DNA of 64,000 bases, taken from the NCBI RefSeq assembly GCF_003671765.1, contig NZ_QPIB01000007.1, positions 1 through 64,000 of the forward strand, in the 5' to 3' direction. Source of the DNA: Xenophilus sp. E41. GTDB lineage: Bacteria > Pseudomonadota > Gammaproteobacteria > Burkholderiales > Burkholderiaceae_C. The position numbers were made by a program, and so were the translations under genes. Shown piece after piece: positions 1-64,000 of this stretch (position 1 is the first letter of the stretch; each line of letters begins with the position of its first letter). The notes under the pieces are model-generated. The model worked only from the letters and a program-made list of their open reading frames with translations, did no database searches and was not told the DNA's origin.

Positions 1-26
1 GGCCCCCGGAAAAACACAAAACAAGG

Positions 27-49
27 ACAAGGCTGCGCAGCAGCCTTGT
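27..49 (-). terminator. Hairpin with T-rich tail, possible terminator
   Basis: A 10-bp perfect stem (27-36 with 40-49) and a 3-nt loop. Read on the minus strand it is followed by a T-rich tract (TTGTTTTGTGTTTTT, within about 11-25). It lies about 270 bp downstream of the LysR gene and could end that transcript. On the plus strand the preceding bases are A-rich, so it could also serve convergent transcription from outside the window. Confidence 0.45.
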
Positions 50-99
50 TGACCCTGGTCCCCTCTGTGTGCGCCGAGGAGCGCAGCGGCTGGCGGATC

Positions 100-270
100 A
101 GGGCTCGCGATTGTTTGAGCGAAGCGAGTTCGAGCGAGACCCCGCCAGCCGCGAGCACCGCAGGTTGCCCGCAGCGAAGCGGAGGGACGCAGACAGTGGG
201 GTCGCCTTTCTTTTGCCTACTTTTCTTTGGCGAGACAAAGAAAAGTAGGTCGCCCGCCGGGGCGAAATCC
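100..270. repeat. Dispersed Comamonadaceae-type intergenic repeat
   Basis: A non-coding block running from the GCGAAGCGAG-like stretch to the GGGGCGAAATCCC stretch. It contains a perfect 14-bp inverted repeat, CCTACTTTTCTTTG (216-229) and its complement (236-249), around a 6-nt loop. From memory, this arrangement recurs many times in Variovorax and Acidovorax genomes and gives rise to spurious small protein calls. The short reading frames through it are not credible genes. Copy number cannot be judged from this window. The rest of bases 1-315 shows no gene. Confidence 0.65.
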
Positions 271-315
271 CGGCCCCTGCCTCAAGCAGACTGCAAGGTC
301 CAATCCGACCCAATC

Positions 316-1299
316 TCAACTCAAGTCATCCAAAGTATCCGGATCCGGCCCATCCCCAATCGCCTCCCGCGTCGCCCCCGCCTGCACCTGCAGCCACGCC
401 CCGAAAGCCTGGATCTCCGGCCGCCCGGCACTGCGCGGCGACACGAGCAACCAATACGCCATGGGCGACTCCATGCGCTGACGCGGCAGCACCTCGACCA
501 GGTCGCCGCTGGCCAGGCTCTCGGCCACCAGGGCACTGCGCGCCAGCACCACGCCCTGGCCGGTCAGCGCCGCCTGCACCATCTGGTAGGCGTAGTTGAA
601 GTACAGCCAGCGCCGCGGCTGCGACTTGGTGAGGCCGTTGACCTCGAACCAGCGCCGCCAGGTCAACCATTCCAGGTGCGTGCGGTGCGCATCGCCGGCC
701 TCGATCAAGGTGAAGCGCGCGATGTCCTCCGGCTTGCGGATCGGCGGGTTGCTCTTGAGCAGCCAGGGGCTGGCCACCGGCGTGAGGTGCTCGCCGAAGA
801 GCCGCACCGACCCCGGCGGCATGCTCTCGGGCGGGCCGTAGCGCAGCGCCAGGTCGACGTCGGCCACGTCCAGGTCCACGGCTGAATCGCTGGCGTCGAT
901 GCGGATGTCGATGTCGGGGTTGTCGCGCTGGAAGGCCTCCAGCCTCGGGATGAGCCACATCGATGCGAAAGACGCGAAGGTCGTGAGCGCCACGGTCTTG
1001 CGGCCCGCGCTCTGGCGGATCTGCCGCACCGCGCCGTCGATGCGCGGCAGCGCCTGCTGCACCGACAGCAGCAGCTGCGCGCCGGCGCTGGTGAGTTCCA
1101 CCGCGCGCGTGTGGCGCAGGAACAGCGGCACGCCCACCTCGTCTTCCAGCGACTGGATCTGGCGGCTCACGGCCGACTGGGTGAGCGCCATCTCCTCGGC
1201 CGCGGCGCGGAAGTTCAGGTGCCGCGCCACGGCCTCGAAGGCACGCAGGTAGCCGGCGCCGATGGGGCGTGTGCGCAGGTGGGTCTGGGAATGCTGCAT
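316..1299 (-). CDS. LysR-family transcriptional regulator (GcvA-like)
   Basis: A 327-residue DNA-binding regulator. The N-terminal winged helix-turn-helix spans about residues 15-74, with the usual LysR core TQSAVSRQIQSLEDEVG. A periplasmic-binding-fold effector domain follows from about residue 100 to 305. The family resembles GcvA/AmpR-type regulators, but the effector cannot be read from sequence. It is divergent from the DUF2917 gene starting at 1441, with a 141-bp gap that would hold the shared control region. LysR proteins usually repress themselves and control the divergent neighbour, so the DUF2917 gene is the natural target (inference). Confidence 0.9.
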   Translation of the reverse strand: MQHSQTHLRTRPIGAGYLRAFEAVARHLNFRAAAEEMALTQSAVSRQIQSLEDEVGVPLFLRHTRAVELTSAGAQLLLSVQQALPRIDGAVRQIRQSAGRKTVALTTFASFASMWLIPRLEAFQRDNPDIDIRIDASDSAVDLDVADVDLALRYGPPESMPPGSVRLFGEHLTPVASPWLLKSNPPIRKPEDIARFTLIEAGDAHRTHLEWLTWRRWFEVNGLTKSQPRRWLYFNYAYQMVQAALTGQGVVLARSALVAESLASGDLVEVLPRQRMESPMAYWLLVSPRSAGRPEIQAFGAWLQVQAGATREAIGDGPDPDTLDDLS

Positions 1300-1440
1300 G
1301 CCGCCGAGGGTAACGGCATTGATGCGAAACCGGAATCAGTCGGGGCCCGCGTTTTCATTGGACCCCAAGGCGGGCCACGCAGATCATTCATTCCCGAATC
1401 GCGCCGTTGCGTATTCGAGCGAACGCTTCAGGAGTCCACC

Positions 1441-1758
1441 ATGTCCGCTGCTTGCACCACCACCTCGGTTTCCTCCCTCGCGCTGCCCGGCCGGGCAGCG
1501 GCCGTGCCGCCGGCGGTCCGCCGCGGCGCCTGGCAACTGGCCGCTGGCCAGGCCACCACGCTGAAGGCGGCGCGCGCCAGCGTGCTGCGCATCCGGCAGG
1601 GCCGGCTGTGGATCACCCGCGACGCCACCGCGCAGTGGGGCAGCGAGGACCTCGTCCTGGGCCCCGGCGAGTCGCTCACGGTGCAGGCCGGCCAACGCAT
1701 CGTGATGGAGCCGTGGGACGGCTACGGCGCCACCTACAGCTGGGACGTCGAGGCTTGA
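1441..1758 (+). CDS. DUF2917 family protein
   Basis: A 105-residue protein with no signal peptide or membrane segment. The C-terminal two-thirds carries the DUF2917 pattern: a Leu/Arg-rich strand, then GRLWITRD, a GPGES turn and a closing strand near residue 85, suggesting a small cupin-like barrel. The function of the family is not known. I chose the ATG at 1441 because the LysR promoter region lies just upstream and the conserved domain is complete from here. It is divergently paired with the LysR gene at 316-1299, so it is the likely regulated gene. Confidence 0.8.
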   Translation: MSAACTTTSVSSLALPGRAAAVPPAVRRGAWQLAAGQATTLKAARASVLRIRQGRLWITRDATAQWGSEDLVLGPGESLTVQAGQRIVMEPWDGYGATYSWDVEA

Positions 1759-1801
1759 CCAGCGCCACCGGCCGGCCCACCGGGCGGCCGAATGCGCCAG
1801 C

Positions 1802-2227
1802 TCAGGACTGGATGTCGAAGCTCGGCCGCAGCGCCAGGAACTTTTGCAAGGCGTCGTCGCCGCGCAGCAGGGCCAGGCGCTCCATTTCCATCGGGTCTTC
1901 GGCCTGGGCATAGCCCATGTCGAAGCGCTGGTAGCGCCGCTCGCGCAGCGCGCCTTCGTAGGCGATGTTCACTTCGCTGTGGCGCTCGTCGGCCGCGATG
2001 CGGCCCATCAGCGACTCGACCGCCGCGGCCGGCCCTTCGAGGTGCTGGCAGAAGCGCTGCCCGTCGAACACCAGCAGCCCGGTGATGCCGTTGGCGGCGT
2101 TGAAGGGGCGCGCACGCGCCAGGATCTGTCCGATGGCCGTGGGCGACTGGCTGTCCGCCAGCTGACTCCAGTACAGGAATTCGTAAAGGGGTACGGGAGC
2201 GTTTGGCGTCGGGGTGCGATCGGGCAT
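1802..2227 (-). CDS. BLUF-domain blue-light sensor (FAD)
   Basis: A 141-residue protein that is essentially a stand-alone BLUF domain, which binds FAD and senses blue light. The photocycle residues are all present at the spacing of AppA: Tyr19 in FLYWS, Asn43 in FNAANGITG, Gln61 in FCQHLEGP (24 and 18 residues apart, as in AppA Y21/N45/Q63) and Met104 (AppA M106). The semi-conserved Trp of AppA (W104) is Phe102 here. There is no output domain, so signalling would be by protein contact. A TTG at 2272 would extend the frame, but the ATG at 2227 sits right before the domain. It is divergent from the Crp/Fnr gene at 2307 and may share its control region. Confidence 0.9.
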   Translation of the reverse strand: MPDRTPTPNAPVPLYEFLYWSQLADSQSPTAIGQILARARPFNAANGITGLLVFDGQRFCQHLEGPAAAVESLMGRIAADERHSEVNIAYEGALRERRYQRFDMGYAQAEDPMEMERLALLRGDDALQKFLALRPSFDIQS

Positions 2228-2306
2228 GTCGCCGGCGACTGTAGGCGGGCGCGGCCTACGAAGAAATGTCAAATGACACTCAGCATGTCGCTAGAGTTCG
2301 CGGGGT

Positions 2307-3071
2307 ATGCAAGGTTCATCCTCCCCGACTCCCGCCGGCTGCGACGGCGCTTGCGCCACCTGCAACCTGCATGAGCGCGACGCTTTCCTGCCCCTGGACG
2401 ACGCCGAGCGCGATGCGATCGCCGTCTTTCGCAGCGGCTCGCGCGAGGTCGCCGCGGGTCGGCTCATCATCGAGGAGCATCGGCGCAGCCCGAACCTCTA
2501 CACGCTCTACAGCGGCTGGGCGTTTCGCTTCAAGACGCTGAGCGATGGCCGCCGGCAGATCCTGAATTTCCTGCTGCCGGGCGACTTCATGGGGCTGCAG
2601 GACGAGTTCGCCGAAGGCACGACCTACGGCGTGGAGGCGGCGACGGATTGCACGCTGTGCGTGTTCCCGCGCGACCGCCTGTGGGACTTCTTCAATCGCC
2701 AGCCCAAGCTCGGCTACGCGATCACCTGGCTGGCTGCCAACGAAGAGAAAGCGGTCGACGACAACCTCGTGACGGCCGGGCGTCGTGCGGCGGCCGAGCG
2801 GGTGGCCATGACGCTGCTCCACCTGTACCGCCGTGCCGAGCGCGTCGGTCTGGCGGCCGATGGGCGCGTGCCCTTCTTTCCCTTCCAGCAGCAGCACATC
2901 GCGGACGCCGTGGGCCTGTCGCTGGTGCACACCAACAAGACCCTGCGCAAGCTGCAGCGCCTGGGCCTGCATCGGCTGGAAGGCAACGTGCTCGAGATTC
3001 TGGAGCCGCATGCGCTGGAGCAACTGGGCGACTACTTCGAGCGGCCGCAGCGGCCGACGCCGTTGATCTGA
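2307..3071 (+). CDS. Crp/Fnr-family transcriptional regulator
   Basis: A 254-residue regulator with an N-terminal cyclic-nucleotide-binding-type jelly roll (about residues 30-150), a dimerisation helix and a C-terminal winged helix-turn-helix (about 160-245, core HIADAVGLSLVHTNKTL). The N-terminus carries Cys12, Cys16 and Cys19, and a further pair, Cys115 and Cys118, lies where FNR has its fourth cluster ligand. This is compatible with an oxygen- or NO-sensing Fe-S cluster, although the spacing differs from E. coli FNR (C20/C23/C29/C122). It is divergent from the BLUF gene, so light and redox inputs may converge here. Fnr-type function is likely; cluster binding is inferred. Confidence 0.88.
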   Translation: MQGSSSPTPAGCDGACATCNLHERDAFLPLDDAERDAIAVFRSGSREVAAGRLIIEEHRRSPNLYTLYSGWAFRFKTLSDGRRQILNFLLPGDFMGLQDEFAEGTTYGVEAATDCTLCVFPRDRLWDFFNRQPKLGYAITWLAANEEKAVDDNLVTAGRRAAAERVAMTLLHLYRRAERVGLAADGRVPFFPFQQQHIADAVGLSLVHTNKTLRKLQRLGLHRLEGNVLEILEPHALEQLGDYFERPQRPTPLI

Positions 3072-3548
3072 GCGCTGCTGCGCTTGGCCGATTTGGGTCG
3101 GTGGTCTGAACCCGGCCGGCGGCGCCGGTGTGCGTTCTCCGGCTCAGGCTCGCGCTGACTGGTGAGCCGCGCCTTCTCTATCGCTGCAAGCCCCCACCCC
3201 GACCCTCCCCCAGAGGGAGAGGGAGGAAGTCAGCGCACAGCACAGCGGTCCAGGGCGGTGGTCGTGGGCCTGCGGGCGCAGGCGCCATTCGCGGCGCCGT
3301 GCAGTCTCTCCAGCACGTCGACGGACAGCGAGCACACAGCATCCGCAACAAGCCGGTCAGCGCGAGCCTGAGCCGGAAAACGCAGGCCCGCGGCCGCCGC
3401 CAGCGCCCCAGTCCGTCGTGCCGGCCGATCCACAGCAAAGACGGAAAGAGCCAACAGCAATGAAAGTAACGAACGTGACGATTTCGGCCGCACCTCAGAT
3501 ACAGCAAGCGGCACAGCCCGATCGCACTTTCCTCCAAACAACCTCGCC
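3072..3548. other. Gene-free stretch with one GC-rich hairpin repeat
   Basis: No reading frame here has a recognisable product or start signal. Around 3187-3226 lies a C-rich run followed by a G-rich run (CCCTCCCCCAG / AGGGAGAGGGAGG). This imperfect inverted repeat is of a type common in Betaproteobacteria between convergent genes. It separates the convergent Crp/Fnr gene and the DUF6279-type lipoprotein gene and may act as a weak bidirectional terminator. It has no T-tract. Confidence 0.5.
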
Positions 3549-4457
3549 TCAGTCGGCGGCCATTAATGCCTCCACGTCGCGCGCATAGCGTCCCAGCCGG
3601 TCCACCGCCCGGCTGCGCTGCGCCGGCGTCGTCGCGTTGTGCAGGGCAGCCAGGTTGCGGCAACCCTCGTCCTGCAGGGCGGCCTGGTGCTCGCGCCAGG
3701 GCCCGGCCGGCGGCTCGGCGATGCGGCGCACCAGTGCATGGATCGCCGCCTGCGCCTGGGCCGGCGCCGTGCGCTCCGATTGGAAGCGCCGCAGCATCAC
3801 CACGATCTCGCCCTGGCGGGCCCGGCGCTCGGCGTCCGCGCGCTTCGCATCGAAGACCGACTCGGTCGCCATCCGCCGCAGCATCGCGCGTTGCTCGGCA
3901 TGCAGCGCGCCGTAGAAGTCTTCATGACGGTCGAGGAGGCGCTCGTAACGCTTGCCCTGCAGGGCCGCCGCATCGAGCGACACCCAATCCTTGCGGTACT
4001 CGGCGTTCACTTTCGCGTACTTGGCCTGCAGGTGCTGCAGCTGCGCGGGCGAGAGCGTGAGCGCGAGCTCGGCCACCGGCGCCTCGGCGCGCAGCGCCGT
4101 GGCCAGCAGGCGTTCGCGGATCGCGTCGGCGAATTCGCAAGCCTGTGCCGGCGTGATGTCATTCGGCGCCAGCGCCTGCGCCCGGCGCAGCAGCGCGAGC
4201 AACTGCGGCAGTTCCTCGCGGCGATGCCAGGCGAGCAGCGCATCGAGTTCTTCTCGCACGCGCAGCGACTGCGCGCCGTCGAAATCCACGTACCCGTCGA
4301 GCCACCAGTAGCTCACCGTCGGCAGGTTGTTGTAGGCCAAGCGCACGGCGCTGCAGGCGCCCAGCAGGGCGGCCAGGAGCAGCACGCCGATAATTTGCAG
4401 CCGCCTCCACAGGCGCGGCGTGGCTGGCGCATGCACCGCGGCGCCTGGCTCGTTCAT
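3549..4457 (-). CDS. DUF6279-type lipoprotein
   Basis: A 302-residue predicted outer-membrane or periplasmic lipoprotein. The N-terminus has a hydrophobic segment (about residues 20-36) ending in the lipobox LLGAC with the lipidated Cys near residue 37, followed by AVRLAYNNLPTVSYWWLDGY, the opening pattern of the DUF6279 family. The rest is helical and charged, without catalytic motifs I recognise. I take ATG 4457. An in-frame ATG at 4478 would add seven residues and overlap the glmU start codon. The gene is divergent from glmU. Function is unknown. Confidence 0.82.
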   Translation of the reverse strand: MNEPGAAVHAPATPRLWRRLQIIGVLLLAALLGACSAVRLAYNNLPTVSYWWLDGYVDFDGAQSLRVREELDALLAWHRREELPQLLALLRRAQALAPNDITPAQACEFADAIRERLLATALRAEAPVAELALTLSPAQLQHLQAKYAKVNAEYRKDWVSLDAAALQGKRYERLLDRHEDFYGALHAEQRAMLRRMATESVFDAKRADAERRARQGEIVVMLRRFQSERTAPAQAQAAIHALVRRIAEPPAGPWREHQAALQDEGCRNLAALHNATTPAQRSRAVDRLGRYARDVEALMAAD

Positions 4458-4476
4458 CACCGTCTCCGATCCCGAC

Positions 4477-5928
4477 ATGACCGCTTCATCCCGCAGCACC
4501 TCGCCATCGAACCCCACCGGCCTGGAGGCCGGCCCGCTCGCCGTCGTCGTCATGGCCGCGGGCAAGGGCACGCGCATGAAGAGCCGGCTGCCCAAAGTGT
4601 TGCATCGATTGGCCGGGCAGCCCCTCATTGGCCGTGTGATCGATACGGCCACGCGGTTGGGCGCGGCGCGGATCGTGGTCGTCACCGGCCACGGCGCCGA
4701 CGAGGTCGAAGGCGCCGTGCGCGGACTGGCCGGGGCTTCGGTGGCGCTGGACTTTGCGCGGCAGGAGCCGCAGCTGGGCACCGGCCACGCCGTGCAGCAG
4801 GCGGCGCCCAGGCTGCCCGATGCGGGCACGGTGCTCGTGCTGTCGGGCGACGTGCCGCTGATCGGCGAGGACACGCTGCGTGCGCTGGTGGCGGCGAGCG
4901 GCGGCGAGCGGCTGGCGCTGCTCACCATCGAACTGGATGACCCCACCGGCTATGGGCGCGTCGTGCGGGACGCAGCGGGCGCCCAGGTCCAGGCCATCGT
5001 CGAGCACAAGGACGCCACCGAGGCCCAGCGCGCCATCCGCGAGATCTACAGCGGCGTGATGGCCGCGCCGGCCGCCGCGCTCAAGCGCTGGCTCGGCCAG
5101 CTCCGCAACGACAACGCCCAGGTCGAGTACTACCTGACCGACGTGGCGCGCATCGCCGTGGACGAGGGCACGCCGGTGGTGGCCGAGGTGATCGCCGACG
5201 AGATGCAGGTCGCGGGCGTCAACAGCCCCTCGCAGCTCGCGGCACTGGAACGCGTGTGGCAACGCCGCGAGGCGGAGCGCCTGATGGACGCGGGCGTGCG
5301 CCTGGCCGACCCGGCGCGCTTCGACCTTCGCGGCGAGCTCGCCTGCGGGCAGGACGTCGAGATCGACGTCGGCTGCATCTTCGAAGGCCGCGTCGAGCTG
5401 GGCGAGGGCGTGCGCATCGGGGCGCACTGCGTGATCGCCAACGCGCGCATCGCCGCGGGTGCCGTCATCCATCCCTTCACCCACATCGACGGCGGCAAGG
5501 AAGGCGCGGTCGTCGGTGCCGGCGCGCTCATCGGCCCCTATGCGCGGCTGCGCCCCGGCGCGCAGCTGGGCGCCGAGGTGCACGTGGGCAACTTCGTCGA
5601 AATCAAGAACTCCACCCTGGCCGACGGCGCCAAGGCCAACCACCTGGCCTACCTGGGCGACGCGACCGTGGGCGCGCGCGTGAACTACGGCGCCGGCAGC
5701 ATCACCGCCAACTACGACGGCGCCAACAAGCACCGCACCGTCATCGGCGACGACGTGCACGTGGGCAGCAACTGCGTGCTGGTCGCGCCCATCACCATCG
5801 GCGCGGGCGGCACCGTGGGCGGCGGTTCCACCGTGACGAAGAGCACCGAGCCGGGCGCACTGACCGTGGCGCGCGGGCGGCAGGTGAGCTTCCCGAACTG
5901 GCAACGGCCGAAGAAGGCGCCGAAGTAA
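4477..5928 (+). CDS. glmU: Bifunctional GlcNAc-1-P uridyltransferase / GlcN-1-P acetyltransferase GlmU
   Basis: A 483-residue cytoplasmic enzyme making UDP-GlcNAc for peptidoglycan and LPS. It acetylates glucosamine-1-phosphate, then couples it to UTP. The N-terminal nucleotidyltransferase domain opens with MAAGKGTRMKSRLPKVLH (about residues 26-43). The C-terminal half is a left-handed beta-helix of hexapeptide repeats (about 260-470) with the acetyltransferase signature HVGNFVEIKNS and NYDG. The N-terminus is about 18 residues longer than usual before the Rossmann strand. ATG 4477 is the last plausible start. That ATG lies in a CATG that also forms a minus-strand ATG for the neighbouring lipoprotein. 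glmS lies about 1.7 kb downstream. Confidence 0.97.
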   Translation: MTASSRSTSPSNPTGLEAGPLAVVVMAAGKGTRMKSRLPKVLHRLAGQPLIGRVIDTATRLGAARIVVVTGHGADEVEGAVRGLAGASVALDFARQEPQLGTGHAVQQAAPRLPDAGTVLVLSGDVPLIGEDTLRALVAASGGERLALLTIELDDPTGYGRVVRDAAGAQVQAIVEHKDATEAQRAIREIYSGVMAAPAAALKRWLGQLRNDNAQVEYYLTDVARIAVDEGTPVVAEVIADEMQVAGVNSPSQLAALERVWQRREAERLMDAGVRLADPARFDLRGELACGQDVEIDVGCIFEGRVELGEGVRIGAHCVIANARIAAGAVIHPFTHIDGGKEGAVVGAGALIGPYARLRPGAQLGAEVHVGNFVEIKNSTLADGAKANHLAYLGDATVGARVNYGAGSITANYDGANKHRTVIGDDVHVGSNCVLVAPITIGAGGTVGGGSTVTKSTEPGALTVARGRQVSFPNWQRPKKAPK

Positions 5929-6038
5929 CGGGTCGCGCCCGGCGCGCGCTTGACCCTGCGCGCCGCGGGTTCTTGCTTTGACCTCAACGATGGTTGAGGT
6001 TGCACCGTGTCGGCTCCTGTTGATTCCGGACCGCGCCG

Positions 6039-6914
6039 ATGCCACCGCCCACCCTGCAGCATGCCGACCTCTACCTGCGCCGCCTCGGTTTCGCCCGGGC
6101 ACCCGCGCCCACCCTCGACACGCTGCATCTGCTGCAACTGCGGCACACGGCGGCCTTCGCCTTCGAGACGCTGAACAGCTTCCTGCACCGGCCGGTGCCG
6201 ATCGACCTGCCGTCCGTCGAGCGCAAGCTGCTGCTCGAGGGGCGCGGCGGCTACTGCTACGAGCTCAACGGCCTCTACCTGGCGCTGCTGCGGCAACTGG
6301 GTTTCGACGCCACGCCCCTCACGGGCCGTGTGGTGATGGGCGGCCCGGACGATGCGCTGCCGCCGCGCACCCACCAGATGGTGCGCGTGCGGGTGGGCGG
6401 ACGTGACTGGCTGTCGGACGTGGGCTTCGGCGGGATGGTGCCCACGGCGCCGCTGGCGCTGGACGATTCGGGCCCGCAGCCCACCCCGCACGAGCCCTTC
6501 CGGCTCGACCGCCGCAGCGGGCGCTACACCTTGCGCGCCTGGGTCGGCGAGGCATGGAAGGCGATGTACGTCTTCGACCTGGAGGCGCCGGCGCCGGCCG
6601 ACCTGGAGGTCGGCAACTGGTACGTGTCGACCTACCCCGATTCGCCTTTCCTCGGGCGGCTGGTGGCGGCCCGCACCGGGCCCTTCTGCCGCCACACGCT
6701 GCGCGGCGGCAGCTATGCGGTGCACCGCCTGGGCCAGCCCAGCCTGCGGCGCGAGCTGCGCACGCCGCAGGCGGTCATCGGCGTGTTGCGGGAGGTCTTC
6801 GGCCTGCAGCTTCCCGCGCAGCCGGGCTTGCATGCGGCCATCGCGCAGCAGCTCGATGCCGGGCACGCGGACGCCTCGGATCCGGAGCCAGAAGTGCTCG
6901 CGACGCCCGCCTGA
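6039..6914 (+). CDS. nat: Arylamine N-acetyltransferase
   Basis: A 291-residue NAT-family enzyme that transfers acetyl groups from acetyl-CoA to aromatic amines, hydrazines or related acceptors. The catalytic triad is intact: Cys73 in GRGGYCYELN, His112 in THQM and Asp127 in SDVGFGG. The usual NAT layout is seen, with a helical first domain, a beta-barrel second domain and a C-terminal lid. Length matches the family (about 270-290). The physiological substrate cannot be read from sequence; bacterial homologues include dedicated amide synthases, but nothing nearby suggests such a pathway. It stands alone between glmU and the Lrp gene. Confidence 0.93.
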   Translation: MPPPTLQHADLYLRRLGFARAPAPTLDTLHLLQLRHTAAFAFETLNSFLHRPVPIDLPSVERKLLLEGRGGYCYELNGLYLALLRQLGFDATPLTGRVVMGGPDDALPPRTHQMVRVRVGGRDWLSDVGFGGMVPTAPLALDDSGPQPTPHEPFRLDRRSGRYTLRAWVGEAWKAMYVFDLEAPAPADLEVGNWYVSTYPDSPFLGRLVAARTGPFCRHTLRGGSYAVHRLGQPSLRRELRTPQAVIGVLREVFGLQLPAQPGLHAAIAQQLDAGHADASDPEPEVLATPA

Positions 6915-6956
6915 CGGGCGCAATCAGCTATCGAAAAGAGAGCATCGAAAGACGCT

Positions 6957-7460
6957 TCAACGGATCGCATCGGGCGCGGCGCCGGAGACGGGCAGGGGCA
7001 GCCGCGGCTCGAACTTCGCACGCTTGACGCTGAAGAAGGCCTTCACGTTGCGCACGTTGGCATCGCTGGTGAACAGGCGCTGCGCCAGCGCGTGGTAGGC
7101 CGGCATGTCGCGCACCGTGACCACGAGGATGAAGTCCGGCCCGGGCGAGACGCGCCAGCACTGCTGCACGGCGGCGTCCGGCGCGACACGGGCCTCGAAG
7201 GCGTCGAGCGCGCCGGCGTCCTGGCGGTCGAGCGAGATTTCCACCAGGGCCGTGAGCGTAACGGCCAGGCGGTCGGCTGCCAGCAGTGCCACCTCGCGCT
7301 CGATCAGCCCCGCCTGTCGCAGCCGCTGCACGCGGCGCAGGCAGGTGGCGGGCGACAGGTGGGTGTCCAGCGCCAGTTGCTGGTTGGTGCGCGAGGCGTC
7401 GCGCTGCAGGGCGTCGAGCAGGCGCCAGTCGACGGCATCGAGGTTGATTTCTTCCGACAT
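6957..7460 (-). CDS. Lrp/AsnC-family transcriptional regulator
   Basis: A 167-residue feast/famine-type regulator. The N-terminal helix-turn-helix (about residues 8-60) opens with [20 protein letters not shown], and a C-terminal RAM/ACT-like domain (about 70-150) binds amino acid effectors in this family. I chose ATG 7460 (MSEEINLD); a further in-frame ATG at 7487 would only add nine residues and run into the operator-like region. It is divergent from glmS. The 135-bp gap carries an 8-bp inverted repeat, so autoregulation and control of glmS are possible. Effector unknown. Confidence 0.9.
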
Positions 7461-7477
7461 CACAGCAATTATGAAAT

Positions 7478-7509
7478 ATTCATTCAATCGCTCCCAATGG
7501 CGAATGAAT
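7478..7509. promoter_or_regulatory. Inverted repeat, possible Lrp/AsnC operator
   Basis: Perfect 8-bp arms ATTCATTC (7478-7485) and GAATGAAT (7502-7509) are separated by 16 bp, in an AT-rich patch between the divergent Lrp-family gene and glmS. Its position and lower GC content than the surroundings suit a binding site for the neighbouring regulator. This is inference from position and symmetry only. Confidence 0.45.
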
Positions 7510-7595
7510 CATCCATATCCGCACCGATAACGGAAGAACAATTCAGATCGGCCCGCCTACGATCGCATCCACGTCAGCTTTTCAAGGAATCCCCC

Positions 7596-9470
<1,875 letters not shown>

Positions 9471-9777
9471 CCGGCTGCGCCTGGGGTGGCGCAGTCGCGG
9501 CGCGTAGCGCACAGGTCGCGCGCTGGTTTTGCCGTTTCGCGGCGCTCAGTCCTCGTCCAGCGCCGGGATGTCCTGTGGCGGCGGCGCCGGCGCATGAGTG
9601 GATCCGTTCGGTCTACGTCGTAGGCTTTGCCTTCGAGCCGCCGGCCACAGCGGCCTGAGGAACGCGCGACCGAATCTGCCCGGCCCGCCGTCAGGCCGTG
9701 ACCAAAAGTCGACGCCAGGGTCCGGGCGGGCCGAATGCTTACATGTGGACGGAAGCGTACGTACTAACATCGGGCGC
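9471..9777. other. Gene-free stretch downstream of glmS
   Basis: No convincing gene. A 96-codon minus-strand frame (9546-9836) crosses it, but the translation has no recognisable domain and unusual Arg/Pro composition. A short alternating palindrome (ACGTACGT-like, around 9754-9762) lies just before the possible small gene at 9778. I see no terminator with a T-tract after glmS. Confidence 0.4.
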
Positions 9778-9975
9778 ATGGATTTCCCGTCTCCCGATAC
9801 GTCCGAGTATGCAGCCCTGATGGACTTCATGGCCACGGGCGGTCGCGACCGGAGTTCGCTGAAGCCGGGGCAGGACCCTCGCCCCGCGGTGCGTCATGCG
9901 CTGCAGCGCCGCGCCCGGGCCATGACGCAGGCCCTGGTGGTGATGGCACGGGTGCGCGCGCGCCGGTTGCGCTGA
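9778..9975 (+). CDS. Small hypothetical protein (65 aa)
   Basis: A possible 65-residue protein, acidic at the start (MDFPSPDTSEYAALMDF) and strongly basic at the end (RARAMTQALVVMARVRARRLR region). It lies 10 bp from the stop of the convergent NinX-like gene. I recognise no domain, signal peptide or membrane segment. The basic tail could contact nucleic acid, but that is a guess. There is no clear ribosome-binding site, so it may not be a gene. Confidence 0.35.
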   Translation: MDFPSPDTSEYAALMDFMATGGRDRSSLKPGQDPRPAVRHALQRRARAMTQALVVMARVRARRLR

Positions 9976-9985
9976 TCGCGCGGCG

Positions 9986-10366
9986 TCAGGCGCCGAAGGA
10001 GCGCAGCCGCACTTCCTCTTCGGTGAACCGGCTGCGGACGTAGACGCGCATGGCCGCCACCAGCGGCAGTTCCCCGCGCGCGAACCAGGTCACGTCATTG
10101 CGCCGCAGCATGGCTTCGAAGGCCGGCGGACGCCCGTTGATCCACAGGTCACGCAGGCCGATGTGCTCACGATCGATGATGAGCCGGGCCTGGGTCCAGT
10201 CGGTGCTGGGGCTGTAGGGCTGCGCTGCTGATCGGTCGACCCAGCGGGCGACGCATACGGGCGCCCGGCCCGCAGTCGTCACGCGGATGTCGCACAGCCC
10301 CTGCGCTCGCGCGACCCATGCATCCAGGAGGGCACCATCGAGATCATGAATCTCCATGCGTGCCAT
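9986..10366 (-). CDS. DUF2591 / NinX-like protein
   Basis: A 126-residue protein matching the DUF2591 (phage NinX) pattern: an opening DLDGALLDAWVARAQGL helix, then YSPSTDWTQARLIIDREHI, then a C-terminal helix. The lambdoid NinX family has no known activity, and members are also seen outside phages in Burkholderiales. Nothing around it looks like a prophage. Starts at 10366 (MARMEI) or 10357 (MEIHDL) are equally possible; I use the longer. The gene is on the same strand as the two small secreted proteins upstream. Confidence 0.75.
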   Translation of the reverse strand: MARMEIHDLDGALLDAWVARAQGLCDIRVTTAGRAPVCVARWVDRSAAQPYSPSTDWTQARLIIDREHIGLRDLWINGRPPAFEAMLRRNDVTWFARGELPLVAAMRVYVRSRFTEEEVRLRSFGA

Positions 10367-10409
10367 GGTGCGTCGGCGCCGGGGCGTTGGCAAGCAGCTA
10401 GCGCTTCGC

Positions 10410-10802
10410 TCAGCGCGGCATCGGGCGCGGCGAGACGGGGACCGTGGTCACGGTCTCGCGGATCAGCCCGCCACCCAGGACGCTGCCGTCGATGGTGGTC
10501 TGTCCGGTGCCGGTGATGCGCGCCTCGCATTCGGCCCGTTCGGCCGGCGGATGCAGGCTGCAGCGGGCCAGCGCGTTGGCGCGGTAATCGGGCGCCGTGG
10601 TCAGCGTGCCCTGGCGCGCGGCCTGGCGGGCGGCGCCGGCCTCGCGCAGGCAGGCGGCGCGGTCCTGCTGGATGTGGTCGCAGACGGCACGCTCCTGCTG
10701 GTAGGTGCTGTCCAGGCCGCGCGGCGGAGCCGCCAGGGCGGCAGCGCTCATGCCGGCGCCCAGGCACAACGCGACGGCCGTACGGGAAAGCAGATGCTTC
10801 AT
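10410..10802 (-). CDS. Small secreted four-cysteine protein (copy B)
   Basis: A 130-residue protein with a signal peptide (MKHLLSRTAVALCLGAGMSA, cleavage after the ALAA near residue 25). The mature part carries four Cys in the order AVC...AAC...ARC...AEC, likely two periplasmic disulfides, and ends in GGGLIRETVTTVPVSP. A good Shine-Dalgarno (AAGGAG) precedes ATG 10802. It is clearly paralogous to the gene immediately upstream (10880-11263), sharing QQD+AAC+REAGAARQ, NALARC and IRETVT. Function unknown; similar genes are annotated only as hypothetical, to my knowledge. Confidence 0.82.
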   Translation of the reverse strand: MKHLLSRTAVALCLGAGMSAAALAAPPRGLDSTYQQERAVCDHIQQDRAACLREAGAARQAARQGTLTTAPDYRANALARCSLHPPAERAECEARITGTGQTTIDGSVLGGGLIRETVTTVPVSPRPMPR

Positions 10803-10879
10803 GGGAACTCCTTGTCGGATGAAGAAAGGGATGCTTGGAGCCGGCGGCGAGGCAACGGTTCGTTGCCCGTCGACCCCGC

Positions 10880-11263
10880 TCACTTGGCCGGAGTGGGCGT
10901 CACCGTCTCGCGGATCACGCCGCCACCCATCACGGTGCCCTGGGTCGAACTCGTGCCGCTGCCGCGCACGCGCGCTTCGCAGTCGGCGCGGTCCGCGGCC
11001 GGCTGCAACTGGCAGCGTGCGAGGGCGTTCTGGTCGTAGGTGGCACCGCTGGCGCTGGTCAGGCCGCCGCGCTGTGCTTCCTGTCGCGCTGCGCCGGCCT
11101 CGCGCTGGCAGGCCGCCTTGTCCTGCTGGACGCCATCGCATCGTGCCTTTTCGGCGGCAACGCTGCCCTGGGCGCTCGCAAGGGTGGCGGCTGCGCCCAG
11201 AACCATGGCGGCCAGGAGCCTGGGAATGGCGCGACGCGAGGGGGTCACGGAAGTGGCGGTCAT
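10880..11263 (-). CDS. Small secreted four-cysteine protein (copy A)
   Basis: A 127-residue paralogue of the downstream gene, with an Ala-rich signal peptide (cleavage near ASAQG, about residue 32) and four Cys at matching positions (ARC, AAC, ARC, ADC). A strong GAGGAGA ribosome-binding site precedes ATG 11263. The C-terminus, GGGVIRETVTPTPAK, matches its partner. The two genes are 77 bp apart and probably co-transcribed. The conserved Cys pattern suggests a disulfide-stabilised periplasmic protein. No function is assigned. Confidence 0.82.
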   Translation of the reverse strand: MTATSVTPSRRAIPRLLAAMVLGAAATLASAQGSVAAEKARCDGVQQDKAACQREAGAARQEAQRGGLTSASGATYDQNALARCQLQPAADRADCEARVRGSGTSSTQGTVMGGGVIRETVTPTPAK

Positions 11264-11439
11264 CGGCAGTCTCTCCTCAGAGCCTCGGCACGCGCGGCGG
11301 GCGTCGCTCGCATGACCTTGTGAGGCGGTGCCGCAGTGTGCGCCGCAGGCTGCGGGGCGGGCTGTGGGACAAGGCGGCGCGGGCCGCACAGGCCTCGGGC
11401 GTCGATCCGTGTCGGACATCTCCGGCACGCCGGCGGGAT

Positions 11440-11497
11440 GCTATGGAAACGATAGCGGCTGGCGCTCACCACGTGGGCGCCGGAGGCCGAGTCGGCC
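11440..11497 (+). repeat. GCTAT-N7-ATAGC hairpin repeat, copy 1
   Basis: GCTATGGAAACGATAGC (11440-11456) followed by a second GC-rich inverted block, GGCGCTCACCACGTGGGCGCC. The element lies between the cphA terminator and the small secreted protein genes. It is one of seven copies in this window sharing the same two-hairpin plan. Confidence 0.75.
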
Positions 11498-11500
11498 AGC

Positions 11501-11525
11501 AAAAAAAGCGGCGCCCGCGGGCGCC
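11501..11525 (-). terminator. Intrinsic terminator of cphA
   Basis: A perfect 16-bp palindrome, GGCGCCCG/CGGGCGCC (11510-11525), is followed on the minus strand by GC and seven T (complement of 11501-11507). It lies five bases past the cphA stop codon, a textbook rho-independent terminator for the two-gene cyanophycin synthetase operon. Confidence 0.9.
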
Positions 11526-11530
11526 ACCGT

Positions 11531-14101
11531 TCAGCCCGCCGCGATGCGCCGGGCCAGGTGCGCGAGCGCTTCGTCCACCTGGTCGACCAGCACCAGCGAC
11601 AGGTCGCCGGGCTGCAGCCGGTCCAGCGCCTCGTCGATGGCGACGAATTCGCCGCGGATCTCGTCCACCCGCCGGGTGCGGCTTGCGCCTTCCAGGCCCT
11701 GGCGCAGCAGCGCGATCACCTCGCCGTCGGCGCGGCCGCGCTGGGCGGCGTCCTGGTAGAGGATGACCTCGTCGAAGGCCGCGCCGAGGATGCCGGTCTG
11801 GTCGCGGATGTCGCTGTCGCGCCGGTCGCCCGCGCCGCTGATCACCACCGAGCGGCGCTTGGCGGGCAGGGTGTCGACGGCTGCGACCAGCGCCTTCATG
11901 GCGTCGGTGTTGTGGCCGTAGTCGGCGATCACCGTGGCGCCGCGGAACTCCATCATGTTGAAGCGGCCCGGCACGCCGGCGGCGTCGTTCTTGAAGCTGG
12001 CCATGCCGCTGCGGATGGTGTCCCAGTCCAGGCCCACCGCCCAGGCGGCCGCCACGGCCGCCATGGCGTTCTCGACCTGGAAGGGCAGGGTGCCGCCGCG
12101 GGTGAAGGGCACGTCGCGCAGCGGCACGCGCTCGCGCCAGCTGCCTTCGGCGGCCACGATGGTGTCGCGGTCGACGTAGACGGTGCGGCGGCCCTGCGCG
12201 CGGTGCGTGGCCATCACCGGGTGCTGGCGGTCGGCCGCGAAGTAGATGACGCTGCCGGGGCAGGACACCGCCATGGCCGCGACGTTGGGATCGGCGGCAT
12301 TGAGCACCGCATAGCCGCTGGGTGCCACGTTGCGCACGATCACCCGCTTGAGCACGGCGAGCTCTTCGACCGAGTTGATGTAGTTCAAGCCCAGGTGGTC
12401 GCCGCTGCCGATGTTGGTCACCACCGCCACCGTGCAGCGGTCGAAGCCCAGCCCCTCGCGCAGGATGCCGCCGCGCGCCACCTCGAACACCGCCGCCTCC
12501 ACGTCGGGATGCAGCAGCACGTTGCGGGCGCTCTTGGGGCCGGAGCAGTCGCCGCTGTCGGTCTGGCGGCCGTCGACGTACACGCCGTCGGTGTTGGTCA
12601 TGCCCGTGACCATGCCGCTGGACATGAAGAGGTGGTTGATGAGCCGCGCCGTCGTCGTCTTGCCGTTGGTGCCCGTCACCGCCACGACGGGGATGCGGCC
12701 GTCGTCGCCATCGGCGAAGAGCTGGTCCATCACCGCCTCGCCCACCGCACGGCCGCGGCCGAAGGACGGGCTGATGTGCATCCGCAGCCCCGGCGCGGCG
12801 TTCACCTCGACGATGCCGCCGTGCTGTTCCTCCAGCGGGCGGATGACGTTCTCGCACACCATGTCGACGCCGCAGATGTGCAGCCCGACCATCTGCGCCG
12901 CATCGACGGCGCGGGCCGCGATCTCGGGGTGCACGGTGTCGGTCACGTCGGTGGCGGTGCCGCCGGTGGAGAGGTTCGCGTTGTTGCGCAGCACCACGCG
13001 CTGGCCGCGTTCGGGCACGCTGTCGGGCGTGAGGCCCTGCGCCTCGAGCCGGCCGATGGCGATGTCGTCCAGCCGGATCTTGGTCAGCGAGGTCGCGTGG
13101 CCTTCGCCGCGGCGCGGGTCCTGGTTCACCACCTCGACCAGCTGGCGCACCGTGCTCGTGCCGTCGCCGATCACCTGGGGCGGATCGCGCCGCGCGGCCG
13201 CCACCAGCTTGTCGCCGACCACCAGCAGGCGGAAGTCGAAGCCCGGCAGGAACTTCTCGACCATCACCTCGCCGTAATGCGCGGCCGAGGCGTAGGCGGC
13301 ATCGAACTGTTCGCGCGAGGTGATGTTCACCGTCACGCCCTTGCCCTGGTTGCCGTCCTGCGGCTTGGTCACCACGGGCAGGCCGATCTCCAGCGCGGCG
13401 GCCCAGCCGTCCTCCAGGTCCCTCACCGGGCGGCCCAGCGGCACCGGCACGCCGGCGGCGTTGAGGAGCTGCTTGGTGAGTTCCTTGTCCTGCGCGATCG
13501 ATTCGGCCACGCCGCTGGTGCTGTCGACCTCGGCGGCCTGGATGCGGCGCTGCTTGGCGCCCCAGCCGAACTGCACCAGGCTGCCGCTCGTAAGCCGGCG
13601 GTAGGGAATGCCGCGCGCCACGGCGGCTTCGACGATGGAACCGGTGCTCGGGCCCAGGCGCTCGTCCTCGTCGAGTTCGCGCAACTCGGTGATGGCGGCC
13701 TGCGCATCGAAGCTGCCCTGCTCGCCCAGCGCGGCGGCGATGAGCTGCTCGGCCAGCTTCATCGCGCGGCGGCCCACGGCCTCCTCGGTGTACTGCACCG
13801 CGACCTGGTACACGCCCTCGTCGGTGGTGCGGGTGGTGTGGCCGAAGGCGACCTGGCAGCCGGCCTGGGCCTGCAGGGCCAGCGCGGCGTTCTCCAGCAC
13901 GTGGGCCAGCGCCAGCGGCTGCCCCAGCACGATGGGATGCAGCTCGCCGATGGTCGGGAAGAGCGCGCGCAGGCGGGCCTCGAAGCCCGGCAGCTGCTCG
14001 ATGGCGTTCTCAGGGCCCCGGCAGGCGACGATCGCCTGGATGGCCGTGTGGCGGCTCCAGAGGTTGGGGCCGCGCAGGGCCCGGATGCGGGTGATTTCCA
14101 T
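11531..14101 (-). CDS. cphA: Cyanophycin synthetase CphA
   Basis: An 856-residue enzyme that elongates the multi-L-arginyl-poly-L-aspartate storage polymer, adding Asp then Arg with ATP. The N-terminal domain opens MEITRIRALRGPNLW. An ATP-grasp domain follows (about residues 200-460, with VVTKPQDGNQGKGV and EVNAAPGLRMH). The C-terminal Mur-ligase-like domain keeps an intact P-loop, VAVTGTNGKTTTARL (about 472-486). Length is normal for CphA (about 870). It lies 38 bp downstream of a second synthetase-like gene and ends at a strong terminator. With both ATP sites present, this is the catalytically complete member of the pair. Confidence 0.96.
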   Translation of the reverse strand: MEITRIRALRGPNLWSRHTAIQAIVACRGPENAIEQLPGFEARLRALFPTIGELHPIVLGQPLALAHVLENAALALQAQAGCQVAFGHTTRTTDEGVYQVAVQYTEEAVGRRAMKLAEQLIAAALGEQGSFDAQAAITELRELDEDERLGPSTGSIVEAAVARGIPYRRLTSGSLVQFGWGAKQRRIQAAEVDSTSGVAESIAQDKELTKQLLNAAGVPVPLGRPVRDLEDGWAAALEIGLPVVTKPQDGNQGKGVTVNITSREQFDAAYASAAHYGEVMVEKFLPGFDFRLLVVGDKLVAAARRDPPQVIGDGTSTVRQLVEVVNQDPRRGEGHATSLTKIRLDDIAIGRLEAQGLTPDSVPERGQRVVLRNNANLSTGGTATDVTDTVHPEIAARAVDAAQMVGLHICGVDMVCENVIRPLEEQHGGIVEVNAAPGLRMHISPSFGRGRAVGEAVMDQLFADGDDGRIPVVAVTGTNGKTTTARLINHLFMSSGMVTGMTNTDGVYVDGRQTDSGDCSGPKSARNVLLHPDVEAAVFEVARGGILREGLGFDRCTVAVVTNIGSGDHLGLNYINSVEELAVLKRVIVRNVAPSGYAVLNAADPNVAAMAVSCPGSVIYFAADRQHPVMATHRAQGRRTVYVDRDTIVAAEGSWRERVPLRDVPFTRGGTLPFQVENAMAAVAAAWAVGLDWDTIRSGMASFKNDAAGVPGRFNMMEFRGATVIADYGHNTDAMKALVAAVDTLPAKRRSVVISGAGDRRDSDIRDQTGILGAAFDEVILYQDAAQRGRADGEVIALLRQGLEGASRTRRVDEIRGEFVAIDEALDRLQPGDLSLVLVDQVDEALAHLARRIAAG

Positions 14102-14139
14102 GGTGGGAGCGGGTCTGTCGGAGGCGGCCGGGCGGCGTC

Positions 14140-16398
14140 TCAGGCGAGCTGGGGCTCGGCGACGGGAAGGGTCTGCTGCGACAGCTGCAGCGAGGCGAGC
14201 GCGGCCTGCAGGTCGGCCTCGAACACCTCGGCGCCGGCGCCGATCAGGTTGAGCGGGATGCCCATGGCCCAGCCGGCCGCGACGGCGGCGAGCAGGCTGT
14301 CGAGGCTGACGCCCGCATGGGTGGCGCGCCACACCGTGAGGCGGCCCAGCCCGGGCAGGAAGGATTCGCTGGTGCCGTTGGCCAACACCACGCGGTCCTG
14401 CCGCACGATCACGGCCTTGCCGCCGGCGTTCTGGTGCGCAGCGAGCGGCGCGGCCTGCGGGTCGGCGGCGTAGAGGATCACCTCGCCGTCGCACAGAGGC
14501 GCCATGCCGGCCACGCGCGGGTCGGCGGCGTTGAGCACCGCCGTGCCGTGCGGCAGCACGACGTCGACCTGCGTGCGCAGCACCTTCACCATCTGGTCGC
14601 TCTCGGCGATGTCGTAGGCGGCCAGCTGCTCGGCGCCGCCGAGGTCGGTCACGATGCCGATGTCGCAGCGGTCGTAGGGCAGGCCGTCGGCGAGGATGGT
14701 CTCGGCGCCGTTCTCGATCACCACCGCCTCGACCTGGCGGTTCACCAGCAGGCGGTGGCCGGCTTCCCAGTTCGCGCTGTCGCGTGCATCGACGCGCCGG
14801 CGCTCGAGGAACAGGCCGTCGCGGCAGGCCAGCCCGACGTGGCGGCCCGACAGGCCGACCAGCCAGGCCACCAGGCGCGCCAGCACGGCCGTGTCCTGCG
14901 TGCCGGCCACGCCGACGACGGGGATGCGCCCGGGCAGGTCGTTGCCGGATTCGGCTTCGGGGAAGAGGTGATCGCAGATCGCGCGGCCCACAGGGCGCGG
15001 CGAGCCGACGGCGGGCTTCAGGTGCATCAGCAGGCCGGGGCCGGCATTCACCTCGACGATGGCGCCGCCCTGCGCCTGCAGCGGCTTGCCGATGTCCTCG
15101 CACACCAGGTCGATGCCGGCGATGTCCAGGCCGACGACGCGGGCCGCGAGGGTGGCGGCATAGGCCACTTCGGGGTGCACCTGGTCGGTGCAGTCCACGC
15201 CCAGGTTGCCGTTGCGCTGGATGATCACCACCCGGCCGGCGGCCGGCACCGAGTCGCCGGTGAGCTTCTGGCGCTGCAACTCGAGCTGCAGCTTGGCGTC
15301 GGTGGCCAGCACGATCAGGTCCAGCGGGTATTCCTCCTCGGCACCGCGGCGCGGGTCGGAATTGAGCTGGCTGTCGATGAGCTGCGCGACCGTCTGCCGG
15401 CCGTCGCCGGTCACGGTGATGACCTCGCCGCGCGCGGCCGCCACGACTTCACCGCCGACCACCAGCAGGCGGTGCTCGGCGCCGCGCACGAAGCGTTCGA
15501 CCATCACGTCGCTGCCCTCGGGCTCGGCCACGGCGAAGGCGGCCAGCACCTCTTCGCGGCTGGTCAGGTCGAGCGACACGCCGCGGCCGTGGTTGGCGTC
15601 CGAGGGCTTCACGGCCACCGGCAGGCCGATGTCCTCGGCCGCTTCCCAGGCTTCCTCGGCGCTGGAGACCACCTGGCCTTCGGGCACCGGCACGCCGCAG
15701 CTCGCGAGCAGCGACTTGGTCAGCTCCTTGTCGCTGGCGATCGATTCGCCGATGGCGCTGGTGTAGTCGCTTTCGGCCGTCCAGATGCGCTGCTGCTTCG
15801 CGCCGTAGCCGAGCTGGACCAGGTTGCCGCTGTTCAGGCGCATGAAGGGGATGCCGCGGTCGCCGGCCGCGCCGACGATGGCGGCGGTGCTGGGGCCCAG
15901 GTAGCAGTCCTCGACCTTGGCCTTCACGGCGTCGACCGCGCGCTGCACGTCGGTCGCGTCGAAGCTCTCGTTGTTGATGGCGGCCATCAGCAGCCGGTGG
16001 CCCTCGGCCAGCGCGGTGCGCGCCACCTGCTCGTCGCGGGCCCGGAACACCATGCGGTACTGGCCGTGCTGCGAGGTGCTGCGCGTCTGGCCGAAGCCGG
16101 TGGGCATGCCGGCGAGGTTGAGCAGCTCGATGACCACGTGCTCCAGCACATGCCCGGCCCAGGTGCCTTCCTGCAGCCGCTGGATGAAGCCGCCGCGTTC
16201 GCCGACGCCGCAGTGGTGCTCGATGAGGGCCGGCAGCAGGTTCGTCAGCCGTTCAGGGAAGCCCGGGACGAGGTTCGACGGGTAGTCCTCGAGCTGCCCC
16301 AGGTCGAGCCAGACCTCGAGCACCGGGCGGTAGGTCCAGATGTTCGGTCCGCGCAGATAGCGGGTGCGAAGCAGGCGGATGTCGTCGAAACGGGTCAT
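14140..16398 (-). CDS. Second cyanophycin synthetase-like protein (CphA'/CphA2-like)
   Basis: A 752-residue paralogue of CphA, about 100 residues shorter. The N-terminal domain (YLRGPNIWTYRP) and the ATP-grasp domain (LPVAVKPSDANHGRGV; EVNAGPGLLMH) are intact. At the Mur-ligase P-loop, where CphA has GTNGKTTT, this protein has AGTQDTAVLA (about residues 492-501), so the invariant Lys-Thr is lost and the C-terminal part is shortened. The Arg-adding ATP site is therefore probably dead. Cyanobacterial CphA2, which polymerises beta-Asp-Arg dipeptides with a single ATP site, is a precedent; Burkholderiales carry a similar CphA'. It is first in the operon and divergent from the ABC exporter gene. 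Confidence 0.9.
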   Translation of the reverse strand: MTRFDDIRLLRTRYLRGPNIWTYRPVLEVWLDLGQLEDYPSNLVPGFPERLTNLLPALIEHHCGVGERGGFIQRLQEGTWAGHVLEHVVIELLNLAGMPTGFGQTRSTSQHGQYRMVFRARDEQVARTALAEGHRLLMAAINNESFDATDVQRAVDAVKAKVEDCYLGPSTAAIVGAAGDRGIPFMRLNSGNLVQLGYGAKQQRIWTAESDYTSAIGESIASDKELTKSLLASCGVPVPEGQVVSSAEEAWEAAEDIGLPVAVKPSDANHGRGVSLDLTSREEVLAAFAVAEPEGSDVMVERFVRGAEHRLLVVGGEVVAAARGEVITVTGDGRQTVAQLIDSQLNSDPRRGAEEEYPLDLIVLATDAKLQLELQRQKLTGDSVPAAGRVVIIQRNGNLGVDCTDQVHPEVAYAATLAARVVGLDIAGIDLVCEDIGKPLQAQGGAIVEVNAGPGLLMHLKPAVGSPRPVGRAICDHLFPEAESGNDLPGRIPVVGVAGTQDTAVLARLVAWLVGLSGRHVGLACRDGLFLERRRVDARDSANWEAGHRLLVNRQVEAVVIENGAETILADGLPYDRCDIGIVTDLGGAEQLAAYDIAESDQMVKVLRTQVDVVLPHGTAVLNAADPRVAGMAPLCDGEVILYAADPQAAPLAAHQNAGGKAVIVRQDRVVLANGTSESFLPGLGRLTVWRATHAGVSLDSLLAAVAAGWAMGIPLNLIGAGAEVFEADLQAALASLQLSQQTLPVAEPQLA

Positions 16399-16558
16399 GG
16401 AAACGTTCGTGGAGCGGTCTGTGCGGGTGGAGGAGTCGCCGGTTGCGATGCGTTCAACGGCCTGCAGAGGAAGAGAAGCGCCCATGGTGTTCGGTGAAAA
16501 TCGGCGCCCGACCGGCGCGCGGGAAGGGCCTCCGTGGGGCCCGGTACAACGAAACACA

Positions 16559-18805
16559 ATGCAACATCACGATCCAGTCGGCACCCCGGGGGGCGAATCG
16601 GCGTCGGCACCCGCCGCCCTGAAGGCCCGTCTGCCGGCTTCGGAGAACGTTCTCGCTACCTTGCCGGTTGACCTCGACGACCAGCTGCGCTTTGCCGACG
16701 GCCAGGTCGTGCTGACCGACCGTGCCCTCCGGGCCACCGCAGCAGGCGGCACTCCGCAGGAGTGGCTGCTCACAAGCTCGGGACTTTCCCTGCACCTGGC
16801 CGACCACGCGGGCGTCGGCACGCTCGACCTGTACGGCCCCGACGGCCGGCTGGCGCGTTGGCGTTACACCCTGGCCGGGCAGGCCGCGGCGCTGCGCCTG
16901 GTGAAGCTGTTCGAGCAGCAGCGCGCCGGCCTGGCGCAGGCGGCCGGCGAGGGCGCCGAGGCCGACGAGGCGGTCGACACCGAGTTGCAGACCCCCCCCT
17001 CGACCTGGGTGCTGCTGCGCCTGGGCCGCTTCGCCCGGCCCTACCGCACGCAGCTCATTGCCGGCTTCGTGCTCACGCTGCTGTCGACCGCAGCCACCCT
17101 GGTACCGCCCTACCTCACCATCCCGCTGATGGACGACATCCTGATCCCGTTCCAGAACGGGAAGGCCATCGACCCGATGCTGGTCGTGATGTACCTGGGC
17201 GGCCTGCTCGCCGCAGCGCTGCTGGGCTGGGGCCTGGGCTGGGCGCGCACCTACCTGCTGGCGCTGGTGTCCGAACGCATGGGCGCCGACCTGCGCACCA
17301 CCACCTACGAGCACCTGCTGACGCTGCCGCTGGACTACTTCGGCGGCAAGCGCACCGGCGACCTGATGGCGCGCATCGGCTCGGAGACCGACCGCATCAA
17401 CGTCTTCCTGTCGCTGCACGCGCTGGACTTCCTCACCGACGTGATCATGATCGCCATGACGGCGGTGATCCTGGTGTCGATCAACCCGCTGCTGGCGGTG
17501 GTCACGCTGGTGCCGCTGCCCTTCATCGCCTGGATGATCCACGTCGTGCGCGACAAGCTGCGCACCGGCTTCGAGAAGATCGACCGGGTATGGAGCGAGG
17601 TCACCAACGTGCTGGCCGACACCATCCCCGGCATCCGCGTGGTCAAGGCCTTCGCGCAGGAAAAGCGCGAGGCCGACCGCTTCCGCGAGGCCAACAAGTA
17701 CAACCTGCAGGTCAACGACCGGCTCAACCGCACCTGGTCGCTGTTCACGCCCAGCGTGTCGCTGCTCACCGAGATCGGCCTGCTCGTGGTGTGGGGCTTC
17801 GGCATCTGGCAGGTGGCGCGCGGGCGCATCACCGTGGGCGTGCTCACGGCCTTCATCGCCTACATCGGTCGCTTCTACACGCGGCTCGATTCGATGAGCC
17901 GCATCGTCTCGGTCACGCAGAAGGCGGCGGCCGGCGCCAAGCGCATCTTCGACATCCTCGACCATGTGAGCAACGTGCCCGAGCCCGCCAACCCGGTGCG
18001 CGTGGACCGGGTCGAGGGCCGCATCGAGATGCGCGACGTGGGCTTCCGCTACGGCTCGCGCGCCGTGATCCGCGACCTCGACCTTGTCATCCGTCCCGGC
18101 GAGATGATCGGCCTGGTGGGCCATTCCGGCTCGGGCAAGAGCACGCTGGTCAACCTGATCTGCCGCTTCTACGACGTGACCGACGGCGCCATCCTGGTCG
18201 ACGGCACCGACATCCGGCGCTTCGCGGTGGCCGACTACCGGCGGCACGTGGGGCTGGTGCTGCAGGAGCCTTTCCTTTTCTTCGGCACCATCGCGCAGAA
18301 CATCGCCTACGGCAAGCCGGATGCGACGCGCGAGGAGATCGTCGCCGCCGCCCGCGCCGCGCATGCGCACGACTTCATCCTGCGCCTGCCGCACGGCTAC
18401 GACTCGCTGGTGGGCGAGCGTGGACAGGGCCTGTCGGGCGGCGAGCGGCAGCGCATCAGCATCGCGCGTGCGCTGCTGATCGATCCGCGCATCCTGATCC
18501 TGGACGAGGCGACCTCGGCCGTCGACACCGAGACCGAGAAGGAAATCCAGAAGGCCCTGGACAACCTTGTGCAGGGCCGCACCACCATCGCCATCGCCCA
18601 CCGCCTGTCGACGCTGCGCAAGGCCGACCGCCTCGTGGTGATGGACCGCGGCCAGGTGGTCGAGGTCGGTCCGCACGACGATCTCATGGCCCGGCAGGGC
18701 GCCTACTGGCGGCTCTACCAGGCCCAGGCGCGCCAGGTCGACGAGGAAGAAACACTGCGCGAGACCGCGCCCACGCACGCGGCCCACCCCGCAGGAGACG
18801 CCTGA
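16559..18805 (+). CDS. Cyanophycin metabolism-associated ABC transporter
   Basis: A 748-residue exporter-type ABC half-transporter. An unusual soluble N-terminal extension of about 170 residues precedes six membrane helices (about 180-460). The nucleotide-binding domain has Walker A GHSGSGKST (about 521-529), signature LSGGERQ (about 624), Walker B ILILDEATSAVD and the H-loop AHRLS. It is divergent from the two synthetase genes, and its stop overlaps the DUF1854 start (TGATG), so the two are translationally coupled. This ABC plus DUF1854 pair recurs beside cyanophycin genes in Betaproteobacteria. The substrate is unknown; a role with arginine, dipeptides or polymer is inference. Confidence 0.9.
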   Translation: MQHHDPVGTPGGESASAPAALKARLPASENVLATLPVDLDDQLRFADGQVVLTDRALRATAAGGTPQEWLLTSSGLSLHLADHAGVGTLDLYGPDGRLARWRYTLAGQAAALRLVKLFEQQRAGLAQAAGEGAEADEAVDTELQTPPSTWVLLRLGRFARPYRTQLIAGFVLTLLSTAATLVPPYLTIPLMDDILIPFQNGKAIDPMLVVMYLGGLLAAALLGWGLGWARTYLLALVSERMGADLRTTTYEHLLTLPLDYFGGKRTGDLMARIGSETDRINVFLSLHALDFLTDVIMIAMTAVILVSINPLLAVVTLVPLPFIAWMIHVVRDKLRTGFEKIDRVWSEVTNVLADTIPGIRVVKAFAQEKREADRFREANKYNLQVNDRLNRTWSLFTPSVSLLTEIGLLVVWGFGIWQVARGRITVGVLTAFIAYIGRFYTRLDSMSRIVSVTQKAAAGAKRIFDILDHVSNVPEPANPVRVDRVEGRIEMRDVGFRYGSRAVIRDLDLVIRPGEMIGLVGHSGSGKSTLVNLICRFYDVTDGAILVDGTDIRRFAVADYRRHVGLVLQEPFLFFGTIAQNIAYGKPDATREEIVAAARAAHAHDFILRLPHGYDSLVGERGQGLSGGERQRISIARALLIDPRILILDEATSAVDTETEKEIQKALDNLVQGRTTIAIAHRLSTLRKADRLVVMDRGQVVEVGPHDDLMARQGAYWRLYQAQARQVDEEETLRETAPTHAAHPAGDA

Positions 18806-19263
18806 TGGCCTGGCCCCTCGAACGCGACGCGCACGGCCGCCTGCTGTGGACCGGTCCCGACGGCATCCGCGAGCCGGTGACGCCGGTGCGCGCCTTCCCG
18901 CTCACCGACCCCGAGCGCGGCATCTCGCTGGTCGGCCCCGATGGCCGCGAGCGGGCGTGGATCGATCGACTGGCCGAACTGCCCGAGGCAGCGCGCACGC
19001 TGCTGGCCGAGGAACTCGCGCCGCGCGACTTCGCGCCGGTGCTGCTGCAGTTGCGCTCGGTGTCGAGCTTCGGCGTGCCCAGCACCTGGGACGTGCGCAC
19101 CGACCGCGGCGACACCCGCTTCGTGCTCAAGGCCGAAGAGGACATCCGCCGGCTGGAGGGCGGTGCACTGCTCATCGCCAGCGCCCACGGCGTGCAGTTC
19201 CGCGTGCCCGATCCCAAGGCGCTGGACCGCGCCTCTCGCAAGCTGCTCGAGCGCTTTCTCTGA
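18805..19263 (+). CDS. DUF1854 protein linked to cyanophycin ABC transporter
   Basis: A 152-residue soluble protein of the DUF1854 family, with the typical opening WPLERDAHGRLLWTGPDG and the central FGVPSTWDVRTDRGDTRF. It has no signal peptide or membrane helix. The ATG shares its A with the stop of the upstream ABC gene, showing translational coupling. The opening resembles the N-terminal extension of the ABC protein in length and composition, which could mean that they interact. Function is not known; the context ties it to cyanophycin handling. Confidence 0.85.
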   Translation: MAWPLERDAHGRLLWTGPDGIREPVTPVRAFPLTDPERGISLVGPDGRERAWIDRLAELPEAARTLLAEELAPRDFAPVLLQLRSVSSFGVPSTWDVRTDRGDTRFVLKAEEDIRRLEGGALLIASAHGVQFRVPDPKALDRASRKLLERFL

Positions 19264-19269
19264 GCCCGA

Positions 19270-19680
19270 CTATCGTTTCAGCCAGGCAAGCAGGGCAGCG
19301 GCCCCGGCGGCCGAGGCCACGCCGCTGACCAGCGTGCCCCAGGCCATGTCCAGCAGCGACAGGCCGACGGGCCAGTCGCGCACCACGGCCATGTTCGTGA
19401 GGTCGTAGGTGCCATAGCAGAAGAGGCCGAAGAGCGCGCCCGTGAGCGCGGCGCGCATCACGCTGCCGGCGTCCGCGCCCGGCAGCACCGCGAACACCAC
19501 CAGCCCCACCGGGTACAGCAGGTAGAAGGCGGCCGCTGCCGGCAGCCGCGGCTGCGGCGCCATCAGCGCGCCCATGCCCTGCTGGTAGATGCTCCTGGCG
19601 ACGACGCCGAGCCAGAGCAGGTCGATGACGAGCATCACCACGAAGGTGGCGGCCCAGGCGATGAGGTGCTTGCTGCTCAT
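19270..19680 (-). CDS. DUF2177 family membrane protein
   Basis: A 136-residue inner-membrane protein with four hydrophobic segments (about residues 5-27, 45-65, 75-95 and 105-130). It carries the DUF2177 signatures MLVIDLLWLG near the start and GTYDLTNMAVVRDWP in the third loop. Family function is unknown. It is convergent with the DUF1854 gene (6 bp apart) and divergent from queC. Confidence 0.85.
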   Translation of the reverse strand: MSSKHLIAWAATFVVMLVIDLLWLGVVARSIYQQGMGALMAPQPRLPAAAAFYLLYPVGLVVFAVLPGADAGSVMRAALTGALFGLFCYGTYDLTNMAVVRDWPVGLSLLDMAWGTLVSGVASAAGAAALLAWLKR

Positions 19681-19788
19681 GGTGCGTGGAGGGTGAGGCT
19701 GCGGCGATCCTAGCGGCCGGGCCACCGCGGGCACGAAAATCGCGGGCTTGTCCGACAGCCTGCACGCCGTCCGATGCCCGCATGCGAT

Positions 19789-19847
19789 GCTACGAAAAAC
19801 ATAGCTGATCGCGCCGGCGGGGCGGGCGCCCCAGGCACTTTTGCTTG
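19789..19847 (+). repeat. GCTAT-N7-ATAGC hairpin repeat, copy 2
   Basis: GCTACGAAAAACATAGC (19789-19805) followed by the GC-rich block CGCGCCGGCGGGGCGGGCGCC and a T-rich end. It occupies the whole leader immediately upstream of queC, ending about 10 bp before its ATG, so it may supply or disturb the queC ribosome-binding region. Confidence 0.75.
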
Positions 19848-19855
19848 AGATATCC

Positions 19856-20578
19856 ATGCACACCACCGCGCTCGTCCTCTTCTCCGGCGGCCAGGATTCG
19901 ACCACCTGCCTGGCCCATGCGCTCGCGCGCTACGAGCGGGTGGAGACCCTCGGCTTCGACTACGGCCAGCGCCACCGCATCGAGCTGGACGTGCGCCCGC
20001 GCGTGCTCGACGCCGTGCGCACGCGTTTCCCGACCTGGGCGCCGCGCCTGGGCGAGGACCATCTGCTCACCCTCGACGTGCTGGCGCAGCTGGGCGGCTC
20101 GTCGTTGACCGAGGACATCGCCTTCGCCATGCAGGCCGACGGCCTGCCCAACACCTTCGTGCCCGGGCGCAACCTGCTGTTCCTCACCCTGGCCGGTGCG
20201 CTGGCCTACCGGCGCGGGCTGCAGGTCATCGTGACCGGCGTGTGCGAGACCGACTACTCCGGCTATCCCGACTGCCGCGACGACACGATGAAGGCGATGC
20301 AGCTCGCGCTCTCGCTGGGGCTGGACCGCCGCCTCGTCATCGAGACGCCGCTCATGTGGATCGACAAGGCCGCCACCTGGCGCCTGGCCGAATCGCTGGG
20401 CGGGCCGGCGCTGGTCGATCTGATCGCCGAAGAGACCCACACCTGCTACGAAGGCGACCGCACGCACCGCCACCCCTGGGGCTGGGGCTGCGGCCGCTGC
20501 CCCGCCTGCGAACTGCGCGCCGCCGGCTGGCAGCGCTACGCCGAGGCGCGCACCGCGGGCGAGTCCTCGACCCTGTAG
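19856..20578 (+). CDS. queC: 7-cyano-7-deazaguanine synthase QueC
   Basis: A 240-residue cytoplasmic enzyme converting 7-carboxy-7-deazaguanine to preQ0 with ATP and ammonia, in the queuosine tRNA pathway. The PP-loop ATP site is [12 protein letters not shown] (about residues 9-20). The C-terminal zinc site is built by a Cys in ETHTCYEGD and the CGRCPAC cluster (about 217-223). ATG 19856 is used because the conserved strand begins six residues later. The last 43 bp overlap the convergent ABC gene. No preQ1 riboswitch-like structure is evident; the leader is the dispersed repeat. Confidence 0.96.
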
Positions 20579-22341
20579 GCCGGGCCGGCCTCGTCGGTGC
20601 CGTTGGGTTTGAGCGTCCAGCGGCGGCGGTGGTGCTCGCCCAGCGTGGAACGGTGCGCGATCGACACGATCGCGCCGCGCGCCCGCGTGACCTGGTCGAC
20701 CAGCCGGCGGTAGATGGTGGCCTCGGCGTCCTCGTCGAGCGCGCTCGTGGCCTCGTCGGCCAGCACCCAGGCCGGCTTCTTGAGCAGCACCCGCGCGATC
20801 GCCAGGCGCTGGCGCTCGCCGCCCGAGAGCTTCTGGCTCCACGCGTCCTCGCGGTCGAGCTGGTCGGCCAGCTGCGGCAGCAGCGCGTCGCTCAGCGCCT
20901 CGCGCAGGGCGTCGTCGGTGTAGCGTTCGGCCGGCTCCGGATAGGCCAGGGCATCGCGCAGGCGCCCGTCGGGGAAGTAGGGCTGCTGCGGAATGAACAT
21001 GGTGTCGGCCGGCAGCGCCACGCGTCCGCGCGCATGCGGCCAGATGCCGGCGAGCGTGCGGAACAGGCTGGACTTGCCGCTGCCCGAGGCGCCGTGCACC
21101 AGCACCGTGTCGCCGGGCGCGACATGCAGGTCGGCATGCGCCAGCAGCTCGCGGCCGTTGGGCAGCGCGATGCTCAAATCGTCGGCGTCGACGCGGGCGG
21201 TGGCCGGGGTGGTCTGCAGCGCATCGTTCTGCTTCGACCAGGCCGACAGGCTGGCCTCGAAGCCCGAGAGGCGGTCGGTGGTCGCCTTCCAGCTCGCCAG
21301 CGTCATGTAGTTGTCGACCAGCCACGAGAGCGAGTCCTGCACGCGCCCGAAAGCCGAATTGATCTGCATGAGCTGCCCCAGCTGGATGGCACCGCTGAAA
21401 TAGCGCGGGGCGGCCACGATCAGCGGGAAGATGATCGCCGCCTGCGCGAAGAAGCTGCTGAACCAGGTGAGGTTCTTCTGGTTCTTGATCAGGCGCAGGT
21501 AGTTGGCCATGACGTCGGTGAAGCGCAGGTCCAGCTGGCGCCGTTCCACGCGCTCGCCGCCGTCGAGCGCGATGGCTTCGCTGTACTCGCGCACCCGCAC
21601 CATGTGGTGGCGGAAGTTCGCTTCCAGCATCTGCTGCTGGAAGTTCAGGCCCACCTGCGGCTTGCCGATCCAGTGCGCGATCGCGCTGCCCACCACGCAG
21701 TACAGCACCGCCGCCCACACCATGTAGCCCGCGATGTGCCACTGGCCACCGCCGAGGAAGGCGGGCGCCGTGAAGTCCAGCGAGCCGCTCAGCGTCCACA
21801 GGATGCCGACGAAGCTGAACAGCGTGACGGCCGCGTTCAGGATGCCCATCGACAGCGTCACCGAGTAGGTGGTGAAGAGGTTGAGGTCTTCCTGGATGCG
21901 CTGGTCGGGGTTGTCGGGCACCTGCTCGCCCTCGCGGGTGTAGCGCGCCAGCTCCAGCCGGTAGAAGGCCTTGTGGGCCAGCCATCGGTCCAGGTAGTGC
22001 TCGGTCATCCACACCCGCCAGCGCAGCTGCAGCATCTGCGTGAGATAGAACTTGTAGACCGCGATCACGATGTAGATCAGCGCCAGCCAGCAGAAGCGCA
22101 CGATCTGCTGCCAGAACACGGCCTGGTCCTTGTTCTGCAGCGCGTCGTAGAACACGCGGTACCACTCGTTGATCTGCACCAGCATGTACACCGCGCCCAG
22201 GTTCAGCAGCACGATCGCCAGCAGCAGGCCGCGGGCCTTCCATTTCTGGTCGGAGCGGAAGTAGGGCGCCGTGAGCGCGCCGACGCGCTTCAAGGTGGTG
22301 ACCAGGGACGGCTTGGGAGGGTGCGTCGTGGCGGTGCTCAT
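20536..22341 (-). CDS. SbmA/BacA/YddA-like ABC transporter (fused permease-ATPase)
   Basis: A 601-residue protein with an ABC_membrane_2-type transmembrane domain (about residues 30-330, six helices) fused to an ATPase domain: Walker [10 protein letters not shown] near 425, signature LSGGERQR and Walker [13 protein letters not shown]. It resembles E. coli YddA and the vitamin B12/peptide-type transporters related to SbmA/BacA. The substrate is uncertain. Its 3' end overlaps queC tail-to-tail by 43 bp. I see no partner gene. Confidence 0.9.
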
Positions 22342-22514
22342 CGTGGAATGGGGGAATGCATGGAACGGGCCGGCCCGCGGGCCGCGGCGGCGTGCCCGAT
22401 CCTAGCCGTGCACCGGCGGCCTGCCTTAAGCCGGTCTGAAGCCCCGCGCGAGCCGGTGGTGGGGACTTTGCCGGCGCGTTGTCCGTGTGCTGTGCGGGGC
22501 GTAGGATGGTCTGC

Positions 22515-22637
22515 ATGAAGATCCTCACCGCACTCCTGGCCGGCCTCGCCTGCCTGCTCGCCGCCTGCGACGACAAGCCCAAGCCGGGCGGCCCGGTGCC
22601 CAAGGCCGAGAGGGCTGCCCCGTCCGCCGGCGCCTGA
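22515..22637 (+). CDS. Small lipoprotein (40 aa)
   Basis: A 40-codon gene, MKILTALLAGLACLLAAC followed by DDKPKPGG and a Pro/Lys/Ala-rich tail. The signal sequence and lipobox LLAAC (Cys18) are clear, leaving a mature lipoprotein of only 23 residues. Asp at position +2 after the Cys would favour inner-membrane retention by the Lol rule as known in E. coli. It lies 4 bp before the DUF1810 gene. Function unknown. Confidence 0.65.
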   Translation: MKILTALLAGLACLLAACDDKPKPGGPVPKAERAAPSAGA

Positions 22638-22641
22638 GACG

Positions 22642-23070
22642 ATGCCCGCGTCCGCGCCGGACCTGCAGCGCTTCGTCGACGCGCAGGCGCCCGTGTACGA
22701 GCAGGTGCGTGCCGAGCTGGCCGCGGGCCACAAGCGCACGCACTGGATGTGGTTCGTGTTCCCGCAGATCCAGGGACTGGGCCGCAGCGCGATGGCACAG
22801 CGTTATGCCATCGCTTCGCGCGAGGAGGCCGCGGCCTACCTCGCGCATCCGGTGCTGGGCGCACGCCTGCGCGAATGCAGTGCGATGGTGCTGTCGGCGC
22901 ATGGCCCGGCCATCGACGACATCCTGGGCCCGCCGGACGATCTCAAGTTCAAGTCCTGCATGACGCTCTTCGACGCCGTGGCGCCGGCGGGCGAGACGCT
23001 CTTCGCGCAGTGCCTGCAGCGCTTCTTCGGCGGGGTGCGCGACGCAGCGACGCTCGAGCGCCTGCGCTGA
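22642..23070 (+). CDS. DUF1810 family protein
   Basis: A 142-residue soluble protein with the DUF1810 hallmarks: LQRFVDAQAPVYEQVRAEL, then HWMWFVFPQIQGLG, then AAYLAHPVLGARLREC. The family is widespread in Proteobacteria and has no established activity. It starts 4 bp after the small lipoprotein gene and ends convergent with the Bug binding protein at 23093. Confidence 0.88.
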   Translation: MPASAPDLQRFVDAQAPVYEQVRAELAAGHKRTHWMWFVFPQIQGLGRSAMAQRYAIASREEAAAYLAHPVLGARLRECSAMVLSAHGPAIDDILGPPDDLKFKSCMTLFDAVAPAGETLFAQCLQRFFGGVRDAATLERLR

Positions 23071-23092
23071 CGCGTGCCCGCGGCCGCGGACC

Positions 23093-24067
23093 TCAGTCGG
23101 CGCGGATGCGAAGTTCCTGCGCCAGGCGGCCCAGCCGGCGGTTCTCGTCGTCGACGAAGCGGGTGAACGCGGCGCGGTCGCCCAGCATCGGCTCGCTGTT
23201 GCGCTGCGCGATGAACTGCCGCTGCTCGGGCGTGGAGATGAAGCTCTGCACCGCCGCGTTGATGCGGTCCATCACCGCCGGCGGCGTGCCCTTGGGCGCC
23301 ATGAGGCCCAGCCAGTGCGTCATGCGGATGGTGGGAAAGCCCGCCTCCACCGTCGTCGGCACCTCGGGCAGGGCGGCCAGGCGGTGGTCCGACGCCACGG
23401 CCAGCGCGCGCATCCTGCCCGCCTTGACCAGTGCGATGAGCGAGGCCGAGGGCACTTCCGACAGCATCTGCACCTGCCCCGAATGCAGCGCGGCGCTGCT
23501 CTCGCCGCCGCTCTTGTACTGCACGAAGGTCAGCGGAACGCCGAGCGCCGCCTTGATCAGCTCGCCCGAGAAATGGCTGGTGCTGCCGATGCCGGTGGTG
23601 GCGAAGAAGATGCCGCGCGGCTCGGCACGTGCCAGGGCCTGCAGCTCCTTCATGTTCGTCGCCTTGAGCGAGGGGTCCACCACCAGCAGCGAAGGCGAGG
23701 CGGACACGCCCGTGACCGGCACCAGGTCGCCGGGCGCGTAAGGCATCTTGGCGCGGATCAGGCTGTTGATCAGCGTGCCGTTGGCGGCGGCCAGCAGCGT
23801 GTAGCCATCGGGCGGTGCCTTGGCCACCAGGTCGGCGCCGATGATGCCGCCCGCGCCGGGCTTGTTGTCCACGATGACCGGCTGGCCCAGCGCCTTGGCC
23901 AGGCCGTCGGCCACCATGCGGGCGGTGTCGTCGCCCGGGCCACCGGCGGCGTACGGCGTGACGATGCGGATCGGCTTGGTGGGCCAGGCGGGCGACTGGG
24001 CCCAGGCGGCGCCGGCCCCCAGGGCGAGGGCGAGCGTGAACAGCGCCGTGCGTGCGAGCGGCTTCAT
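23093..24067 (-). CDS. Tripartite tricarboxylate (Bug/TctC) substrate-binding protein 1
   Basis: A 324-residue periplasmic binding protein. The signal peptide is MKPLARTALFTLALALGAGA, cut after AWAQ. The mature part has the Bug pattern: WPTKPIRIVTPYAAGGPGDDTAR at the start, then VDNKPGAGGIIG and PPDGYTLL, the loops that clamp carboxylate ligands. It is the last gene of the eleven-gene minus-strand operon, separated from MmgE/PrpD by 79 bp containing a dispersed repeat. No TctA or TctB membrane component lies in the window. The ligand is probably a di- or tricarboxylate. Confidence 0.92.
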   Translation of the reverse strand: MKPLARTALFTLALALGAGAAWAQSPAWPTKPIRIVTPYAAGGPGDDTARMVADGLAKALGQPVIVDNKPGAGGIIGADLVAKAPPDGYTLLAAANGTLINSLIRAKMPYAPGDLVPVTGVSASPSLLVVDPSLKATNMKELQALARAEPRGIFFATTGIGSTSHFSGELIKAALGVPLTFVQYKSGGESSAALHSGQVQMLSEVPSASLIALVKAGRMRALAVASDHRLAALPEVPTTVEAGFPTIRMTHWLGLMAPKGTPPAVMDRINAAVQSFISTPEQRQFIAQRNSEPMLGDRAAFTRFVDDENRRLGRLAQELRIRAD

Positions 24068-24079
24068 GGGAGTCTCCTT

Positions 24080-24135
24080 GCTATCGAATTCATAGCTGCA
24101 TGCGCCAATGGGACGGGCGATGCAGCCCGATCTGC
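24080..24135 (+). repeat. GCTAT-N7-ATAGC hairpin repeat, copy 3
   Basis: GCTATCGAATTCATAGC (24080-24096) followed by TGCATGCGCCAATGGGACGG and GCGATGCAGCC. It lies in the gap between the MmgE/PrpD gene and Bug gene 1, only 12 bp upstream of the Bug gene start. The RNA hairpins could affect translation or mRNA processing inside the operon. Confidence 0.75.
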
Positions 24136-24146
24136 CTCGAAAAGTC

Positions 24147-25592
24147 TCAGTCGAAGGCGGCGCGCGCCGGCGGCGCAAGCAGCGCGAGCAGCTCGCGCAT
24201 GTCGTCCACCGCGTCCAGCCCGCGCACCAGGCGCTCGATCGCCTGCTGCCGCGGCGCGTCGATCAGCGCCTCGGTCAGCGTGCGGTACTTGGCGGCGATC
24301 TCGTCGCTCGTCTGCGGTGCTTCGATGGCGCGCGAGGCGTTGCGCTCCACCACCAGGCGCTGGCCGTCGGTGAAGCTCACCGCGACGCGCGTGCGGCCGC
24401 GGCGCAGCATGCCGCCGGCGTCGAAGTCCGGGTCGTGCCGCACCTCGATGCGCGGCAGCAGCGCCCACACATCGTCGGCATCGATGCGCCCGGGCGCGAA
24501 CTGCGCCACCATCGCCGCGCCGTCGAGCACCGCCACCGCCAGCGCGTAGCCGATGTTCATCTGCGCGCCGATCGGCGTCAGCGGCCGCTCGGGTGTCCAC
24601 CAGCCGTGGTGGTAGACCGCATGCGACACGTCGCACTCGATGCGCGCGATCTCGGCAGCGCGCAGCGGGCGCTGGCGGCCGATGTCGAACAGGGCGTCCA
24701 GCGGCGAGTGGATGCCGCCCATCGCCGCGTAGGGCTTGATGACGATGCGCTCCACCTCCCAGCGCGTGCCCAGGCCGTCGGTGATCTGCGAGGCGTCCGG
24801 GTCGTGGCCTTCGCCGAAGGTGGACAGGAAGCCGCCGTACTCGCGCTCGAACACGCGCTTGATGCCGGTGTAGCCGCCCTCGGCCAGCACCGCGGCGTAC
24901 AGGCCGTTGCGTGCCGAGAAGCCGTGGTGCATGCGCTTGCACATCGCCTCGTACTGCGCGGCCATGAGACCGGCGGACTGCGTGCCGGCCAGGCCCAGCG
25001 CGTCCTCGAAGCGGGCGGCGTCCAGGCCCAGCAGCTTGCCCACCGCAGCCGCGGCCGCATGGGTGCCGAAGACCGAGCCCGAGTGCCAGCCGCGCGAGAG
25101 CATCTGCGCGCCGTGCAGCGCCATGCCCACGCGCGGGCCGACCTCGTAGCCCGCCATCGCCGCCTCCAGGAAACGACGCCCGGACACGGGCGCCGGCGCG
25201 CTCTCCACGGCCGCCCACAGCGCGGGCAGCACGATGGATGCACTGTGCAGCGGTCCGAGCGGGTGGTAGTCGTCCAGCTCGAAGCCCTGGATGAAGGTGC
25301 CGTTGAGCAGCGCCGCCGCCGGCGCGCTGGTGCCCGCGCCCCAGCCGACGATCGTGTGCGTGCCGGCACCTTCGAAGCGGCGCACGATGTCCACCGCCGT
25401 GCGCGACCACGGCAGCTGTGCACCCACGATCGCGCAGGCGATGCCGTCGAGCGTCAGCATGCGGGCGCGCTCGCGGGCCGATTCGGGCGCATCGTCGAGC
25501 GAGAAGCCGGCGAGCCAGTCGCACAGCAGGCCGGTGGGTGCGGCGGGGTCGGTGGGGCGTGCCGGCGCGGCGGCAGGTCGGGCATCGGTCAT
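24147..25592 (-). CDS. MmgE/PrpD family protein
   Basis: A 481-residue member of the family that includes 2-methylcitrate dehydratase (PrpD), cis-aconitate decarboxylase and iminodisuccinate epimerase. Family motifs are visible: FELDDYHPLGPLHSASIVLP (about residues 100-120), GWHSGSVFGTHAAAAA and KPYAAMGGIHSPLDA. The reaction cannot be assigned from motifs; a hydratase/dehydratase or decarboxylase step on a polycarboxylate fits the operon. It starts 10 bp after the acyl-CoA ligase stop, so co-transcription is certain in practice. Confidence 0.9.
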   Translation of the reverse strand: MTDARPAAAPARPTDPAAPTGLLCDWLAGFSLDDAPESARERARMLTLDGIACAIVGAQLPWSRTAVDIVRRFEGAGTHTIVGWGAGTSAPAAALLNGTFIQGFELDDYHPLGPLHSASIVLPALWAAVESAPAPVSGRRFLEAAMAGYEVGPRVGMALHGAQMLSRGWHSGSVFGTHAAAAAVGKLLGLDAARFEDALGLAGTQSAGLMAAQYEAMCKRMHHGFSARNGLYAAVLAEGGYTGIKRVFEREYGGFLSTFGEGHDPDASQITDGLGTRWEVERIVIKPYAAMGGIHSPLDALFDIGRQRPLRAAEIARIECDVSHAVYHHGWWTPERPLTPIGAQMNIGYALAVAVLDGAAMVAQFAPGRIDADDVWALLPRIEVRHDPDFDAGGMLRRGRTRVAVSFTDGQRLVVERNASRAIEAPQTSDEIAAKYRTLTEALIDAPRQQAIERLVRGLDAVDDMRELLALLAPPARAAFD

Positions 25593-25602
25593 GGGGGCAC
25601 CT

Positions 25603-27243
<1,641 letters not shown>

Positions 27244-27289
27244 GGCAGCTTTGGATAGAGGAATGAATGGGGGCTGGAGGTGCGGGGCC

Positions 27290-28300
27290 TCAGCCTTCGA
27301 TGACGAGCTTGCGTTCGGCGACCAGCTGCTTCCAGGTGGCGAGCTCCGCCGAGATCACGCCGCGCACGTCCTGGCCCGCCGGTGGCAGGGTCTGGCCCAG
27401 CGCCTCGAGGCGGCTGACGACCGCGGGCGTGGCCAGCACCTGCGCGACCGAGCGGCGCAGCGTGGAGACGACCGGCTCGGGCAGCCCGGCCGGACCCACC
27501 AGCGCGAACCAGCCCGGCGCCTCGAAGCCGGGGATGACCGACTCCGCGATCGTCGGCACGCCGGGCAGGGACGCCAGGCGGCTGCGCGAGCTCACACCCA
27601 GTGCCTTGAGCTTGCCGGCCTGGATGAAGCCCTGCGTGGCCGTGGGTGTGAGGAAGGCGAACTGCACCTCGCCCGCGAGCAGCGCGTTGATGGCCGGCGC
27701 GCCGCCGCGGTAGGGCACATGCAGCGCATAGGTGCCGGTGCGCGACTTGAACAGCTCCGTCGTCAGGTGGCCCACGCTGCCGGCACCGCCCGAGGCGTAG
27801 CTGAACTTGCCCGGCGCCTTGCGCATCGCCTCGATCAGCTCGCGCAGGCTGCCCACACCGGCCGAGGCCGAGGCAACCAGCACCTGGGGCACGTGCGACA
27901 CCATGGTGATCGGCGTGAAGGCGGCGAGCGGGTCGTAGCCCGCGTTGCGCAGGGCCGGCACGATGGTGAGCGGGGCGTTGTCGAGCAGGCCCAGCGTGTA
28001 GCCGTCGGGTGCGGCGCGCGCGACTTCCGCGCCGGCGATCGTGCCGCTGGCGCCGGCCTTGTAGTCCACCACCAGCGGCTGGCCGAGCGCGGCGGCCAGC
28101 GGCACGGTGAGTTCGCGGGCCGTCGTGTCGGCGGAGCCGCCGGGCGTGTAGCCCAGCACCACGCGCACCGGGCGCGCAGGCCAGGCCTGCGCGCGGGCCG
28201 GCAGGCCGAGCGCCAGCGCGCCGGCGGCGCCGGCGAGGCGGCCGAGGCAGGCGCGCCGGGCCAGGTCGGCGCCGCGGTCCGAGCTGCGGGTGCCGCTCAT
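27290..28300 (-). CDS. Bug/TctC substrate-binding protein 2
   Basis: A 336-residue periplasmic binding protein with an Arg-rich n-region (SSDRGADLARRACLGRLAG) and cleavage after ARAQ. Bug motifs: WPARPVRVVLGYTPGGSADT, VVDYKAGASGTIAG and APDGYTLG. Its ATG overlaps the stop of the YrdC-like gene by four bases (ATGA), so the two are translationally coupled. The RRACLGRL stretch resembles a Tat motif, but Sec export is as likely. Ligand unknown. Confidence 0.92.
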   Translation of the reverse strand: MSGTRSSDRGADLARRACLGRLAGAAGALALGLPARAQAWPARPVRVVLGYTPGGSADTTARELTVPLAAALGQPLVVDYKAGASGTIAGAEVARAAPDGYTLGLLDNAPLTIVPALRNAGYDPLAAFTPITMVSHVPQVLVASASAGVGSLRELIEAMRKAPGKFSYASGGAGSVGHLTTELFKSRTGTYALHVPYRGGAPAINALLAGEVQFAFLTPTATQGFIQAGKLKALGVSSRSRLASLPGVPTIAESVIPGFEAPGWFALVGPAGLPEPVVSTLRRSVAQVLATPAVVSRLEALGQTLPPAGQDVRGVISAELATWKQLVAERKLVIEG

Positions 28301-29031
28301 TGCACGCCCTGCAGCGCGAATTCGTTGAGGTGCCCCGACGGCAGCGCCTCGACGCCCGGGTCCTCGGGCAGGTCGACGCCGAACCATCGCTTGAGCACGC
28401 CCGAGATCAGCTCGTAGCACGCGCCCATGCGGATGACCTGCAGGGTGTCGAAGTTGATCAGCGTGCCCGCGCGGCGGTACACGTGGTAGCGGCGCAGGCC
28501 GTAGTCGATGGTGATGTCGGCGATGGCGCGCAGCTCGGGCTGGATGTCCTCGACCCGGAAGCGCGTGCCGGTGCCGCTGAGGTTGGCCGACGAGCCGAAG
28601 AGCGGCACCACCTCCTCCCGGCTCAGCCGGGTCAGCGCCTTGTGGAAGGGGCCGGCGTTGAGCAGGATGCCGATGGTGCCCACGGCCGAGCTGGCGCGCA
28701 CCGCCTCGTCGCCGAGCTGGCGCAGCAGCGGGTGGTCGGGGCGGAAGCTGCCGATCACGCCCAGCGGCAGGTCGTGGTCGACGACCAGCGCCTCCACCAT
28801 TTCCTGGGCGCGGGGGCTGAGGGTCTGCAGCTCGCGCTGGGTCTCCAGGTCGGCGGCCATGGCGTTGCGCTTGTGGCCGCCGCGCTGCTTGGTGGCGTAG
28901 ATCTTCTGCAGCGGGTCCATCGAGCCGCCGCAGCAGGCGTAGCCGGTGTCGTTGGGCACGATGGCGACGCCGCCGTTCTTGATGATGTCGAGGGTGCGGC
29001 GGGCGTCGCCGGCAATGTCGATGCTGGGCAT
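28297..29031 (-). CDS. YrdC/Sua5-domain protein in catabolic operon
   Basis: A 244-residue protein with a YrdC-like fold: the opening strand IVPNDTGYACCGG, a KQR motif in IYATKQRGGHKRNAM corresponding to the KxR nucleotide-binding site, and FGSSANLSGTG near residue 150. True TsaC makes threonylcarbamoyl-AMP for the tRNA t6A base, but this copy sits inside a carboxylate catabolic operon, coupled to a Bug gene. It also has a C-terminal extension (about residues 190-244). It is probably a paralogue with another acyl/carbamoyl-adenylate role. The housekeeping tsaC is not in this window. Confidence 0.82.
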   Translation of the reverse strand: MPSIDIAGDARRTLDIIKNGGVAIVPNDTGYACCGGSMDPLQKIYATKQRGGHKRNAMAADLETQRELQTLSPRAQEMVEALVVDHDLPLGVIGSFRPDHPLLRQLGDEAVRASSAVGTIGILLNAGPFHKALTRLSREEVVPLFGSSANLSGTGTRFRVEDIQPELRAIADITIDYGLRRYHVYRRAGTLINFDTLQVIRMGACYELISGVLKRWFGVDLPEDPGVEALPSGHLNEFALQGVQ

Positions 29032-29081
29032 GTAGGTGTCTCCGGGTCGATGGTGGAAAAGGAAGGGCGGGGCGCGCGGCG

Positions 29082-30059
29082 TCAGTCCACCTGCACACCG
29101 GCGTCGTTCACCGCCTGGCCCCACTTGCGGATCTCGCTGGCCAGGAAGCGACCGAAGTCGGCCGGCATCGTGATGGCCAGTTCGCTGCCCGTCGCACGGA
29201 TCGATTCCTGGATCTCGGGGCTGGCCGACGCACGCTGGATGGCTGCGTGCAGCGCGTTCACCGTGGCGGGCGGCGTGCCGGCCGGCGCCAGGAAGCCCAC
29301 CCAGGAGCTGATGTCGAAGCCCTTGAGCCCCTGCTCGTCGGCGGTGGGCACCTCGGGCAGCAGCGGGTTGCGCCTGGGGCTGGAGACGGCGAGCGCCTTG
29401 AGCTTGCCGGCCTTGACCTGCGGCAGAGTGGAGGCGAGCGCGTCGAACATGATCGGCACCTGCCCGGCCATCACGTCGTTGATGGCGGCCGGCGAGCCCT
29501 TGTAGGGGATGTGGTTGAGCTGCAGGCCGGCCTGGCGCTCGAGCACCACCATCGCGAGGTGGGCCGTGATGCCGTTGCCGCCCGAGGCGAAGTCCACCTT
29601 GCCCGGCCGCTGCTTCGCATACGCGATCAGCTCCCTGAGGTTGTTGGGCCCGAAGGAAGGCGTCGCCACCAGCAGCAGCGCGCCGGTGCTGACCTGCGCG
29701 ATCGGCGCGAAGTCCTTGAGCGTGTCGTAAGGCAGCTTCTTGTACAGCGTCGGGTTGATGGTCATCTGCCCCAGCGTGCCGAGCAGGATCGTGGTGCCGT
29801 CGGGCGCGCTCTTCTTCACCTCCTGCGCGCCAAGGCTGCCATTGGCGCCGGGGCGGTTGTCGACGATCACCGGCTGGCCGGTCTCCTTGGTGAGCGCGGC
29901 GGCGAAGTTGCGCGCCACGATGTCGACGGTCTGGCCGGCCGGGTAGCCGACCACGATGCGCAGCGGCCTGCCTGGCATGCCTTGCGCGAGTGCGGGGCCG
30001 GCGAGCGCCAGGCCGGCGAGGGCGGCCAGCGCGTGTCGGCGCGAAAGGGGGATCGGCAT
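29082..30059 (-). CDS. Bug/TctC substrate-binding protein 3
   Basis: A 325-residue periplasmic binding protein. The signal sequence MPIPLSRRHALAALAGLALA contains SRRHALA, a Tat-like twin arginine, with cleavage after ALAQ. Bug motifs: GRPLRIVVGYPAGQTVD, IVDNRPGANGSLGA and APDGTTIL. It lies between the PrpF-family gene (43 bp upstream) and the YrdC-like gene (50 bp downstream). No TTT permease is present nearby. Confidence 0.92.
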   Translation of the reverse strand: MPIPLSRRHALAALAGLALAGPALAQGMPGRPLRIVVGYPAGQTVDIVARNFAAALTKETGQPVIVDNRPGANGSLGAQEVKKSAPDGTTILLGTLGQMTINPTLYKKLPYDTLKDFAPIAQVSTGALLLVATPSFGPNNLRELIAYAKQRPGKVDFASGGNGITAHLAMVVLERQAGLQLNHIPYKGSPAAINDVMAGQVPIMFDALASTLPQVKAGKLKALAVSSPRRNPLLPEVPTADEQGLKGFDISSWVGFLAPAGTPPATVNALHAAIQRASASPEIQESIRATGSELAITMPADFGRFLASEIRKWGQAVNDAGVQVD

Positions 30060-30102
30060 GTCTGTCTCCGTGGTTCCGAATACGGGAAAGTCGAAGCGCG
30101 CT

Positions 30103-31275
30103 TCAGAGCGCGTCGCGCGGCACGTACACCGTGCCGGCCATGAGGCGGCGCGCCGTGCGCTGCAGGCCCAGCGCAGCGAAGTGCGTGTCGGCCGGTGTGG
30201 CACCGGGCCGGGCGACGACCTTCACGGTCATCACACCCAGCGGGTGGCCGATGCGCAGGGTGTCGGTGCCCGCGCGCTCGCCCACCGCCGCGTTCACCAG
30301 CGAACCCGGCACGCGCGAGGCGGCCGCCGTGCACATCGAGCCGGTGCCGGCCATGCTGTCGTGGCATTTGCCGAGGAACACCAGGCGTGCGCGCAGGTCG
30401 CAGTCGGCCGCCTTCAAGGTGGCATGGTTGGTGTCGATGTAGTCGGCCGGCGGCGCCACCAGCACCGCCAGCGGCAGGCCGGGCAGATGTACGTCCTTCC
30501 AGTCCTTGTAGAGCCCGATGCGTTCGCCGGCCTTGGATTGCAGTTCGCCGATCGCCTCGATCAGCGCGCGGTCGCCGCCGATGTCGGGTGGCAGCTCGCT
30601 GCCCGTGAGGCCGAGCGAACCCGCGGCGATGAACACGCAGGGCGTGGCCGCGTCCACGATCGAGACCTCGACGCGGCGGCCGTCCTCCAGCACGATGGTG
30701 TCGACCGCCTGGCCGGTGGGCAGCAGCCGGCCGGTCTTGGCGCCCAGCGTGTCGGTGTAGTCCATGAGGATCTCGGCACCGGTGCCGGGCACGCCGGCGA
30801 TGGCGCAGTCGCCCTGCACGCGCGCCTTGCCCTTCCTCACCTGCACCTTCGACACGAACACCGTGCCGGTGTTGGTGTTGTGGATGCGCACGGTGGTGAC
30901 GGGCTCCACGGCATCGACCAGGCCCTCGTCGATCGCGAAGGGGGCCACGGCCGAGGAGATGTTGCCGCAGTTGGCGTCGTAGCCGATCAGGTCGCGCTCG
31001 ACGTCGGCCTGCGCGAAGGTGTAGTCCACGTCGGCGCCGGGCCGCTCGGAACGCTTGATGATCGCGATCTTGGAGGTGACCAGGCGCGAGCCGCCCAGGC
31101 CGTCGATCTGCAGCACGTCGGGCGTGCCCATGGCACGCTTGAGCAGGCGGTCGCGTGCAGGGCCGGGAGCGGGCACATCGGCTTCGTGGAAGAACAGTGC
31201 CTTGCTGGTGCCGCCGCGCATGAGCACGCAGCGCACCTCGATCTGTTCGTTGTCCAGGGGGAGGGTGGGTGTCAT
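30103..31275 (-). CDS. PrpF-family isomerase (methylitaconate/aconitate isomerase-like)
   Basis: A 390-residue member of the PrpF/DUF453 family, with two diaminopimelate-epimerase-like halves. Signatures: RCVLMRGGTSKALFFHE (about residues 15-31), DANCGNISSAVAPFAI with the first catalytic Cys (about 100-115), and CHDSMAGTGSMCTAAAS in the second half. Known members move a C=C bond or cis/trans-isomerise polycarboxylates: PrpF on 2-methylaconitate, GalD on oxalomesaconate, Mii on 3-methylitaconate. Together with the LeuCD-like hydratase and C-C lyase here, an isomerase role opening the hydration step is likely. Confidence 0.9.
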   Translation of the reverse strand: MTPTLPLDNEQIEVRCVLMRGGTSKALFFHEADVPAPGPARDRLLKRAMGTPDVLQIDGLGGSRLVTSKIAIIKRSERPGADVDYTFAQADVERDLIGYDANCGNISSAVAPFAIDEGLVDAVEPVTTVRIHNTNTGTVFVSKVQVRKGKARVQGDCAIAGVPGTGAEILMDYTDTLGAKTGRLLPTGQAVDTIVLEDGRRVEVSIVDAATPCVFIAAGSLGLTGSELPPDIGGDRALIEAIGELQSKAGERIGLYKDWKDVHLPGLPLAVLVAPPADYIDTNHATLKAADCDLRARLVFLGKCHDSMAGTGSMCTAAASRVPGSLVNAAVGERAGTDTLRIGHPLGVMTVKVVARPGATPADTHFAALGLQRTARRLMAGTVYVPRDAL

Positions 31276-31297
31276 CGATGCTTCCAGGGTGCTGCGC

Positions 31298-32287
31298 TCA
31301 TTCCAGCGGGTAGCGCTTGACCAGCGCGCCCAGGCGCTCGCTCTCCTCGCGCACCTGCGTGACGAAGTCGGCGGGCTCGTTCACCACCGGCTCGGCGCCC
31401 GCGGCGGCAATGGTCTGGCGCACGTCGTTGTCCTTCACCGCCTCGCGCAGTGCGGCGACGATGCCCTGCTGCACCGGCGCGGGCGTGCCCTTGGGCGCGA
31501 AGAGGCCGAACCAGGTCACCGACTGGAACTGCGGGAAGCCCGCCTCGGCGGTGGTCGGCACGTCGGGCAGCGCGGCGGCGCGCGTGCGCCCCTGCGTGGC
31601 CAGGATCCGCAGGGTGCCGGCCTTGTGGTGCGGCATGGCGGCCGTGATGCCGGTGAAGGCGAAGTTCACGTTGTTGGCGATCATGTCCGTCACGATCGCA
31701 CCCGTGCCGCGGTAGTTGACGGTGATGAGTCCCGGCAGCGGCACCTCGGCGGCGATCTGCTTGGCGCTCACCCGCGCCAGCGTCTCGCCGCTGGCGATCG
31801 AACAGGGCTGCGGCGCCTTCTGGCAGTACTGGAAGAGCTCGGGCAGCGTCTTCACCGGCAGCCTCGCACTGACAACGATGGCGGCCGGCGATTGCGACAC
31901 GGCCGTCACCGGTGCGAGCTGCGCCAGCGGGTCGATGCCCTTGAGCCCCGGCGTGTACCGGGTCAGCACGATGGCCGGCACCTGCAGCAGCAGGGTGTAG
32001 CCGTCGGGCTTGGCTTCCATCACGCGCCTCGTGCCGATCAGGCCGTCGGCGCCGGGCAGGTTCTCGACCACCACCGCCTGCTTCCACAGCACGCCCAACT
32101 GCTTGGCCACGGCGCGCGCGGTCGCGTCGGTGCCGCCGCCGGCCGAGTACGGAACGATCAGCGTCACGGGCCGCTCCGGACGCCAGGGCGCGGGCTGCGC
32201 CGCCGAAGTGGTTGCTATGAAAAAGATAGCTGCTCCCGCAAGCAGTGCGGGCGCTGCGGGCCGCTTTCGCTTGAATTCCTGTGGCAT
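31298..32287 (-). CDS. Bug/TctC substrate-binding protein 4 (repeat-derived signal peptide)
   Basis: A 329-residue periplasmic binding protein with Bug motifs RPVTLIVPYSAGGGTDATAR, VVENLPGADGLIG and KPDGYTLLLQ. The signal peptide MPQEFKRKRPAAPALLAGAA is encoded by a copy of the dispersed GCTAT-N7-ATAGC repeat (32214-32270). The basic n-region and hydrophobic core both come from repeat DNA read antisense. It remains a plausible Sec signal, with cleavage after TTSAAQ. It lies 55 bp after the LeuD-like gene and 22 bp before the PrpF-family gene. Confidence 0.9.
   Translation of the reverse strand: MPQEFKRKRPAAPALLAGAAIFFIATTSAAQPAPWRPERPVTLIVPYSAGGGTDATARAVAKQLGVLWKQAVVVENLPGADGLIGTRRVMEAKPDGYTLLLQVPAIVLTRYTPGLKGIDPLAQLAPVTAVSQSPAAIVVSARLPVKTLPELFQYCQKAPQPCSIASGETLARVSAKQIAAEVPLPGLITVNYRGTGAIVTDMIANNVNFAFTGITAAMPHHKAGTLRILATQGRTRAAALPDVPTTAEAGFPQFQSVTWFGLFAPKGTPAPVQQGIVAALREAVKDNDVRQTIAAAGAEPVVNEPADFVTQVREESERLGALVKRYPLE
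32214..32272 (+). repeat. GCTAT-N7-ATAGC hairpin repeat, copy 4 (inside a CDS)
   Basis: GCTATGAAAAAGATAGC (32214-32230), then TGCTCCCGCAAGCAGTGCGG and GCGCTGCGGGCCGCTTT. This is the same two-hairpin plan as the intergenic copies, but it lies wholly within the 5' end of the Bug 4 gene on the opposite strand and encodes its signal peptide. Confidence 0.8.
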
Positions 32288-32342
32288 GTTGTCTCCGTGG
32301 GCGGTGCCCTGTGCTTGTTGTTGTCGGCGCAGTCGCAGCGGG

Positions 32343-32969
32343 CTACGGGCGCGGCCGGGCCGTGGGCCAGGCCCAGGGGCGCCGCTGCCGGTCGGCGGCC
32401 TGCCAGGCGCGGATCAGGGCGTCGTCCTTGAGCGTCAGGCCGATGTCATCCAGCCCGTGCAGCAGCGCTTCGCGACGCAGCGGGTCGATGGTGAAGGGGA
32501 TTGCCTGGCCCTCTGGCGTCGTCACGGCGCAGGCCTGCAGGTCGACCGTCACGGGCGCGCCGCCCCCGCATTGCGCGGCGAGCGCCTGCACCTGCGCGAT
32601 GGGCAGCGTGATCGGCAGCACGCCGTTCTGGAAGCAGTTGCTCCAGAAGATGTCGCCGTAGCTCGGCGCGATCACGCAGCGCACGCCGATGCCCTGCAGC
32701 GCCCACACGGCGCCCTCGCGCGAGGAGCCGCAGCCGAAGTTCTCGGCCGCCAGCAGCACCGGTGCGCCCTGAAAGCGCGGCGCGTTCAGCACGCAGTCGG
32801 CGTCCTCGCTGCCGTCGGGGCGGCGGCGCAAGGCCTCGAAGGCGTAGTGGCCCAGCTCGGTCTTGCCCAGTGTGGTCAGGCGCTCGATGCGGATGATGAC
32901 ATCGGTATCGACGTTGGGCCGCATCAGCGGCACGGCCGGGCCGGTGACGGTGGTGAAGGGCGTGTTCAT
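32343..32969 (-). CDS. LeuD-like hydratase small subunit
   Basis: A 208-residue swivel subunit of an aconitase-superfamily hydro-lyase. It has the small-subunit pattern NVDTDVIIRIERLTTLGK and ENFGCGSSREGAVWAL, with the Ser/Arg residues that bind the substrate carboxylate. It overlaps the large subunit gene by four bases (ATGA). It resembles LeuD (isopropylmalate isomerase) but is regulated and placed with catabolic genes, so a dimethylmaleate/citraconate-type hydratase is more likely than leucine synthesis (inference). Confidence 0.9.
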   Translation of the reverse strand: MNTPFTTVTGPAVPLMRPNVDTDVIIRIERLTTLGKTELGHYAFEALRRRPDGSEDADCVLNAPRFQGAPVLLAAENFGCGSSREGAVWALQGIGVRCVIAPSYGDIFWSNCFQNGVLPITLPIAQVQALAAQCGGGAPVTVDLQACAVTTPEGQAIPFTIDPLRREALLHGLDDIGLTLKDDALIRAWQAADRQRRPWAWPTARPRP

Positions 32970-34369
32970 GCCAGATTCCGTACGTCGGTGATGCGGCCGA
33001 TGACCGCGGCGGCGGCAGCCATCGCGGGGCTCGCCAGGTGGGTGCGCGCACCGGGGCCCTGCCGGCCGACGAAGTTGCGGTTGGAGGTGGAGACCGAGCG
33101 CTGCTGCGGCGGCACCTGCTCGCCGTTGGCGGCCACGCACATGCTGCAGCCGGGCTCGCGCCACTCGAAGCCCGCGGCGGCGAAGACGTCGTGCAGGCCC
33201 TCGGCTTCGGCGGCGCGCTTGACGTTCTCGGAGCCCGGCACGACCCAGGCGCGCACGCCCTCGGCCACGCGCCGGCCGCGCGCCACCTCGGCAGCGGCGC
33301 GCAGGTCCGCCAGGCGCGAGTTGGCGCAGGAGCCGATGAACACCCAGTCCACCGCCGTGCCGGCGATGGGTGCATTGGCCTGCAGGCCCATGTAGTCGAG
33401 CGCCGCGCCCCAGGCCTCGCGGTCGGTGGCTGTGGCGGCACGCGACGGGTCGGGCACGGCGCCGTCGATGGCGATCGCATGCTCGGGGCTGGTGCCCCAG
33501 GTGATCGTCGGCGCGACGGCAGCGGCGTCGATGGTCTCTTCGCGGTCGAACGCCGCATCGGCATCGCTGGCCAGCGTGCGCCAGTGGGCGGCCGCGGCCT
33601 CGAAGGCCTCGCCCTGCGGCGCGTACGGGCGGCCGCGCAGCCAGTCGATGGTGGTCTCGTCGGGCGCGACCATGCCGAAGCGCGCGCCCAGCTCCACGCT
33701 GAGGTTGCACAGGGTCAGGCGGCCCTCGACGTCCAGCGCCTCGACGGCCGGGCCGGCGAATTCGATCGCGTAGCCCACGCCCGCGGCAGCCCCCAGGCGG
33801 CCGATGACGTGCAGCGCGAGGTCCTTGGCCGTCACGCCGGCCGCCAGGCGGCCCTCGCAGCGGATGCGCATGCGCCGCGGCTTCTGCTGGCGCAGCGTCT
33901 GCGTGGCCAGCGCGTGCGTGCTCTCGGACGAGCCCACGCCGAAGGCCATCGCGCCCAGGCCGCCGTTGGTGCAGGTGTGGCTGTCGCCGCAGATCACCGT
34001 GAGGCCGGGCAGCACGATGCCCATCTCCGGGCCCATCACGTGCACGATGCCCTGGCCGGGCTCGCCCAGGTCGAACAGCTGCACGCCCATCGCGCCGGTG
34101 AGCTGCTTCAGGCCCGCGTGCAGCTTGCCGCCCAGCGGGAAGGTGGTGGCCACGCGGCCCGGCTGGCTCGACACGGCATGGTCAGGCGTGGCGAAGACGA
34201 GCTCGGGGTCGTGCAGCGCCATGCCGCGCGTGCGCACGTCGTTCAGCGCCGGCGGCCCCGACAGATCGTGCAGCAGGTGGCGGTCGATGTGCAGCAGCGC
34301 CCAGCCGTCACCGAGCTCGCGGATGACGTGGGCGTCCCACAGCTTGTCGAAGAGGGTGCGGGGCGGCAT
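32966..34369 (-). CDS. LeuC-like hydratase large subunit
   Basis: A 467-residue aconitase-superfamily subunit carrying the [4Fe-4S] cluster. The three Cys ligands are visible in IGSCANSR and the PGCSMC pair, and the substrate-binding VICGDSHTCTNGG and SNRNFVGRQG motifs are present. Length is that of LeuC (about 466). With the small subunit it would hydrate or isomerise a dicarboxylate. It starts one base from the stop of the lyase gene and overlaps the small subunit gene, giving an equimolar pair. Substrate is inferred from the operon, not from motifs. Confidence 0.92.
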   Translation of the reverse strand: MPPRTLFDKLWDAHVIRELGDGWALLHIDRHLLHDLSGPPALNDVRTRGMALHDPELVFATPDHAVSSQPGRVATTFPLGGKLHAGLKQLTGAMGVQLFDLGEPGQGIVHVMGPEMGIVLPGLTVICGDSHTCTNGGLGAMAFGVGSSESTHALATQTLRQQKPRRMRIRCEGRLAAGVTAKDLALHVIGRLGAAAGVGYAIEFAGPAVEALDVEGRLTLCNLSVELGARFGMVAPDETTIDWLRGRPYAPQGEAFEAAAAHWRTLASDADAAFDREETIDAAAVAPTITWGTSPEHAIAIDGAVPDPSRAATATDREAWGAALDYMGLQANAPIAGTAVDWVFIGSCANSRLADLRAAAEVARGRRVAEGVRAWVVPGSENVKRAAEAEGLHDVFAAAGFEWREPGCSMCVAANGEQVPPQQRSVSTSNRNFVGRQGPGARTHLASPAMAAAAAVIGRITDVRNLA

Positions 34370-34370
34370 G

Positions 34371-35261
34371 TCAGGCGCCCATGGTTGCGCCGGCGTTGAA
34401 GCGCGTGCGCAGCGCGTCCCACTCGTCGGCGCCGAAGCGGCGGAAGGTCTGCGCCACGGTGGCGCTGGTGGTGGGCGCCTGCATCGTGGCCTTGACCTCG
34501 GCGAGCGCGGCGTCGCCCGCCTCGATGGCGGCCTTGAGCATCAGGCCGGGCAGGATCGCGAGCCTGTAGCCCATCTCCTCGGCCTGGCGCAGGTCATGCA
34601 CCGGCGTGCGGCCGCCGGGCACCACGTTGAGCAGGCAGGCGCCCTTCACGCGGCGCGGCACGAGGGCAGCCTCCTCGACCGATTGCGTGGCCTCGACGAA
34701 GGCCATGTCGGCGCCCGCGTCGAGCGCGGCCTCGGCCCGCCACAGGGCCTCTTCCAGGCCCAGCATGGCGCGTGCGTCGGTGCGCGCGATGAGGAAGAAG
34801 TCGGGCGTGCGGCGTGCCTCCACCGCAGCGCGGATCTTCGAAACGAACTCGTCGCGCGAGATGACCTCCTTGCCGTCGAGGTGGCCGCAGCGCTTGGGCG
34901 AGACCTGGTCCTCGATGTGGATGGCGGCCACGCCGCGCGCCTCGTACTCGCGCACGGTGCGCGTCATGTTCAGCTCGTTGCCGTAGCCGGTGTCGGCGTC
35001 GGCGATCAGCGGGATCTGCACCGAGCGCGCCATCACGGCCGCGTTCTCCACCATCTCGCTCATCGTGAGCAGGCCGAAGTCGGGAAAGCCGCGCGCCGCC
35101 GAGGTGCCCGCGCCGGTCATGTAGCAGGCGCCGAAGCCGGCCTGCTCGATCAGGCGCGCGCCGATGCCGTCGTAGGCGCCGGGGGCGATGCGCAGACCGG
35201 GCGCGGCGAGCTGCTGGCGCAGGCGGGCGCCAGCGCTGACGGGCGGGAGGGGGGTGCTCAT
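34371..35261 (-). CDS. Isocitrate lyase/PEP mutase-family C-C lyase
   Basis: A 296-residue TIM-barrel enzyme. Mg-binding acids are in LIADADTGYGN (about residues 85-95). The catalytic loop is SPKRCGHLDGKEV (about 120-132), matching the K(K/R)CGH loop of isocitrate, 2-methylisocitrate and 2,3-dimethylmalate lyases. Such enzymes split a 2-hydroxy-dicarboxylate by retro-aldol cleavage into a 2-oxoacid plus a carboxylate. Its ATG at 35261 is the first of the operon, facing the GntR gene. Specificity cannot be fixed by eye; dimethylmalate or methylmalate lyase fits the partner enzymes best. Confidence 0.9.
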   Translation of the reverse strand: MSTPLPPVSAGARLRQQLAAPGLRIAPGAYDGIGARLIEQAGFGACYMTGAGTSAARGFPDFGLLTMSEMVENAAVMARSVQIPLIADADTGYGNELNMTRTVREYEARGVAAIHIEDQVSPKRCGHLDGKEVISRDEFVSKIRAAVEARRTPDFFLIARTDARAMLGLEEALWRAEAALDAGADMAFVEATQSVEEAALVPRRVKGACLLNVVPGGRTPVHDLRQAEEMGYRLAILPGLMLKAAIEAGDAALAEVKATMQAPTTSATVAQTFRRFGADEWDALRTRFNAGATMGA

Positions 35262-35312
35262 GGGCGATGTCTCCTGATTGGGGCCGACCGGATCACGCTT
35301 TCACCGCGCCGG

Positions 35313-35336
35313 TGTTGTTCTATTATTATGACAACA
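35313..35336. promoter_or_regulatory. Inverted repeat, probable GntR operator
   Basis: Arms TGTTGT (35313-35318) and ACAACA (35331-35336) surround an AT-rich core in the 133-bp gap between the divergent lyase operon and the HutC/GntR gene. The core holds TATTAT (35321-35326), a possible plus-strand -10 element. The AT-rich island stands out from the high-GC flanks. Size, symmetry and position suit a GntR-family operator controlling both directions (inference). Confidence 0.55.
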
Positions 35337-35394
35337 TCAACACAAGTCAACCGGCTATGCTTCGACGCCCGCTCCAAGCGCTCAGCCGACCCCG

Positions 35395-36213
35395 ATGAAG
35401 CCCGTGAATGCCCTGCCCGACACCGAAGCTCTGCCCGTCGGCCGCACCCCTGGCACGGCGTTGCATCGCCAGCTTTTCATGGTGCTGCGCGACGAGATCG
35501 TGCGGGGCGAGTACGCGTCGGGCCTGTTGCCCAAGGAAGAGGCGCTCTGCGAGCGCTTCGGCGTCTCGCGCATCACGGTGCGGAGGGCGCTGGCCGACCT
35601 CGCAGCCCAGGGGCTGGTGGAGCGTCGACACGGACGCGGCACCTTCGTGCGCGAGGACCGCCTGCCGCTGGCGCGCGCGCGGCCCAGCCTGAGCCTGATC
35701 GACAGCCTGCGCCAGGCCGCGATCGACACGCAGGTGCAGGTGCTTCGCGTGGAGCAGACCGAGCCGCCACTTGACGTGGCGGCAATGCTGCAGCTCGCGC
35801 CCGGCGAGAAGGCGGTGCACGCCCTGCGCCTGCGCAGCATCGATGGCACGCCCGTGATGCTGACCGACGCCTGGGTGCCGGCGCGCCTGGGCAAGCAGGT
35901 GACGGCCGCCACGCTGCGCAAGCAGGCGCTCTACGAGATCCTGCTGGCGCAGGGCGTGAAGTTCGGCCGCGTGATCCAGGAGATCACGGCCGAGGTGAGC
36001 GACCCGGTGCGCGCCCGCCTCATGCAGACCGAGGTCGGCATGCCGCTGTTGAAGATCGTGCGCGTGATCCATGACCCACAGGCGCGGCCGGTGCAGTACA
36101 TCACCGTGACCATGACGCCCGAGCGCAGCCGCATCCTCATGGACATCCCGGGCGAGACGGTCAACACGCTCAGCGCCGGGCAGTTCGTGCACGAGGTGCC
36201 CGCGGCGCGCTGA
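35395..36213 (+). CDS. HutC-subfamily GntR transcriptional regulator
   Basis: A 272-residue regulator. The N-terminal winged helix-turn-helix (about residues 20-90) has LHRQLFMVLRDEIVRGEY and CERFGVSRITVRRALADL. The C-terminal UTRA effector domain (about 110-260) is of the HutC type, which binds small metabolites. It is divergent from the eleven-gene catabolic operon and is the obvious candidate repressor, with the pathway substrate or intermediate as inducer (inference). It is convergent with the phospholipase C gene (24 bp). Confidence 0.92.
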   Translation: MKPVNALPDTEALPVGRTPGTALHRQLFMVLRDEIVRGEYASGLLPKEEALCERFGVSRITVRRALADLAAQGLVERRHGRGTFVREDRLPLARARPSLSLIDSLRQAAIDTQVQVLRVEQTEPPLDVAAMLQLAPGEKAVHALRLRSIDGTPVMLTDAWVPARLGKQVTAATLRKQALYEILLAQGVKFGRVIQEITAEVSDPVRARLMQTEVGMPLLKIVRVIHDPQARPVQYITVTMTPERSRILMDIPGETVNTLSAGQFVHEVPAAR

Positions 36214-36237
36214 GCGCGGCGCGCCACGGGCCGGGCG

Positions 36238-38535
36238 TCAGAAACGGTCTTCCATCCCCATCGCCGGGTCGCTCAGGCCATGGCGCCCCGTCTCCACGCG
36301 GCCGGCCAGGCGGCGTTCGAAGGCCGGGTCGGCGTCGCAGGTCACGAGCAGGTCGTACCAGTGGGCGCTGCCGTCCAGGGACCAGTCGCGCTCGACGCGC
36401 TGGCCGCCGCGGACCTTGATGCGCCACACGCGGTCGCCGCCCTTGTCGCCGCCTTGGCCGTGGCCGCGGCCACGCGCCGCGTCCCAGGGCGCGCCGTCGT
36501 CCTCGCCGTCGCCCCAGCCCGGGCTGCGGCCGCGGCGCGGCGGGCCGTAGGCGGCATTGGCAACGACGAGGAAGCGGCAGTCGCGCTCGCCGTCGTTGCG
36601 CAGCTGCAGGTACAGGTCGCCGCCGCGCGCGTCGTAGCCCACGCGCAGTTCGGGCGCCGCGGCCTGGCCTGCGCGCAGCGCGTTCAGGTCGCCCTTGAAG
36701 TGGCGGTGGAAGCCGTTGGGGCCGAGCACCCACAGGTCGTACAGGCCGGCGTTGTCGGTGCCCACGCTCCACACGTCGTCCAGGCGCTTGCCGGCCTCGA
36801 CCGCGTAGCGGCGCGGCAGGCGGTCCAGGTTGAGCTTGTCGTACACGTGAAACACTGCGCCCGCGCGTCCGGTGTTGGCGAAGCGCAGCTGCACGCGGCC
36901 GTTGCGTGCATCGGCCAGCGCGCTGGCATGCAGCTCGTAGGGCAGGGCGCGTGAAGGCCGCGTGCCCCTGGCCTGGCGCGGCAGCCCGGTGTCGGGCGCG
37001 GGCTGGATCTGCGCCAGCTGCTCCTGCTGTGCACGCAGCGCATCGGCCTCGGCCTGCGTCTTGCGGCCGGCGAGCGTGAGGCGGGCCTCGTCGTTCGGGT
37101 TGGCGAAGTTGAAGGCCGACAGCAGGTCACCGCAGACCGCGCGGCGGAAGGCCCCGATGTTGGGTTCCCTGACGCCGAAGCGGGCCTCCAGGAATTGCAG
37201 CACCGAGGTGTGGTCGAAGACCTGCGAGTTCACCCAGCCGCCACGGCTCCATGGCGAGACGACGTACATCGGCACCCGCACGCCCGGTCCGTACACGCGG
37301 CCGTCGGGCTGCGGCTGGCCGGGCGAGGCCGGCGTGTGCGTGAAGCGCTCGAGCGCGATGTCGGCCTCGGCCAGCGTGGTCTTGCCCGCGGGCGTGCCGT
37401 CGGCCGCCAGCGAGGGCGCCGAGGGCGAGGGAACGTGGTCGAAGTAGCCGTCGTTCTCGTCGAAGTTGATGAACAGCACCGTCTTGCTCCACACCTCGGG
37501 CACGGCGGTGAGCGCGTCCAGCACCTCCTGGATGTACCAGGCGCCCTGCACCGGGCTCGACGGGCCGGGGTGCTCGGAGTACGTGGCGGGGGCCACCACC
37601 CACGACACCTGCGGCAGCCTGCCGTTGCGGATGTCCTGCCTGAAGCTGCCCAGGAAGCCGCCGTCGGGCATGGTGTTGGCGATGCCCTTGTAGAGCGGGT
37701 TGCCCGCGTTGTCGCTGGCCGGGTCGTAGGGCGGCGAGACCTTCGTGTCGTCGTGGCTCACCGGCTTGCCCGAGGCCTCGTTTGCCTGGCGGTACTGGCG
37801 AAAGCCCGCCAGCGGGTTGTCGGTGAAGTTGTCGGGCATGTTCTGGTAGACCATCCAGCTCACCTTGGCGGCCTCCAGCCGCTCGGGGTAGGTGGTCCAG
37901 GCGTAGCCCTGAGTCGACGGGCCGATGTCGTCCCACACGTTGACCACCGAGGCCACGCCGGCACCCGACGGGCCGTTGGTGCCGGTCCAGAGGAACATGC
38001 GGTTGGAGTTGGTGCCCGTGTGCATCGCGCAGTGGTAGGCGTCGCACACCGTGAAGGCGTTGGCCAGCGCGAACTGAAAGGGCAGCTCGGCCTCCTTGAA
38101 GTAGCTCATCGACGCCGGCGTCTTGTAGCGCGCCCACTGGGTCATGCGGCCGCCGTCCCAGGCGTTCTGGCCGTCGGTCCAGGAGTGCGGCGTGCCGCTC
38201 ACGCGCTGCGCGTTGCCCTTGCTGCCGTCGAGGTGGTAGGGCAGCACGGGCTTGCCGTTGGCATCGCCCTGCTGCCAGACGCTCAGGCCCTGCGGCAGCG
38301 GGATGGTGAAGCGGTCGCCGAAGCCGCGCACGCCCCTGAGCGTGCCGAAGTAGTTGTCGAAGGAGCGGTTCTCCTGCATCAGGATGACGACGTGCTCGAC
38401 GTCCTGCAGCGTGCCCGTGCGGTGGTGGGCCGGGATCGCGAGGGCGCGGCGGATGCTCGGCGGGAAGGTCGCCAGCGTCGCGGCGGCGAAGCCGGAGGCG
38501 GCCGTGTTCTGGAGGAAGGTGCGGCGGTTGCTCAT
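36238..38535 (-). CDS. Phospholipase C (Tat-exported)
   Basis: A 765-residue secreted phosphoesterase of the PlcN/PlcH and acid phosphatase AcpA superfamily, hydrolysing phospholipids to diacylglycerol and a phospho-head group. The N-terminus MSNRRTFLQNTAASGFAAAT is a clear Tat signal (NRRTFLQ). The catalytic domain opens VVILMQENRSFDNYFG, and the Asp/Asn/His metal residues include NFDENDGYFDH. Two C-terminal beta domains follow (about 530-760), the second holding a Gly/Arg/Asp-rich insertion near residue 690. Tat export plus the type II secretion system in this window would be a route out of the cell. It follows a small lipoprotein gene by 50 bp. Confidence 0.93.
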   Translation of the reverse strand: MSNRRTFLQNTAASGFAAATLATFPPSIRRALAIPAHHRTGTLQDVEHVVILMQENRSFDNYFGTLRGVRGFGDRFTIPLPQGLSVWQQGDANGKPVLPYHLDGSKGNAQRVSGTPHSWTDGQNAWDGGRMTQWARYKTPASMSYFKEAELPFQFALANAFTVCDAYHCAMHTGTNSNRMFLWTGTNGPSGAGVASVVNVWDDIGPSTQGYAWTTYPERLEAAKVSWMVYQNMPDNFTDNPLAGFRQYRQANEASGKPVSHDDTKVSPPYDPASDNAGNPLYKGIANTMPDGGFLGSFRQDIRNGRLPQVSWVVAPATYSEHPGPSSPVQGAWYIQEVLDALTAVPEVWSKTVLFINFDENDGYFDHVPSPSAPSLAADGTPAGKTTLAEADIALERFTHTPASPGQPQPDGRVYGPGVRVPMYVVSPWSRGGWVNSQVFDHTSVLQFLEARFGVREPNIGAFRRAVCGDLLSAFNFANPNDEARLTLAGRKTQAEADALRAQQEQLAQIQPAPDTGLPRQARGTRPSRALPYELHASALADARNGRVQLRFANTGRAGAVFHVYDKLNLDRLPRRYAVEAGKRLDDVWSVGTDNAGLYDLWVLGPNGFHRHFKGDLNALRAGQAAAPELRVGYDARGGDLYLQLRNDGERDCRFLVVANAAYGPPRRGRSPGWGDGEDDGAPWDAARGRGHGQGGDKGGDRVWRIKVRGGQRVERDWSLDGSAHWYDLLVTCDADPAFERRLAGRVETGRHGLSDPAMGMEDRF

Positions 38536-38585
38536 GGCGCGGTTCTCGTTGGGTTGGCTCTCGTGGCAGGGGTGGCGCACTGCGC

Positions 38586-38804
38586 TCAGGGCGCGTAGGT
38601 CACGTCGGGTGCGGCCGGGGCCGTGCTCGCGTTGCCCGTCGATGCGGCCGTGCTGCCGGTGTCGGCGGCCGTGCGCTTGGCCGAGCCGGAGCCGGAACTC
38701 ACGGCCACGCCGCCGCCGCCACTGCTGCCGCCACCGCAGGCGGCGAGCACACAGGCCAGCAGCAGCACGCCCAGCAGGCGAAGTCGGATCGTGGGTGGAT
38801 GCAT
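38586..38804 (-). CDS. Small Gly/Ser-rich lipoprotein
   Basis: A 72-residue lipoprotein: MHPPTIRLRLLGVLLLACV, lipobox VLAAC, then GGGSSGGGGVAVSSGSG, a flexible spacer with no folded domain. It lies 50 bp upstream of the phospholipase C gene on the same strand and is probably co-transcribed. The Gly-rich stretch after the Cys is typical of tethers in Comamonadaceae lipoproteins. Function unknown; an anchor or chaperone role for the phospholipase is a guess. Confidence 0.7.
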   Translation of the reverse strand: MHPPTIRLRLLGVLLLACVLAACGGGSSGGGGVAVSSGSGSAKRTAADTGSTAASTGNASTAPAAPDVTYAP

Positions 38805-38988
38805 TCGAAAGCCCTCGTGTGTTGGAAAGAGTCGATGGGGCGAGCGAGGCGGCTACGCGCACCTCGTCCCGCCGGGACGGCGCGAGGATCGATATGGAAG
38901 TCCCTCGTCGCGGCGGGCCGAAGGCTAGGCAGCGCGCATGACGACGGCGTGTCCCCCGCCGGCGCTGCGCCGTCGTCGTGCGGGGCTT

Positions 38989-39047
38989 GCTATCGAATCG
39001 ATAGCTGGGCGCGCAGCTGCCACGAGCGCTGTAGCCGCTTCGCGATC
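38989..39047 (+). repeat. GCTAT-N7-ATAGC hairpin repeat, copy 5
   Basis: GCTATCGAATCGATAGC (38989-39005) followed by a more diverged second block, TGGGCGCGCAGCTGCCACGA and GCGCTGTAGCC. It lies between the AraC gene's 3' end and the lipoprotein gene. The rest of 38805-39093 holds no gene. Confidence 0.7.
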
Positions 39048-39093
39048 GATGCAATTGGTTTCAACAACACCGGCCGGCGCTGCGCGACGCACG

Positions 39094-40005
39094 TCATCCG
39101 CTGGCCGCGGCCTGGCGTGCGTAGCGCCCCGGCGGCATGCCGACATGCCGCGTGAAGGCGACGCCGAAGGTGCTCACCGAGCTGTAGCCCACGCGTTCGG
39201 CCACGTCGGCGATCGCCAGTTCGCGCTGTCCGAGGAGCTGGCGCGCGAGCGCCATGCGCCAGGCGAGCAGGTAGGCCATCGGCGCCATGCCCACCGCCTG
39301 GCTGAAGCGCTCGAAGAAGGCGGAGCGCGACATCGCCGTCTCGCGCGCGAGCGCGGCGATGGTCCACGCCTGCGCGGGCTGCGCATGCATGGCACGCAGC
39401 GCCACGGCCAGGCGTGCATCGCCCAGGCCGCGCACCAGGCCGGGCGAGGCGGCGGTGCCGGCGGCCGAGCGCAGCGCCTCGATCAGCAGCACCTCCAGCA
39501 GGCGGGCCATCACGATCTCGCGCGCGGGGCGGTCGGCGCGCGACTCGTCGCCCACCAGTTGCATCAGCGTCGCCAGGCGCGGATCGCCGCGCACATGCAG
39601 CCAGCGCGGCAGCAGCGGCACCAGCAGGGCCGCATCGGCCGAACCGAAGACGCAATGGCCCACGAGCATGCGCACGTCCACCTCGCCCGCCGGGTCGCCG
39701 ACCCGCGCGCCGCCGGGCATCGGTGCGATCGGCGTGTCGACGGCCTCGCCCTCGCGCGGCGGGTCGCGGTCGAGGCTGGAAGTGGCGAAGGCCCGCGCCG
39801 CCGGGATCAGTGCGAAGTCGCCGGCATTCAGCACGAGCGTCTGGCCTTCGACCGTCAGCTGGCAGGCTCCCTCCAGCACGGCGAAGTAGAAGGGCCGGGC
39901 CAGCTCGCTGCGGCGCACGGCCCAGGGCGCGGACGCGACCACGAGTTTGGAGAAGGGCGTGCGTGGCTGCAGCAGCGACACCACCTCGGCCAGCGGATCG
40001 ACCAT
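39094..40005 (-). CDS. AraC-family transcriptional regulator (cupin_6)
   Basis: A 303-residue regulator with an N-terminal AraC-type cupin domain (about residues 1-190, opening MVDPLAEVVSLLQPRTPFSK) and two C-terminal helix-turn-helix motifs (about 205-300, including IADVAERVGYSSVSTFGVAF). It is divergent from the SDR gene with a 97-bp gap. Regulators of this cupin_6 type commonly activate an adjacent oxidoreductase, which fits here. Effector unknown. Confidence 0.92.
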   Translation of the reverse strand: MVDPLAEVVSLLQPRTPFSKLVVASAPWAVRRSELARPFYFAVLEGACQLTVEGQTLVLNAGDFALIPAARAFATSSLDRDPPREGEAVDTPIAPMPGGARVGDPAGEVDVRMLVGHCVFGSADAALLVPLLPRWLHVRGDPRLATLMQLVGDESRADRPAREIVMARLLEVLLIEALRSAAGTAASPGLVRGLGDARLAVALRAMHAQPAQAWTIAALARETAMSRSAFFERFSQAVGMAPMAYLLAWRMALARQLLGQRELAIADVAERVGYSSVSTFGVAFTRHVGMPPGRYARQAAASG

Positions 40006-40102
40006 GGACGGATTCGACAAAACAATGGACTCGCAAGCGTAGCAAGTCCGGCCGGCGGCGCCTAACCTGGGGGCACTCACACACGACCACGGAGTGCACC
40101 GC

Positions 40103-40882
40103 ATGTCTTCCCTACCGACCTCTTCTCCTGCCGTTTCCTCTTCCACCGTGCTCATCACGGGCTGCTCCTCGGGCTTCGGCCTGGCGATCGCGCAGTTGTT
40201 CCTCGACCGTGGCTGGCACGTCGTCGCGACGATGCGCACGCCGCGCGCCGATGTGCTGCCTGCCTCGCCGCGGCTGCGCGTGCTGGCGCTGGACGTCACC
40301 GATGCCGGGAGCATCCGACGCTGCATCGAGGCCGCGGGGCCGATCGATGCGCTGGTCAACAACGCCGGCATCGGCCTGATGGCGCCTCTGGAGGGCGTGG
40401 CGCCCGAGACCGTGCGCGGCATCTTCGAGACCAACACGCTCGGCACCATCGCGATGACGCAAGCCGTGCTGCCGCAGATGCGCGAGCGGCGCGCGGGCGT
40501 GGTGGTGAACGTGACCTCGGCCGTGACGCTCGCGCCGCTTCCCCTGCTGTCGGTCTACACGGGCAGCAAGGCGGCGGTCAACGCGTTCACCGAGTCGCTG
40601 GCGCTGGAACTCGCGCCCTTCGATGTGCGCGCGCGCCTGGTGCTGCCCGGCCGCGCGCCCGGCACGCGCTTCGGCGCGAACGCGGCCTCGCGCATGCAGG
40701 ACGGCGTGCCCGCGCCGTACGTCGATTTCCGCGAGCGCGTGTTCGCGGCGGCGCGCGACACGGCGGCGGCGATCACGCGTTCGGAGGACGTGGCCGAGGC
40801 GGTGTGGCGTGCCGTGACCGACGCCGCGGCGCCGATGCGCCTGCCGGCCGGCGCGGATGCCGTGGCGCTGGCGGGCGCCTGA
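40103..40882 (+). CDS. Short-chain dehydrogenase/reductase
   Basis: A 259-residue NAD(P)-dependent oxidoreductase. The Rossmann motif is TGCSSGFG (about residues 18-25), the structural NNAG follows near 92, and the catalytic Ser-Tyr-Lys is seen in NVTSAVT and YTGSK. ATG 40103 has a GGAG 8 bp upstream and is preferred over the GTG at 40094. The Arg-rich beta-2 (MRTPRAD) suggests NADP preference. It is divergent from the AraC gene. Substrate unknown. Confidence 0.9.
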   Translation: MSSLPTSSPAVSSSTVLITGCSSGFGLAIAQLFLDRGWHVVATMRTPRADVLPASPRLRVLALDVTDAGSIRRCIEAAGPIDALVNNAGIGLMAPLEGVAPETVRGIFETNTLGTIAMTQAVLPQMRERRAGVVVNVTSAVTLAPLPLLSVYTGSKAAVNAFTESLALELAPFDVRARLVLPGRAPGTRFGANAASRMQDGVPAPYVDFRERVFAAARDTAAAITRSEDVAEAVWRAVTDAAAPMRLPAGADAVALAGA

Positions 40883-40906
40883 GGAAGGGCACCCGCCGCG
40901 TAGCCG

Positions 40907-41809
40907 TCAGCCCGCGTTGCTGATGCCGCTGGCGACGTGCCCGGCCGGCACGTGCCGCGCGGCCGAGCGCACGTGGCCCGTCTGGTCGTCGAAGAAGAAG
41001 TCGGGTTCGAACTCGCGCAGGAAGCCGCCCTTGTCGAGGCCGGCGAGGAACATCGCCTCGTCGACGCGGATGTTCCAGCTCATGAGCGTCTGGATCGCGC
41101 GGCGGTGCGCCGGCGCGCCGCGCGCGGTGACCAGGGCCGTGCGGATGCGCATGCCGGTGCTGGCGGCCGCCTGCTGCAGGCGGTGCAGCGCGACGAGGAA
41201 GGGCGCCAGCGGCCCGGCGCCCAGCGGCACCGCGGCCTTGTCGGCCTCGTGCGCCTGGAAGGCGGCCAGGCCCTGGGCTTGGTAGACGCGCTCGGCCTCG
41301 TCGGAGAACAGCACCGCGTCGCCGTCGAAGGCGATGCGCACTTCGTCCGGGTGCAGGCTGCTGGCCAGGGCCGCCTCGACGTTGACGTGTGCCGCCGCGA
41401 AGCCCGCGCGCAGAGCCTCGCGCACGTCCTCGGCGTTGGCGGAGAGGAACAGGTCGGCGTTGAGCGGCGTGAGGTAGCGAAAGGGCGAGCGCCCCTGCGT
41501 GAACACGCCGCGTTGGATCTGCAGCTCGGCCGCCGCGCCCGAGTTGAAGATGCGCATGCCCGAGGCCGGGTCGTTGCGCGACAGGATCACCACCTCCACC
41601 CGCTGCACGCCATCGTCGTTGAAGCGCAGCAGCTTGCGCACCAGCGAGTAAGCGATGCCCGGCGACGCGGGCACGTCGAGCCGCTCGAGCTGCAGGCGCA
41701 TGTAGGCATCGGGGTCGCCGTGCTCGAAGAGGCGGTTCTCCTCCTCGAGGTTGAACAGGGCGCGCGAGGAGATCGCGACCACGAGCTTGTCGTCCAGGGT
41801 GACGGGCAT
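40907..41809 (-). CDS. Cytosolic 5'-nucleotidase (cN-I-like)
   Basis: A 300-residue member of the 5'-nucleotidase family PF06189, related to animal NT5C1A and found in many Proteobacteria. Motifs: AISSRALFNLEEENR near the start, IAFDGDAVLFSDEAE (HAD-type Asp nucleophile, about residues 158-172), ALVTARGAPAHRRA (about 224-237) and FFFDDQTGH for Mg binding. It would dephosphorylate nucleoside monophosphates in the cytoplasm. It stands alone, convergent with the SDR gene (24 bp). Confidence 0.9.
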   Translation of the reverse strand: MPVTLDDKLVVAISSRALFNLEEENRLFEHGDPDAYMRLQLERLDVPASPGIAYSLVRKLLRFNDDGVQRVEVVILSRNDPASGMRIFNSGAAAELQIQRGVFTQGRSPFRYLTPLNADLFLSANAEDVREALRAGFAAAHVNVEAALASSLHPDEVRIAFDGDAVLFSDEAERVYQAQGLAAFQAHEADKAAVPLGAGPLAPFLVALHRLQQAAASTGMRIRTALVTARGAPAHRRAIQTLMSWNIRVDEAMFLAGLDKGGFLREFEPDFFFDDQTGHVRSAARHVPAGHVASGISNAG

Positions 41810-42001
41810 GGCGGGCGTTGGAACGTGAAGGGGCCGGCTGCGATTGTCGTGCGTGGCGGGAGCCCGGGGGCGCCCGGGCGCGCAGTCCGGCCCAGGCGCA
41901 TGAGTGACAGCCCGGCTACCGGGGATGCGTCACCATGGCATCCCGCGTGGCGCGCCGGACAAGCGCGTTGCGCGACTTCACGTTTCAACGCCGCGATCCG
42001 C

Positions 42002-42949
42002 ATGACCTCTCCCTTCACCTCGACACCGATGCTCTGCGGCGCTTTGCGCCAGCCGCGCCAGATGCTGGCCGACCAGAAGTACGACGGCCACAAGTCCATC
42101 CACGACGACGCCATGGCCGAGGGCCTGGGCCTGCGTGCCGGCCCCATCGAAGGGCCGACGCACTTCAGCCAGTTCGACCCTCTGCTGTTCCAGCTCTTCG
42201 GCAATGCCTGGTTCGAGACCGGCTGCATCAGCGCCCACTACCAGACCATGGTGGTCGAAGGCGAGTCGGTGCGCGCCTTCGTCGAGATGCCCGCGCCCGG
42301 CGCGACCTTCGTGCGCATCCACGCCGAGAAGGCCGACGGCACGCCGGTGCTGATCGGATCCGCCTCCGTCGGCGAGCCCACGCAGCCGCACGAACTGGAG
42401 CAGCGCATGGCCAAGCTGCGCCCGCCCACGGGGCTGGTGATCAACCGCGACCTGAAGGTGGGCCAGCGCGGTGCGGTGCCCGAGACGATCCGCATGGGCT
42501 TCGACCAGCACATGGGCGACCACTACCCCTTCACGCTCGACGACAAGCTCGCCCCGATCACCGAGCCCTGCGCCTGGTACACGGCCGAGGGCGGTGCGGC
42601 CTCGCCCTGGGGCCGGCCGATCATCCCGACCGAGATGATCAGCGTGCTGCTGGGCTCGACCATTGCCGATGCGCAGCTGGGGGGCCGCAAGCCCGCCGTC
42701 GGCCTGTTCGCGGGGCAGCAGATCCGCCGCATCGCCGGGCCGCTCTTCGTCGACCAGGACTACGACCTGGAGCGCGAGATCGTCGCGCTGAGCGAGAGCG
42801 CGCGCACCGAGTCGGTGTGGGTGCGCACGAAGGTCTACGAAGCCGGCACGCGCAAGCTGGCGGCCGAGATGATCCTCAACGGCGCCACGATGAAGGCCTC
42901 GTACCCGCACTACGAGGCCGAGGCGCGCGAACTGGGCCTTTCGGCCTGA
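42002..42949 (+). CDS. Uncharacterised protein, possibly hotdog-fold dehydratase
   Basis: A 315-residue soluble protein. The N-terminal half (GPIEGPTHFSQFDPLLFQLF and a following ETGCISAHYQTMVVEGESVR) resembles the dimer-interface helix and strand of MaoC/hotdog-type acyl dehydratases, but I do not see a complete R-hydratase Asp/His motif. The second half, with RDYDLEREI-like text (VDQDYDLEREIVALSES), could be a second hotdog. It ends 17 bp before an enoyl-CoA hydratase-family start, so the two form a unit. Assignment is tentative. Confidence 0.6.
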   Translation: MTSPFTSTPMLCGALRQPRQMLADQKYDGHKSIHDDAMAEGLGLRAGPIEGPTHFSQFDPLLFQLFGNAWFETGCISAHYQTMVVEGESVRAFVEMPAPGATFVRIHAEKADGTPVLIGSASVGEPTQPHELEQRMAKLRPPTGLVINRDLKVGQRGAVPETIRMGFDQHMGDHYPFTLDDKLAPITEPCAWYTAEGGAASPWGRPIIPTEMISVLLGSTIADAQLGGRKPAVGLFAGQQIRRIAGPLFVDQDYDLEREIVALSESARTESVWVRTKVYEAGTRKLAAEMILNGATMKASYPHYEAEARELGLSA

Positions 42950-42966
42950 GCATGGAAGCCTTCTTC

Positions 42967-43800
42967 ATGAACGACAGCACCTCCCTCGACACCGGCACGC
43001 CGGACCTGCTCGCCACGCTCGATGCGGGCGTGCTCACCCTCACGTTGAACCGTCCCGATGCGCGCAACGCCATGTCGCGCGCCATGAACCAGGCGCTGGC
43101 GCAGCAGCTCGCGGCGGCCGAACTCGACCCGGCCGTGAAGTGCATCGTGCTCACCGGCGCAGGCAAGGGCTTCTGTGCCGGTGGCGACGTCAAGGGCATG
43201 GCGGCGGCCGGTGACGGCACGGTGGGCGCGCTCACCATCGACGAGGCGATCCACCTGCAGCGCGTGAACCAGCGCGCCACCGCAGGCAAGCTGTTCAAGA
43301 TGCCCAAGCCCACGATCGCTGCGCTGCCCGGCCCGGCGGCGGGTGCCGGCTTGGCGCTCGCGCTGGCCTGCGACCTGCGCATCATGGCGAGCACGGCGAT
43401 CCTCACCACCGCTTTCGCGCGCGTCGGTTTCTCGGGCGACTACGGCGGCACGTACTTCCTGACCCAGCTCGTCGGTGCCGCCAAGGCGCGCGAGCTGTAC
43501 CTGCTGTCGGAGCGCGTGAGCGCCGACGAGGCGCTGCGCCTGGGCCTGGCGAACTGGGTCTGCGCACCCGAGGAACTGGCCGAGCGCACGCGCGAGATCG
43601 CCCGCCGTCTCGCGGCCGGCCCCACGGTGGCCTACCGCTACATGAAGGAAAACCTGAATCGCGCGCTCGCGGGCGGCGACATCGACGACTGCCTGGACCT
43701 CGAGGCCACGCACCACATCCACTGCGGTCAGACGGAGGACCACCGCGAGGCCGCGCAGGCCTTCGTCGAGAAGCGCGAGCCGGTGTTCAAGGGCCGGTAG
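42967..43800 (+). CDS. Enoyl-CoA hydratase/isomerase family protein
   Basis: A 277-residue crotonase-fold protein. The oxyanion-hole segments are GAGKGFCAGGDVKGM (about residues 61-75) and GPAAGAGLALALACDLRIM. The loop where hydratases carry a catalytic Glu reads FSGDYGGTYFL, so Asp/Tyr replace the usual pair, and the reaction may differ from simple hydration. ATG 42967 has GGAAG 8 bp upstream; an in-frame ATG at 42952 adds five residues. It pairs with the preceding hotdog-like gene. Confidence 0.88.
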   Translation: MNDSTSLDTGTPDLLATLDAGVLTLTLNRPDARNAMSRAMNQALAQQLAAAELDPAVKCIVLTGAGKGFCAGGDVKGMAAAGDGTVGALTIDEAIHLQRVNQRATAGKLFKMPKPTIAALPGPAAGAGLALALACDLRIMASTAILTTAFARVGFSGDYGGTYFLTQLVGAAKARELYLLSERVSADEALRLGLANWVCAPEELAERTREIARRLAAGPTVAYRYMKENLNRALAGGDIDDCLDLEATHHIHCGQTEDHREAAQAFVEKREPVFKGR

Positions 43801-43833
43801 TCGGCCTCGATCCGGTCTGGGCCTGGAGCACCC

Positions 43834-44718
43834 TCAGGCGCTCGCCGTCACCTGTTGCAGTGCGTCCATCGCGTGCTGCGGCAGTTCGAGCCGGCCCGCG
43901 GCCAGGTTCTCCCGCAGGTGCGCCACCGACGAGGTGCCCGGAATCAGCAGGATGTTGGGGGAGCGGCGCAGCAGCCAGGCCAGGGCCACCTGCATCGGCG
44001 TGGCGTCCAGTTCGCGTGCCACGTTCGACAGGGCGGCCGATTGCAGCGGCGAAAAGCCCCCCAGCGGAAAGAAGGGGACGTAGGGCACGCCGTCCTTCGC
44101 CAAGGCGTCGATCAGGGCGTCGTCGTTCCGGTGCACGAGGTTGTACTGGTTCTGCACGCAGGCGATACGGCAGATGCGCCGGGCGTCCGCGACCTGGCGC
44201 GCCGTGACGTTGCTCAGGCCGATGTGGCGGATCAGGCCCTGCCGCTGCAGTTCCGCGAGCGTCGACAGCGCTTCGTCGAGCGAGCCCTCGGCGGGGCCGT
44301 GCACGTCGAACATCGCCCGCAGGTTGACCACCTCGAGCCGCTCCAGGCCGAGGTTGCGCAGGTTGTCGTGAACCGCCTGGCGCAGCTGCTGCGCCGAAAA
44401 GGCCGGGTTCCAGGACGCGTCCGCGCCGCGCACCGCGCCCACCTTTGTCACGATCACCAGGTCGTCGGCATAGGGGTGCAGCGCTTCGCGGATCAACTGG
44501 TTCGTGACGTGCGGGCCGTAGAAGTCGCTGGTGTCGATGTGGTTCACGCCGGCCTCGACAGCGGCCCGTAGCACCGCCAGCGCGGCCTGCCGGTCGCGCG
44601 GCGGCCCGAAGACGCCCGGGCCGGCCAGCTGCATGGCGCCATAGCCCAGGCGGCGCACGGGGCGCTCGCCCAGCACGGAGGGGGTGTCGGCGGTGGATTC
44701 GGTGCTGGTGCTCGTCAT
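43834..44718 (-). CDS. pdxI: Pyridoxal reductase PdxI-like aldo/keto reductase
   Basis: A 294-residue aldo/keto reductase closely matching E. coli YdbC (PdxI), which reduces pyridoxal to pyridoxine with NADPH. Shared stretches include RLGYGAMQLAGPGVFGPPRD, GVNHIDTSDFYGPHVTNQ and RSPNILLIPGTSSVAHLREN. Asp62, Tyr67 and Lys92 are the catalytic residues; the usual His is Asn132 (VVNLRAM), as in YdbC. It is divergent from a LysR gene with a T-N11-A palindrome in between. The assignment rests on recalled similarity. Confidence 0.88.
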   Translation of the reverse strand: MTSTSTESTADTPSVLGERPVRRLGYGAMQLAGPGVFGPPRDRQAALAVLRAAVEAGVNHIDTSDFYGPHVTNQLIREALHPYADDLVIVTKVGAVRGADASWNPAFSAQQLRQAVHDNLRNLGLERLEVVNLRAMFDVHGPAEGSLDEALSTLAELQRQGLIRHIGLSNVTARQVADARRICRIACVQNQYNLVHRNDDALIDALAKDGVPYVPFFPLGGFSPLQSAALSNVARELDATPMQVALAWLLRRSPNILLIPGTSSVAHLRENLAAGRLELPQHAMDALQQVTASA

Positions 44719-44763
44719 GTGAACGCTCCTTCTGGATGGATGAGGGGCAGTCTAGGGAGCGGC

Positions 44764-44778
44764 CTTATGCCTGATAAG
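44764..44778. promoter_or_regulatory. LysR-type operator in pdxI/LysR gap
   Basis: CTTAT-N5-ATAAG (44764-44768 and 44774-44778) contains TTATGCCTGATAA, a perfect T-N11-A LysR box. It lies in the 98-bp gap between the divergent pdxI-like gene and LysR gene, about 40 bp before the LysR ATG. This is the expected site for autoregulation and control of pdxI. Confidence 0.6.
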
Positions 44779-44816
44779 CCGGCACAGTGCGCACGGGTTG
44801 TGCAGAATTCAGAACA

Positions 44817-45737
44817 ATGAAGTGCGACCTCGGCGACCTGAATGCTTTCCTGGCGGTGGCGCGCACCCGTGGGTTTCGGGAAGGCGCCCGGCTCGGCGGG
44901 GGCAGTGCTTCGGCCTTGAGCCAGGCGGTGCGCAGGCTCGAAGCCCAACTGGGCGTGCGCCTGCTCCACCGCACGACCCGCAGCGTGGTGCCAACCGAGG
45001 CCGGGCAGCGCCTGCTGGAGCGCCTGGGCCCGGCCATCGGCGAGGTGGAGGCCGCGCTGGACGTCGTCAACGGCTTTCGCGACACACCCGCCGGCACCCT
45101 GCGCCTGAATGTGCCGATGAGCGCGTCGCGCCTCGTGCTGCCGGCGCTGGTGCCCGACTTCCTGGCGGCCTTTCCCGACATCCAGCTCGACGTCATCGCC
45201 GAGGACGGCTTCGTGGACCTCGTGGCCAGCGGCTGCGATGCGGGCATCCGCTACGACGAGCGGCTGGAGCAGGACATGGTGGCCGTGCCCATCGGCCCGC
45301 GCACGCAGCGCTTCGCGGCGGCCGCTTCGCCCGCCTACCTGGACCGCCACGGCCGCCCGGAGCATCCGAGCGAGCTGCTGCACCATGCCTGCCTGCGTGG
45401 CCGCTTCGCGAGCGGCACGGTGCCGCCGTGGGACTTCGTTCGGGATGGCGAATCGGTGCGGGTGGACCCGGCGGCCCGCATGGTGGTGCGGCTCGGCGCC
45501 GCGGCCGACCTGGCGGTCGATGCCGCCATCGCGGGGGCGGGCGTGGTCTACCTATTCGAGGACTGGCTGCGGCCCCATCTGGACCGCGGCGTGCTGGAGC
45601 CGGTGCTGCCGCAGTGGTGGCCCAGCTTTCCGGGGCCCTTCCTCTACTACCCCGGCCGCAAGCTCCTGCCGGCGCCGCTGCGGGCCTTTGTCGACTTCAT
45701 CCGCACGCGAGGCGAAGCGGCCCCTTCCGGCGCATGA
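44817..45737 (+). CDS. LysR-family transcriptional regulator
   Basis: A 306-residue LysR regulator of the group typified by E. coli YafC/DmlR. Helix-turn-helix at residues 2-60, opening DLGDLNAFLAVARTRGF; effector domain about 85-295. ATG 44817 begins right before the HTH; the GTG at 44787 would add unlikely residues. Together with the palindrome in the intergenic gap it probably regulates the divergent pyridoxal reductase-like gene. Effector unknown. Confidence 0.9.
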   Translation: MKCDLGDLNAFLAVARTRGFREGARLGGGSASALSQAVRRLEAQLGVRLLHRTTRSVVPTEAGQRLLERLGPAIGEVEAALDVVNGFRDTPAGTLRLNVPMSASRLVLPALVPDFLAAFPDIQLDVIAEDGFVDLVASGCDAGIRYDERLEQDMVAVPIGPRTQRFAAAASPAYLDRHGRPEHPSELLHHACLRGRFASGTVPPWDFVRDGESVRVDPAARMVVRLGAAADLAVDAAIAGAGVVYLFEDWLRPHLDRGVLEPVLPQWWPSFPGPFLYYPGRKLLPAPLRAFVDFIRTRGEAAPSGA

Positions 45738-45761
45738 GCGCGCCGGCTGCGCCGCTGGCGC

Positions 45762-46997
45762 CTACTTCACGAACTGGTTGAGCTGGATGATCGGCAGCAG
45801 CACCGCCAGCACGATCATCATCACGATGCCGCCCATGGCGACGATGAGCAGCGGTTCCAGGATGGTGGCCAGGTGCATGGCGCGGCGCTGCACTACGGCG
45901 CCGAGCTGCTGCGAGGCGCGCTGCAGCATCGCCGGCAGCTGGCCGGTCTGTTCGCCCAGGCGCGCGAACAACGAGACGATGCCGGGGAAGCGCTTCTTCT
46001 GCGCCAGGGCCGAGGCCAGCGGCGCACCCTCGCGCACCAGCACCAGCGCGTCGAGCGCGTCGGCGCGCATCGCACGGTTGCCCAGCGTCTCGGCCGCGGC
46101 CTGCAGGGCGCGCAGGATGGGCACGCCAGCGGCGGCGAGCATCGCCAGCGTGCCGGCGAAGCGCGCGGCGTTGTAGCCGCGCGAGAGCCGGCCCACCAGC
46201 GGCAGGCGCAGCCAGGCGGCGTCGAAGGCTTCGCGCCAGGCCGGGCGCGCGAGCGCGGCGCGGCCCAGGACGAAGAGCGCCACGACGCCGCCGAGCAGCA
46301 GCCAGCCGTGGTTGCGGATGAAGGCGCTCAGGCCCAGCATGATCTGCGTCAGGATCGGCAGCGCCCGCTTGGTGCCGGCGAACACATTGGCCACCTGCGG
46401 CACCACGTAGCTCACGAGGAAGATCACGATGACGATCGCGATCACCGTGACGATGGCCGGGTACAGCGTGGCACCGACCAGCTTCTGCTGCAGCGCCTGG
46501 CGCTGCTCCAGGTCGTCGGCCAGGCGGTCGAGCACCAGGCCGAGGTTGCCGCTGTGCTCGCCGGCACCGATCACGGCGGTGTAGATGGGCGAGAACTCGC
46601 GCGGGTGCTGGCTCAGCGCGCGTGCGAAGGTCGAGCCGCCGTTGACTTCGGAGCGCAGGCCGGCCACCAGCTCGCGCTGGGCGGCGTTCTCGGACTCCTC
46701 GGTCAGCGCGGTGAGCGCGCGCTCGAGCGGCAGGCCCGAGGACACCAGGCCTGCGAGCTGGCGCGTCCACACCGCCAGGCCCGTGGCATTGAACACGCGG
46801 CGCCGGCCCAGTGCGCCCCAGCCGCTGCCGCCGCCGGCCCCCCCCGCGCCCTCGGACTGGCCGACCGGGCTGACCGACAGCGGGATCAGCGCCTGCGCGC
46901 GCAGCAGGCCGCGCGCGCTGCGTGCGGTGTCGGCTTCGAGCACGCCCTTGCGGGGGCGGCCTTCCTGGTCGATGGCTTCAAAGGAATAGGCGGGCAT
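45762..46997 (-). CDS. gspF: Type II secretion inner-membrane platform protein GspF
   Basis: A 411-residue polytopic platform protein. It begins MPAYSFEAIDQEGRPRKGVL, typical of GspF, and has two T2SSF domains (about residues 75-195 and 275-400) with three membrane helices near 172-195, 222-245 and 375-400. It links the GspE ATPase to pseudopilus assembly. A Gly-rich insertion (GAGGAGGGSG) sits near residue 50. It is the last gsp gene on the minus strand, separated from gspE by a small secreted-protein gene. Confidence 0.95.
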   Translation of the reverse strand: MPAYSFEAIDQEGRPRKGVLEADTARSARGLLRAQALIPLSVSPVGQSEGAGGAGGGSGWGALGRRRVFNATGLAVWTRQLAGLVSSGLPLERALTALTEESENAAQRELVAGLRSEVNGGSTFARALSQHPREFSPIYTAVIGAGEHSGNLGLVLDRLADDLEQRQALQQKLVGATLYPAIVTVIAIVIVIFLVSYVVPQVANVFAGTKRALPILTQIMLGLSAFIRNHGWLLLGGVVALFVLGRAALARPAWREAFDAAWLRLPLVGRLSRGYNAARFAGTLAMLAAAGVPILRALQAAAETLGNRAMRADALDALVLVREGAPLASALAQKKRFPGIVSLFARLGEQTGQLPAMLQRASQQLGAVVQRRAMHLATILEPLLIVAMGGIVMMIVLAVLLPIIQLNQFVK

Positions 46998-47091
46998 GGC
47001 GGCAGGCGTCGGAGGGCGCGTCGGCGCATTGTCGGGCGTTCGTGTGGCGGCGCCGCGCGGCGCGAGGGCGAAGGGCGCGGGCGGGCACGGG

Positions 47092-47520
47092 TCAGCGCCG
47101 CAGGATGCCCGAGATCTCGACCGGCTCGCGGTCGAATGCCCCCGTGGCCTTGGCGCGCAGCGAGGCATGCTCCAGCGCCAGGCTGGTGAGCAGGCGGCCC
47201 TGGTAGCGGCCGTTCAGGCGCGGGTCCTGGCAGGCGCTGAGGTCGAGCCGCAGCTCGGCGTGCGCCGTGGTGCGGAAGTCGGCGGCGGTGCCGGCGATGG
47301 TGCAGCGCACGGCCGGCAACTGGCCCGACACGCCGCCGTCGGCGGCGATCTGCAGCCGTGCCGGCGAGCTGGCATGCCGCGTCACCTGGAAGCCGCCCTT
47401 GTCGAGCGAGGAGAAGAGCAGCGTGCCCTGCCAGGCGCCGTGGTAGTCGGCATAGCCCTGGGCATGGACGCCGGCGGCCAGGCAGCCGGCCGTCGCCAGG
47501 GCAAGGAGGGTGCGCGGCAT
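47092..47520 (-). CDS. Secreted protein between gspE and gspF
   Basis: A 142-residue protein with a signal peptide (MPRTLLALATAGCLAAGVHA, cut before QGYADY). The mature part is beta-rich, with YHGAWQGTLLFSSLDKGGFQ near the start and two Cys (VRCTIAG and LSACQD) about 25 residues apart, a likely disulfide. I recognise no family. It sits inside the type II secretion operon, 29 bp after gspE and 94 bp before gspF, so it may be a dedicated substrate or accessory factor (inference). Confidence 0.75.
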   Translation of the reverse strand: MPRTLLALATAGCLAAGVHAQGYADYHGAWQGTLLFSSLDKGGFQVTRHASSPARLQIAADGGVSGQLPAVRCTIAGTAADFRTTAHAELRLDLSACQDPRLNGRYQGRLLTSLALEHASLRAKATGAFDREPVEISGILRR

Positions 47521-47549
47521 GTCGCGAGGGTTGCCGGCGCGGCGACGGC

Positions 47550-48974
47550 TCATTCGCGCGTGACGCGCAGCAGCTCGGCCCGCGAAGTGACGCCGGCCGC
47601 GACCAGGCGTTCGCCATCCTCGCGCATGGAGTGCAGGCCGTTGCGTTCGGCGGCCACGAAGAGCTGGCTCTCGGGCGCGCGGCTGTGGATCAGCGAACGC
47701 ACCGCGTCGTCGACCGTGAACATCTCGAAGATGCCGGTGCGGCCCTGGTAGCCGGTCTGGCCGCAGGCCTCGCAGCCCGCGGGCTCGCGGCCCGACTCGC
47801 CGCTGACGGCGCACACCGGGCACAGCTTGCGCACCAGCCGCTGCGCGAGCACGCCCAGCAGCGAGCTGCTGAGCAGGAAGGGCTCGACGCCCATGTCTGT
47901 GAGGCGCGTGACGGCGCTCACCGAGTCATTGGTGTGCAGCGTGGCCAGCACCAGATGGCCGGTGAGCGAGGCCTGGATGGCGATCTGCGCGGTCTCGTAG
48001 TCGCGGATCTCGCCGATCATGATCACGTCCGGGTCCTGGCGAAGGATCGCGCGCAGCGCCTTGGCGAAGGTGAGGTCGATCTTGGCATTGACCTGCGTCT
48101 GGCCGACACCGGGCAGCTCGTACTCGATCGGGTCCTCCACCGTCATGATGTTGCTGCGGGCCGCGTCGAGCTCGCCCAGAGCGGCATAGAGGGTGGTGGT
48201 CTTGCCGGATCCCGTCGGGCCGGTCACGAGGATGATGCCGTGCGGCTGCGTGACCATGCTGCGAAAGCGCGCCAGCGTGTCGCCCTGCATGCCCACGGCC
48301 TCGAGCGTGAGGCGGCTCTCGGACTTGTCGAGCAGGCGCAGCACCGCACGCTCGCCGTGTGCCGAGGGCAGGGTGGAGACCCGCACGTCGACCGCGCGCG
48401 TGCCGATGCGCAGCGAGATGCGCCCGTCCTGCGGCAGGCGCTTCTCGGCGATGTCGAGGTCGGCCATGATCTTCAGGCGCGAGATCAGCGCGGCATGCAA
48501 TGCGCGGTTGGGCTGCACCACCTCGCGCAGCGTGCCGTCGATGCGAAAGCGTACGGAGGACGTGCGCTCGTAGGGCTCGATGTGGATGTCGCTGGCGCCG
48601 TCGCGCGCCGCCTGCGTGAGCAGCGCGTTGAGCATGCGGATGATCGGCGCGTCGCCGGCCGACTCCAGCAGGTCTTCGACCGCCGGCAGCTCCTGCATCA
48701 TGCGCGACAGGTCGGCGTCGCTCTGCACTTCGCTGACGACCGCGGCGGCATTCGATTCGCCCTGCGCGTAGGCGGCACTGATGCGCTGCGCCAGTTCCGC
48801 TGCCGGCAGCGCCTGGAAGGCCGTGACCCGGTGCTTGCGCAGCACCTCGCCGATGGCCGCGGGCGGCGTGCCCACGGGCATCCAGAGCGTGAGCGCGTCG
48901 TCGTCCGACTGCTCCAGCAGCAGTTGCTGGCCGCGCGCGAAGGCGTAGGGCAGCGGGTAACGGGCGCTGGACAT
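47550..48974 (-). CDS. gspE: Type II secretion ATPase GspE
   Basis: A 474-residue secretion ATPase powering pseudopilus growth. Walker A GPTGSGKTTT (about residues 240-249), the Asp box IMTVEDPIEYEL, Walker B RAILRQDPDVIMIGEIRD and the His box TGHLVLATLHTNDS are all present. The C-terminal zinc module is CPVC with CEAC (about 393-415), followed by GYQGRTGIFE. Its ATG shares a base with the gspD stop (TGATG). It is shorter than E. coli-type GspE at the N-terminus, as is common in Burkholderiales. Confidence 0.96.
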   Translation of the reverse strand: MSSARYPLPYAFARGQQLLLEQSDDDALTLWMPVGTPPAAIGEVLRKHRVTAFQALPAAELAQRISAAYAQGESNAAAVVSEVQSDADLSRMMQELPAVEDLLESAGDAPIIRMLNALLTQAARDGASDIHIEPYERTSSVRFRIDGTLREVVQPNRALHAALISRLKIMADLDIAEKRLPQDGRISLRIGTRAVDVRVSTLPSAHGERAVLRLLDKSESRLTLEAVGMQGDTLARFRSMVTQPHGIILVTGPTGSGKTTTLYAALGELDAARSNIMTVEDPIEYELPGVGQTQVNAKIDLTFAKALRAILRQDPDVIMIGEIRDYETAQIAIQASLTGHLVLATLHTNDSVSAVTRLTDMGVEPFLLSSSLLGVLAQRLVRKLCPVCAVSGESGREPAGCEACGQTGYQGRTGIFEMFTVDDAVRSLIHSRAPESQLFVAAERNGLHSMREDGERLVAAGVTSRAELLRVTRE

Positions 48975-51304
48975 CAGGGCAGTTCGCGGCGGGTGGCCGG
49001 ATCGGCGGTGGGCGGCGGGGCGCCCTTCATCTCGATGTTGGTGGACCACGGCCCGGCGGGCAGCGGACCCTGCTGCGCCGGGGGCAGCGGCGGCGGGATC
49101 AGCCGTGTGCCCTGGATGCGGCGCGACGGGTCGCCGGCGCCCGTGGTCTCGGACAGCGGCGGCAGGATGGCCGAGTCGCGCACCGTGTTGAGCATCGGGT
49201 TGTCGGTGGCCGGCTGGCTGGCCTGCTGCAGTGCGCGCAACTGCTCGTAGCGGTCGGCGGTGACGGCGTCGCCCGAGAGCTGGTCGCGGATGATGGTAGG
49301 CCGCAGGAAGACCATCAGGTTGGTCTTGTTGCGGCTGCGCACCTCGTTCTTGAACAGGTTGCCCAGCACCGGCACGTCGCCCAGGCCCGGCACCTTCTCC
49401 TGGTTGGAGGAGTACTCGTCCGACAGCAGCCCGCCCAGCAGCATGACGTTGCCGTCGTCCACCAGCACGCTGGACTCGATCGCACGCTTGGTGGTGGTGG
49501 GGCCGTTGAGCGCGTTCTCGGTACCGGCCAGCACGGCCGACACCTCCTGGAAGATGGTCAGCTTCACCGTGCCCGTCTCGCTGATCTGCGGGCGCACGCG
49601 AAGCGTCAGGCCCACGTCCTTGCGCTCGATGGTCTGGAACGGGTTCACGGTGGTGGTCGTGCTGCCGGTGTTGGTGTACTGGCCCGTGATGAAGGGCACG
49701 TTCTGGCCGACGACGATCTTGGCTTCCTCGTTGTCCAGCGTCATCAGGTTGGGCGTGGAGAGCACGTTGCCCTCGCCGTTGCTGGCCAGGAAGTTGGCGA
49801 TGAAGCCCAGCACGTACTGGCCGCCGATCCTGTGGCCGATGCCGATGTTGAAGCCGCTGTTGATGTTGGAACGGGCACCGGCCGCGTTGCGGGTCGCCAG
49901 CGCGGTGGCCAAGTCGATGATGTTGCCGCCGTTCAGGCTGGAGTTGTTGCCGATGACGCCGACGTTGCTGCCGCTGCGGCCCAGCGCGCTCTGCCACTGC
50001 ACGCCGAACTCGGCCGCCTTCTTGGCGTTGACCTCGACGATCAGCCCTTCGATCAGCACCTGCGCGCGGCGGCTGTCCAGGCGCTCGACGACCGCGCGGA
50101 TCTGCCGGTACTGCGGCTCGGGCGCGGTGATGATGAGCGAGTTGGTCGACGGGTCGGCCTGGATCTGGCCGCCGGTCGAGGGCTGGTTGGCGTTGTTGAC
50201 CGGCGTGGTGGCGGCGGACGACGACAGGCCCTGCTGCTGGTTGAACTGCGACTGCGTGTTGACCGCTGCGACCTGCGAAGCGCCGCCGCCCCCGCCGGTA
50301 CTGCCCACACCGCCCTGCGCGCCGAGCGTGCCGCTGGCGATGGCGGCGCGCAGCGTGGTGGCCAGCCGCACCGCGTCGGCGTTCTTCAGGTAGACCACGT
50401 AGATGTTGCCGGCCGCGCCGTTGCCGTTGTCGATGGGCGCGCGGTCCAGCTTGTCGATCAGGGTGCGGATGAGCTGCACGCGTGCCGGGTTGGCGGCGCG
50501 CACGATGATCGAGTTGCTGCGCGGATCGGCCAGCAGCGAGGTGCGGAAGGACGCATCGGCGCCGCCTGCATTGGCCACCGCGGGCGAGCCCGGCGTGCTG
50601 GCGCCGCCGCCCTCGACCAGGCGCTGCACCAGCGGCACCATGTCGGTCGCGATCGAATGCTTGAGCGGGATCACCTCGATGTCGGACGCGTTGGGCACGT
50701 CCAGCGACGCGACGATGCGCGCCAGGCGCCGCATGTTGTCGGCATAGTCGGTGACGACCAGCGAGTTGTTGCCCGGGTTGACGTTGATGGTGTTGTTGGG
50801 CGCGATCAGCGGGCGCAGCACCGGCAGCAGGTTGGCCGCCGATTCGTAGTTGAGCCGGAAGATCTGCGTCACGATCTGGTTGCCGCCCACGCTGCCGGCA
50901 CCGCCCACCGAGGTGGCGACGGTGCCGGTCTGCAGCTTGGCGTCGGCCTCGGGCAGCACCTTGTACAGGCCATCGGACTGCACGATGGCGAAGCCCTGCA
51001 GGCGCAATGCGGCCGAGAACTGGTCGAAGGCGGCGCCGGGCGACACGGGCCGCTCGGTCTGGAGGTTCATCGTGCCCTTCACGCGCGGGTCGACCACCAC
51101 GTCTCGGCCGGTGATGACGGCCATCGTGCGCGCCACGGCCTCGATCTCGGCGTTGGAGAAATTGAGCGTGATCGGCTCGCCGCGGCGCGGTGCGTCGCCG
51201 GCGGTCTGCGCCAGCGCGCCGCCGGGCAGGGCCGCCGCGAGCAGGGCCTGCATCGCCAGCGCGATGAGCGCGGGGCGCAGGCCGGTGGGGGAGGGGAACT
51301 TCAT
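48974..51304 (-). CDS. gspD: Type II secretion outer-membrane secretin GspD
   Basis: A 776-residue secretin forming the outer-membrane channel. The signal peptide ends GGALAQ near residue 33. The N0 domain starts ITLNFSNAEIEAVARTM, N1-N3 domains follow (about 115-430) with a Gly/Ser/Gln-rich linker in N3 (about 365-410), and the secretin core (about 440-690) has VPFITGQY and VPGLGDVPVLGNLFK. The Pro-rich C-terminal tail may bind a pilotin. It overlaps gspE by one base and starts 2 bp from the gspN stop. Confidence 0.96.
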   Translation of the reverse strand: MKFPSPTGLRPALIALAMQALLAAALPGGALAQTAGDAPRRGEPITLNFSNAEIEAVARTMAVITGRDVVVDPRVKGTMNLQTERPVSPGAAFDQFSAALRLQGFAIVQSDGLYKVLPEADAKLQTGTVATSVGGAGSVGGNQIVTQIFRLNYESAANLLPVLRPLIAPNNTINVNPGNNSLVVTDYADNMRRLARIVASLDVPNASDIEVIPLKHSIATDMVPLVQRLVEGGGASTPGSPAVANAGGADASFRTSLLADPRSNSIIVRAANPARVQLIRTLIDKLDRAPIDNGNGAAGNIYVVYLKNADAVRLATTLRAAIASGTLGAQGGVGSTGGGGGASQVAAVNTQSQFNQQQGLSSSAATTPVNNANQPSTGGQIQADPSTNSLIITAPEPQYRQIRAVVERLDSRRAQVLIEGLIVEVNAKKAAEFGVQWQSALGRSGSNVGVIGNNSSLNGGNIIDLATALATRNAAGARSNINSGFNIGIGHRIGGQYVLGFIANFLASNGEGNVLSTPNLMTLDNEEAKIVVGQNVPFITGQYTNTGSTTTTVNPFQTIERKDVGLTLRVRPQISETGTVKLTIFQEVSAVLAGTENALNGPTTTKRAIESSVLVDDGNVMLLGGLLSDEYSSNQEKVPGLGDVPVLGNLFKNEVRSRNKTNLMVFLRPTIIRDQLSGDAVTADRYEQLRALQQASQPATDNPMLNTVRDSAILPPLSETTGAGDPSRRIQGTRLIPPPLPPAQQGPLPAGPWSTNIEMKGAPPPTADPATRRELP

Positions 51305-51306
51305 GG

Positions 51307-52104
51307 TCAGCCCAGGGTGATGATCGAACGCGCGCCGTCGCGCCGTCCGATGATGTTCAGGAGATTCGAGAGCGCGTCCTCGCGCCCCGGCGCGGCCGTG
51401 GCCTCGCCGTTGAAGCGCAGGGCCGAGCCGGTCCAGCGGCCGCTGCCGCCGAGCTGCAGGCTGCCCTGGGTGGTCGTGACGAGCAGGCTGGCGGCCGGGC
51501 CGCCCTCGAGTGCCACGCGATAGCTGCCCATGGGGCGCAGGGTCGAGAGGCTGGAGGAGATGTCCACCGCGTCGAGCGTGGCCTGGCCCTGGAAGGCCAG
51601 TTGCGGGCCCTGCCATTGCATCGAGAAATTGTGCAGCCGCAGGTCGAGCGTGCCGTCCGGCTTGAGCGTGTTCCACGGCGCGCCCAGGCCCGTGAGCATG
51701 GCGGCAGGCCAGCGCGACTGGCTGTCCTGCCAGGCCAGCAGCAGGCCGTCGCCGCCGGGCCGGGCACGAAAGCCCAGCGGCTGCGCGGCGCAGCAGGGCA
51801 GGTCGAGCAGGCCGTGGATGCCGTTCCAGCCGGGCCGCAGGCGCCAGGCCAGCTGCCCGGGCAGCGAGACGGTGTCGGCGCCGCCCGTGCCGCTGGCCAG
51901 CACGACGCCGGCCTGCCCGTTCCACACCGTGCCGCGCGGGTTGACGAGTTGCAGGCGACCGCCGGTCCAGCCTGCGAGCGCATCGGCCAGCCAACGGGCG
52001 GGGGCCCAGAGCGCGACCGCCACCAGGATGCCCAGCAAGGCGCCGAGCACGGCCCAGCGCCAGCCGGTGGCCGCTGGGAGAGCGAGGGCGCTGCGCGTGG
52101 CCAT
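51307..52104 (-). CDS. gspN: Type II secretion protein GspN
   Basis: A 265-residue bitopic inner-membrane protein with one N-terminal membrane helix (about residues 15-38) and a periplasmic beta-rich domain. Opening WRWAVLGALLGILVAVALWA and VNPRGTVWNGQA are typical of GspN, an accessory subunit present in some type II systems. It lies between gspM (19 bp upstream) and gspD (2 bp downstream). Confidence 0.88.
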   Translation of the reverse strand: MATRSALALPAATGWRWAVLGALLGILVAVALWAPARWLADALAGWTGGRLQLVNPRGTVWNGQAGVVLASGTGGADTVSLPGQLAWRLRPGWNGIHGLLDLPCCAAQPLGFRARPGGDGLLLAWQDSQSRWPAAMLTGLGAPWNTLKPDGTLDLRLHNFSMQWQGPQLAFQGQATLDAVDISSSLSTLRPMGSYRVALEGGPAASLLVTTTQGSLQLGGSGRWTGSALRFNGEATAAPGREDALSNLLNIIGRRDGARSIITLG

Positions 52105-52123
52105 GGTGATGGGCGTCGGCCGC

Positions 52124-52693
52124 TCAGCGGCTCGCGGGCAGGCCCATGACGAGCGTGCCGTCCCAGCGGACGGTGGGGCCCGAGGCGCCGTCGGCGGGCG
52201 CGTTGCCGCGCGTCGGCGCCGGGCCTGGAGCGGCGCCCGCCTGGCTGCGGGTGAGGTGCACTTCGCGCGGGACGGCGCGCGCGTTGCTGCGCGCCTGCGC
52301 GAGCCAGTCGCCCAGCGCCGCCGCGGGGGCGCCGCGCACCGAAAGGCCGACCGCGTCGCCGCCGCCGGCCGGCTGCAGCTGCGCGTCGGCGCCGAAGCTC
52401 TGCCGCACCGAGCTTTCGAGTGCGCGCACGGCATCGTCGCGGTTGGCGCGGGGTTGCGATTGCAGCGCGCGGGCCTGCGTCTGCAAGGCCTGCATCTGCT
52501 GCAGCTGCGTGTCGAGCCGGGCGTGTTCGGCCGGGGCCGCGGACAGCGTGCGCAGGGCCGGTGCCAGGGCGATCCACCACAGCAGCGCGAGGGCGATGAC
52601 CGCAGCCGCGCCGCCGATGAGGCGCTGTTCGCGCGGCGCGAGTTCGGGCCACCAGGCCTGCCAGCGCGCTTCGAGTTGCTGTGCGAGCGTCAT
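52124..52693 (-). CDS. gspM: Type II secretion protein GspM
   Basis: A 189-residue inner-membrane platform subunit with a short cytoplasmic N-terminus (MTLAQQLEARWQAWWPELAP), one membrane helix (about residues 27-47), a coiled-coil stretch rich in Gln/Ala (about 55-85) and a periplasmic ferredoxin-like domain. It partners GspL and lies 34 bp after it. Composition and position make the assignment safe although family sequence conservation is low. Confidence 0.9.
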   Translation of the reverse strand: MTLAQQLEARWQAWWPELAPREQRLIGGAAAVIALALLWWIALAPALRTLSAAPAEHARLDTQLQQMQALQTQARALQSQPRANRDDAVRALESSVRQSFGADAQLQPAGGGDAVGLSVRGAPAAALGDWLAQARSNARAVPREVHLTRSQAGAAPGPAPTRGNAPADGASGPTVRWDGTLVMGLPASR

Positions 52694-52727
52694 GCCGGCC
52701 TCCGCGGGAAGTGTTGCGCTGCGCCGT

Positions 52728-53939
52728 TCATCGCGCGGCCTCCGCCTGCACCAGCAGCAGGTCGCCTTCGCCGCGTGCGTTGTAGCCGCGGGCCGCGAGT
52801 TGCGTGCTCAGGCTGCCGATCTCGCTGAGCGCCAGCCCGAGCCCGCGCAGGCGCAGCTGGCCGGCGCTGTAGTCGATGGCCGTCGGCACGCGGCCCGCGG
52901 GCAGGCTGGCGGCCAGCGCGCCCAGCATGGGCTCGAGGTCGGCCGGCGTGACGCCGCCGGTGGCCTGCTGCAGCAGCGCCACTTCGCGCGACATCTGCAG
53001 CGCGGGCTGGTCGCTGACGTAGGTCACCGAGGGGAAGGTCTGCGTCAGGGTCTGGCCGATGGCCGCGCGCTTGGTTTCGAGCGCCTGGCGCTCCTTCCAG
53101 GCCCAGGCGTTCACGCCGATGAGCTGTGCAGCCACCAGCACGCCGGCGCCCCAGCGCGCGGCCCGCCAGCGCGGGGCGCGCCACAGCGCCTGGCCGAAGG
53201 CCGCGAGCTGCTTGCCGGCGCGCGCGCGGCCGCTGGTGGCGAAGTCGAACTGCGCCAGGTCCCAGGGCAGCTGGCTCGCTTCGAGCCAGCGCGCGGGCGC
53301 GGGCACGATGGCGAGCGAGCGGCCGAGCAGGCCTTCGGCAACTTCAGCGACGGCGGGCTCGGTGGTGGCGACGGCTGTTTCGGGCAGCGGGCCGGCCAGC
53401 GAGAGGCCGGCGGCGGTGAGCGGCAGGCTCAGCACGCCGCGCTCGTCGCACAGGGTGAGCTGGCCGGCGTCGGGCTCGCCGGTGGCGCACAGCACCGGCG
53501 GAGAGCCGGCCGGCCGCGGCGTGAATTCGGGAACCAGCCGCGCGATCCGGCGGCCCGCCCCTTCGAGCGACTGGACCACGCCGCGCAGCCAGGCCTTGTG
53601 GCAGATGGCCACCCACACCGGCACGCCGGTCCTGGCGCCCGGCTCGAGGGCGAAGTGCAGTTGTTCCGGCTCGTCGAGGAGGCGGTCTTCCAGCATGCCG
53701 CCCAGCACCGAGCGCAGCCGCGCCGCGCCGGCCGTGCTGCCCTGCGGCAGCGTGACCTGCTGCCAGGAGAGTGCGGCCGCCGGCAGCACCACGATCACGT
53801 CGCCTTGCCCCGGCAGCAGGGCGGGCGGCGCGATGCCCTGCTTGCGCAGGCGCTTGCCGTCGTTGGACCAGCCCGCCCATGCGAAGTCCGCGCCGGCGGG
53901 GGCCGACGGGAGAGGGGGCTGAACGAAGATCAGGGCCAT
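52728..53939 (-). CDS. gspL: Type II secretion protein GspL
   Basis: A 403-residue platform subunit with an actin-like cytoplasmic domain (about residues 1-240), which in this family binds the GspE N-terminus, one membrane helix (about 262-280) and a periplasmic ferredoxin-like domain (about 310-400). Text such as DVIVVLPAAALSWQQVTLP matches GspL. It is separated from gspK by 127 bp that contain a dispersed hairpin repeat, the largest gap in the operon. Confidence 0.93.
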   Translation of the reverse strand: MALIFVQPPLPSAPAGADFAWAGWSNDGKRLRKQGIAPPALLPGQGDVIVVLPAAALSWQQVTLPQGSTAGAARLRSVLGGMLEDRLLDEPEQLHFALEPGARTGVPVWVAICHKAWLRGVVQSLEGAGRRIARLVPEFTPRPAGSPPVLCATGEPDAGQLTLCDERGVLSLPLTAAGLSLAGPLPETAVATTEPAVAEVAEGLLGRSLAIVPAPARWLEASQLPWDLAQFDFATSGRARAGKQLAAFGQALWRAPRWRAARWGAGVLVAAQLIGVNAWAWKERQALETKRAAIGQTLTQTFPSVTYVSDQPALQMSREVALLQQATGGVTPADLEPMLGALAASLPAGRVPTAIDYSAGQLRLRGLGLALSEIGSLSTQLAARGYNARGEGDLLLVQAEAAR

Positions 53940-53987
53940 GCGGGGGTACGAAAAAAGCCTGCCATTCTAGGAGTCGGCGGAGCGCGC

Positions 53988-54046
53988 CTACTCCGAATTT
54001 GATAGCGCCTCGCGCAGCAGGGACGGGCGCTCAGGCCCCTTTTTAT
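53988..54046 (+). repeat. GCTAT-N7-ATAGC hairpin repeat, copy 6
   Basis: CTACTCCGAATTTGATAGC (53988-54005) followed by GCCTCGCGCAGCAGGGACGG, GCGCTCAGGCCCC and TTTTT. It lies between gspK and gspL. Read on the minus strand it would place two hairpins in the operon mRNA. It is closely similar to copy 7 in gspH (CTCGCGCA, GGGACGGGCGCT). Confidence 0.75.
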
Positions 54047-54066
54047 CTGAGATTGGCTACAAACTA

Positions 54067-55128
54067 TTACGAGCCGGGGGCTTTGTCGGCCATCTCCGTG
54101 GTGCCTGCGCCACGCTGGCGCCACACCGCGGTGAGCACCATGCCGTTGCGGAAGAGCAAGGACCGTTCCTCGACCCAGGTGTGTTCCAGCCGCAGCCGGC
54201 CCCGCACCTCGAAGTAGTTCGTGCTGACCGATTGCTCGCCCGGCACGAACTGCACGTCGCATTGCTGGATGGCCTCGGCCGCATCCTGGATCTGGGCGAA
54301 GAACTTGCGCTGGCGCTGCTCCACCAGCCGGCGCGCACAGGCCAGGTCGAGCTTGGGCACGCTGGCGTAGAGCGCCTCGGCGCTGGCGGTGTTGATGTTG
54401 AGCGGCGTCTCGGCGGGCAGCACGGTCACGTAGGGCTCGATCGCCGCGACTGTCGATGCGGGCAGCCCCAGCCACACGAGTTCGGCCACGCGCTGCGGCA
54501 CCAGGGGGGCGCCGTCGGTGCCGGCGGTCGCGGCCAGGCCGGTCACGCCGGTGCTGCTGCCGGCCTCCGCCCCGCCCGGCGCCGCGGCCTGGGGGCTGGC
54601 GCGGCGCAACGCGTTCGTCAGGGTGGCGACCTGGCCGGTCGGCAGGCCTAGCAGTTCGAACAGCTTCTGGAAGGCGGCGACGGCGCTGGGGACCGGCTGG
54701 CCTGCCTTGACCAGGTTGCGCACGTTGAGCTTGGCCTGGGCGTCGAGGATCCGGCCCGACAGAAAGGCCTCGGGCAGGCCCTCGAGCGCGTCGCTGGCGA
54801 TGTTCTTGTCGGCCGCCAGGAAGGTGGTCAGTTTGGCTTCCTCCAGCGGCACCGCCCAGGGTTCGGCCAGGTGGTCGGCCGGCGCGACGGCATTGGCGCG
54901 GGCGTCCTCGCGCAGGATCAGGCGCGACCAGTCGAGCGCGCCGATCAGCACCCAGGCCGATTGCACGCGCGCGCGCTCGGAGGCCTCGATCTCGGTCATG
55001 CGCCACTGCTGCCACAGCGCGGTGGCGGCGAAGGTGGCGATCAAGGTGACGGTCAGCAGCGCGATGAGCAGGGCGGCGCCGCGCTGGCAGGCGCCACCGG
55101 GTCGGACGGGCAGGCGCGCGCGTCTCAT
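54067..55128 (-). CDS. gspK: Type II secretion minor pseudopilin GspK
   Basis: A 353-residue large minor pseudopilin capping the pseudopilus tip. The leader is MRRARLPVRPGGACQRG, with cleavage before AALLIALLTVTLIATFAATA, the N-terminal helix that lacks the usual Phe at +1, as in other GspK proteins. The globular domain (about 60-330) includes LNINTASAEALYASVP, the SAM-like segment. It overlaps gspJ by four bases. Confidence 0.94.
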   Translation of the reverse strand: MRRARLPVRPGGACQRGAALLIALLTVTLIATFAATALWQQWRMTEIEASERARVQSAWVLIGALDWSRLILREDARANAVAPADHLAEPWAVPLEEAKLTTFLAADKNIASDALEGLPEAFLSGRILDAQAKLNVRNLVKAGQPVPSAVAAFQKLFELLGLPTGQVATLTNALRRASPQAAAPGGAEAGSSTGVTGLAATAGTDGAPLVPQRVAELVWLGLPASTVAAIEPYVTVLPAETPLNINTASAEALYASVPKLDLACARRLVEQRQRKFFAQIQDAAEAIQQCDVQFVPGEQSVSTNYFEVRGRLRLEHTWVEERSLLFRNGMVLTAVWRQRGAGTTEMADKAPGS

Positions 55129-55880
55129 GACCCGCGCTGCACGGTGAAGGTGGGCCGCACCCAGTCGCGGCTGACCTGCCCGATGAGGCCCGCCCCGGGG
55201 GGCAGGTCGAGCACGAGGCGCACGCCGTCGGGCAGCGGCGTGTTCAGGCCCAGCGCCGCGGCGCCCACCGGCTGCGTCCAGGTGTTGTTGCGGAAGTAGG
55301 CGAGCGTCCAGCTGGCCAGCGGCAGGACCGCGACGGCGGCAGCGTCGACCTCGCGCGTGCCGTCCTGTGCCCAGTTGGCCGCGAGCTGCCAGGCCTGCTG
55401 CCACTGGTCCTGCGTGACCAGCGGCGGGGATTGCCAACGCATCCAGCGCAGGCCTTCGGCGGTCGGACGCAGCGTCCAGGCGACCACGGCGGCGGCGGGC
55501 AGGCCGGTGCCGTCGCTGCTGCGGCGGGTCAGGCGCAGCACGCGGCCGTCCCAGTCCATCGCCGGCAGGGTGCCGAAGGCGGTGGCGGCGTCGAGGTCGG
55601 CCGTCCATTGGGCCATGGCGGTCTGCAGCACCAGCACCGCATCGTCGCGCTCGCGGTGGCCCGACTGGGCGCGCGCCATCGCTTCCAGGCCGCGCCAGCT
55701 CACCAGCGCGAGCAGCGCCATCACGGCCAGGGCCACCAGCAGCTCGACCAAGGTGAAGCCGCGCGAGGCGCGCGCATCGGCCCCCGGCCGCCGCTCGGCC
55801 GCTCCGAAGGCGGCCGAGGCACCCCCTCGGGGGGTGGCGTTACAGGAGGCGCAGCCGAGTGAAAAGCTGGGGGGCCTCAT
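55125..55880 (-). CDS. gspJ: Type II secretion minor pseudopilin GspJ (repeat-derived leader)
   Basis: A minor pseudopilin, 251 residues from ATG 55880. The prepilin site is SRG|FTLVELLVALAVMALLAL with a soluble domain after it. The leader before the cleaved Gly is 41 residues, against about 6-25 normally, because the 5' end consists of a 99-bp dispersed repeat present in three tandem in-frame copies. Starts at 56078 (directly after the gspI stop, TGAATG), 55979 and 55880 are each the same repeat-encoded ATG and give 107-, 74- or 41-residue leaders. Which is used cannot be told from sequence. Confidence 0.9.
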   Translation of the reverse strand: MRPPSFSLGCASCNATPRGGASAAFGAAERRPGADARASRGFTLVELLVALAVMALLALVSWRGLEAMARAQSGHRERDDAVLVLQTAMAQWTADLDAATAFGTLPAMDWDGRVLRLTRRSSDGTGLPAAAVVAWTLRPTAEGLRWMRWQSPPLVTQDQWQQAWQLAANWAQDGTREVDAAAVAVLPLASWTLAYFRNNTWTQPVGAAALGLNTPLPDGVRLVLDLPPGAGLIGQVSRDWVRPTFTVQRGS

Positions 55881-56078
55881 CGCCGGCCGCCGCCCGGCCG
55901 CTCCGAAGGCGGCCGAGGCACCCCCTCGGGGGGTGGCGTTACAGGAGGCGCAGCCGAGTGAAAAGCTGGGGGGCCTCATCGCCGGCCGCCGCCCGGCCGC
56001 TCCGAAGGCGGCCGAGGCACCCCCTCGGGGGGTGGCGTTACAGGAGGCGCAGCCGAGTGAAAAGCTGGGGGGCCTCAT
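55801..56078 (-). repeat. Tandem 99-bp dispersed repeat, three copies
   Basis: Units begin at 55801, 55900 and 55999, exactly 99 bp (33 codons) apart; the third is cut at 56078. The units are nearly identical. Read on the minus strand each begins with ATG and encodes RPPSFSLGCASCNATPRGG and so on. The core, with CACCCCCTCGGGGGGTGGCG, contains an inverted repeat. From memory, single copies of this unit are common between genes in Comamonadaceae; a tandem triplet in frame with a secretion gene is unusual. Confidence 0.92.
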
Positions 56079-56516
56079 TCAATACCTCCCGATCACGGTG
56101 GACAGCCGCAGGATCGGCCACTGCGCCTCGTCGCGCACCTGCACGTCGACGCGGCGGAAGTTGGGGTTGAGCGTGGGCGTGGTCGACACGGTGACGTTGA
56201 AGATCGTATTGGCCTGCACGCAGGTCAGGCCGGCCTCGCCGACCGCGGGCATCTGCGGCGCGAGCCGTGCCTTGACCATCTCGTTCTCGGCGCACAACTG
56301 CGCCAGCAGCAGGTCGGACTGCCGCTGCGCGTTGCGAGTGAGGGCGTTGGTGGCCTGCGTGCCCGCCGCCAGCGCGATGGCGACGATCGCGAGCGCGACC
56401 AGCACCTCGATGAGCGTGAAGCCGCGGGCTCGGTGCCGGCGGCCGCGGGGCGTTGGCGTACCTTCGGCTTCGCCTGCTGTGCAAGCTCTCTTCGGAACGG
56501 CCGGGCGGGGGCTCAT
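56079..56516 (-). CDS. gspI: Type II secretion minor pseudopilin GspI
   Basis: A 145-residue minor pseudopilin. The prepilin motif is RARG|FTLIEVLVALAIVAIALA, followed by a small domain with QLCAENEMVKARL. The leader is 32 residues (MSPRPAVPKRACTAGEAEGT then PTPRGRRHRARG), longer than usual; its Gly/Glu/Thr-rich middle looks unlike normal leaders. It overlaps gspH by four bases (ATGA), and its TGA abuts the first ATG of the gspJ repeat. Confidence 0.93.
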   Translation of the reverse strand: MSPRPAVPKRACTAGEAEGTPTPRGRRHRARGFTLIEVLVALAIVAIALAAGTQATNALTRNAQRQSDLLLAQLCAENEMVKARLAPQMPAVGEAGLTCVQANTIFNVTVSTTPTLNPNFRRVDVQVRDEAQWPILRLSTVIGRY

Positions 56517-57076
56517 GGCACCGGCTGCACGGTGAACGGCCGCAGGCCGTCGGTGGCTATGCGCAGGCTGCGGGCCGGCGGCCCCTCGGTGCTCAGCAGC
56601 ACCTGCTGCGCGGCGATGATCGGCTCGGGCCCGAGTTGCAGCACGGGGAGGGCCCGGCCGTTGCCGTCGAGTGCCAGTGCCGCGAAGCCCGGCTGCTGCC
56701 ATTGCGTGGGGAGCGTCTGCGGCGGCAGGCCGTCGAAGGCGAAGCCGTCTGCCGTCAGGCGCCAGCGCACGGCCACGCCGCTGGCGCGCGACTGGGCGCG
56801 TGCCGCCTCGAACAGGGCGGCGAGCCGCTCGGCTTCCCGGTCGAGCGCGGACTGGCTGGTGTCGCGGATGGCGAAGCTCACGCCGGCGGTGGCGAAGGCG
56901 ATGATCGCGATGACCACCAGCAGCTCGATCAGCGTGAAGCCGAGACGCCGCTTCGCGAAGGAAAAATGGCTGCAGCGCCCGTCCCGCTTGCGCGAGGCGC
57001 TATGGATTTCGTAGCAATGCGGATGCGAGGCGTTGGATGCGCCGGGCCTGCTACTGCCAGGTGCCGATGTCGGCAT
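56513..57076 (-). CDS. gspH: Type II secretion minor pseudopilin GspH (repeat-derived leader)
   Basis: A 187-residue minor pseudopilin. The prepilin motif is RRLG|FTLIELLVVIAIIAFATA. The only in-frame standard start upstream is ATG 57076, inside the 3' end of gspG (26-bp overlap), giving a 46-residue leader. Codons 21 to about 38 of that leader (CYEIHSASRKRDGRCSHF) are a copy of the dispersed GCTAT-N7-ATAGC repeat. Insertion of the element probably separated the gene from its original start. Expression would depend on translation from within gspG. Confidence 0.88.
   Translation of the reverse strand: MPTSAPGSSRPGASNASHPHCYEIHSASRKRDGRCSHFSFAKRRLGFTLIELLVVIAIIAFATAGVSFAIRDTSQSALDREAERLAALFEAARAQSRASGVAVRWRLTADGFAFDGLPPQTLPTQWQQPGFAALALDGNGRALPVLQLGPEPIIAAQQVLLSTEGPPARSLRIATDGLRPFTVQPVP
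56963..57016 (-). repeat. GCTAT-N7-ATAGC hairpin repeat, copy 7 (inside gspH)
   Basis: On the minus strand: GCTACGAAATCCATAGC (57015-56999), then GCCTCGCGCAAGCGGGACGG and GCGCTGCAGCCATTTTT. It shares CTCGCGCA and GGGACGGGCGCT with copy 6. It lies across the gspG-gspH junction, entirely within the gspH reading frame. Confidence 0.8.
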
Positions 57077-57491
57077 TCTTGCCCTCGCCGCCGGCCTGGC
57101 CGTCGGCGCCCAGCGACAGCACGTCGATCTCGCCCTTGATGCCGGGGTTCATGTACTGGTACGGGCGGCCCCAGGGATCGTTGGGCAGCTTGTCGATGTA
57201 GGGCTTCCAGTTCGGGGCCGCGGGGCCGACCGTCGGCCGCTGCACCAGCGCCTGCAGGCCCTGCTCGGCCGTGGGGTAGCGCTGGTTGTCGAGCCGGTAC
57301 ATCTTCAGCGCGTTCATCAGGTTGTTGACGTCGGTGCGCGCGGCGGTGGTGCGCGCGTCGTCGGCACGGTCGATCACGTTCGGCACGATCAGCGCGGCCA
57401 GCACACCGATGATGACCAGCACCACCATCAGCTCGATGAGCGTGAAGCCGCGTTGCAGGACGGGGCGCAGGGAACGGGGGAAGAAGGGCAT
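57051..57491 (-). CDS. gspG: Type II secretion major pseudopilin GspG
   Basis: A 146-residue major pseudopilin. A 15-residue leader, MPFFPRSLRPVLQRG, precedes FTLIELMVVLVIIGVLAALI. The family signatures RYPTAEQGLQALV and NDPWGRPYQY and the C-terminal calcium-site loop (GADGQAGGEGKNADIGTW) are intact. It is the first gene of the minus-strand gsp operon, divergent from gspC with a 55-bp gap that must hold both promoters. Confidence 0.96.
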   Translation of the reverse strand: MPFFPRSLRPVLQRGFTLIELMVVLVIIGVLAALIVPNVIDRADDARTTAARTDVNNLMNALKMYRLDNQRYPTAEQGLQALVQRPTVGPAAPNWKPYIDKLPNDPWGRPYQYMNPGIKGEIDVLSLGADGQAGGEGKNADIGTWQ

Positions 57492-57546
57492 CGGCGACTC
57501 GAAAAGGCCATCAACACGGGGGTGCGCCGCATGATAATCCGCGCCC

Positions 57547-58044
57547 ATGACGCTTCCGTATGCCCCCGCCCGCTGGCCATCGGTCACGGCCACCGTCGTG
57601 CTGTGGGCGGCCGCGGCTGCGAGCATCGTGTTCTGGGGACTGCGGCTGGCTGCGCCGGCCGATGGCGTGCGGCCGCCCGCGGTGTCGACCGTGGCGGCAT
57701 TGAACGTCGATTCGGCCGCGGTGGCGCGGGCGCTCGGCGCGCAGCCGGTGGTCGAGCGCGTGGTGGCGGCACCCGACGCCGCCAGCCGCTTCGTGCTGCT
57801 GGGTGTCGTGGCCGACGACACGGGTCGCGGCGCAGCGTTGATCGCGGTGGACGGCAAGCCGGCGCGGCCGTATCGCGTGGGCGCGACCCTGGCCGAGGGC
57901 TATGTGCTGCAGTCGCTCGATGCACGGGCCGTGAACATCGGCGGTGCGCGCGGCGGGTCGGCTGTGTTCTCGCTCAAGCTGCCCGTGCAGCCGCTGGCCG
58001 TCAACGGCCCGGTGCGGCCGCCGCCGGTGATGCCGCGCGACTGA
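57547..58044 (+). CDS. gspC: Type II secretion protein GspC
   Basis: A 165-residue inner-membrane protein that bridges the platform to the secretin. One membrane helix (about residues 12-33), then the HR domain (about 75-145) with FVLLGVVADDTGRGAALIAV and GATLAEGYVLQSL. There is no PDZ or coiled-coil domain after HR, a short form common in Burkholderiales. It is divergent from gspG rather than in the main operon. It ends 19 bp from the convergent ilvA. Confidence 0.92.
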   Translation: MTLPYAPARWPSVTATVVLWAAAAASIVFWGLRLAAPADGVRPPAVSTVAALNVDSAAVARALGAQPVVERVVAAPDAASRFVLLGVVADDTGRGAALIAVDGKPARPYRVGATLAEGYVLQSLDARAVNIGGARGGSAVFSLKLPVQPLAVNGPVRPPPVMPRD

Positions 58045-58063
58045 ACCCTTTCTTGCCTTCCGC

Positions 58064-59620
58064 TCAGTTCTGAAGGAACAGGCGGTAGGCAGGGTTCGCC
58101 GTTTCCTCGATGTAGGGGTAGCCCAGCGTGTCGAGGAACTCGGCGAAGGCCGCGTTGTCGGCGTCCGGGACCTGCAGGCCCACCAGGATGCGACCGTAGT
58201 CCGCGCCCTGGTTGCGGTAGTGGAAGAGACTGATGTTCCAGTTGGGCCGCATCAGGCTCAGGAACTTGAGCAGCGCGCCTGGCCGCTCCGGAAAGACGAC
58301 GCGCAGCAGCCGCTCGTCGTGTGCCAGGCTCGAGCGCCCGCCGACCATGTAGCGCACGTGCTCCTTGGCCAGCTCGTCGTGGGTGAGGTCCAGCGCGCCG
58401 AAGCCGTGTGCGCGGAAGGTCTCGGCGATGGTGGTCGACTCGCCACGGCGCGCGGTGGTGAGGCCCACGAACACATGCGCCTCGCTCGCATCGCTGATGC
58501 GGTAGTTGAACTCGGTGACGTTGCGCGTCGCGCCAGGCAGTTGTCCCACCAGTTCGCAGAAGCGGCGGAAGCTGCCGCGCTCCTCGGGAATGGTGACGGC
58601 GAACAGGGCCTCTCGCTCCTCCCCGACCTCGGCGCGCTCGGCGACGAAGCGCAGGCGGTCGAAGTTCATGTTGGCACCGCACAGGATGGCGGCGTAGGTC
58701 TCGCCCTGCGTGCCGTGCGTCTCGACGTACTGCTTGATGGCGGCCACGGCCAGCGCGCCCGCGGGCTCGACGATGCTGCGCGTGTCGATGAAGACGTCCT
58801 TGATGCCGGCGCACACGGCGTCGGTGTCGACCGTGATGAACTCGTCGACCAGTGCGCGCGAGATGCGGAAGGTCTCCTCGCCCACCAGCTTGACGGCCGT
58901 GCCGTCGGAGAACAGGCCGACGTCGGGCAGCGTGACCCGCTGCTGCGCGGCGACGGACTGCGCCATCGCGTCGGAGTCGTTCATCTGCACGCCGATCACG
59001 CGGACCTCGGGCCGCACGGCCTTGATGTAGTTGGCCACGCCCGAGATCAGGCCACCACCGCCGATGGCGACGAACACCGCGTCGAGCCGGCCCTGGTGCT
59101 GGCGCAGGATCTCCATCGCGATCGTGCCCTGGCCGGCGATGACCTCAGGGTCGTCGAAGGGGTGGACGAAGGTCAGGCCCTCGCGCTTCTGCAACTCGGT
59201 GGCGAAGAGGTAGGCATCGGAATAGCTGTCGCCGTGCAGTTGCACTTCGCCGCCCAGGGCGCGCACTGCGTCGATCTTCAGCTGCGGCGTGGTGATGGGC
59301 ATGACGATCACCGCGCGGGTTCCCAGCTTGCGCGCCCCGAGCGCGACGCCCTGCGCATGGTTGCCAGCCGACGCGCAGATCACGCCGCGTGCCAGCTGCT
59401 CGGCCGACAGGTGCGCCATCTTGTTGTAGGCGCCGCGCAGCTTGAAGCTGAAGACCGGCTGCTGGTCCTCGCGCTTGAGCAGCACGGTGTTGCCGATGCG
59501 TGCGCTCAGCGCTTTTGCGGGCTCCAGCGCGGACTCGACCGCGACGTCGTACACGCGCGCATTGAGGATCTTTGTGAGGTAGTCGGCTGGTTGCAACACC
59601 GGGCCGGGGCTCTGAGGCAT
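58064..59620 (-). CDS. ilvA: Threonine ammonia-lyase (biosynthetic) IlvA
   Basis: A 518-residue PLP enzyme deaminating threonine to 2-oxobutyrate, the first step to isoleucine. The PLP lysine lies in VFSFKLRGAYNK (Lys59), with the Gly-rich phosphate loop GGGGLISG (about residues 187-194). Two C-terminal ACT-like regulatory domains (about 335-420 and 430-515) mark the allosteric, isoleucine-inhibited form. Length matches the E. coli type (514). It is convergent with gspC and divergent from the recombinase gene. Confidence 0.96.
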   Translation of the reverse strand: MPQSPGPVLQPADYLTKILNARVYDVAVESALEPAKALSARIGNTVLLKREDQQPVFSFKLRGAYNKMAHLSAEQLARGVICASAGNHAQGVALGARKLGTRAVIVMPITTPQLKIDAVRALGGEVQLHGDSYSDAYLFATELQKREGLTFVHPFDDPEVIAGQGTIAMEILRQHQGRLDAVFVAIGGGGLISGVANYIKAVRPEVRVIGVQMNDSDAMAQSVAAQQRVTLPDVGLFSDGTAVKLVGEETFRISRALVDEFITVDTDAVCAGIKDVFIDTRSIVEPAGALAVAAIKQYVETHGTQGETYAAILCGANMNFDRLRFVAERAEVGEEREALFAVTIPEERGSFRRFCELVGQLPGATRNVTEFNYRISDASEAHVFVGLTTARRGESTTIAETFRAHGFGALDLTHDELAKEHVRYMVGGRSSLAHDERLLRVVFPERPGALLKFLSLMRPNWNISLFHYRNQGADYGRILVGLQVPDADNAAFAEFLDTLGYPYIEETANPAYRLFLQN

Positions 59621-59693
59621 GGGGTGAGAAACTAGGGGCAGAAAAAAGAAATGATAAGCGGCACCCTTCTTGCTGCTTCAGAGGGAGATGGAC

Positions 59694-60821
59694 ATGTTTG
59701 TTAACCCGGCACTGATTTCAGTGGTCGCGGCGAACGATTCGGGTTTTTCAGAGCGAACACCATCCGGGGACCCCGTGCCCCCAGATCAGTTGACATTGCT
59801 TGTCAGCGACGTTGACGTTTCTGTCAAAAACCTCTCAGTCCATTTGCTCCGAGCGGAGCGCGCGCGCGTGCAGCGCGGCGAAATCGCTTGGGGCAGTTGG
59901 CAGGTGATGAACAACCGGCTCGATGCGCACATCCTTCCGTTGCTGGGCGACGTGCCGATCACCCTCATCGATGCCCGGCGAGCGCAGGAACTGGTCGACC
60001 GGCTCGGTGCCGAAGGCTTTTCGAGCACCACCATCGCGCAGTACCTTGTCCTGCTGCGCAAGCTCCTCGCGCATGCCGTGCTGATGGGCCTCCTCAAGGA
60101 GGTGCCGGCACTTCCGCGCGTGAAGGTGCGTAGCCAGCCAAGGGGCGCTTTCGGCGTCGACGAGTACCGTCGCATGGTGGCGGTCGCACGCTCGCTGCGC
60201 GGACAGCCGCATCCGGTGCTTGCCGGCCTCGGCAAGGGAGACCGGTTCTGGATCGCACGCGAGTTGCTCTACATGCCGGACGAACTGCCCTGGCTGATTC
60301 GCTGGATGGTCAACACCTTTGTGCGACCCAGCGACATCAAGGAGGTCAAGCACGGTCACATCGACGTGGTTCGTGGCCGCCACCTCTATCTGCGCATGCG
60401 CCTGCCCGAGACGAAGCGCCACAGTCAACCGATGGTCAGCCTGCGGGCCGCCGTTCATGTCTACGAGGCGCTGGCAACGCATCAACGCCAGCAGGGTTTC
60501 GGTGGGCCCAACGACTACCTTTTCTTGCCGCATGTCAAAGACCGAGGACAGGCGCTCGCGATCCTGAATTTCTTCTTCAAGTGGGTGCTCGAGACCGCTG
60601 ATCTGTCGGTCGGGCCCCTGGGACAGAAGCGCACGCTGTACTGCCTGCGTCACACGGCGATCACGTTCCGCCTGCTGTACGGCCAAGGCATCGACATGTT
60701 GACGCTTGCACGCAATGCGCGCACCAGCGTCAACATGATCGAGCGGTTCTACGCCTCTACCCTGAGCGGTGAGATGAATGTTGGTTTGCTTCAGAGCCGC
60801 AGAGGCCGCAAGGAGCCTTGA
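59694..60821 (+). CDS. Lone tyrosine recombinase/integrase
   Basis: A 375-residue tyrosine recombinase with a SAM-like core-binding domain (about residues 45-135) and a catalytic domain (about 150-365). Active-site residues: Arg211 in NTFVRPSDI, Lys241, Arg319 in YCLRHTAIT (Tyr316 where a His is usual) and the nucleophile Tyr353 in IERFYAS. ATG 59694 has GGGAG six bases upstream. GC content appears lower than in the neighbours and codon use looks less biased, hinting at transfer. No excisionase, att repeats or cargo genes adjoin it. Confidence 0.88.
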   Translation: MFVNPALISVVAANDSGFSERTPSGDPVPPDQLTLLVSDVDVSVKNLSVHLLRAERARVQRGEIAWGSWQVMNNRLDAHILPLLGDVPITLIDARRAQELVDRLGAEGFSSTTIAQYLVLLRKLLAHAVLMGLLKEVPALPRVKVRSQPRGAFGVDEYRRMVAVARSLRGQPHPVLAGLGKGDRFWIARELLYMPDELPWLIRWMVNTFVRPSDIKEVKHGHIDVVRGRHLYLRMRLPETKRHSQPMVSLRAAVHVYEALATHQRQQGFGGPNDYLFLPHVKDRGQALAILNFFFKWVLETADLSVGPLGQKRTLYCLRHTAITFRLLYGQGIDMLTLARNARTSVNMIERFYASTLSGEMNVGLLQSRRGRKEP

Positions 60822-60824
60822 GCG

Positions 60825-60858
60825 AAAAAAGCCATCCAACGGTTGTCGCTGGATGGCT
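60825..60858 (-). terminator. Intrinsic terminator of porin gene
   Basis: AGCCATCCA (60830-60838) pairs with TGGATGGCT (60850-60858) across an 11-nt loop. On the minus strand the stem is followed by six T (complement of 60825-60830). It lies 40 bp past the porin stop and just after the convergent recombinase stop. Confidence 0.85.
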
Positions 60859-60897
60859 TCCATGGCTTTACGCTGAACTGGCCGAAGCCAGTTCCGA

Positions 60898-62439
60898 TCA
60901 GAACGAGTGACGGATACCGAAGTCGTAGCCGGTCGCGCTGCGCGCGGCCCAGCCATTGCTCGAAGCGGTGCCGCTGGCCAGATAGGTCGCGCTGCCGCCC
61001 GCTGTCGCACCCATCACGCCGCCACCGTTGTAGCCGTTCTTGATGCTGGTGCGCGAGTACGTGGTGTAGAGGGCCGTGCGCTTGGACAGGTTGTGCACGT
61101 AGCCCAGCGCGAACTTGTTGGCCGAAGCGTCGGAGCTCGGTGCAAACGGGTTCAGAGCGCCGGAGTTGAAGGAGTTGGGCAGTACGTACGACACGGCAGT
61201 GCCCGGCGCGCCGCTGTTGAGCTTCACACGCGAGAAGGCTGCACGGATCAGGCCCGCACCGACCGGGACCGTGGCTCCGACCAGCCAGCCGTTGTACTTG
61301 TCGGTCTGCGAGCCGAAGGTGCCCGAGCCGGAGGACGCGCTGGTCGTCCCGAAGCCCGGCACCGTCTGGCTGATTTGACTGCTCATCGACGACGAGTATT
61401 GCCACTTGTCCTTGACCCGAGACAACTCACCGAACAGCTTCACAGGACCGAAATCGTACGAAGCGCCGAGGTTGAACGAATTGATCTTGCGATCCGCCGT
61501 CACAGCGCTGTCCGCCGAGGTCAGCTGTGTGCCGCCGCCAAATAGCGAGGCCAGCTGGAACGTGCTCGTGCCGGTGTCGATGTCAGCCGTCGTGCTTTGG
61601 CCGTAGGCCAGAGCCACATCCAACGGGCCGTTCGCGTAGCCGAAGCGACCGCCAACGTACCGGCCCTTGGTCGAGGGCGAGGTGTACTGCTGGGTGTTGG
61701 CCGCCACGTAGCCAGAGCTGTTCTTCACGTTCTCGTGCAGCGCATACTGCACCTGGCCGTAGAAGCCGCCGAGGTTCGGGGGCAGGAAGTAGCCGATGCT
61801 GTTGCTGGTACGGATGTAGTTGTCCGAGCCGCCCAGGCCGATGGTGCCAGGGTTGGGGACAGCGCCGACCGCGGCGCTTGAGGCCGCGGTAGCGAGATTG
61901 CCATTGATCACGGAGATCAGGTTGGTACCGACGCCATTGGTGCCGAAGGGGTCGAACACAGTGTCGTTCCAGAAAGTCGGCGTGTAATCGCGACCCAGGC
62001 GAACTTCGCCGAAGCCGCCCGACAGGCTCACCGTGGAACGACGGTTGAAGTTGCTGATGCCCCTCGCGCCGTCATCGTTGCCGATGCTGGATTCCAGCCA
62101 GAAGCTGGCAGCCAGACCGCCGCCCAGGTCTTCCGTGCCACGGAAGCCGATGCGGCTGGAGTTGTAGCCGGAGTTGGCCAGGGCCGTCTGGCTTTTCTTG
62201 GCGCCGTAGACAGCGCCCGGCTTGGCTGCCAGGGCATCAGGATTCAGAGCGATGGCGCCGTTTTTGAAGGTGTAAAGCGGCGCGTTGTTGAAGTAGTCGC
62301 TCTTCGTGGTGTAGTGGCTCACCGAAGCGTCGACGATACCGAACAGCGTCACCGACGATTGCGCCGAGGCAACACCGGCAACAGCCAGGGCAGCCAGAGC
62401 AGCTAGACCGGCCGCCGACGTGGCGGCCGCTCCATGCAT
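60898..62439 (-). CDS. Gram-negative porin (Omp32-type) with atypical start
   Basis: A 513-residue general-porin-family beta-barrel. The mature protein opens QSSVTLFGIVDASVSHYTT and ends YDFGIRHSF with the C-terminal Phe needed for Bam insertion. Text such as GFGEVRLGRDYTPTF is typical, and the length is greater than the usual 330-400. From ATG 62439 the signal peptide is MHGAAATSAAGLAALAALAV followed by AGVASA, with no Lys/Arg in the n-region and no ribosome-binding site; family members normally start with MKK. A strong terminator ends 15 bp upstream. The 5' end looks rearranged. Confidence 0.88.
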   Translation of the reverse strand: MHGAAATSAAGLAALAALAVAGVASAQSSVTLFGIVDASVSHYTTKSDYFNNAPLYTFKNGAIALNPDALAAKPGAVYGAKKSQTALANSGYNSSRIGFRGTEDLGGGLAASFWLESSIGNDDGARGISNFNRRSTVSLSGGFGEVRLGRDYTPTFWNDTVFDPFGTNGVGTNLISVINGNLATAASSAAVGAVPNPGTIGLGGSDNYIRTSNSIGYFLPPNLGGFYGQVQYALHENVKNSSGYVAANTQQYTSPSTKGRYVGGRFGYANGPLDVALAYGQSTTADIDTGTSTFQLASLFGGGTQLTSADSAVTADRKINSFNLGASYDFGPVKLFGELSRVKDKWQYSSSMSSQISQTVPGFGTTSASSGSGTFGSQTDKYNGWLVGATVPVGAGLIRAAFSRVKLNSGAPGTAVSYVLPNSFNSGALNPFAPSSDASANKFALGYVHNLSKRTALYTTYSRTSIKNGYNGGGVMGATAGGSATYLASGTASSNGWAARSATGYDFGIRHSF

Positions 62440-62453
62440 CGGCAAATCGCCAA

Positions 62454-62485
62454 GAAAAAAGCCCCGAGTCTTGCGACTCGGGGCT
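62454..62485 (-). terminator. Perfect intrinsic terminator 15 bp upstream of porin ATG
   Basis: AGCCCCGAGTC (complement of 62475-62485) and GACTCGGGGCT (complement of 62460-62470) form an 11-bp stem closed by a GCAA tetraloop and followed by six T on the minus strand. No minus-strand gene lies upstream to need it, so it must act on a transcript that begins at the promoter at 62549-62576. Confidence 0.88.
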
Positions 62486-62542
62486 AAATCCACCAATTGG
62501 GAGGGTGGAGGAGACAACCAGTGCGCAAGTGATTGCGCGTTG
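62454..62542 (-). ncRNA. Candidate short leader/small RNA upstream of porin
   Basis: A promoter at 62549-62576 would start an RNA near 62541. It runs through a 6-bp hairpin (62523-62538), then CUCCUCC (complement of 62507-62513) and CCCUCCC motifs complementary to Shine-Dalgarno sequences, and ends at a perfect 11-bp terminator. The result is about 85-90 nt with no coding capacity. It could be a free regulatory RNA or an attenuated leader of the porin. Seen directly: promoter, hairpins and terminator; role inferred. Confidence 0.55.
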
Positions 62543-62548
62543 AAATAA

Positions 62549-62576
62549 AGTATAGCGAGGGTTTGTTGCGATGCAA
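62549..62576 (-). promoter_or_regulatory. Sigma-70-type promoter, minus strand
   Basis: On the minus strand, -35 TTGCAT (complement of 62571-62576), a 16-bp spacer and -10 TATACT (complement of 62549-62554). The predicted start is near 62541. It directs transcription into the hairpin/terminator module and the porin gene. Confidence 0.7.
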
Positions 62577-62669
62577 CACGCCCGATGCAATTCCCCCACA
62601 CATCGTCAGCAAAGTGCGCGTCAACGTGAGATTTGGCCGCGCTTCTGCCTCTTGGAGTTTTTGAACAGC

Positions 62670-63119
62670 ATGGAATGCACAGTGAGTTGGACGGGGCAGA
62701 GCGGCGCGCGCTCTGCCATGGGATTCGTGGCTGAAACCGGAAGTGGGCACGTGCTGACGATGGATGGCGCTCCTGATGCGGCGCGCCCTGAGAACGGCGG
62801 TCAGAACCTGGCGGCGCGACCGATGGAAACCGTGCTGGCCGGCACCGGAGGCTGCACGGCCTACGACGTCGTGATGATTCTCAAGCGTGGACGGCACCAG
62901 GTCGAACGCTGCAGCGTCAAGCTCACCAGCGAGCGCGCTTCGAAGGACCCGAAGGTGTTCACGAAGATCCACATGCATTTCACGGTCGCCGGCAAGAACA
63001 TCCCGGCCGCTGCGGTGGAGCGCGCGATCGCCCTGAGCCACGACACCTACTGCTCGGCCACGATCATGCTGGGCAAGACGGCCGAGATCACGACTAGCTT
63101 CGATCTGATCGATCTGTAA
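62670..63119 (+). CDS. OsmC-family protein
   Basis: A 149-residue OsmC/Ohr-superfamily protein, of the group related to E. coli YhfA. The two redox Cys are in GTGGCTAYDVV (about residue 69) and TYCSATIML (about 130). Members reduce organic hydroperoxides or have uncertain thiol roles. It begins MECTVSWTG, typical of the family. It is convergent with coq7 (7 bp apart) and divergent from the porin leader promoter. Confidence 0.9.
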   Translation: MECTVSWTGQSGARSAMGFVAETGSGHVLTMDGAPDAARPENGGQNLAARPMETVLAGTGGCTAYDVVMILKRGRHQVERCSVKLTSERASKDPKVFTKIHMHFTVAGKNIPAAAVERAIALSHDTYCSATIMLGKTAEITTSFDLIDL

Positions 63120-63126
63120 GGGGCGC

Positions 63127-63762
63127 TCAGACCCGGTGTGCAACCGTGGTCATCACACGTGCTGCCAGTCGCATGAGCCCCTTGACCGGGGGCGGCAGTT
63201 CGGCGGCACCGGCGGTCGTGGCCCATAGGGCGTGACGCGCCTCGTCATCCTTCATTTGCAGTACCACGGCGCGTGAAGCCGCATCGCCCGCCGGCAGGCG
63301 ATCGAGGTGGCCGTCCAGATGCGCTTCGACCTGACGTTCGGTTTCGGCGACGAAACCGAGACTCCATCGGTCGCCGAGCCTGCCGGCCACCAGCCCCAGC
63401 GTGAAGGCGCCGGCGTACCAGAAGGGATTCAGTCTGGATGTGTGGGTGCCCAGGGCCTCGAGGCGCTGGCGCGTCCAGGCGAGGTGGTCGGTCTCTTCGT
63501 CGGCTGCTTCCAGCAACTTTTCACGCAAGACAGGGTCGCGCGTGGTCGCCGCCTGTGCCGTATAGAGGGCCTGGGCGCAAACTTCACCCACATGGTTCAC
63601 GCGCATCAGAGCGCCGGCTTCCCGCTGTTCAGCGGCACTGAGCGGCGGGCTCGGCGCCGCGACGGCGGGCAGAGGCTGGGTACGCGCCGCGTGCGGCGTG
63701 GCGAAAAGTGTGCGAAGTGCCGCGTCTGCGGCTCCGAGAAGGGAATCCAGGGCGAGGGGCAT
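63127..63762 (-). CDS. coq7: Demethoxyubiquinone hydroxylase Coq7
   Basis: A 211-residue di-iron hydroxylase carrying out the C6 hydroxylation of ubiquinone synthesis on the membrane surface. The carboxylate/His ligands are seen in [14 protein letters not shown], the EETDHLAW motif, [12 protein letters not shown] and [11 protein letters not shown]. An N-terminal extension of about 45 residues, usual in betaproteobacterial Coq7, precedes the ferritin-like core. It replaces the flavin enzyme UbiF of enterics. Confidence 0.95.
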
Positions 63763-64000
63763 ATGCCGTATTGTGAAAGCACGCGCGATTGCGCCGGCCG
63801 CGTGGTGTCATTCCGCGATGCGGCATGGAGTGGGCCGCAGCGCCTGTTGCACTACTGCAACGAAACGGCCCGGCCCCTGTTGGTTTGGGCCAATTTGTTT
63901 TGCCCTGAGGCGGCGCCTCTGGTGCAATAGCAACAACTTCCCAAAAGGAGGTTGGCCCGGGGCCCGGTGGGAGCACGAACGTGCCAGCACGGTGATCCCT

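What the first reader, a model, noticed from the sequence alone, without database searches (positions are those of the whole stretch)
23093..36213. Operon combining PrpF isomerase, LeuCD-like hydratase and PEP-mutase-type lyase: a possible methylitaconate/dimethylmaleate-type degradation pathway
Seen: eleven tightly spaced minus-strand genes with ATGA overlaps and 1-79 bp gaps, facing a HutC/GntR regulator with an inverted repeat between them. Known: in Eubacterium barkeri nicotinate fermentation, a PrpF-family isomerase (Mii), a LeuCD-like dimethylmaleate hydratase (DmdAB) and an isocitrate-lyase-family dimethylmalate lyase (Dml) act in sequence to give pyruvate and propionate. The same three enzyme classes are adjacent here, plus an acyl-CoA ligase and an MmgE/PrpD protein. 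Inference: this aerobe imports an alpha-methylene or methyl-branched polycarboxylate, isomerises the C=C bond, hydrates it and cleaves it to a 2-oxoacid and a short acid, which the ligase activates. I know of no described pathway with exactly this set in Comamonadaceae.
Basis: partly seen in the sequence, partly recalled or inferred. Interest (0 to 1): 0.8.

Follow-up and report, generated by a model that had tools for sequence, protein, structure and literature searches.

The report
Isomerase–hydratase–lyase operon, branched-acid breakdown
A bacterium close to Xenophilus carries an undescribed set of genes that probably takes in an unusual branched organic acid, moves its double bond, adds water and splits it; the chemistry resembles a pathway known from anaerobic vitamin B3 fermenters, but the exact acid is still unknown.

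Summary
In detail: eleven packed minus-strand genes (23093-35261) face a HutC-type regulator, with an operator-like palindrome over a promoter-like site. The core is lyase-LeuC-LeuD-PrpF. It is complete in 17 of 21 loci found with this PrpF type, in several gene orders, and three of them fuse LeuD and PrpF into one protein. The genome has a separate leucine leuCD. PrpF is nearest to Mii (3-methylitaconate isomerase), the lyase to fungal dimethylmalate lyase; LeuCD is a branch of the LeuC/LeuD family, not DmdAB. Isomerise-hydrate-cleave is therefore the best reading. MmgE most resembles iminodisuccinate epimerase. The CoA ligase and YrdC-like gene are local additions. New variant of a known kind; no enzyme was tested.

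The parts
35395..36213 (+). HutC/GntR-type regulator (GntR + UTRA), divergent from the operon
   Evidence: Pfam; divergent beside the lyase in the Xenophilus, Pseudacidovorax and Variovorax loci that reach that far
35313..35336 (.). operator-like palindrome TGTTGT-N12-ACAACA
   Evidence: one match in window, none in 100 shuffles; both arms exact in 5 of 12 regions compared
35322..35350 (-). sigma70-like promoter TTGACT-17-AATAAT overlapped by the palindrome
   Evidence: consensus match only
34371..35261 (-). PEP-mutase/isocitrate-lyase-family lyase (D61, K123-R-C125-G-H127), dimethylmalate-lyase-like
32966..34369 (-). LeuC-family hydratase large subunit
32343..32969 (-). LeuD-family hydratase small subunit with recognition-loop motif IIRIERL and SSREGAV
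31298..32287 (-). TctC-family periplasmic receptor 1
   Evidence: 55-94% relatives in many of the related loci, weaker or absent in others
30103..31275 (-). PrpF-family double-bond isomerase, Mii-like, K69 and C103 kept, loop GGSRLVTSK
29082..30059 (-). TctC-family periplasmic receptor 2 (class by likeness, not scanned)
28297..29031 (-). divergent Sua5/YciO/YrdC-fold protein, role unknown
27290..28300 (-). TctC-family periplasmic receptor 3 (class by likeness, not scanned)
25603..27243 (-). short-chain acyl-CoA ligase, passes NF005426 3-(methylthio)propionyl-CoA ligase (1000 bits, cut-off 822)
24147..25592 (-). MmgE/PrpD-family protein, nearest solved relative iminodisuccinate epimerase
23093..24067 (-). 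TctC-family periplasmic receptor 4

Best explanation
A regulated catabolic operon for an imported, branched or unsaturated polycarboxylic acid. Inferred order: TctC receptors capture the acid for permeases encoded elsewhere. The MmgE/PrpD protein epimerises it (or decarboxylates or dehydrates it). The PrpF isomerase moves an exocyclic-type C=C to the conjugated maleate-type position by an allylic proton shift. The LeuC-LeuD [4Fe-4S] hydratase adds water to give a 2-hydroxy acid. The isocitrate-lyase-family enzyme splits this into a 2-oxoacid and a short acid, and in this genus a CoA ligase activates the short acid. Shown: gene classes, catalytic residues, conservation of the core, LeuD-PrpF fusions, and separation from the leucine and methylcitrate enzymes. 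Inferred: reaction order, substrate, products. It works like the Mii-DmdAB-Dml segment of nicotinate fermentation but is a separate assembly, probably for a more anionic substrate. The first three rivals below are readings of its substrate, so their odds lie inside this one.
For: PrpF nearest to Mii by sequence, fold rank first, K69 and C103 invariant in 32 rows. Lyase D61 and C125 invariant in 21 rows, nearest solved relative dimethylmalate lyase. Lyase, LeuC and LeuD lie beside this PrpF in 17 of 21 loci; L042 has LeuC and LeuD and ends at its contig edge. A later genome has the same set split around gntR. LeuD and PrpF form one open frame in three loci. Streptantibioticus pairs a PrpF with Arg64 and a lyase with a DmdAB-type hydratase. 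The leucine leuCD lies elsewhere. The LeuD recognition loop has Arg in 19 of 19 against Phe/Tyr in 18 of 18 leucine rows; that loop is reported to set substrate preference in Arabidopsis (PMC7308503, section 19). Clostridial nicotinate-type clusters hold the same three classes together.
Against: No enzyme was assayed. Three of 21 loci with this PrpF show no LeuCD or lyase. L044 carries luciferase-like monooxygenase, AtuA and DUF4387 genes (Pfam) and L050 looks the same by eye, so the isomerase product can have other fates. L053 reaches only 2 kb upstream before its contig ends, so its absence is unsure. No MmgE match lies in the fetched Tistrella and Variovorax VAI-C stretches. The lyase tree's deep branches are weak, and the lyase's best NCBIfam model is prpB, below cut-off.
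Confidence: 0.65

Rival explanations
1. One reading: 3-methylitaconate to dimethylmaleate to 2,3-dimethylmalate to pyruvate plus propionate, with the ligase making propionyl-CoA.
For: Mii-like isomerase, dimethylmalate-lyase-like enzyme, short-chain CoA ligase, a PrpF-equivalog gene between an AcnD-like and a lyase gene elsewhere, which could dispose of propionyl-CoA (AcnD by eye).
Against: Hydratase is not DmdAB. Arg64 (23 of 23) and Lys180 (22 of 23) in PrpF stand where Mii has Asp and Ala, and the LeuD loop has Arg where the clostridial DmdB has Ala (my alignment by eye). Isomerase and lyase are not in the clostridial clades. Ligase is not conserved.
Confidence: 0.25
2. The substrate is a tricarboxylate (aconitate or alkyl-aconitate type), handled by a methylcitrate-cycle-like set lacking PrpC: MmgE in the PrpD role, PrpF, LeuCD in the aconitase role, the lyase in the PrpB role.
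For: All those classes are present. Extra positive charges at fingerprint positions. A Lys in the loop of the DmdAB-type small subunit of Streptantibioticus. Receptors of the tricarboxylate family (that family also carries other acids, recalled).
Against: PrpF lies far from the methylaconitate clade, and that clade has Thr or Ser, not Arg, in the loop, so Arg is not needed for a tricarboxylate. Lyase fails the prpB cut-off, 254 against 354 bits. MmgE's solved relatives are epimerase, Bacillus IRG1 homologue and decarboxylases, none a PrpD. No distance from Arg64 to the active site could be measured.
Confidence: 0.35
3. Itaconate or citraconate breakdown without CoA: isomerise itaconate to citraconate, hydrate to citramalate or 3-methylmalate, split to pyruvate plus acetate or glyoxylate plus propionate.
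For: Mii also acts on itaconate (stated in PMC4720413, passage). An MmgE/PrpD protein is a methylsuccinate isomerase in Pseudomonas and Cupriavidus itaconate clusters (PMC12290011, passages).
Against: Same fingerprint argument. The itaconate route described there is CoA-dependent (start of abstract).
Confidence: 0.2
4. 4-oxalomesaconate-type aromatic breakdown: PrpF as tautomerase, LeuCD as hydratase, lyase as aldolase.
For: PrpF scores 331 bits to the tautomerase model, above prpF at 263. A tannase gene lies beside one relative cluster.
Against: Below the 440-bit cut-off; a clostridial Mii relative shows the same order (321 and 303). LigU is a weaker sequence and fold match than Mii. No ring-cleavage family among the nine operon proteins scanned.
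Confidence: 0.07

Closest known systems
Mii-DmdAB-Dml segment of Eubacterium barkeri nicotinate fermentation
   Same: Same three reaction classes side by side; isomerase is Mii-like by sequence.
   Different: Hydratase is LeuC/LeuD-family, not DmdAB; own clades and fingerprints for isomerase and lyase; no B12 mutase among the nine operon proteins scanned; TctC receptors, MmgE and CoA ligase added.
AcnD/PrpF methylcitrate cycle
   Same: PrpF, an aconitase-superfamily enzyme, an isocitrate-lyase-family enzyme, a CoA ligase and an MmgE/PrpD protein.
   Different: No citrate-synthase family among the nine operon proteins scanned; PrpF and lyase fail the equivalog cut-offs; the genome has a separate cluster with a true PrpF (743 bits) beside an AcnD-like gene (by eye).
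Leucine-pathway isopropylmalate isomerase LeuCD
   Same: Same family; passes the leuC and leuD cut-offs.
   Different: Separate clade; loop RIERL instead of PKQ(F/Y)L, SSREGAV instead of SSREHA in nearly every row; leucine copy elsewhere in the genome.
Itaconate/methylsuccinate (Ict-Ich-Ccl) cluster
   Same: Has an MmgE/PrpD isomerase and serves branched C5 dicarboxylates (PMC12290011).
   Different: Uses CoA transferase, CoA-ester hydratase and citramalyl-CoA lyase (abstract).

Membership tests
Mii (3-methylitaconate isomerase) | Highest similarity to Mii and the catalytic Lys and Cys of the PrpF fold | tested here: met
   348 bits to 3g7k, first by fold at TM 0.92, PrpF 0.91, K69 and C103 invariant
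Mii (3-methylitaconate isomerase) | Falls inside the Mii clade and carries its loop with Asp before PLTSK | tested here: not met
   Separate clade; loop is GGSRLVT(S/A)K, Arg64 in 23 of 23
Mii (3-methylitaconate isomerase) | Activity on 3-methylitaconate | not testable with these tools
   no assay
PrpF (methylaconitate isomerase) | NCBIfam TIGR02334 cut-off 440.55 | tested here: not met
   262.6 bits
4-oxalomesaconate tautomerase | NCBIfam NF033377 cut-off 440 | tested here: not met
   330.7 bits
DmdAB (dimethylmaleate hydratase) | Groups with DmdA of nicotinate clusters | tested here: not met
   LeuC tree (its deep joins are flagged unsure, but the LeuC side has 100% support); small subunit 70 bits to the LeuD/DmdB model, cut-off 109
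LeuCD family | leuC and leuD model cut-offs | tested here: met
   595 bits against 560; 177 against 116
Leucine-pathway LeuCD | Inside the leucine clade with recognition loop PKQ(F/Y)L | tested here: not met
   leucine copy elsewhere
Dimethylmalate lyase | Nearest solved relative is a dimethylmalate lyase; lyase motif kept | tested here: met
   3fa3 best by sequence and fold, methylisocitrate lyases close behind by fold; D61 and C125 invariant
Dimethylmalate lyase | Groups with the lyases of clostridial nicotinate clusters | tested here: not met
   separate clade; joins fungal Dml/OAH at SH-aLRT 86
PrpB | TIGR02317 cut-off 354.4 | tested here: not met
   254 bits
MmgE/PrpD epimerases | The six active-site residues listed in PMC12290011 | tested here: inconclusive
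   by my mapping on the alignment five of six are kept (Glu as in methylsuccinate isomerase) and the first His is Gln
Nicotinate fermentation pathway | B12-dependent 2-methyleneglutarate mutase in the cluster | tested here: not met
   none among the nine operon proteins scanned with Pfam; the whole genome was not searched for it

The most novel reading that the evidence does not exclude
An undescribed aerobic pathway, spread patchily through Proteobacteria, in which a Mii-like isomerase with a new Arg/Lys fingerprint and a LeuCD-type hydratase with a re-coded recognition loop, sometimes fused as one protein, degrade a branched tricarboxylate by isomerisation, hydration and isocitrate-lyase-type cleavage. 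The lineage recruited leucine-family hydratase genes where anaerobes use DmdAB.
Probability: 0.35. Interest if true: 0.65.

Novelty: new variant of a known kind. Interest (0 to 1): 0.5.

Why it matters
It defines a sequence-recognisable pathway (LeuD RIERL, PrpF GGSRLVT) whose genes can bear leucine and propionate labels, as in the Variovorax VAI-C record. It gives a natural recoding of the isopropylmalate isomerase recognition loop, and a LeuD-PrpF fusion that ties isomerase and hydratase into one process. A short assay list could name the substrate.

Tried and rejected
Leucine biosynthesis: rejected, because leuC-leuD with a leuB-like neighbour lie elsewhere and the loop differs. Oxaloacetate decarboxylase or PEP mutase for the lyase: disfavoured by the KRCGH motif and ranking. 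Oxaloacetate hydrolase: the aligned position is Pro, as in dimethylmalate lyase, where the hydrolase has Ser (the meaning of that Ser is recalled). Methylcitrate PrpF: rejected by tree and cut-off. Oxalomesaconate tautomerase: not excluded, disfavoured.

Led nowhere: distances of Arg64 and Lys180 to the active site could not be measured, because no model coordinates were found in the script box. Papers on DUF4387 or holding three of four gene-set terms: none. A Variovorax WS11 isoprene paper labels a gene dml beside prpC-acnD-prpF (PMC9804861, one passage); that is an annotation in a methylcitrate cluster and not this operon. Passages on aconitase X (PMC8184944) gave nothing used. One search was a wrong-strand alignment, discarded and redone. 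The gene finder was rough and was replaced, which gave no genes for L048; its content comes. In one search the same finder gave receptor 1 of the window a later start than I use.

Rows left out before counts: near-duplicates L032, L034, L035, L036, L045 from the PrpF tree; L092, whose prpF is only partly matched; L121 from the 19 LeuD rows, because its match came in two pieces (its frame reads RIERL). L047 reads PIQRL, the one exception to RIERL among the 19. L143, found with the leucine LeuC, falls outside the 20-row leucine clade. The 21 loci come from a peptide-pattern scan, one genome hit and plasmid hits, so they are not an unbiased sample. L149 was added later and is counted apart. The three loci L054, L119 and L123, nearest outside the 21, are not counted; L123 and L054 have Arg64 but Ser at position 180, L119 has His and Lys there.

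Full report
OBSERVATION. The eleven genes, their order and their spacing are as described. Pfam gave the expected class for the nine operon proteins and the regulator that I scanned; receptors 2 and 3 were left out of that scan. The repeat between operon and regulator is TGTTGT-N12-ACAACA at 35313-35336, one exact match in the window and none in 100 shuffles. It overlaps a promoter-like site. Of 12 such gaps compared, the arms are exact in 5 (window, L035, L038, L039, L040), one or two letters off in 3 (L037, L041, L092) and absent in 4 (L043, L120, L121, L031).

HOST. The window's PrpF is 100% identical to that of Xenophilus aerolatus strain E41 (L034). Close PrpF relatives are rare: 4 of 299 sampled family genomes stand above 400 bits, the window's own genome and one of its own species included, and 2 of 399 sampled order genomes at E 1e-100, own genome included.

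CORE. A scan of genome contigs gave 68 loci. Adding one genome locus and plasmid loci, I count 21 loci with the window-type PrpF (tree; fingerprint). Lyase, LeuC and LeuD lie beside it in 17 of 21. One more (L042) has LeuC and LeuD and ends at its contig edge. Three show none: L044 and L050, and L053, whose contig ends 2 kb upstream. L149, fetched later, has the same set split into two divergent units around gntR. The Tistrella stretch has the four core genes followed by genes that look by eye like a TRAP transporter. MmgE-family matches are common but not universal. Close relatives of the CoA ligase occur in Xenophilus, Pseudacidovorax, one Variovorax and one metagenome bin, and the YrdC-like gene in a subset of these.

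FUSION. In Bordetella petrii MY10, B. pseudohinzii and Achromobacter aloeverae, LeuD and PrpF are one open frame with no stop between them. This ties isomerase and hydratase into one process.

ISOMERASE. Best solved relative is Mii at 348 bits; Shewanella PrpF 229, YbhH 206, LigU 200. The predicted model (pLDDT 92) matches Mii first at TM 0.92, with PrpF at 0.91, so the fold alone hardly separates them. The quick tree puts it in its own clade, far from methylaconitate PrpF and apart from clostridial Mii. Lys69 and Cys103, matching K73 and C107 of Shewanella PrpF (PMC5690661, abstract and passages), are invariant in 32 rows. In the loop before Lys69, Arg64 stands in 23 of 23 rows, against Asp in 8 of 8 Mii rows and Thr or Ser in 13 of 13 PrpF rows; Lys180 is 22 of 23, against Ala in 8 of 8 Mii rows.

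HYDRATASE. LeuC and LeuD pass the leuC and leuD cut-offs. The leucine pair is elsewhere in the genome (its LeuD scores 319 bits to the LeuD model). The LeuC tree separates the 20-row window clade from a 20-row leucine clade. In LeuD the loop reads RIERL in 18 of 19 and PIQRL in one, so Arg stands in 19 of 19 where 18 of 18 leucine LeuD have Phe or Tyr. This falls at the five-residue recognition region that a study of Arabidopsis small subunits reports to set substrate preference (PMC7308503, section 19 read); that the two regions coincide is my alignment by eye. In the clostridial DmdB the position is Ala; in the DmdAB-type small subunit of Streptantibioticus the loop reads AMKMD (by eye). That homoaconitase uses an Arg in this loop for an extra carboxylate is recalled, not looked up.

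LYASE. KRCGH motif kept; D61 and C125 invariant in 21 rows. Best solved relative A. niger dimethylmalate lyase by sequence (200 bits, the next three 183-190) and fold, with methylisocitrate lyases close behind by fold. Its best NCBIfam model is prpB, below cut-off. It forms a clade that joins fungal dimethylmalate lyase and oxaloacetate hydrolase with moderate support (86) and stays apart from PrpB and clostridial Dml.

MmgE. Best solved relative iminodisuccinate epimerase (106 bits), then a Bacillus subtilis IRG1 homologue and cis-aconitate decarboxylases. A 2025 study shows MmgE/PrpD proteins as methylsuccinate isomerases (PMC12290011, passages). Of the six residues it lists, five are kept here by my mapping and one His is Gln. 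Epimerase is my guess for its role.

COMPARISON. Dysosmobacter L064 serves as positive control: its ORFs read by eye as DmdAB, methyleneglutarate mutase, Mii and Dml, with further nicotinate-pathway genes (only Mii and Dml were family-scanned). Streptantibioticus L123 pairs a PrpF outside the 21 loci, with Arg64 but Ser at position 180, and a lyase with a DmdAB-type hydratase, so two hydratase families appear to fill one slot.

LITERATURE. Eight of ten searches used. None listed a paper that I could recognise as describing this gene set; most subscription journals are missing from the library, so this is weak evidence of absence. The E. barkeri pathway itself is taken from the finding and from PMC4720413 passages.

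VERDICT. The charge fingerprint in two successive enzymes favours a more anionic substrate, but the true PrpF clade handles a tricarboxylate without that Arg and no ligand-bound structure was available, so this stays an inference.

Noticed in passing
window 28297-29031: YrdC/Sua5-fold protein far below the TsaC cut-off (40 against 123 bits). The genome has two stronger copies elsewhere, yet this one is 97-98% conserved in L038, L039 and L045 (83% in L092), as much as or more than its neighbours.
   Followed up: partly
L115 5815-9752 (same genome, contig C41 about 324-328 kb): A second receptor-lyase-LeuC-LeuD set without PrpF, followed by an isochorismatase-type gene; its LeuD loop is PTIFL, different again.
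   Followed up: partly
L044 3443-11182; L050: Window-type PrpF in a cluster with luciferase-like monooxygenase, AtuA, DUF4387, MmgE and RibB genes instead of LeuCD and lyase (L044 by Pfam; L050 similar by eye).
   Followed up: partly
L055 and L098: PrpF with an aconitase-family large subunit; in L055 followed by a class III CoA transferase and an HMGL-like lyase, a third possible way to cleave the product.
   Followed up: partly
L092 10001-15539 (Variovorax paradoxus ISL-3): prpF is matched only for its first third and runs into receptor 2; the ligase is in two pieces. Decay or assembly error.
   Followed up: no
L120: Variovorax VAI-C plasmid carries two window-type PrpF genes of different subclades in one cluster, beside a tannase gene.
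   Followed up: partly
window 23093-32287: Four TctC-type receptors with no TctA/TctB gene among the eleven; six TctA-family matches lie elsewhere in the genome, one of them weak.
   Followed up: partly
L117 8576-9436: The lyase downstream of PrpF in the methylcitrate-type cluster fails the prpB cut-off (272 against 354) and groups with the L115 lyase rather than PrpB references.
   Followed up: no
window 62454-62516 (-): Rfam Betaproteobacteria toxic small RNA, 62 bits against a gathering score of 50.
   Followed up: no
window about 45762-56405 (-): Run of genes that look by eye like a type II secretion cluster.
   Followed up: no
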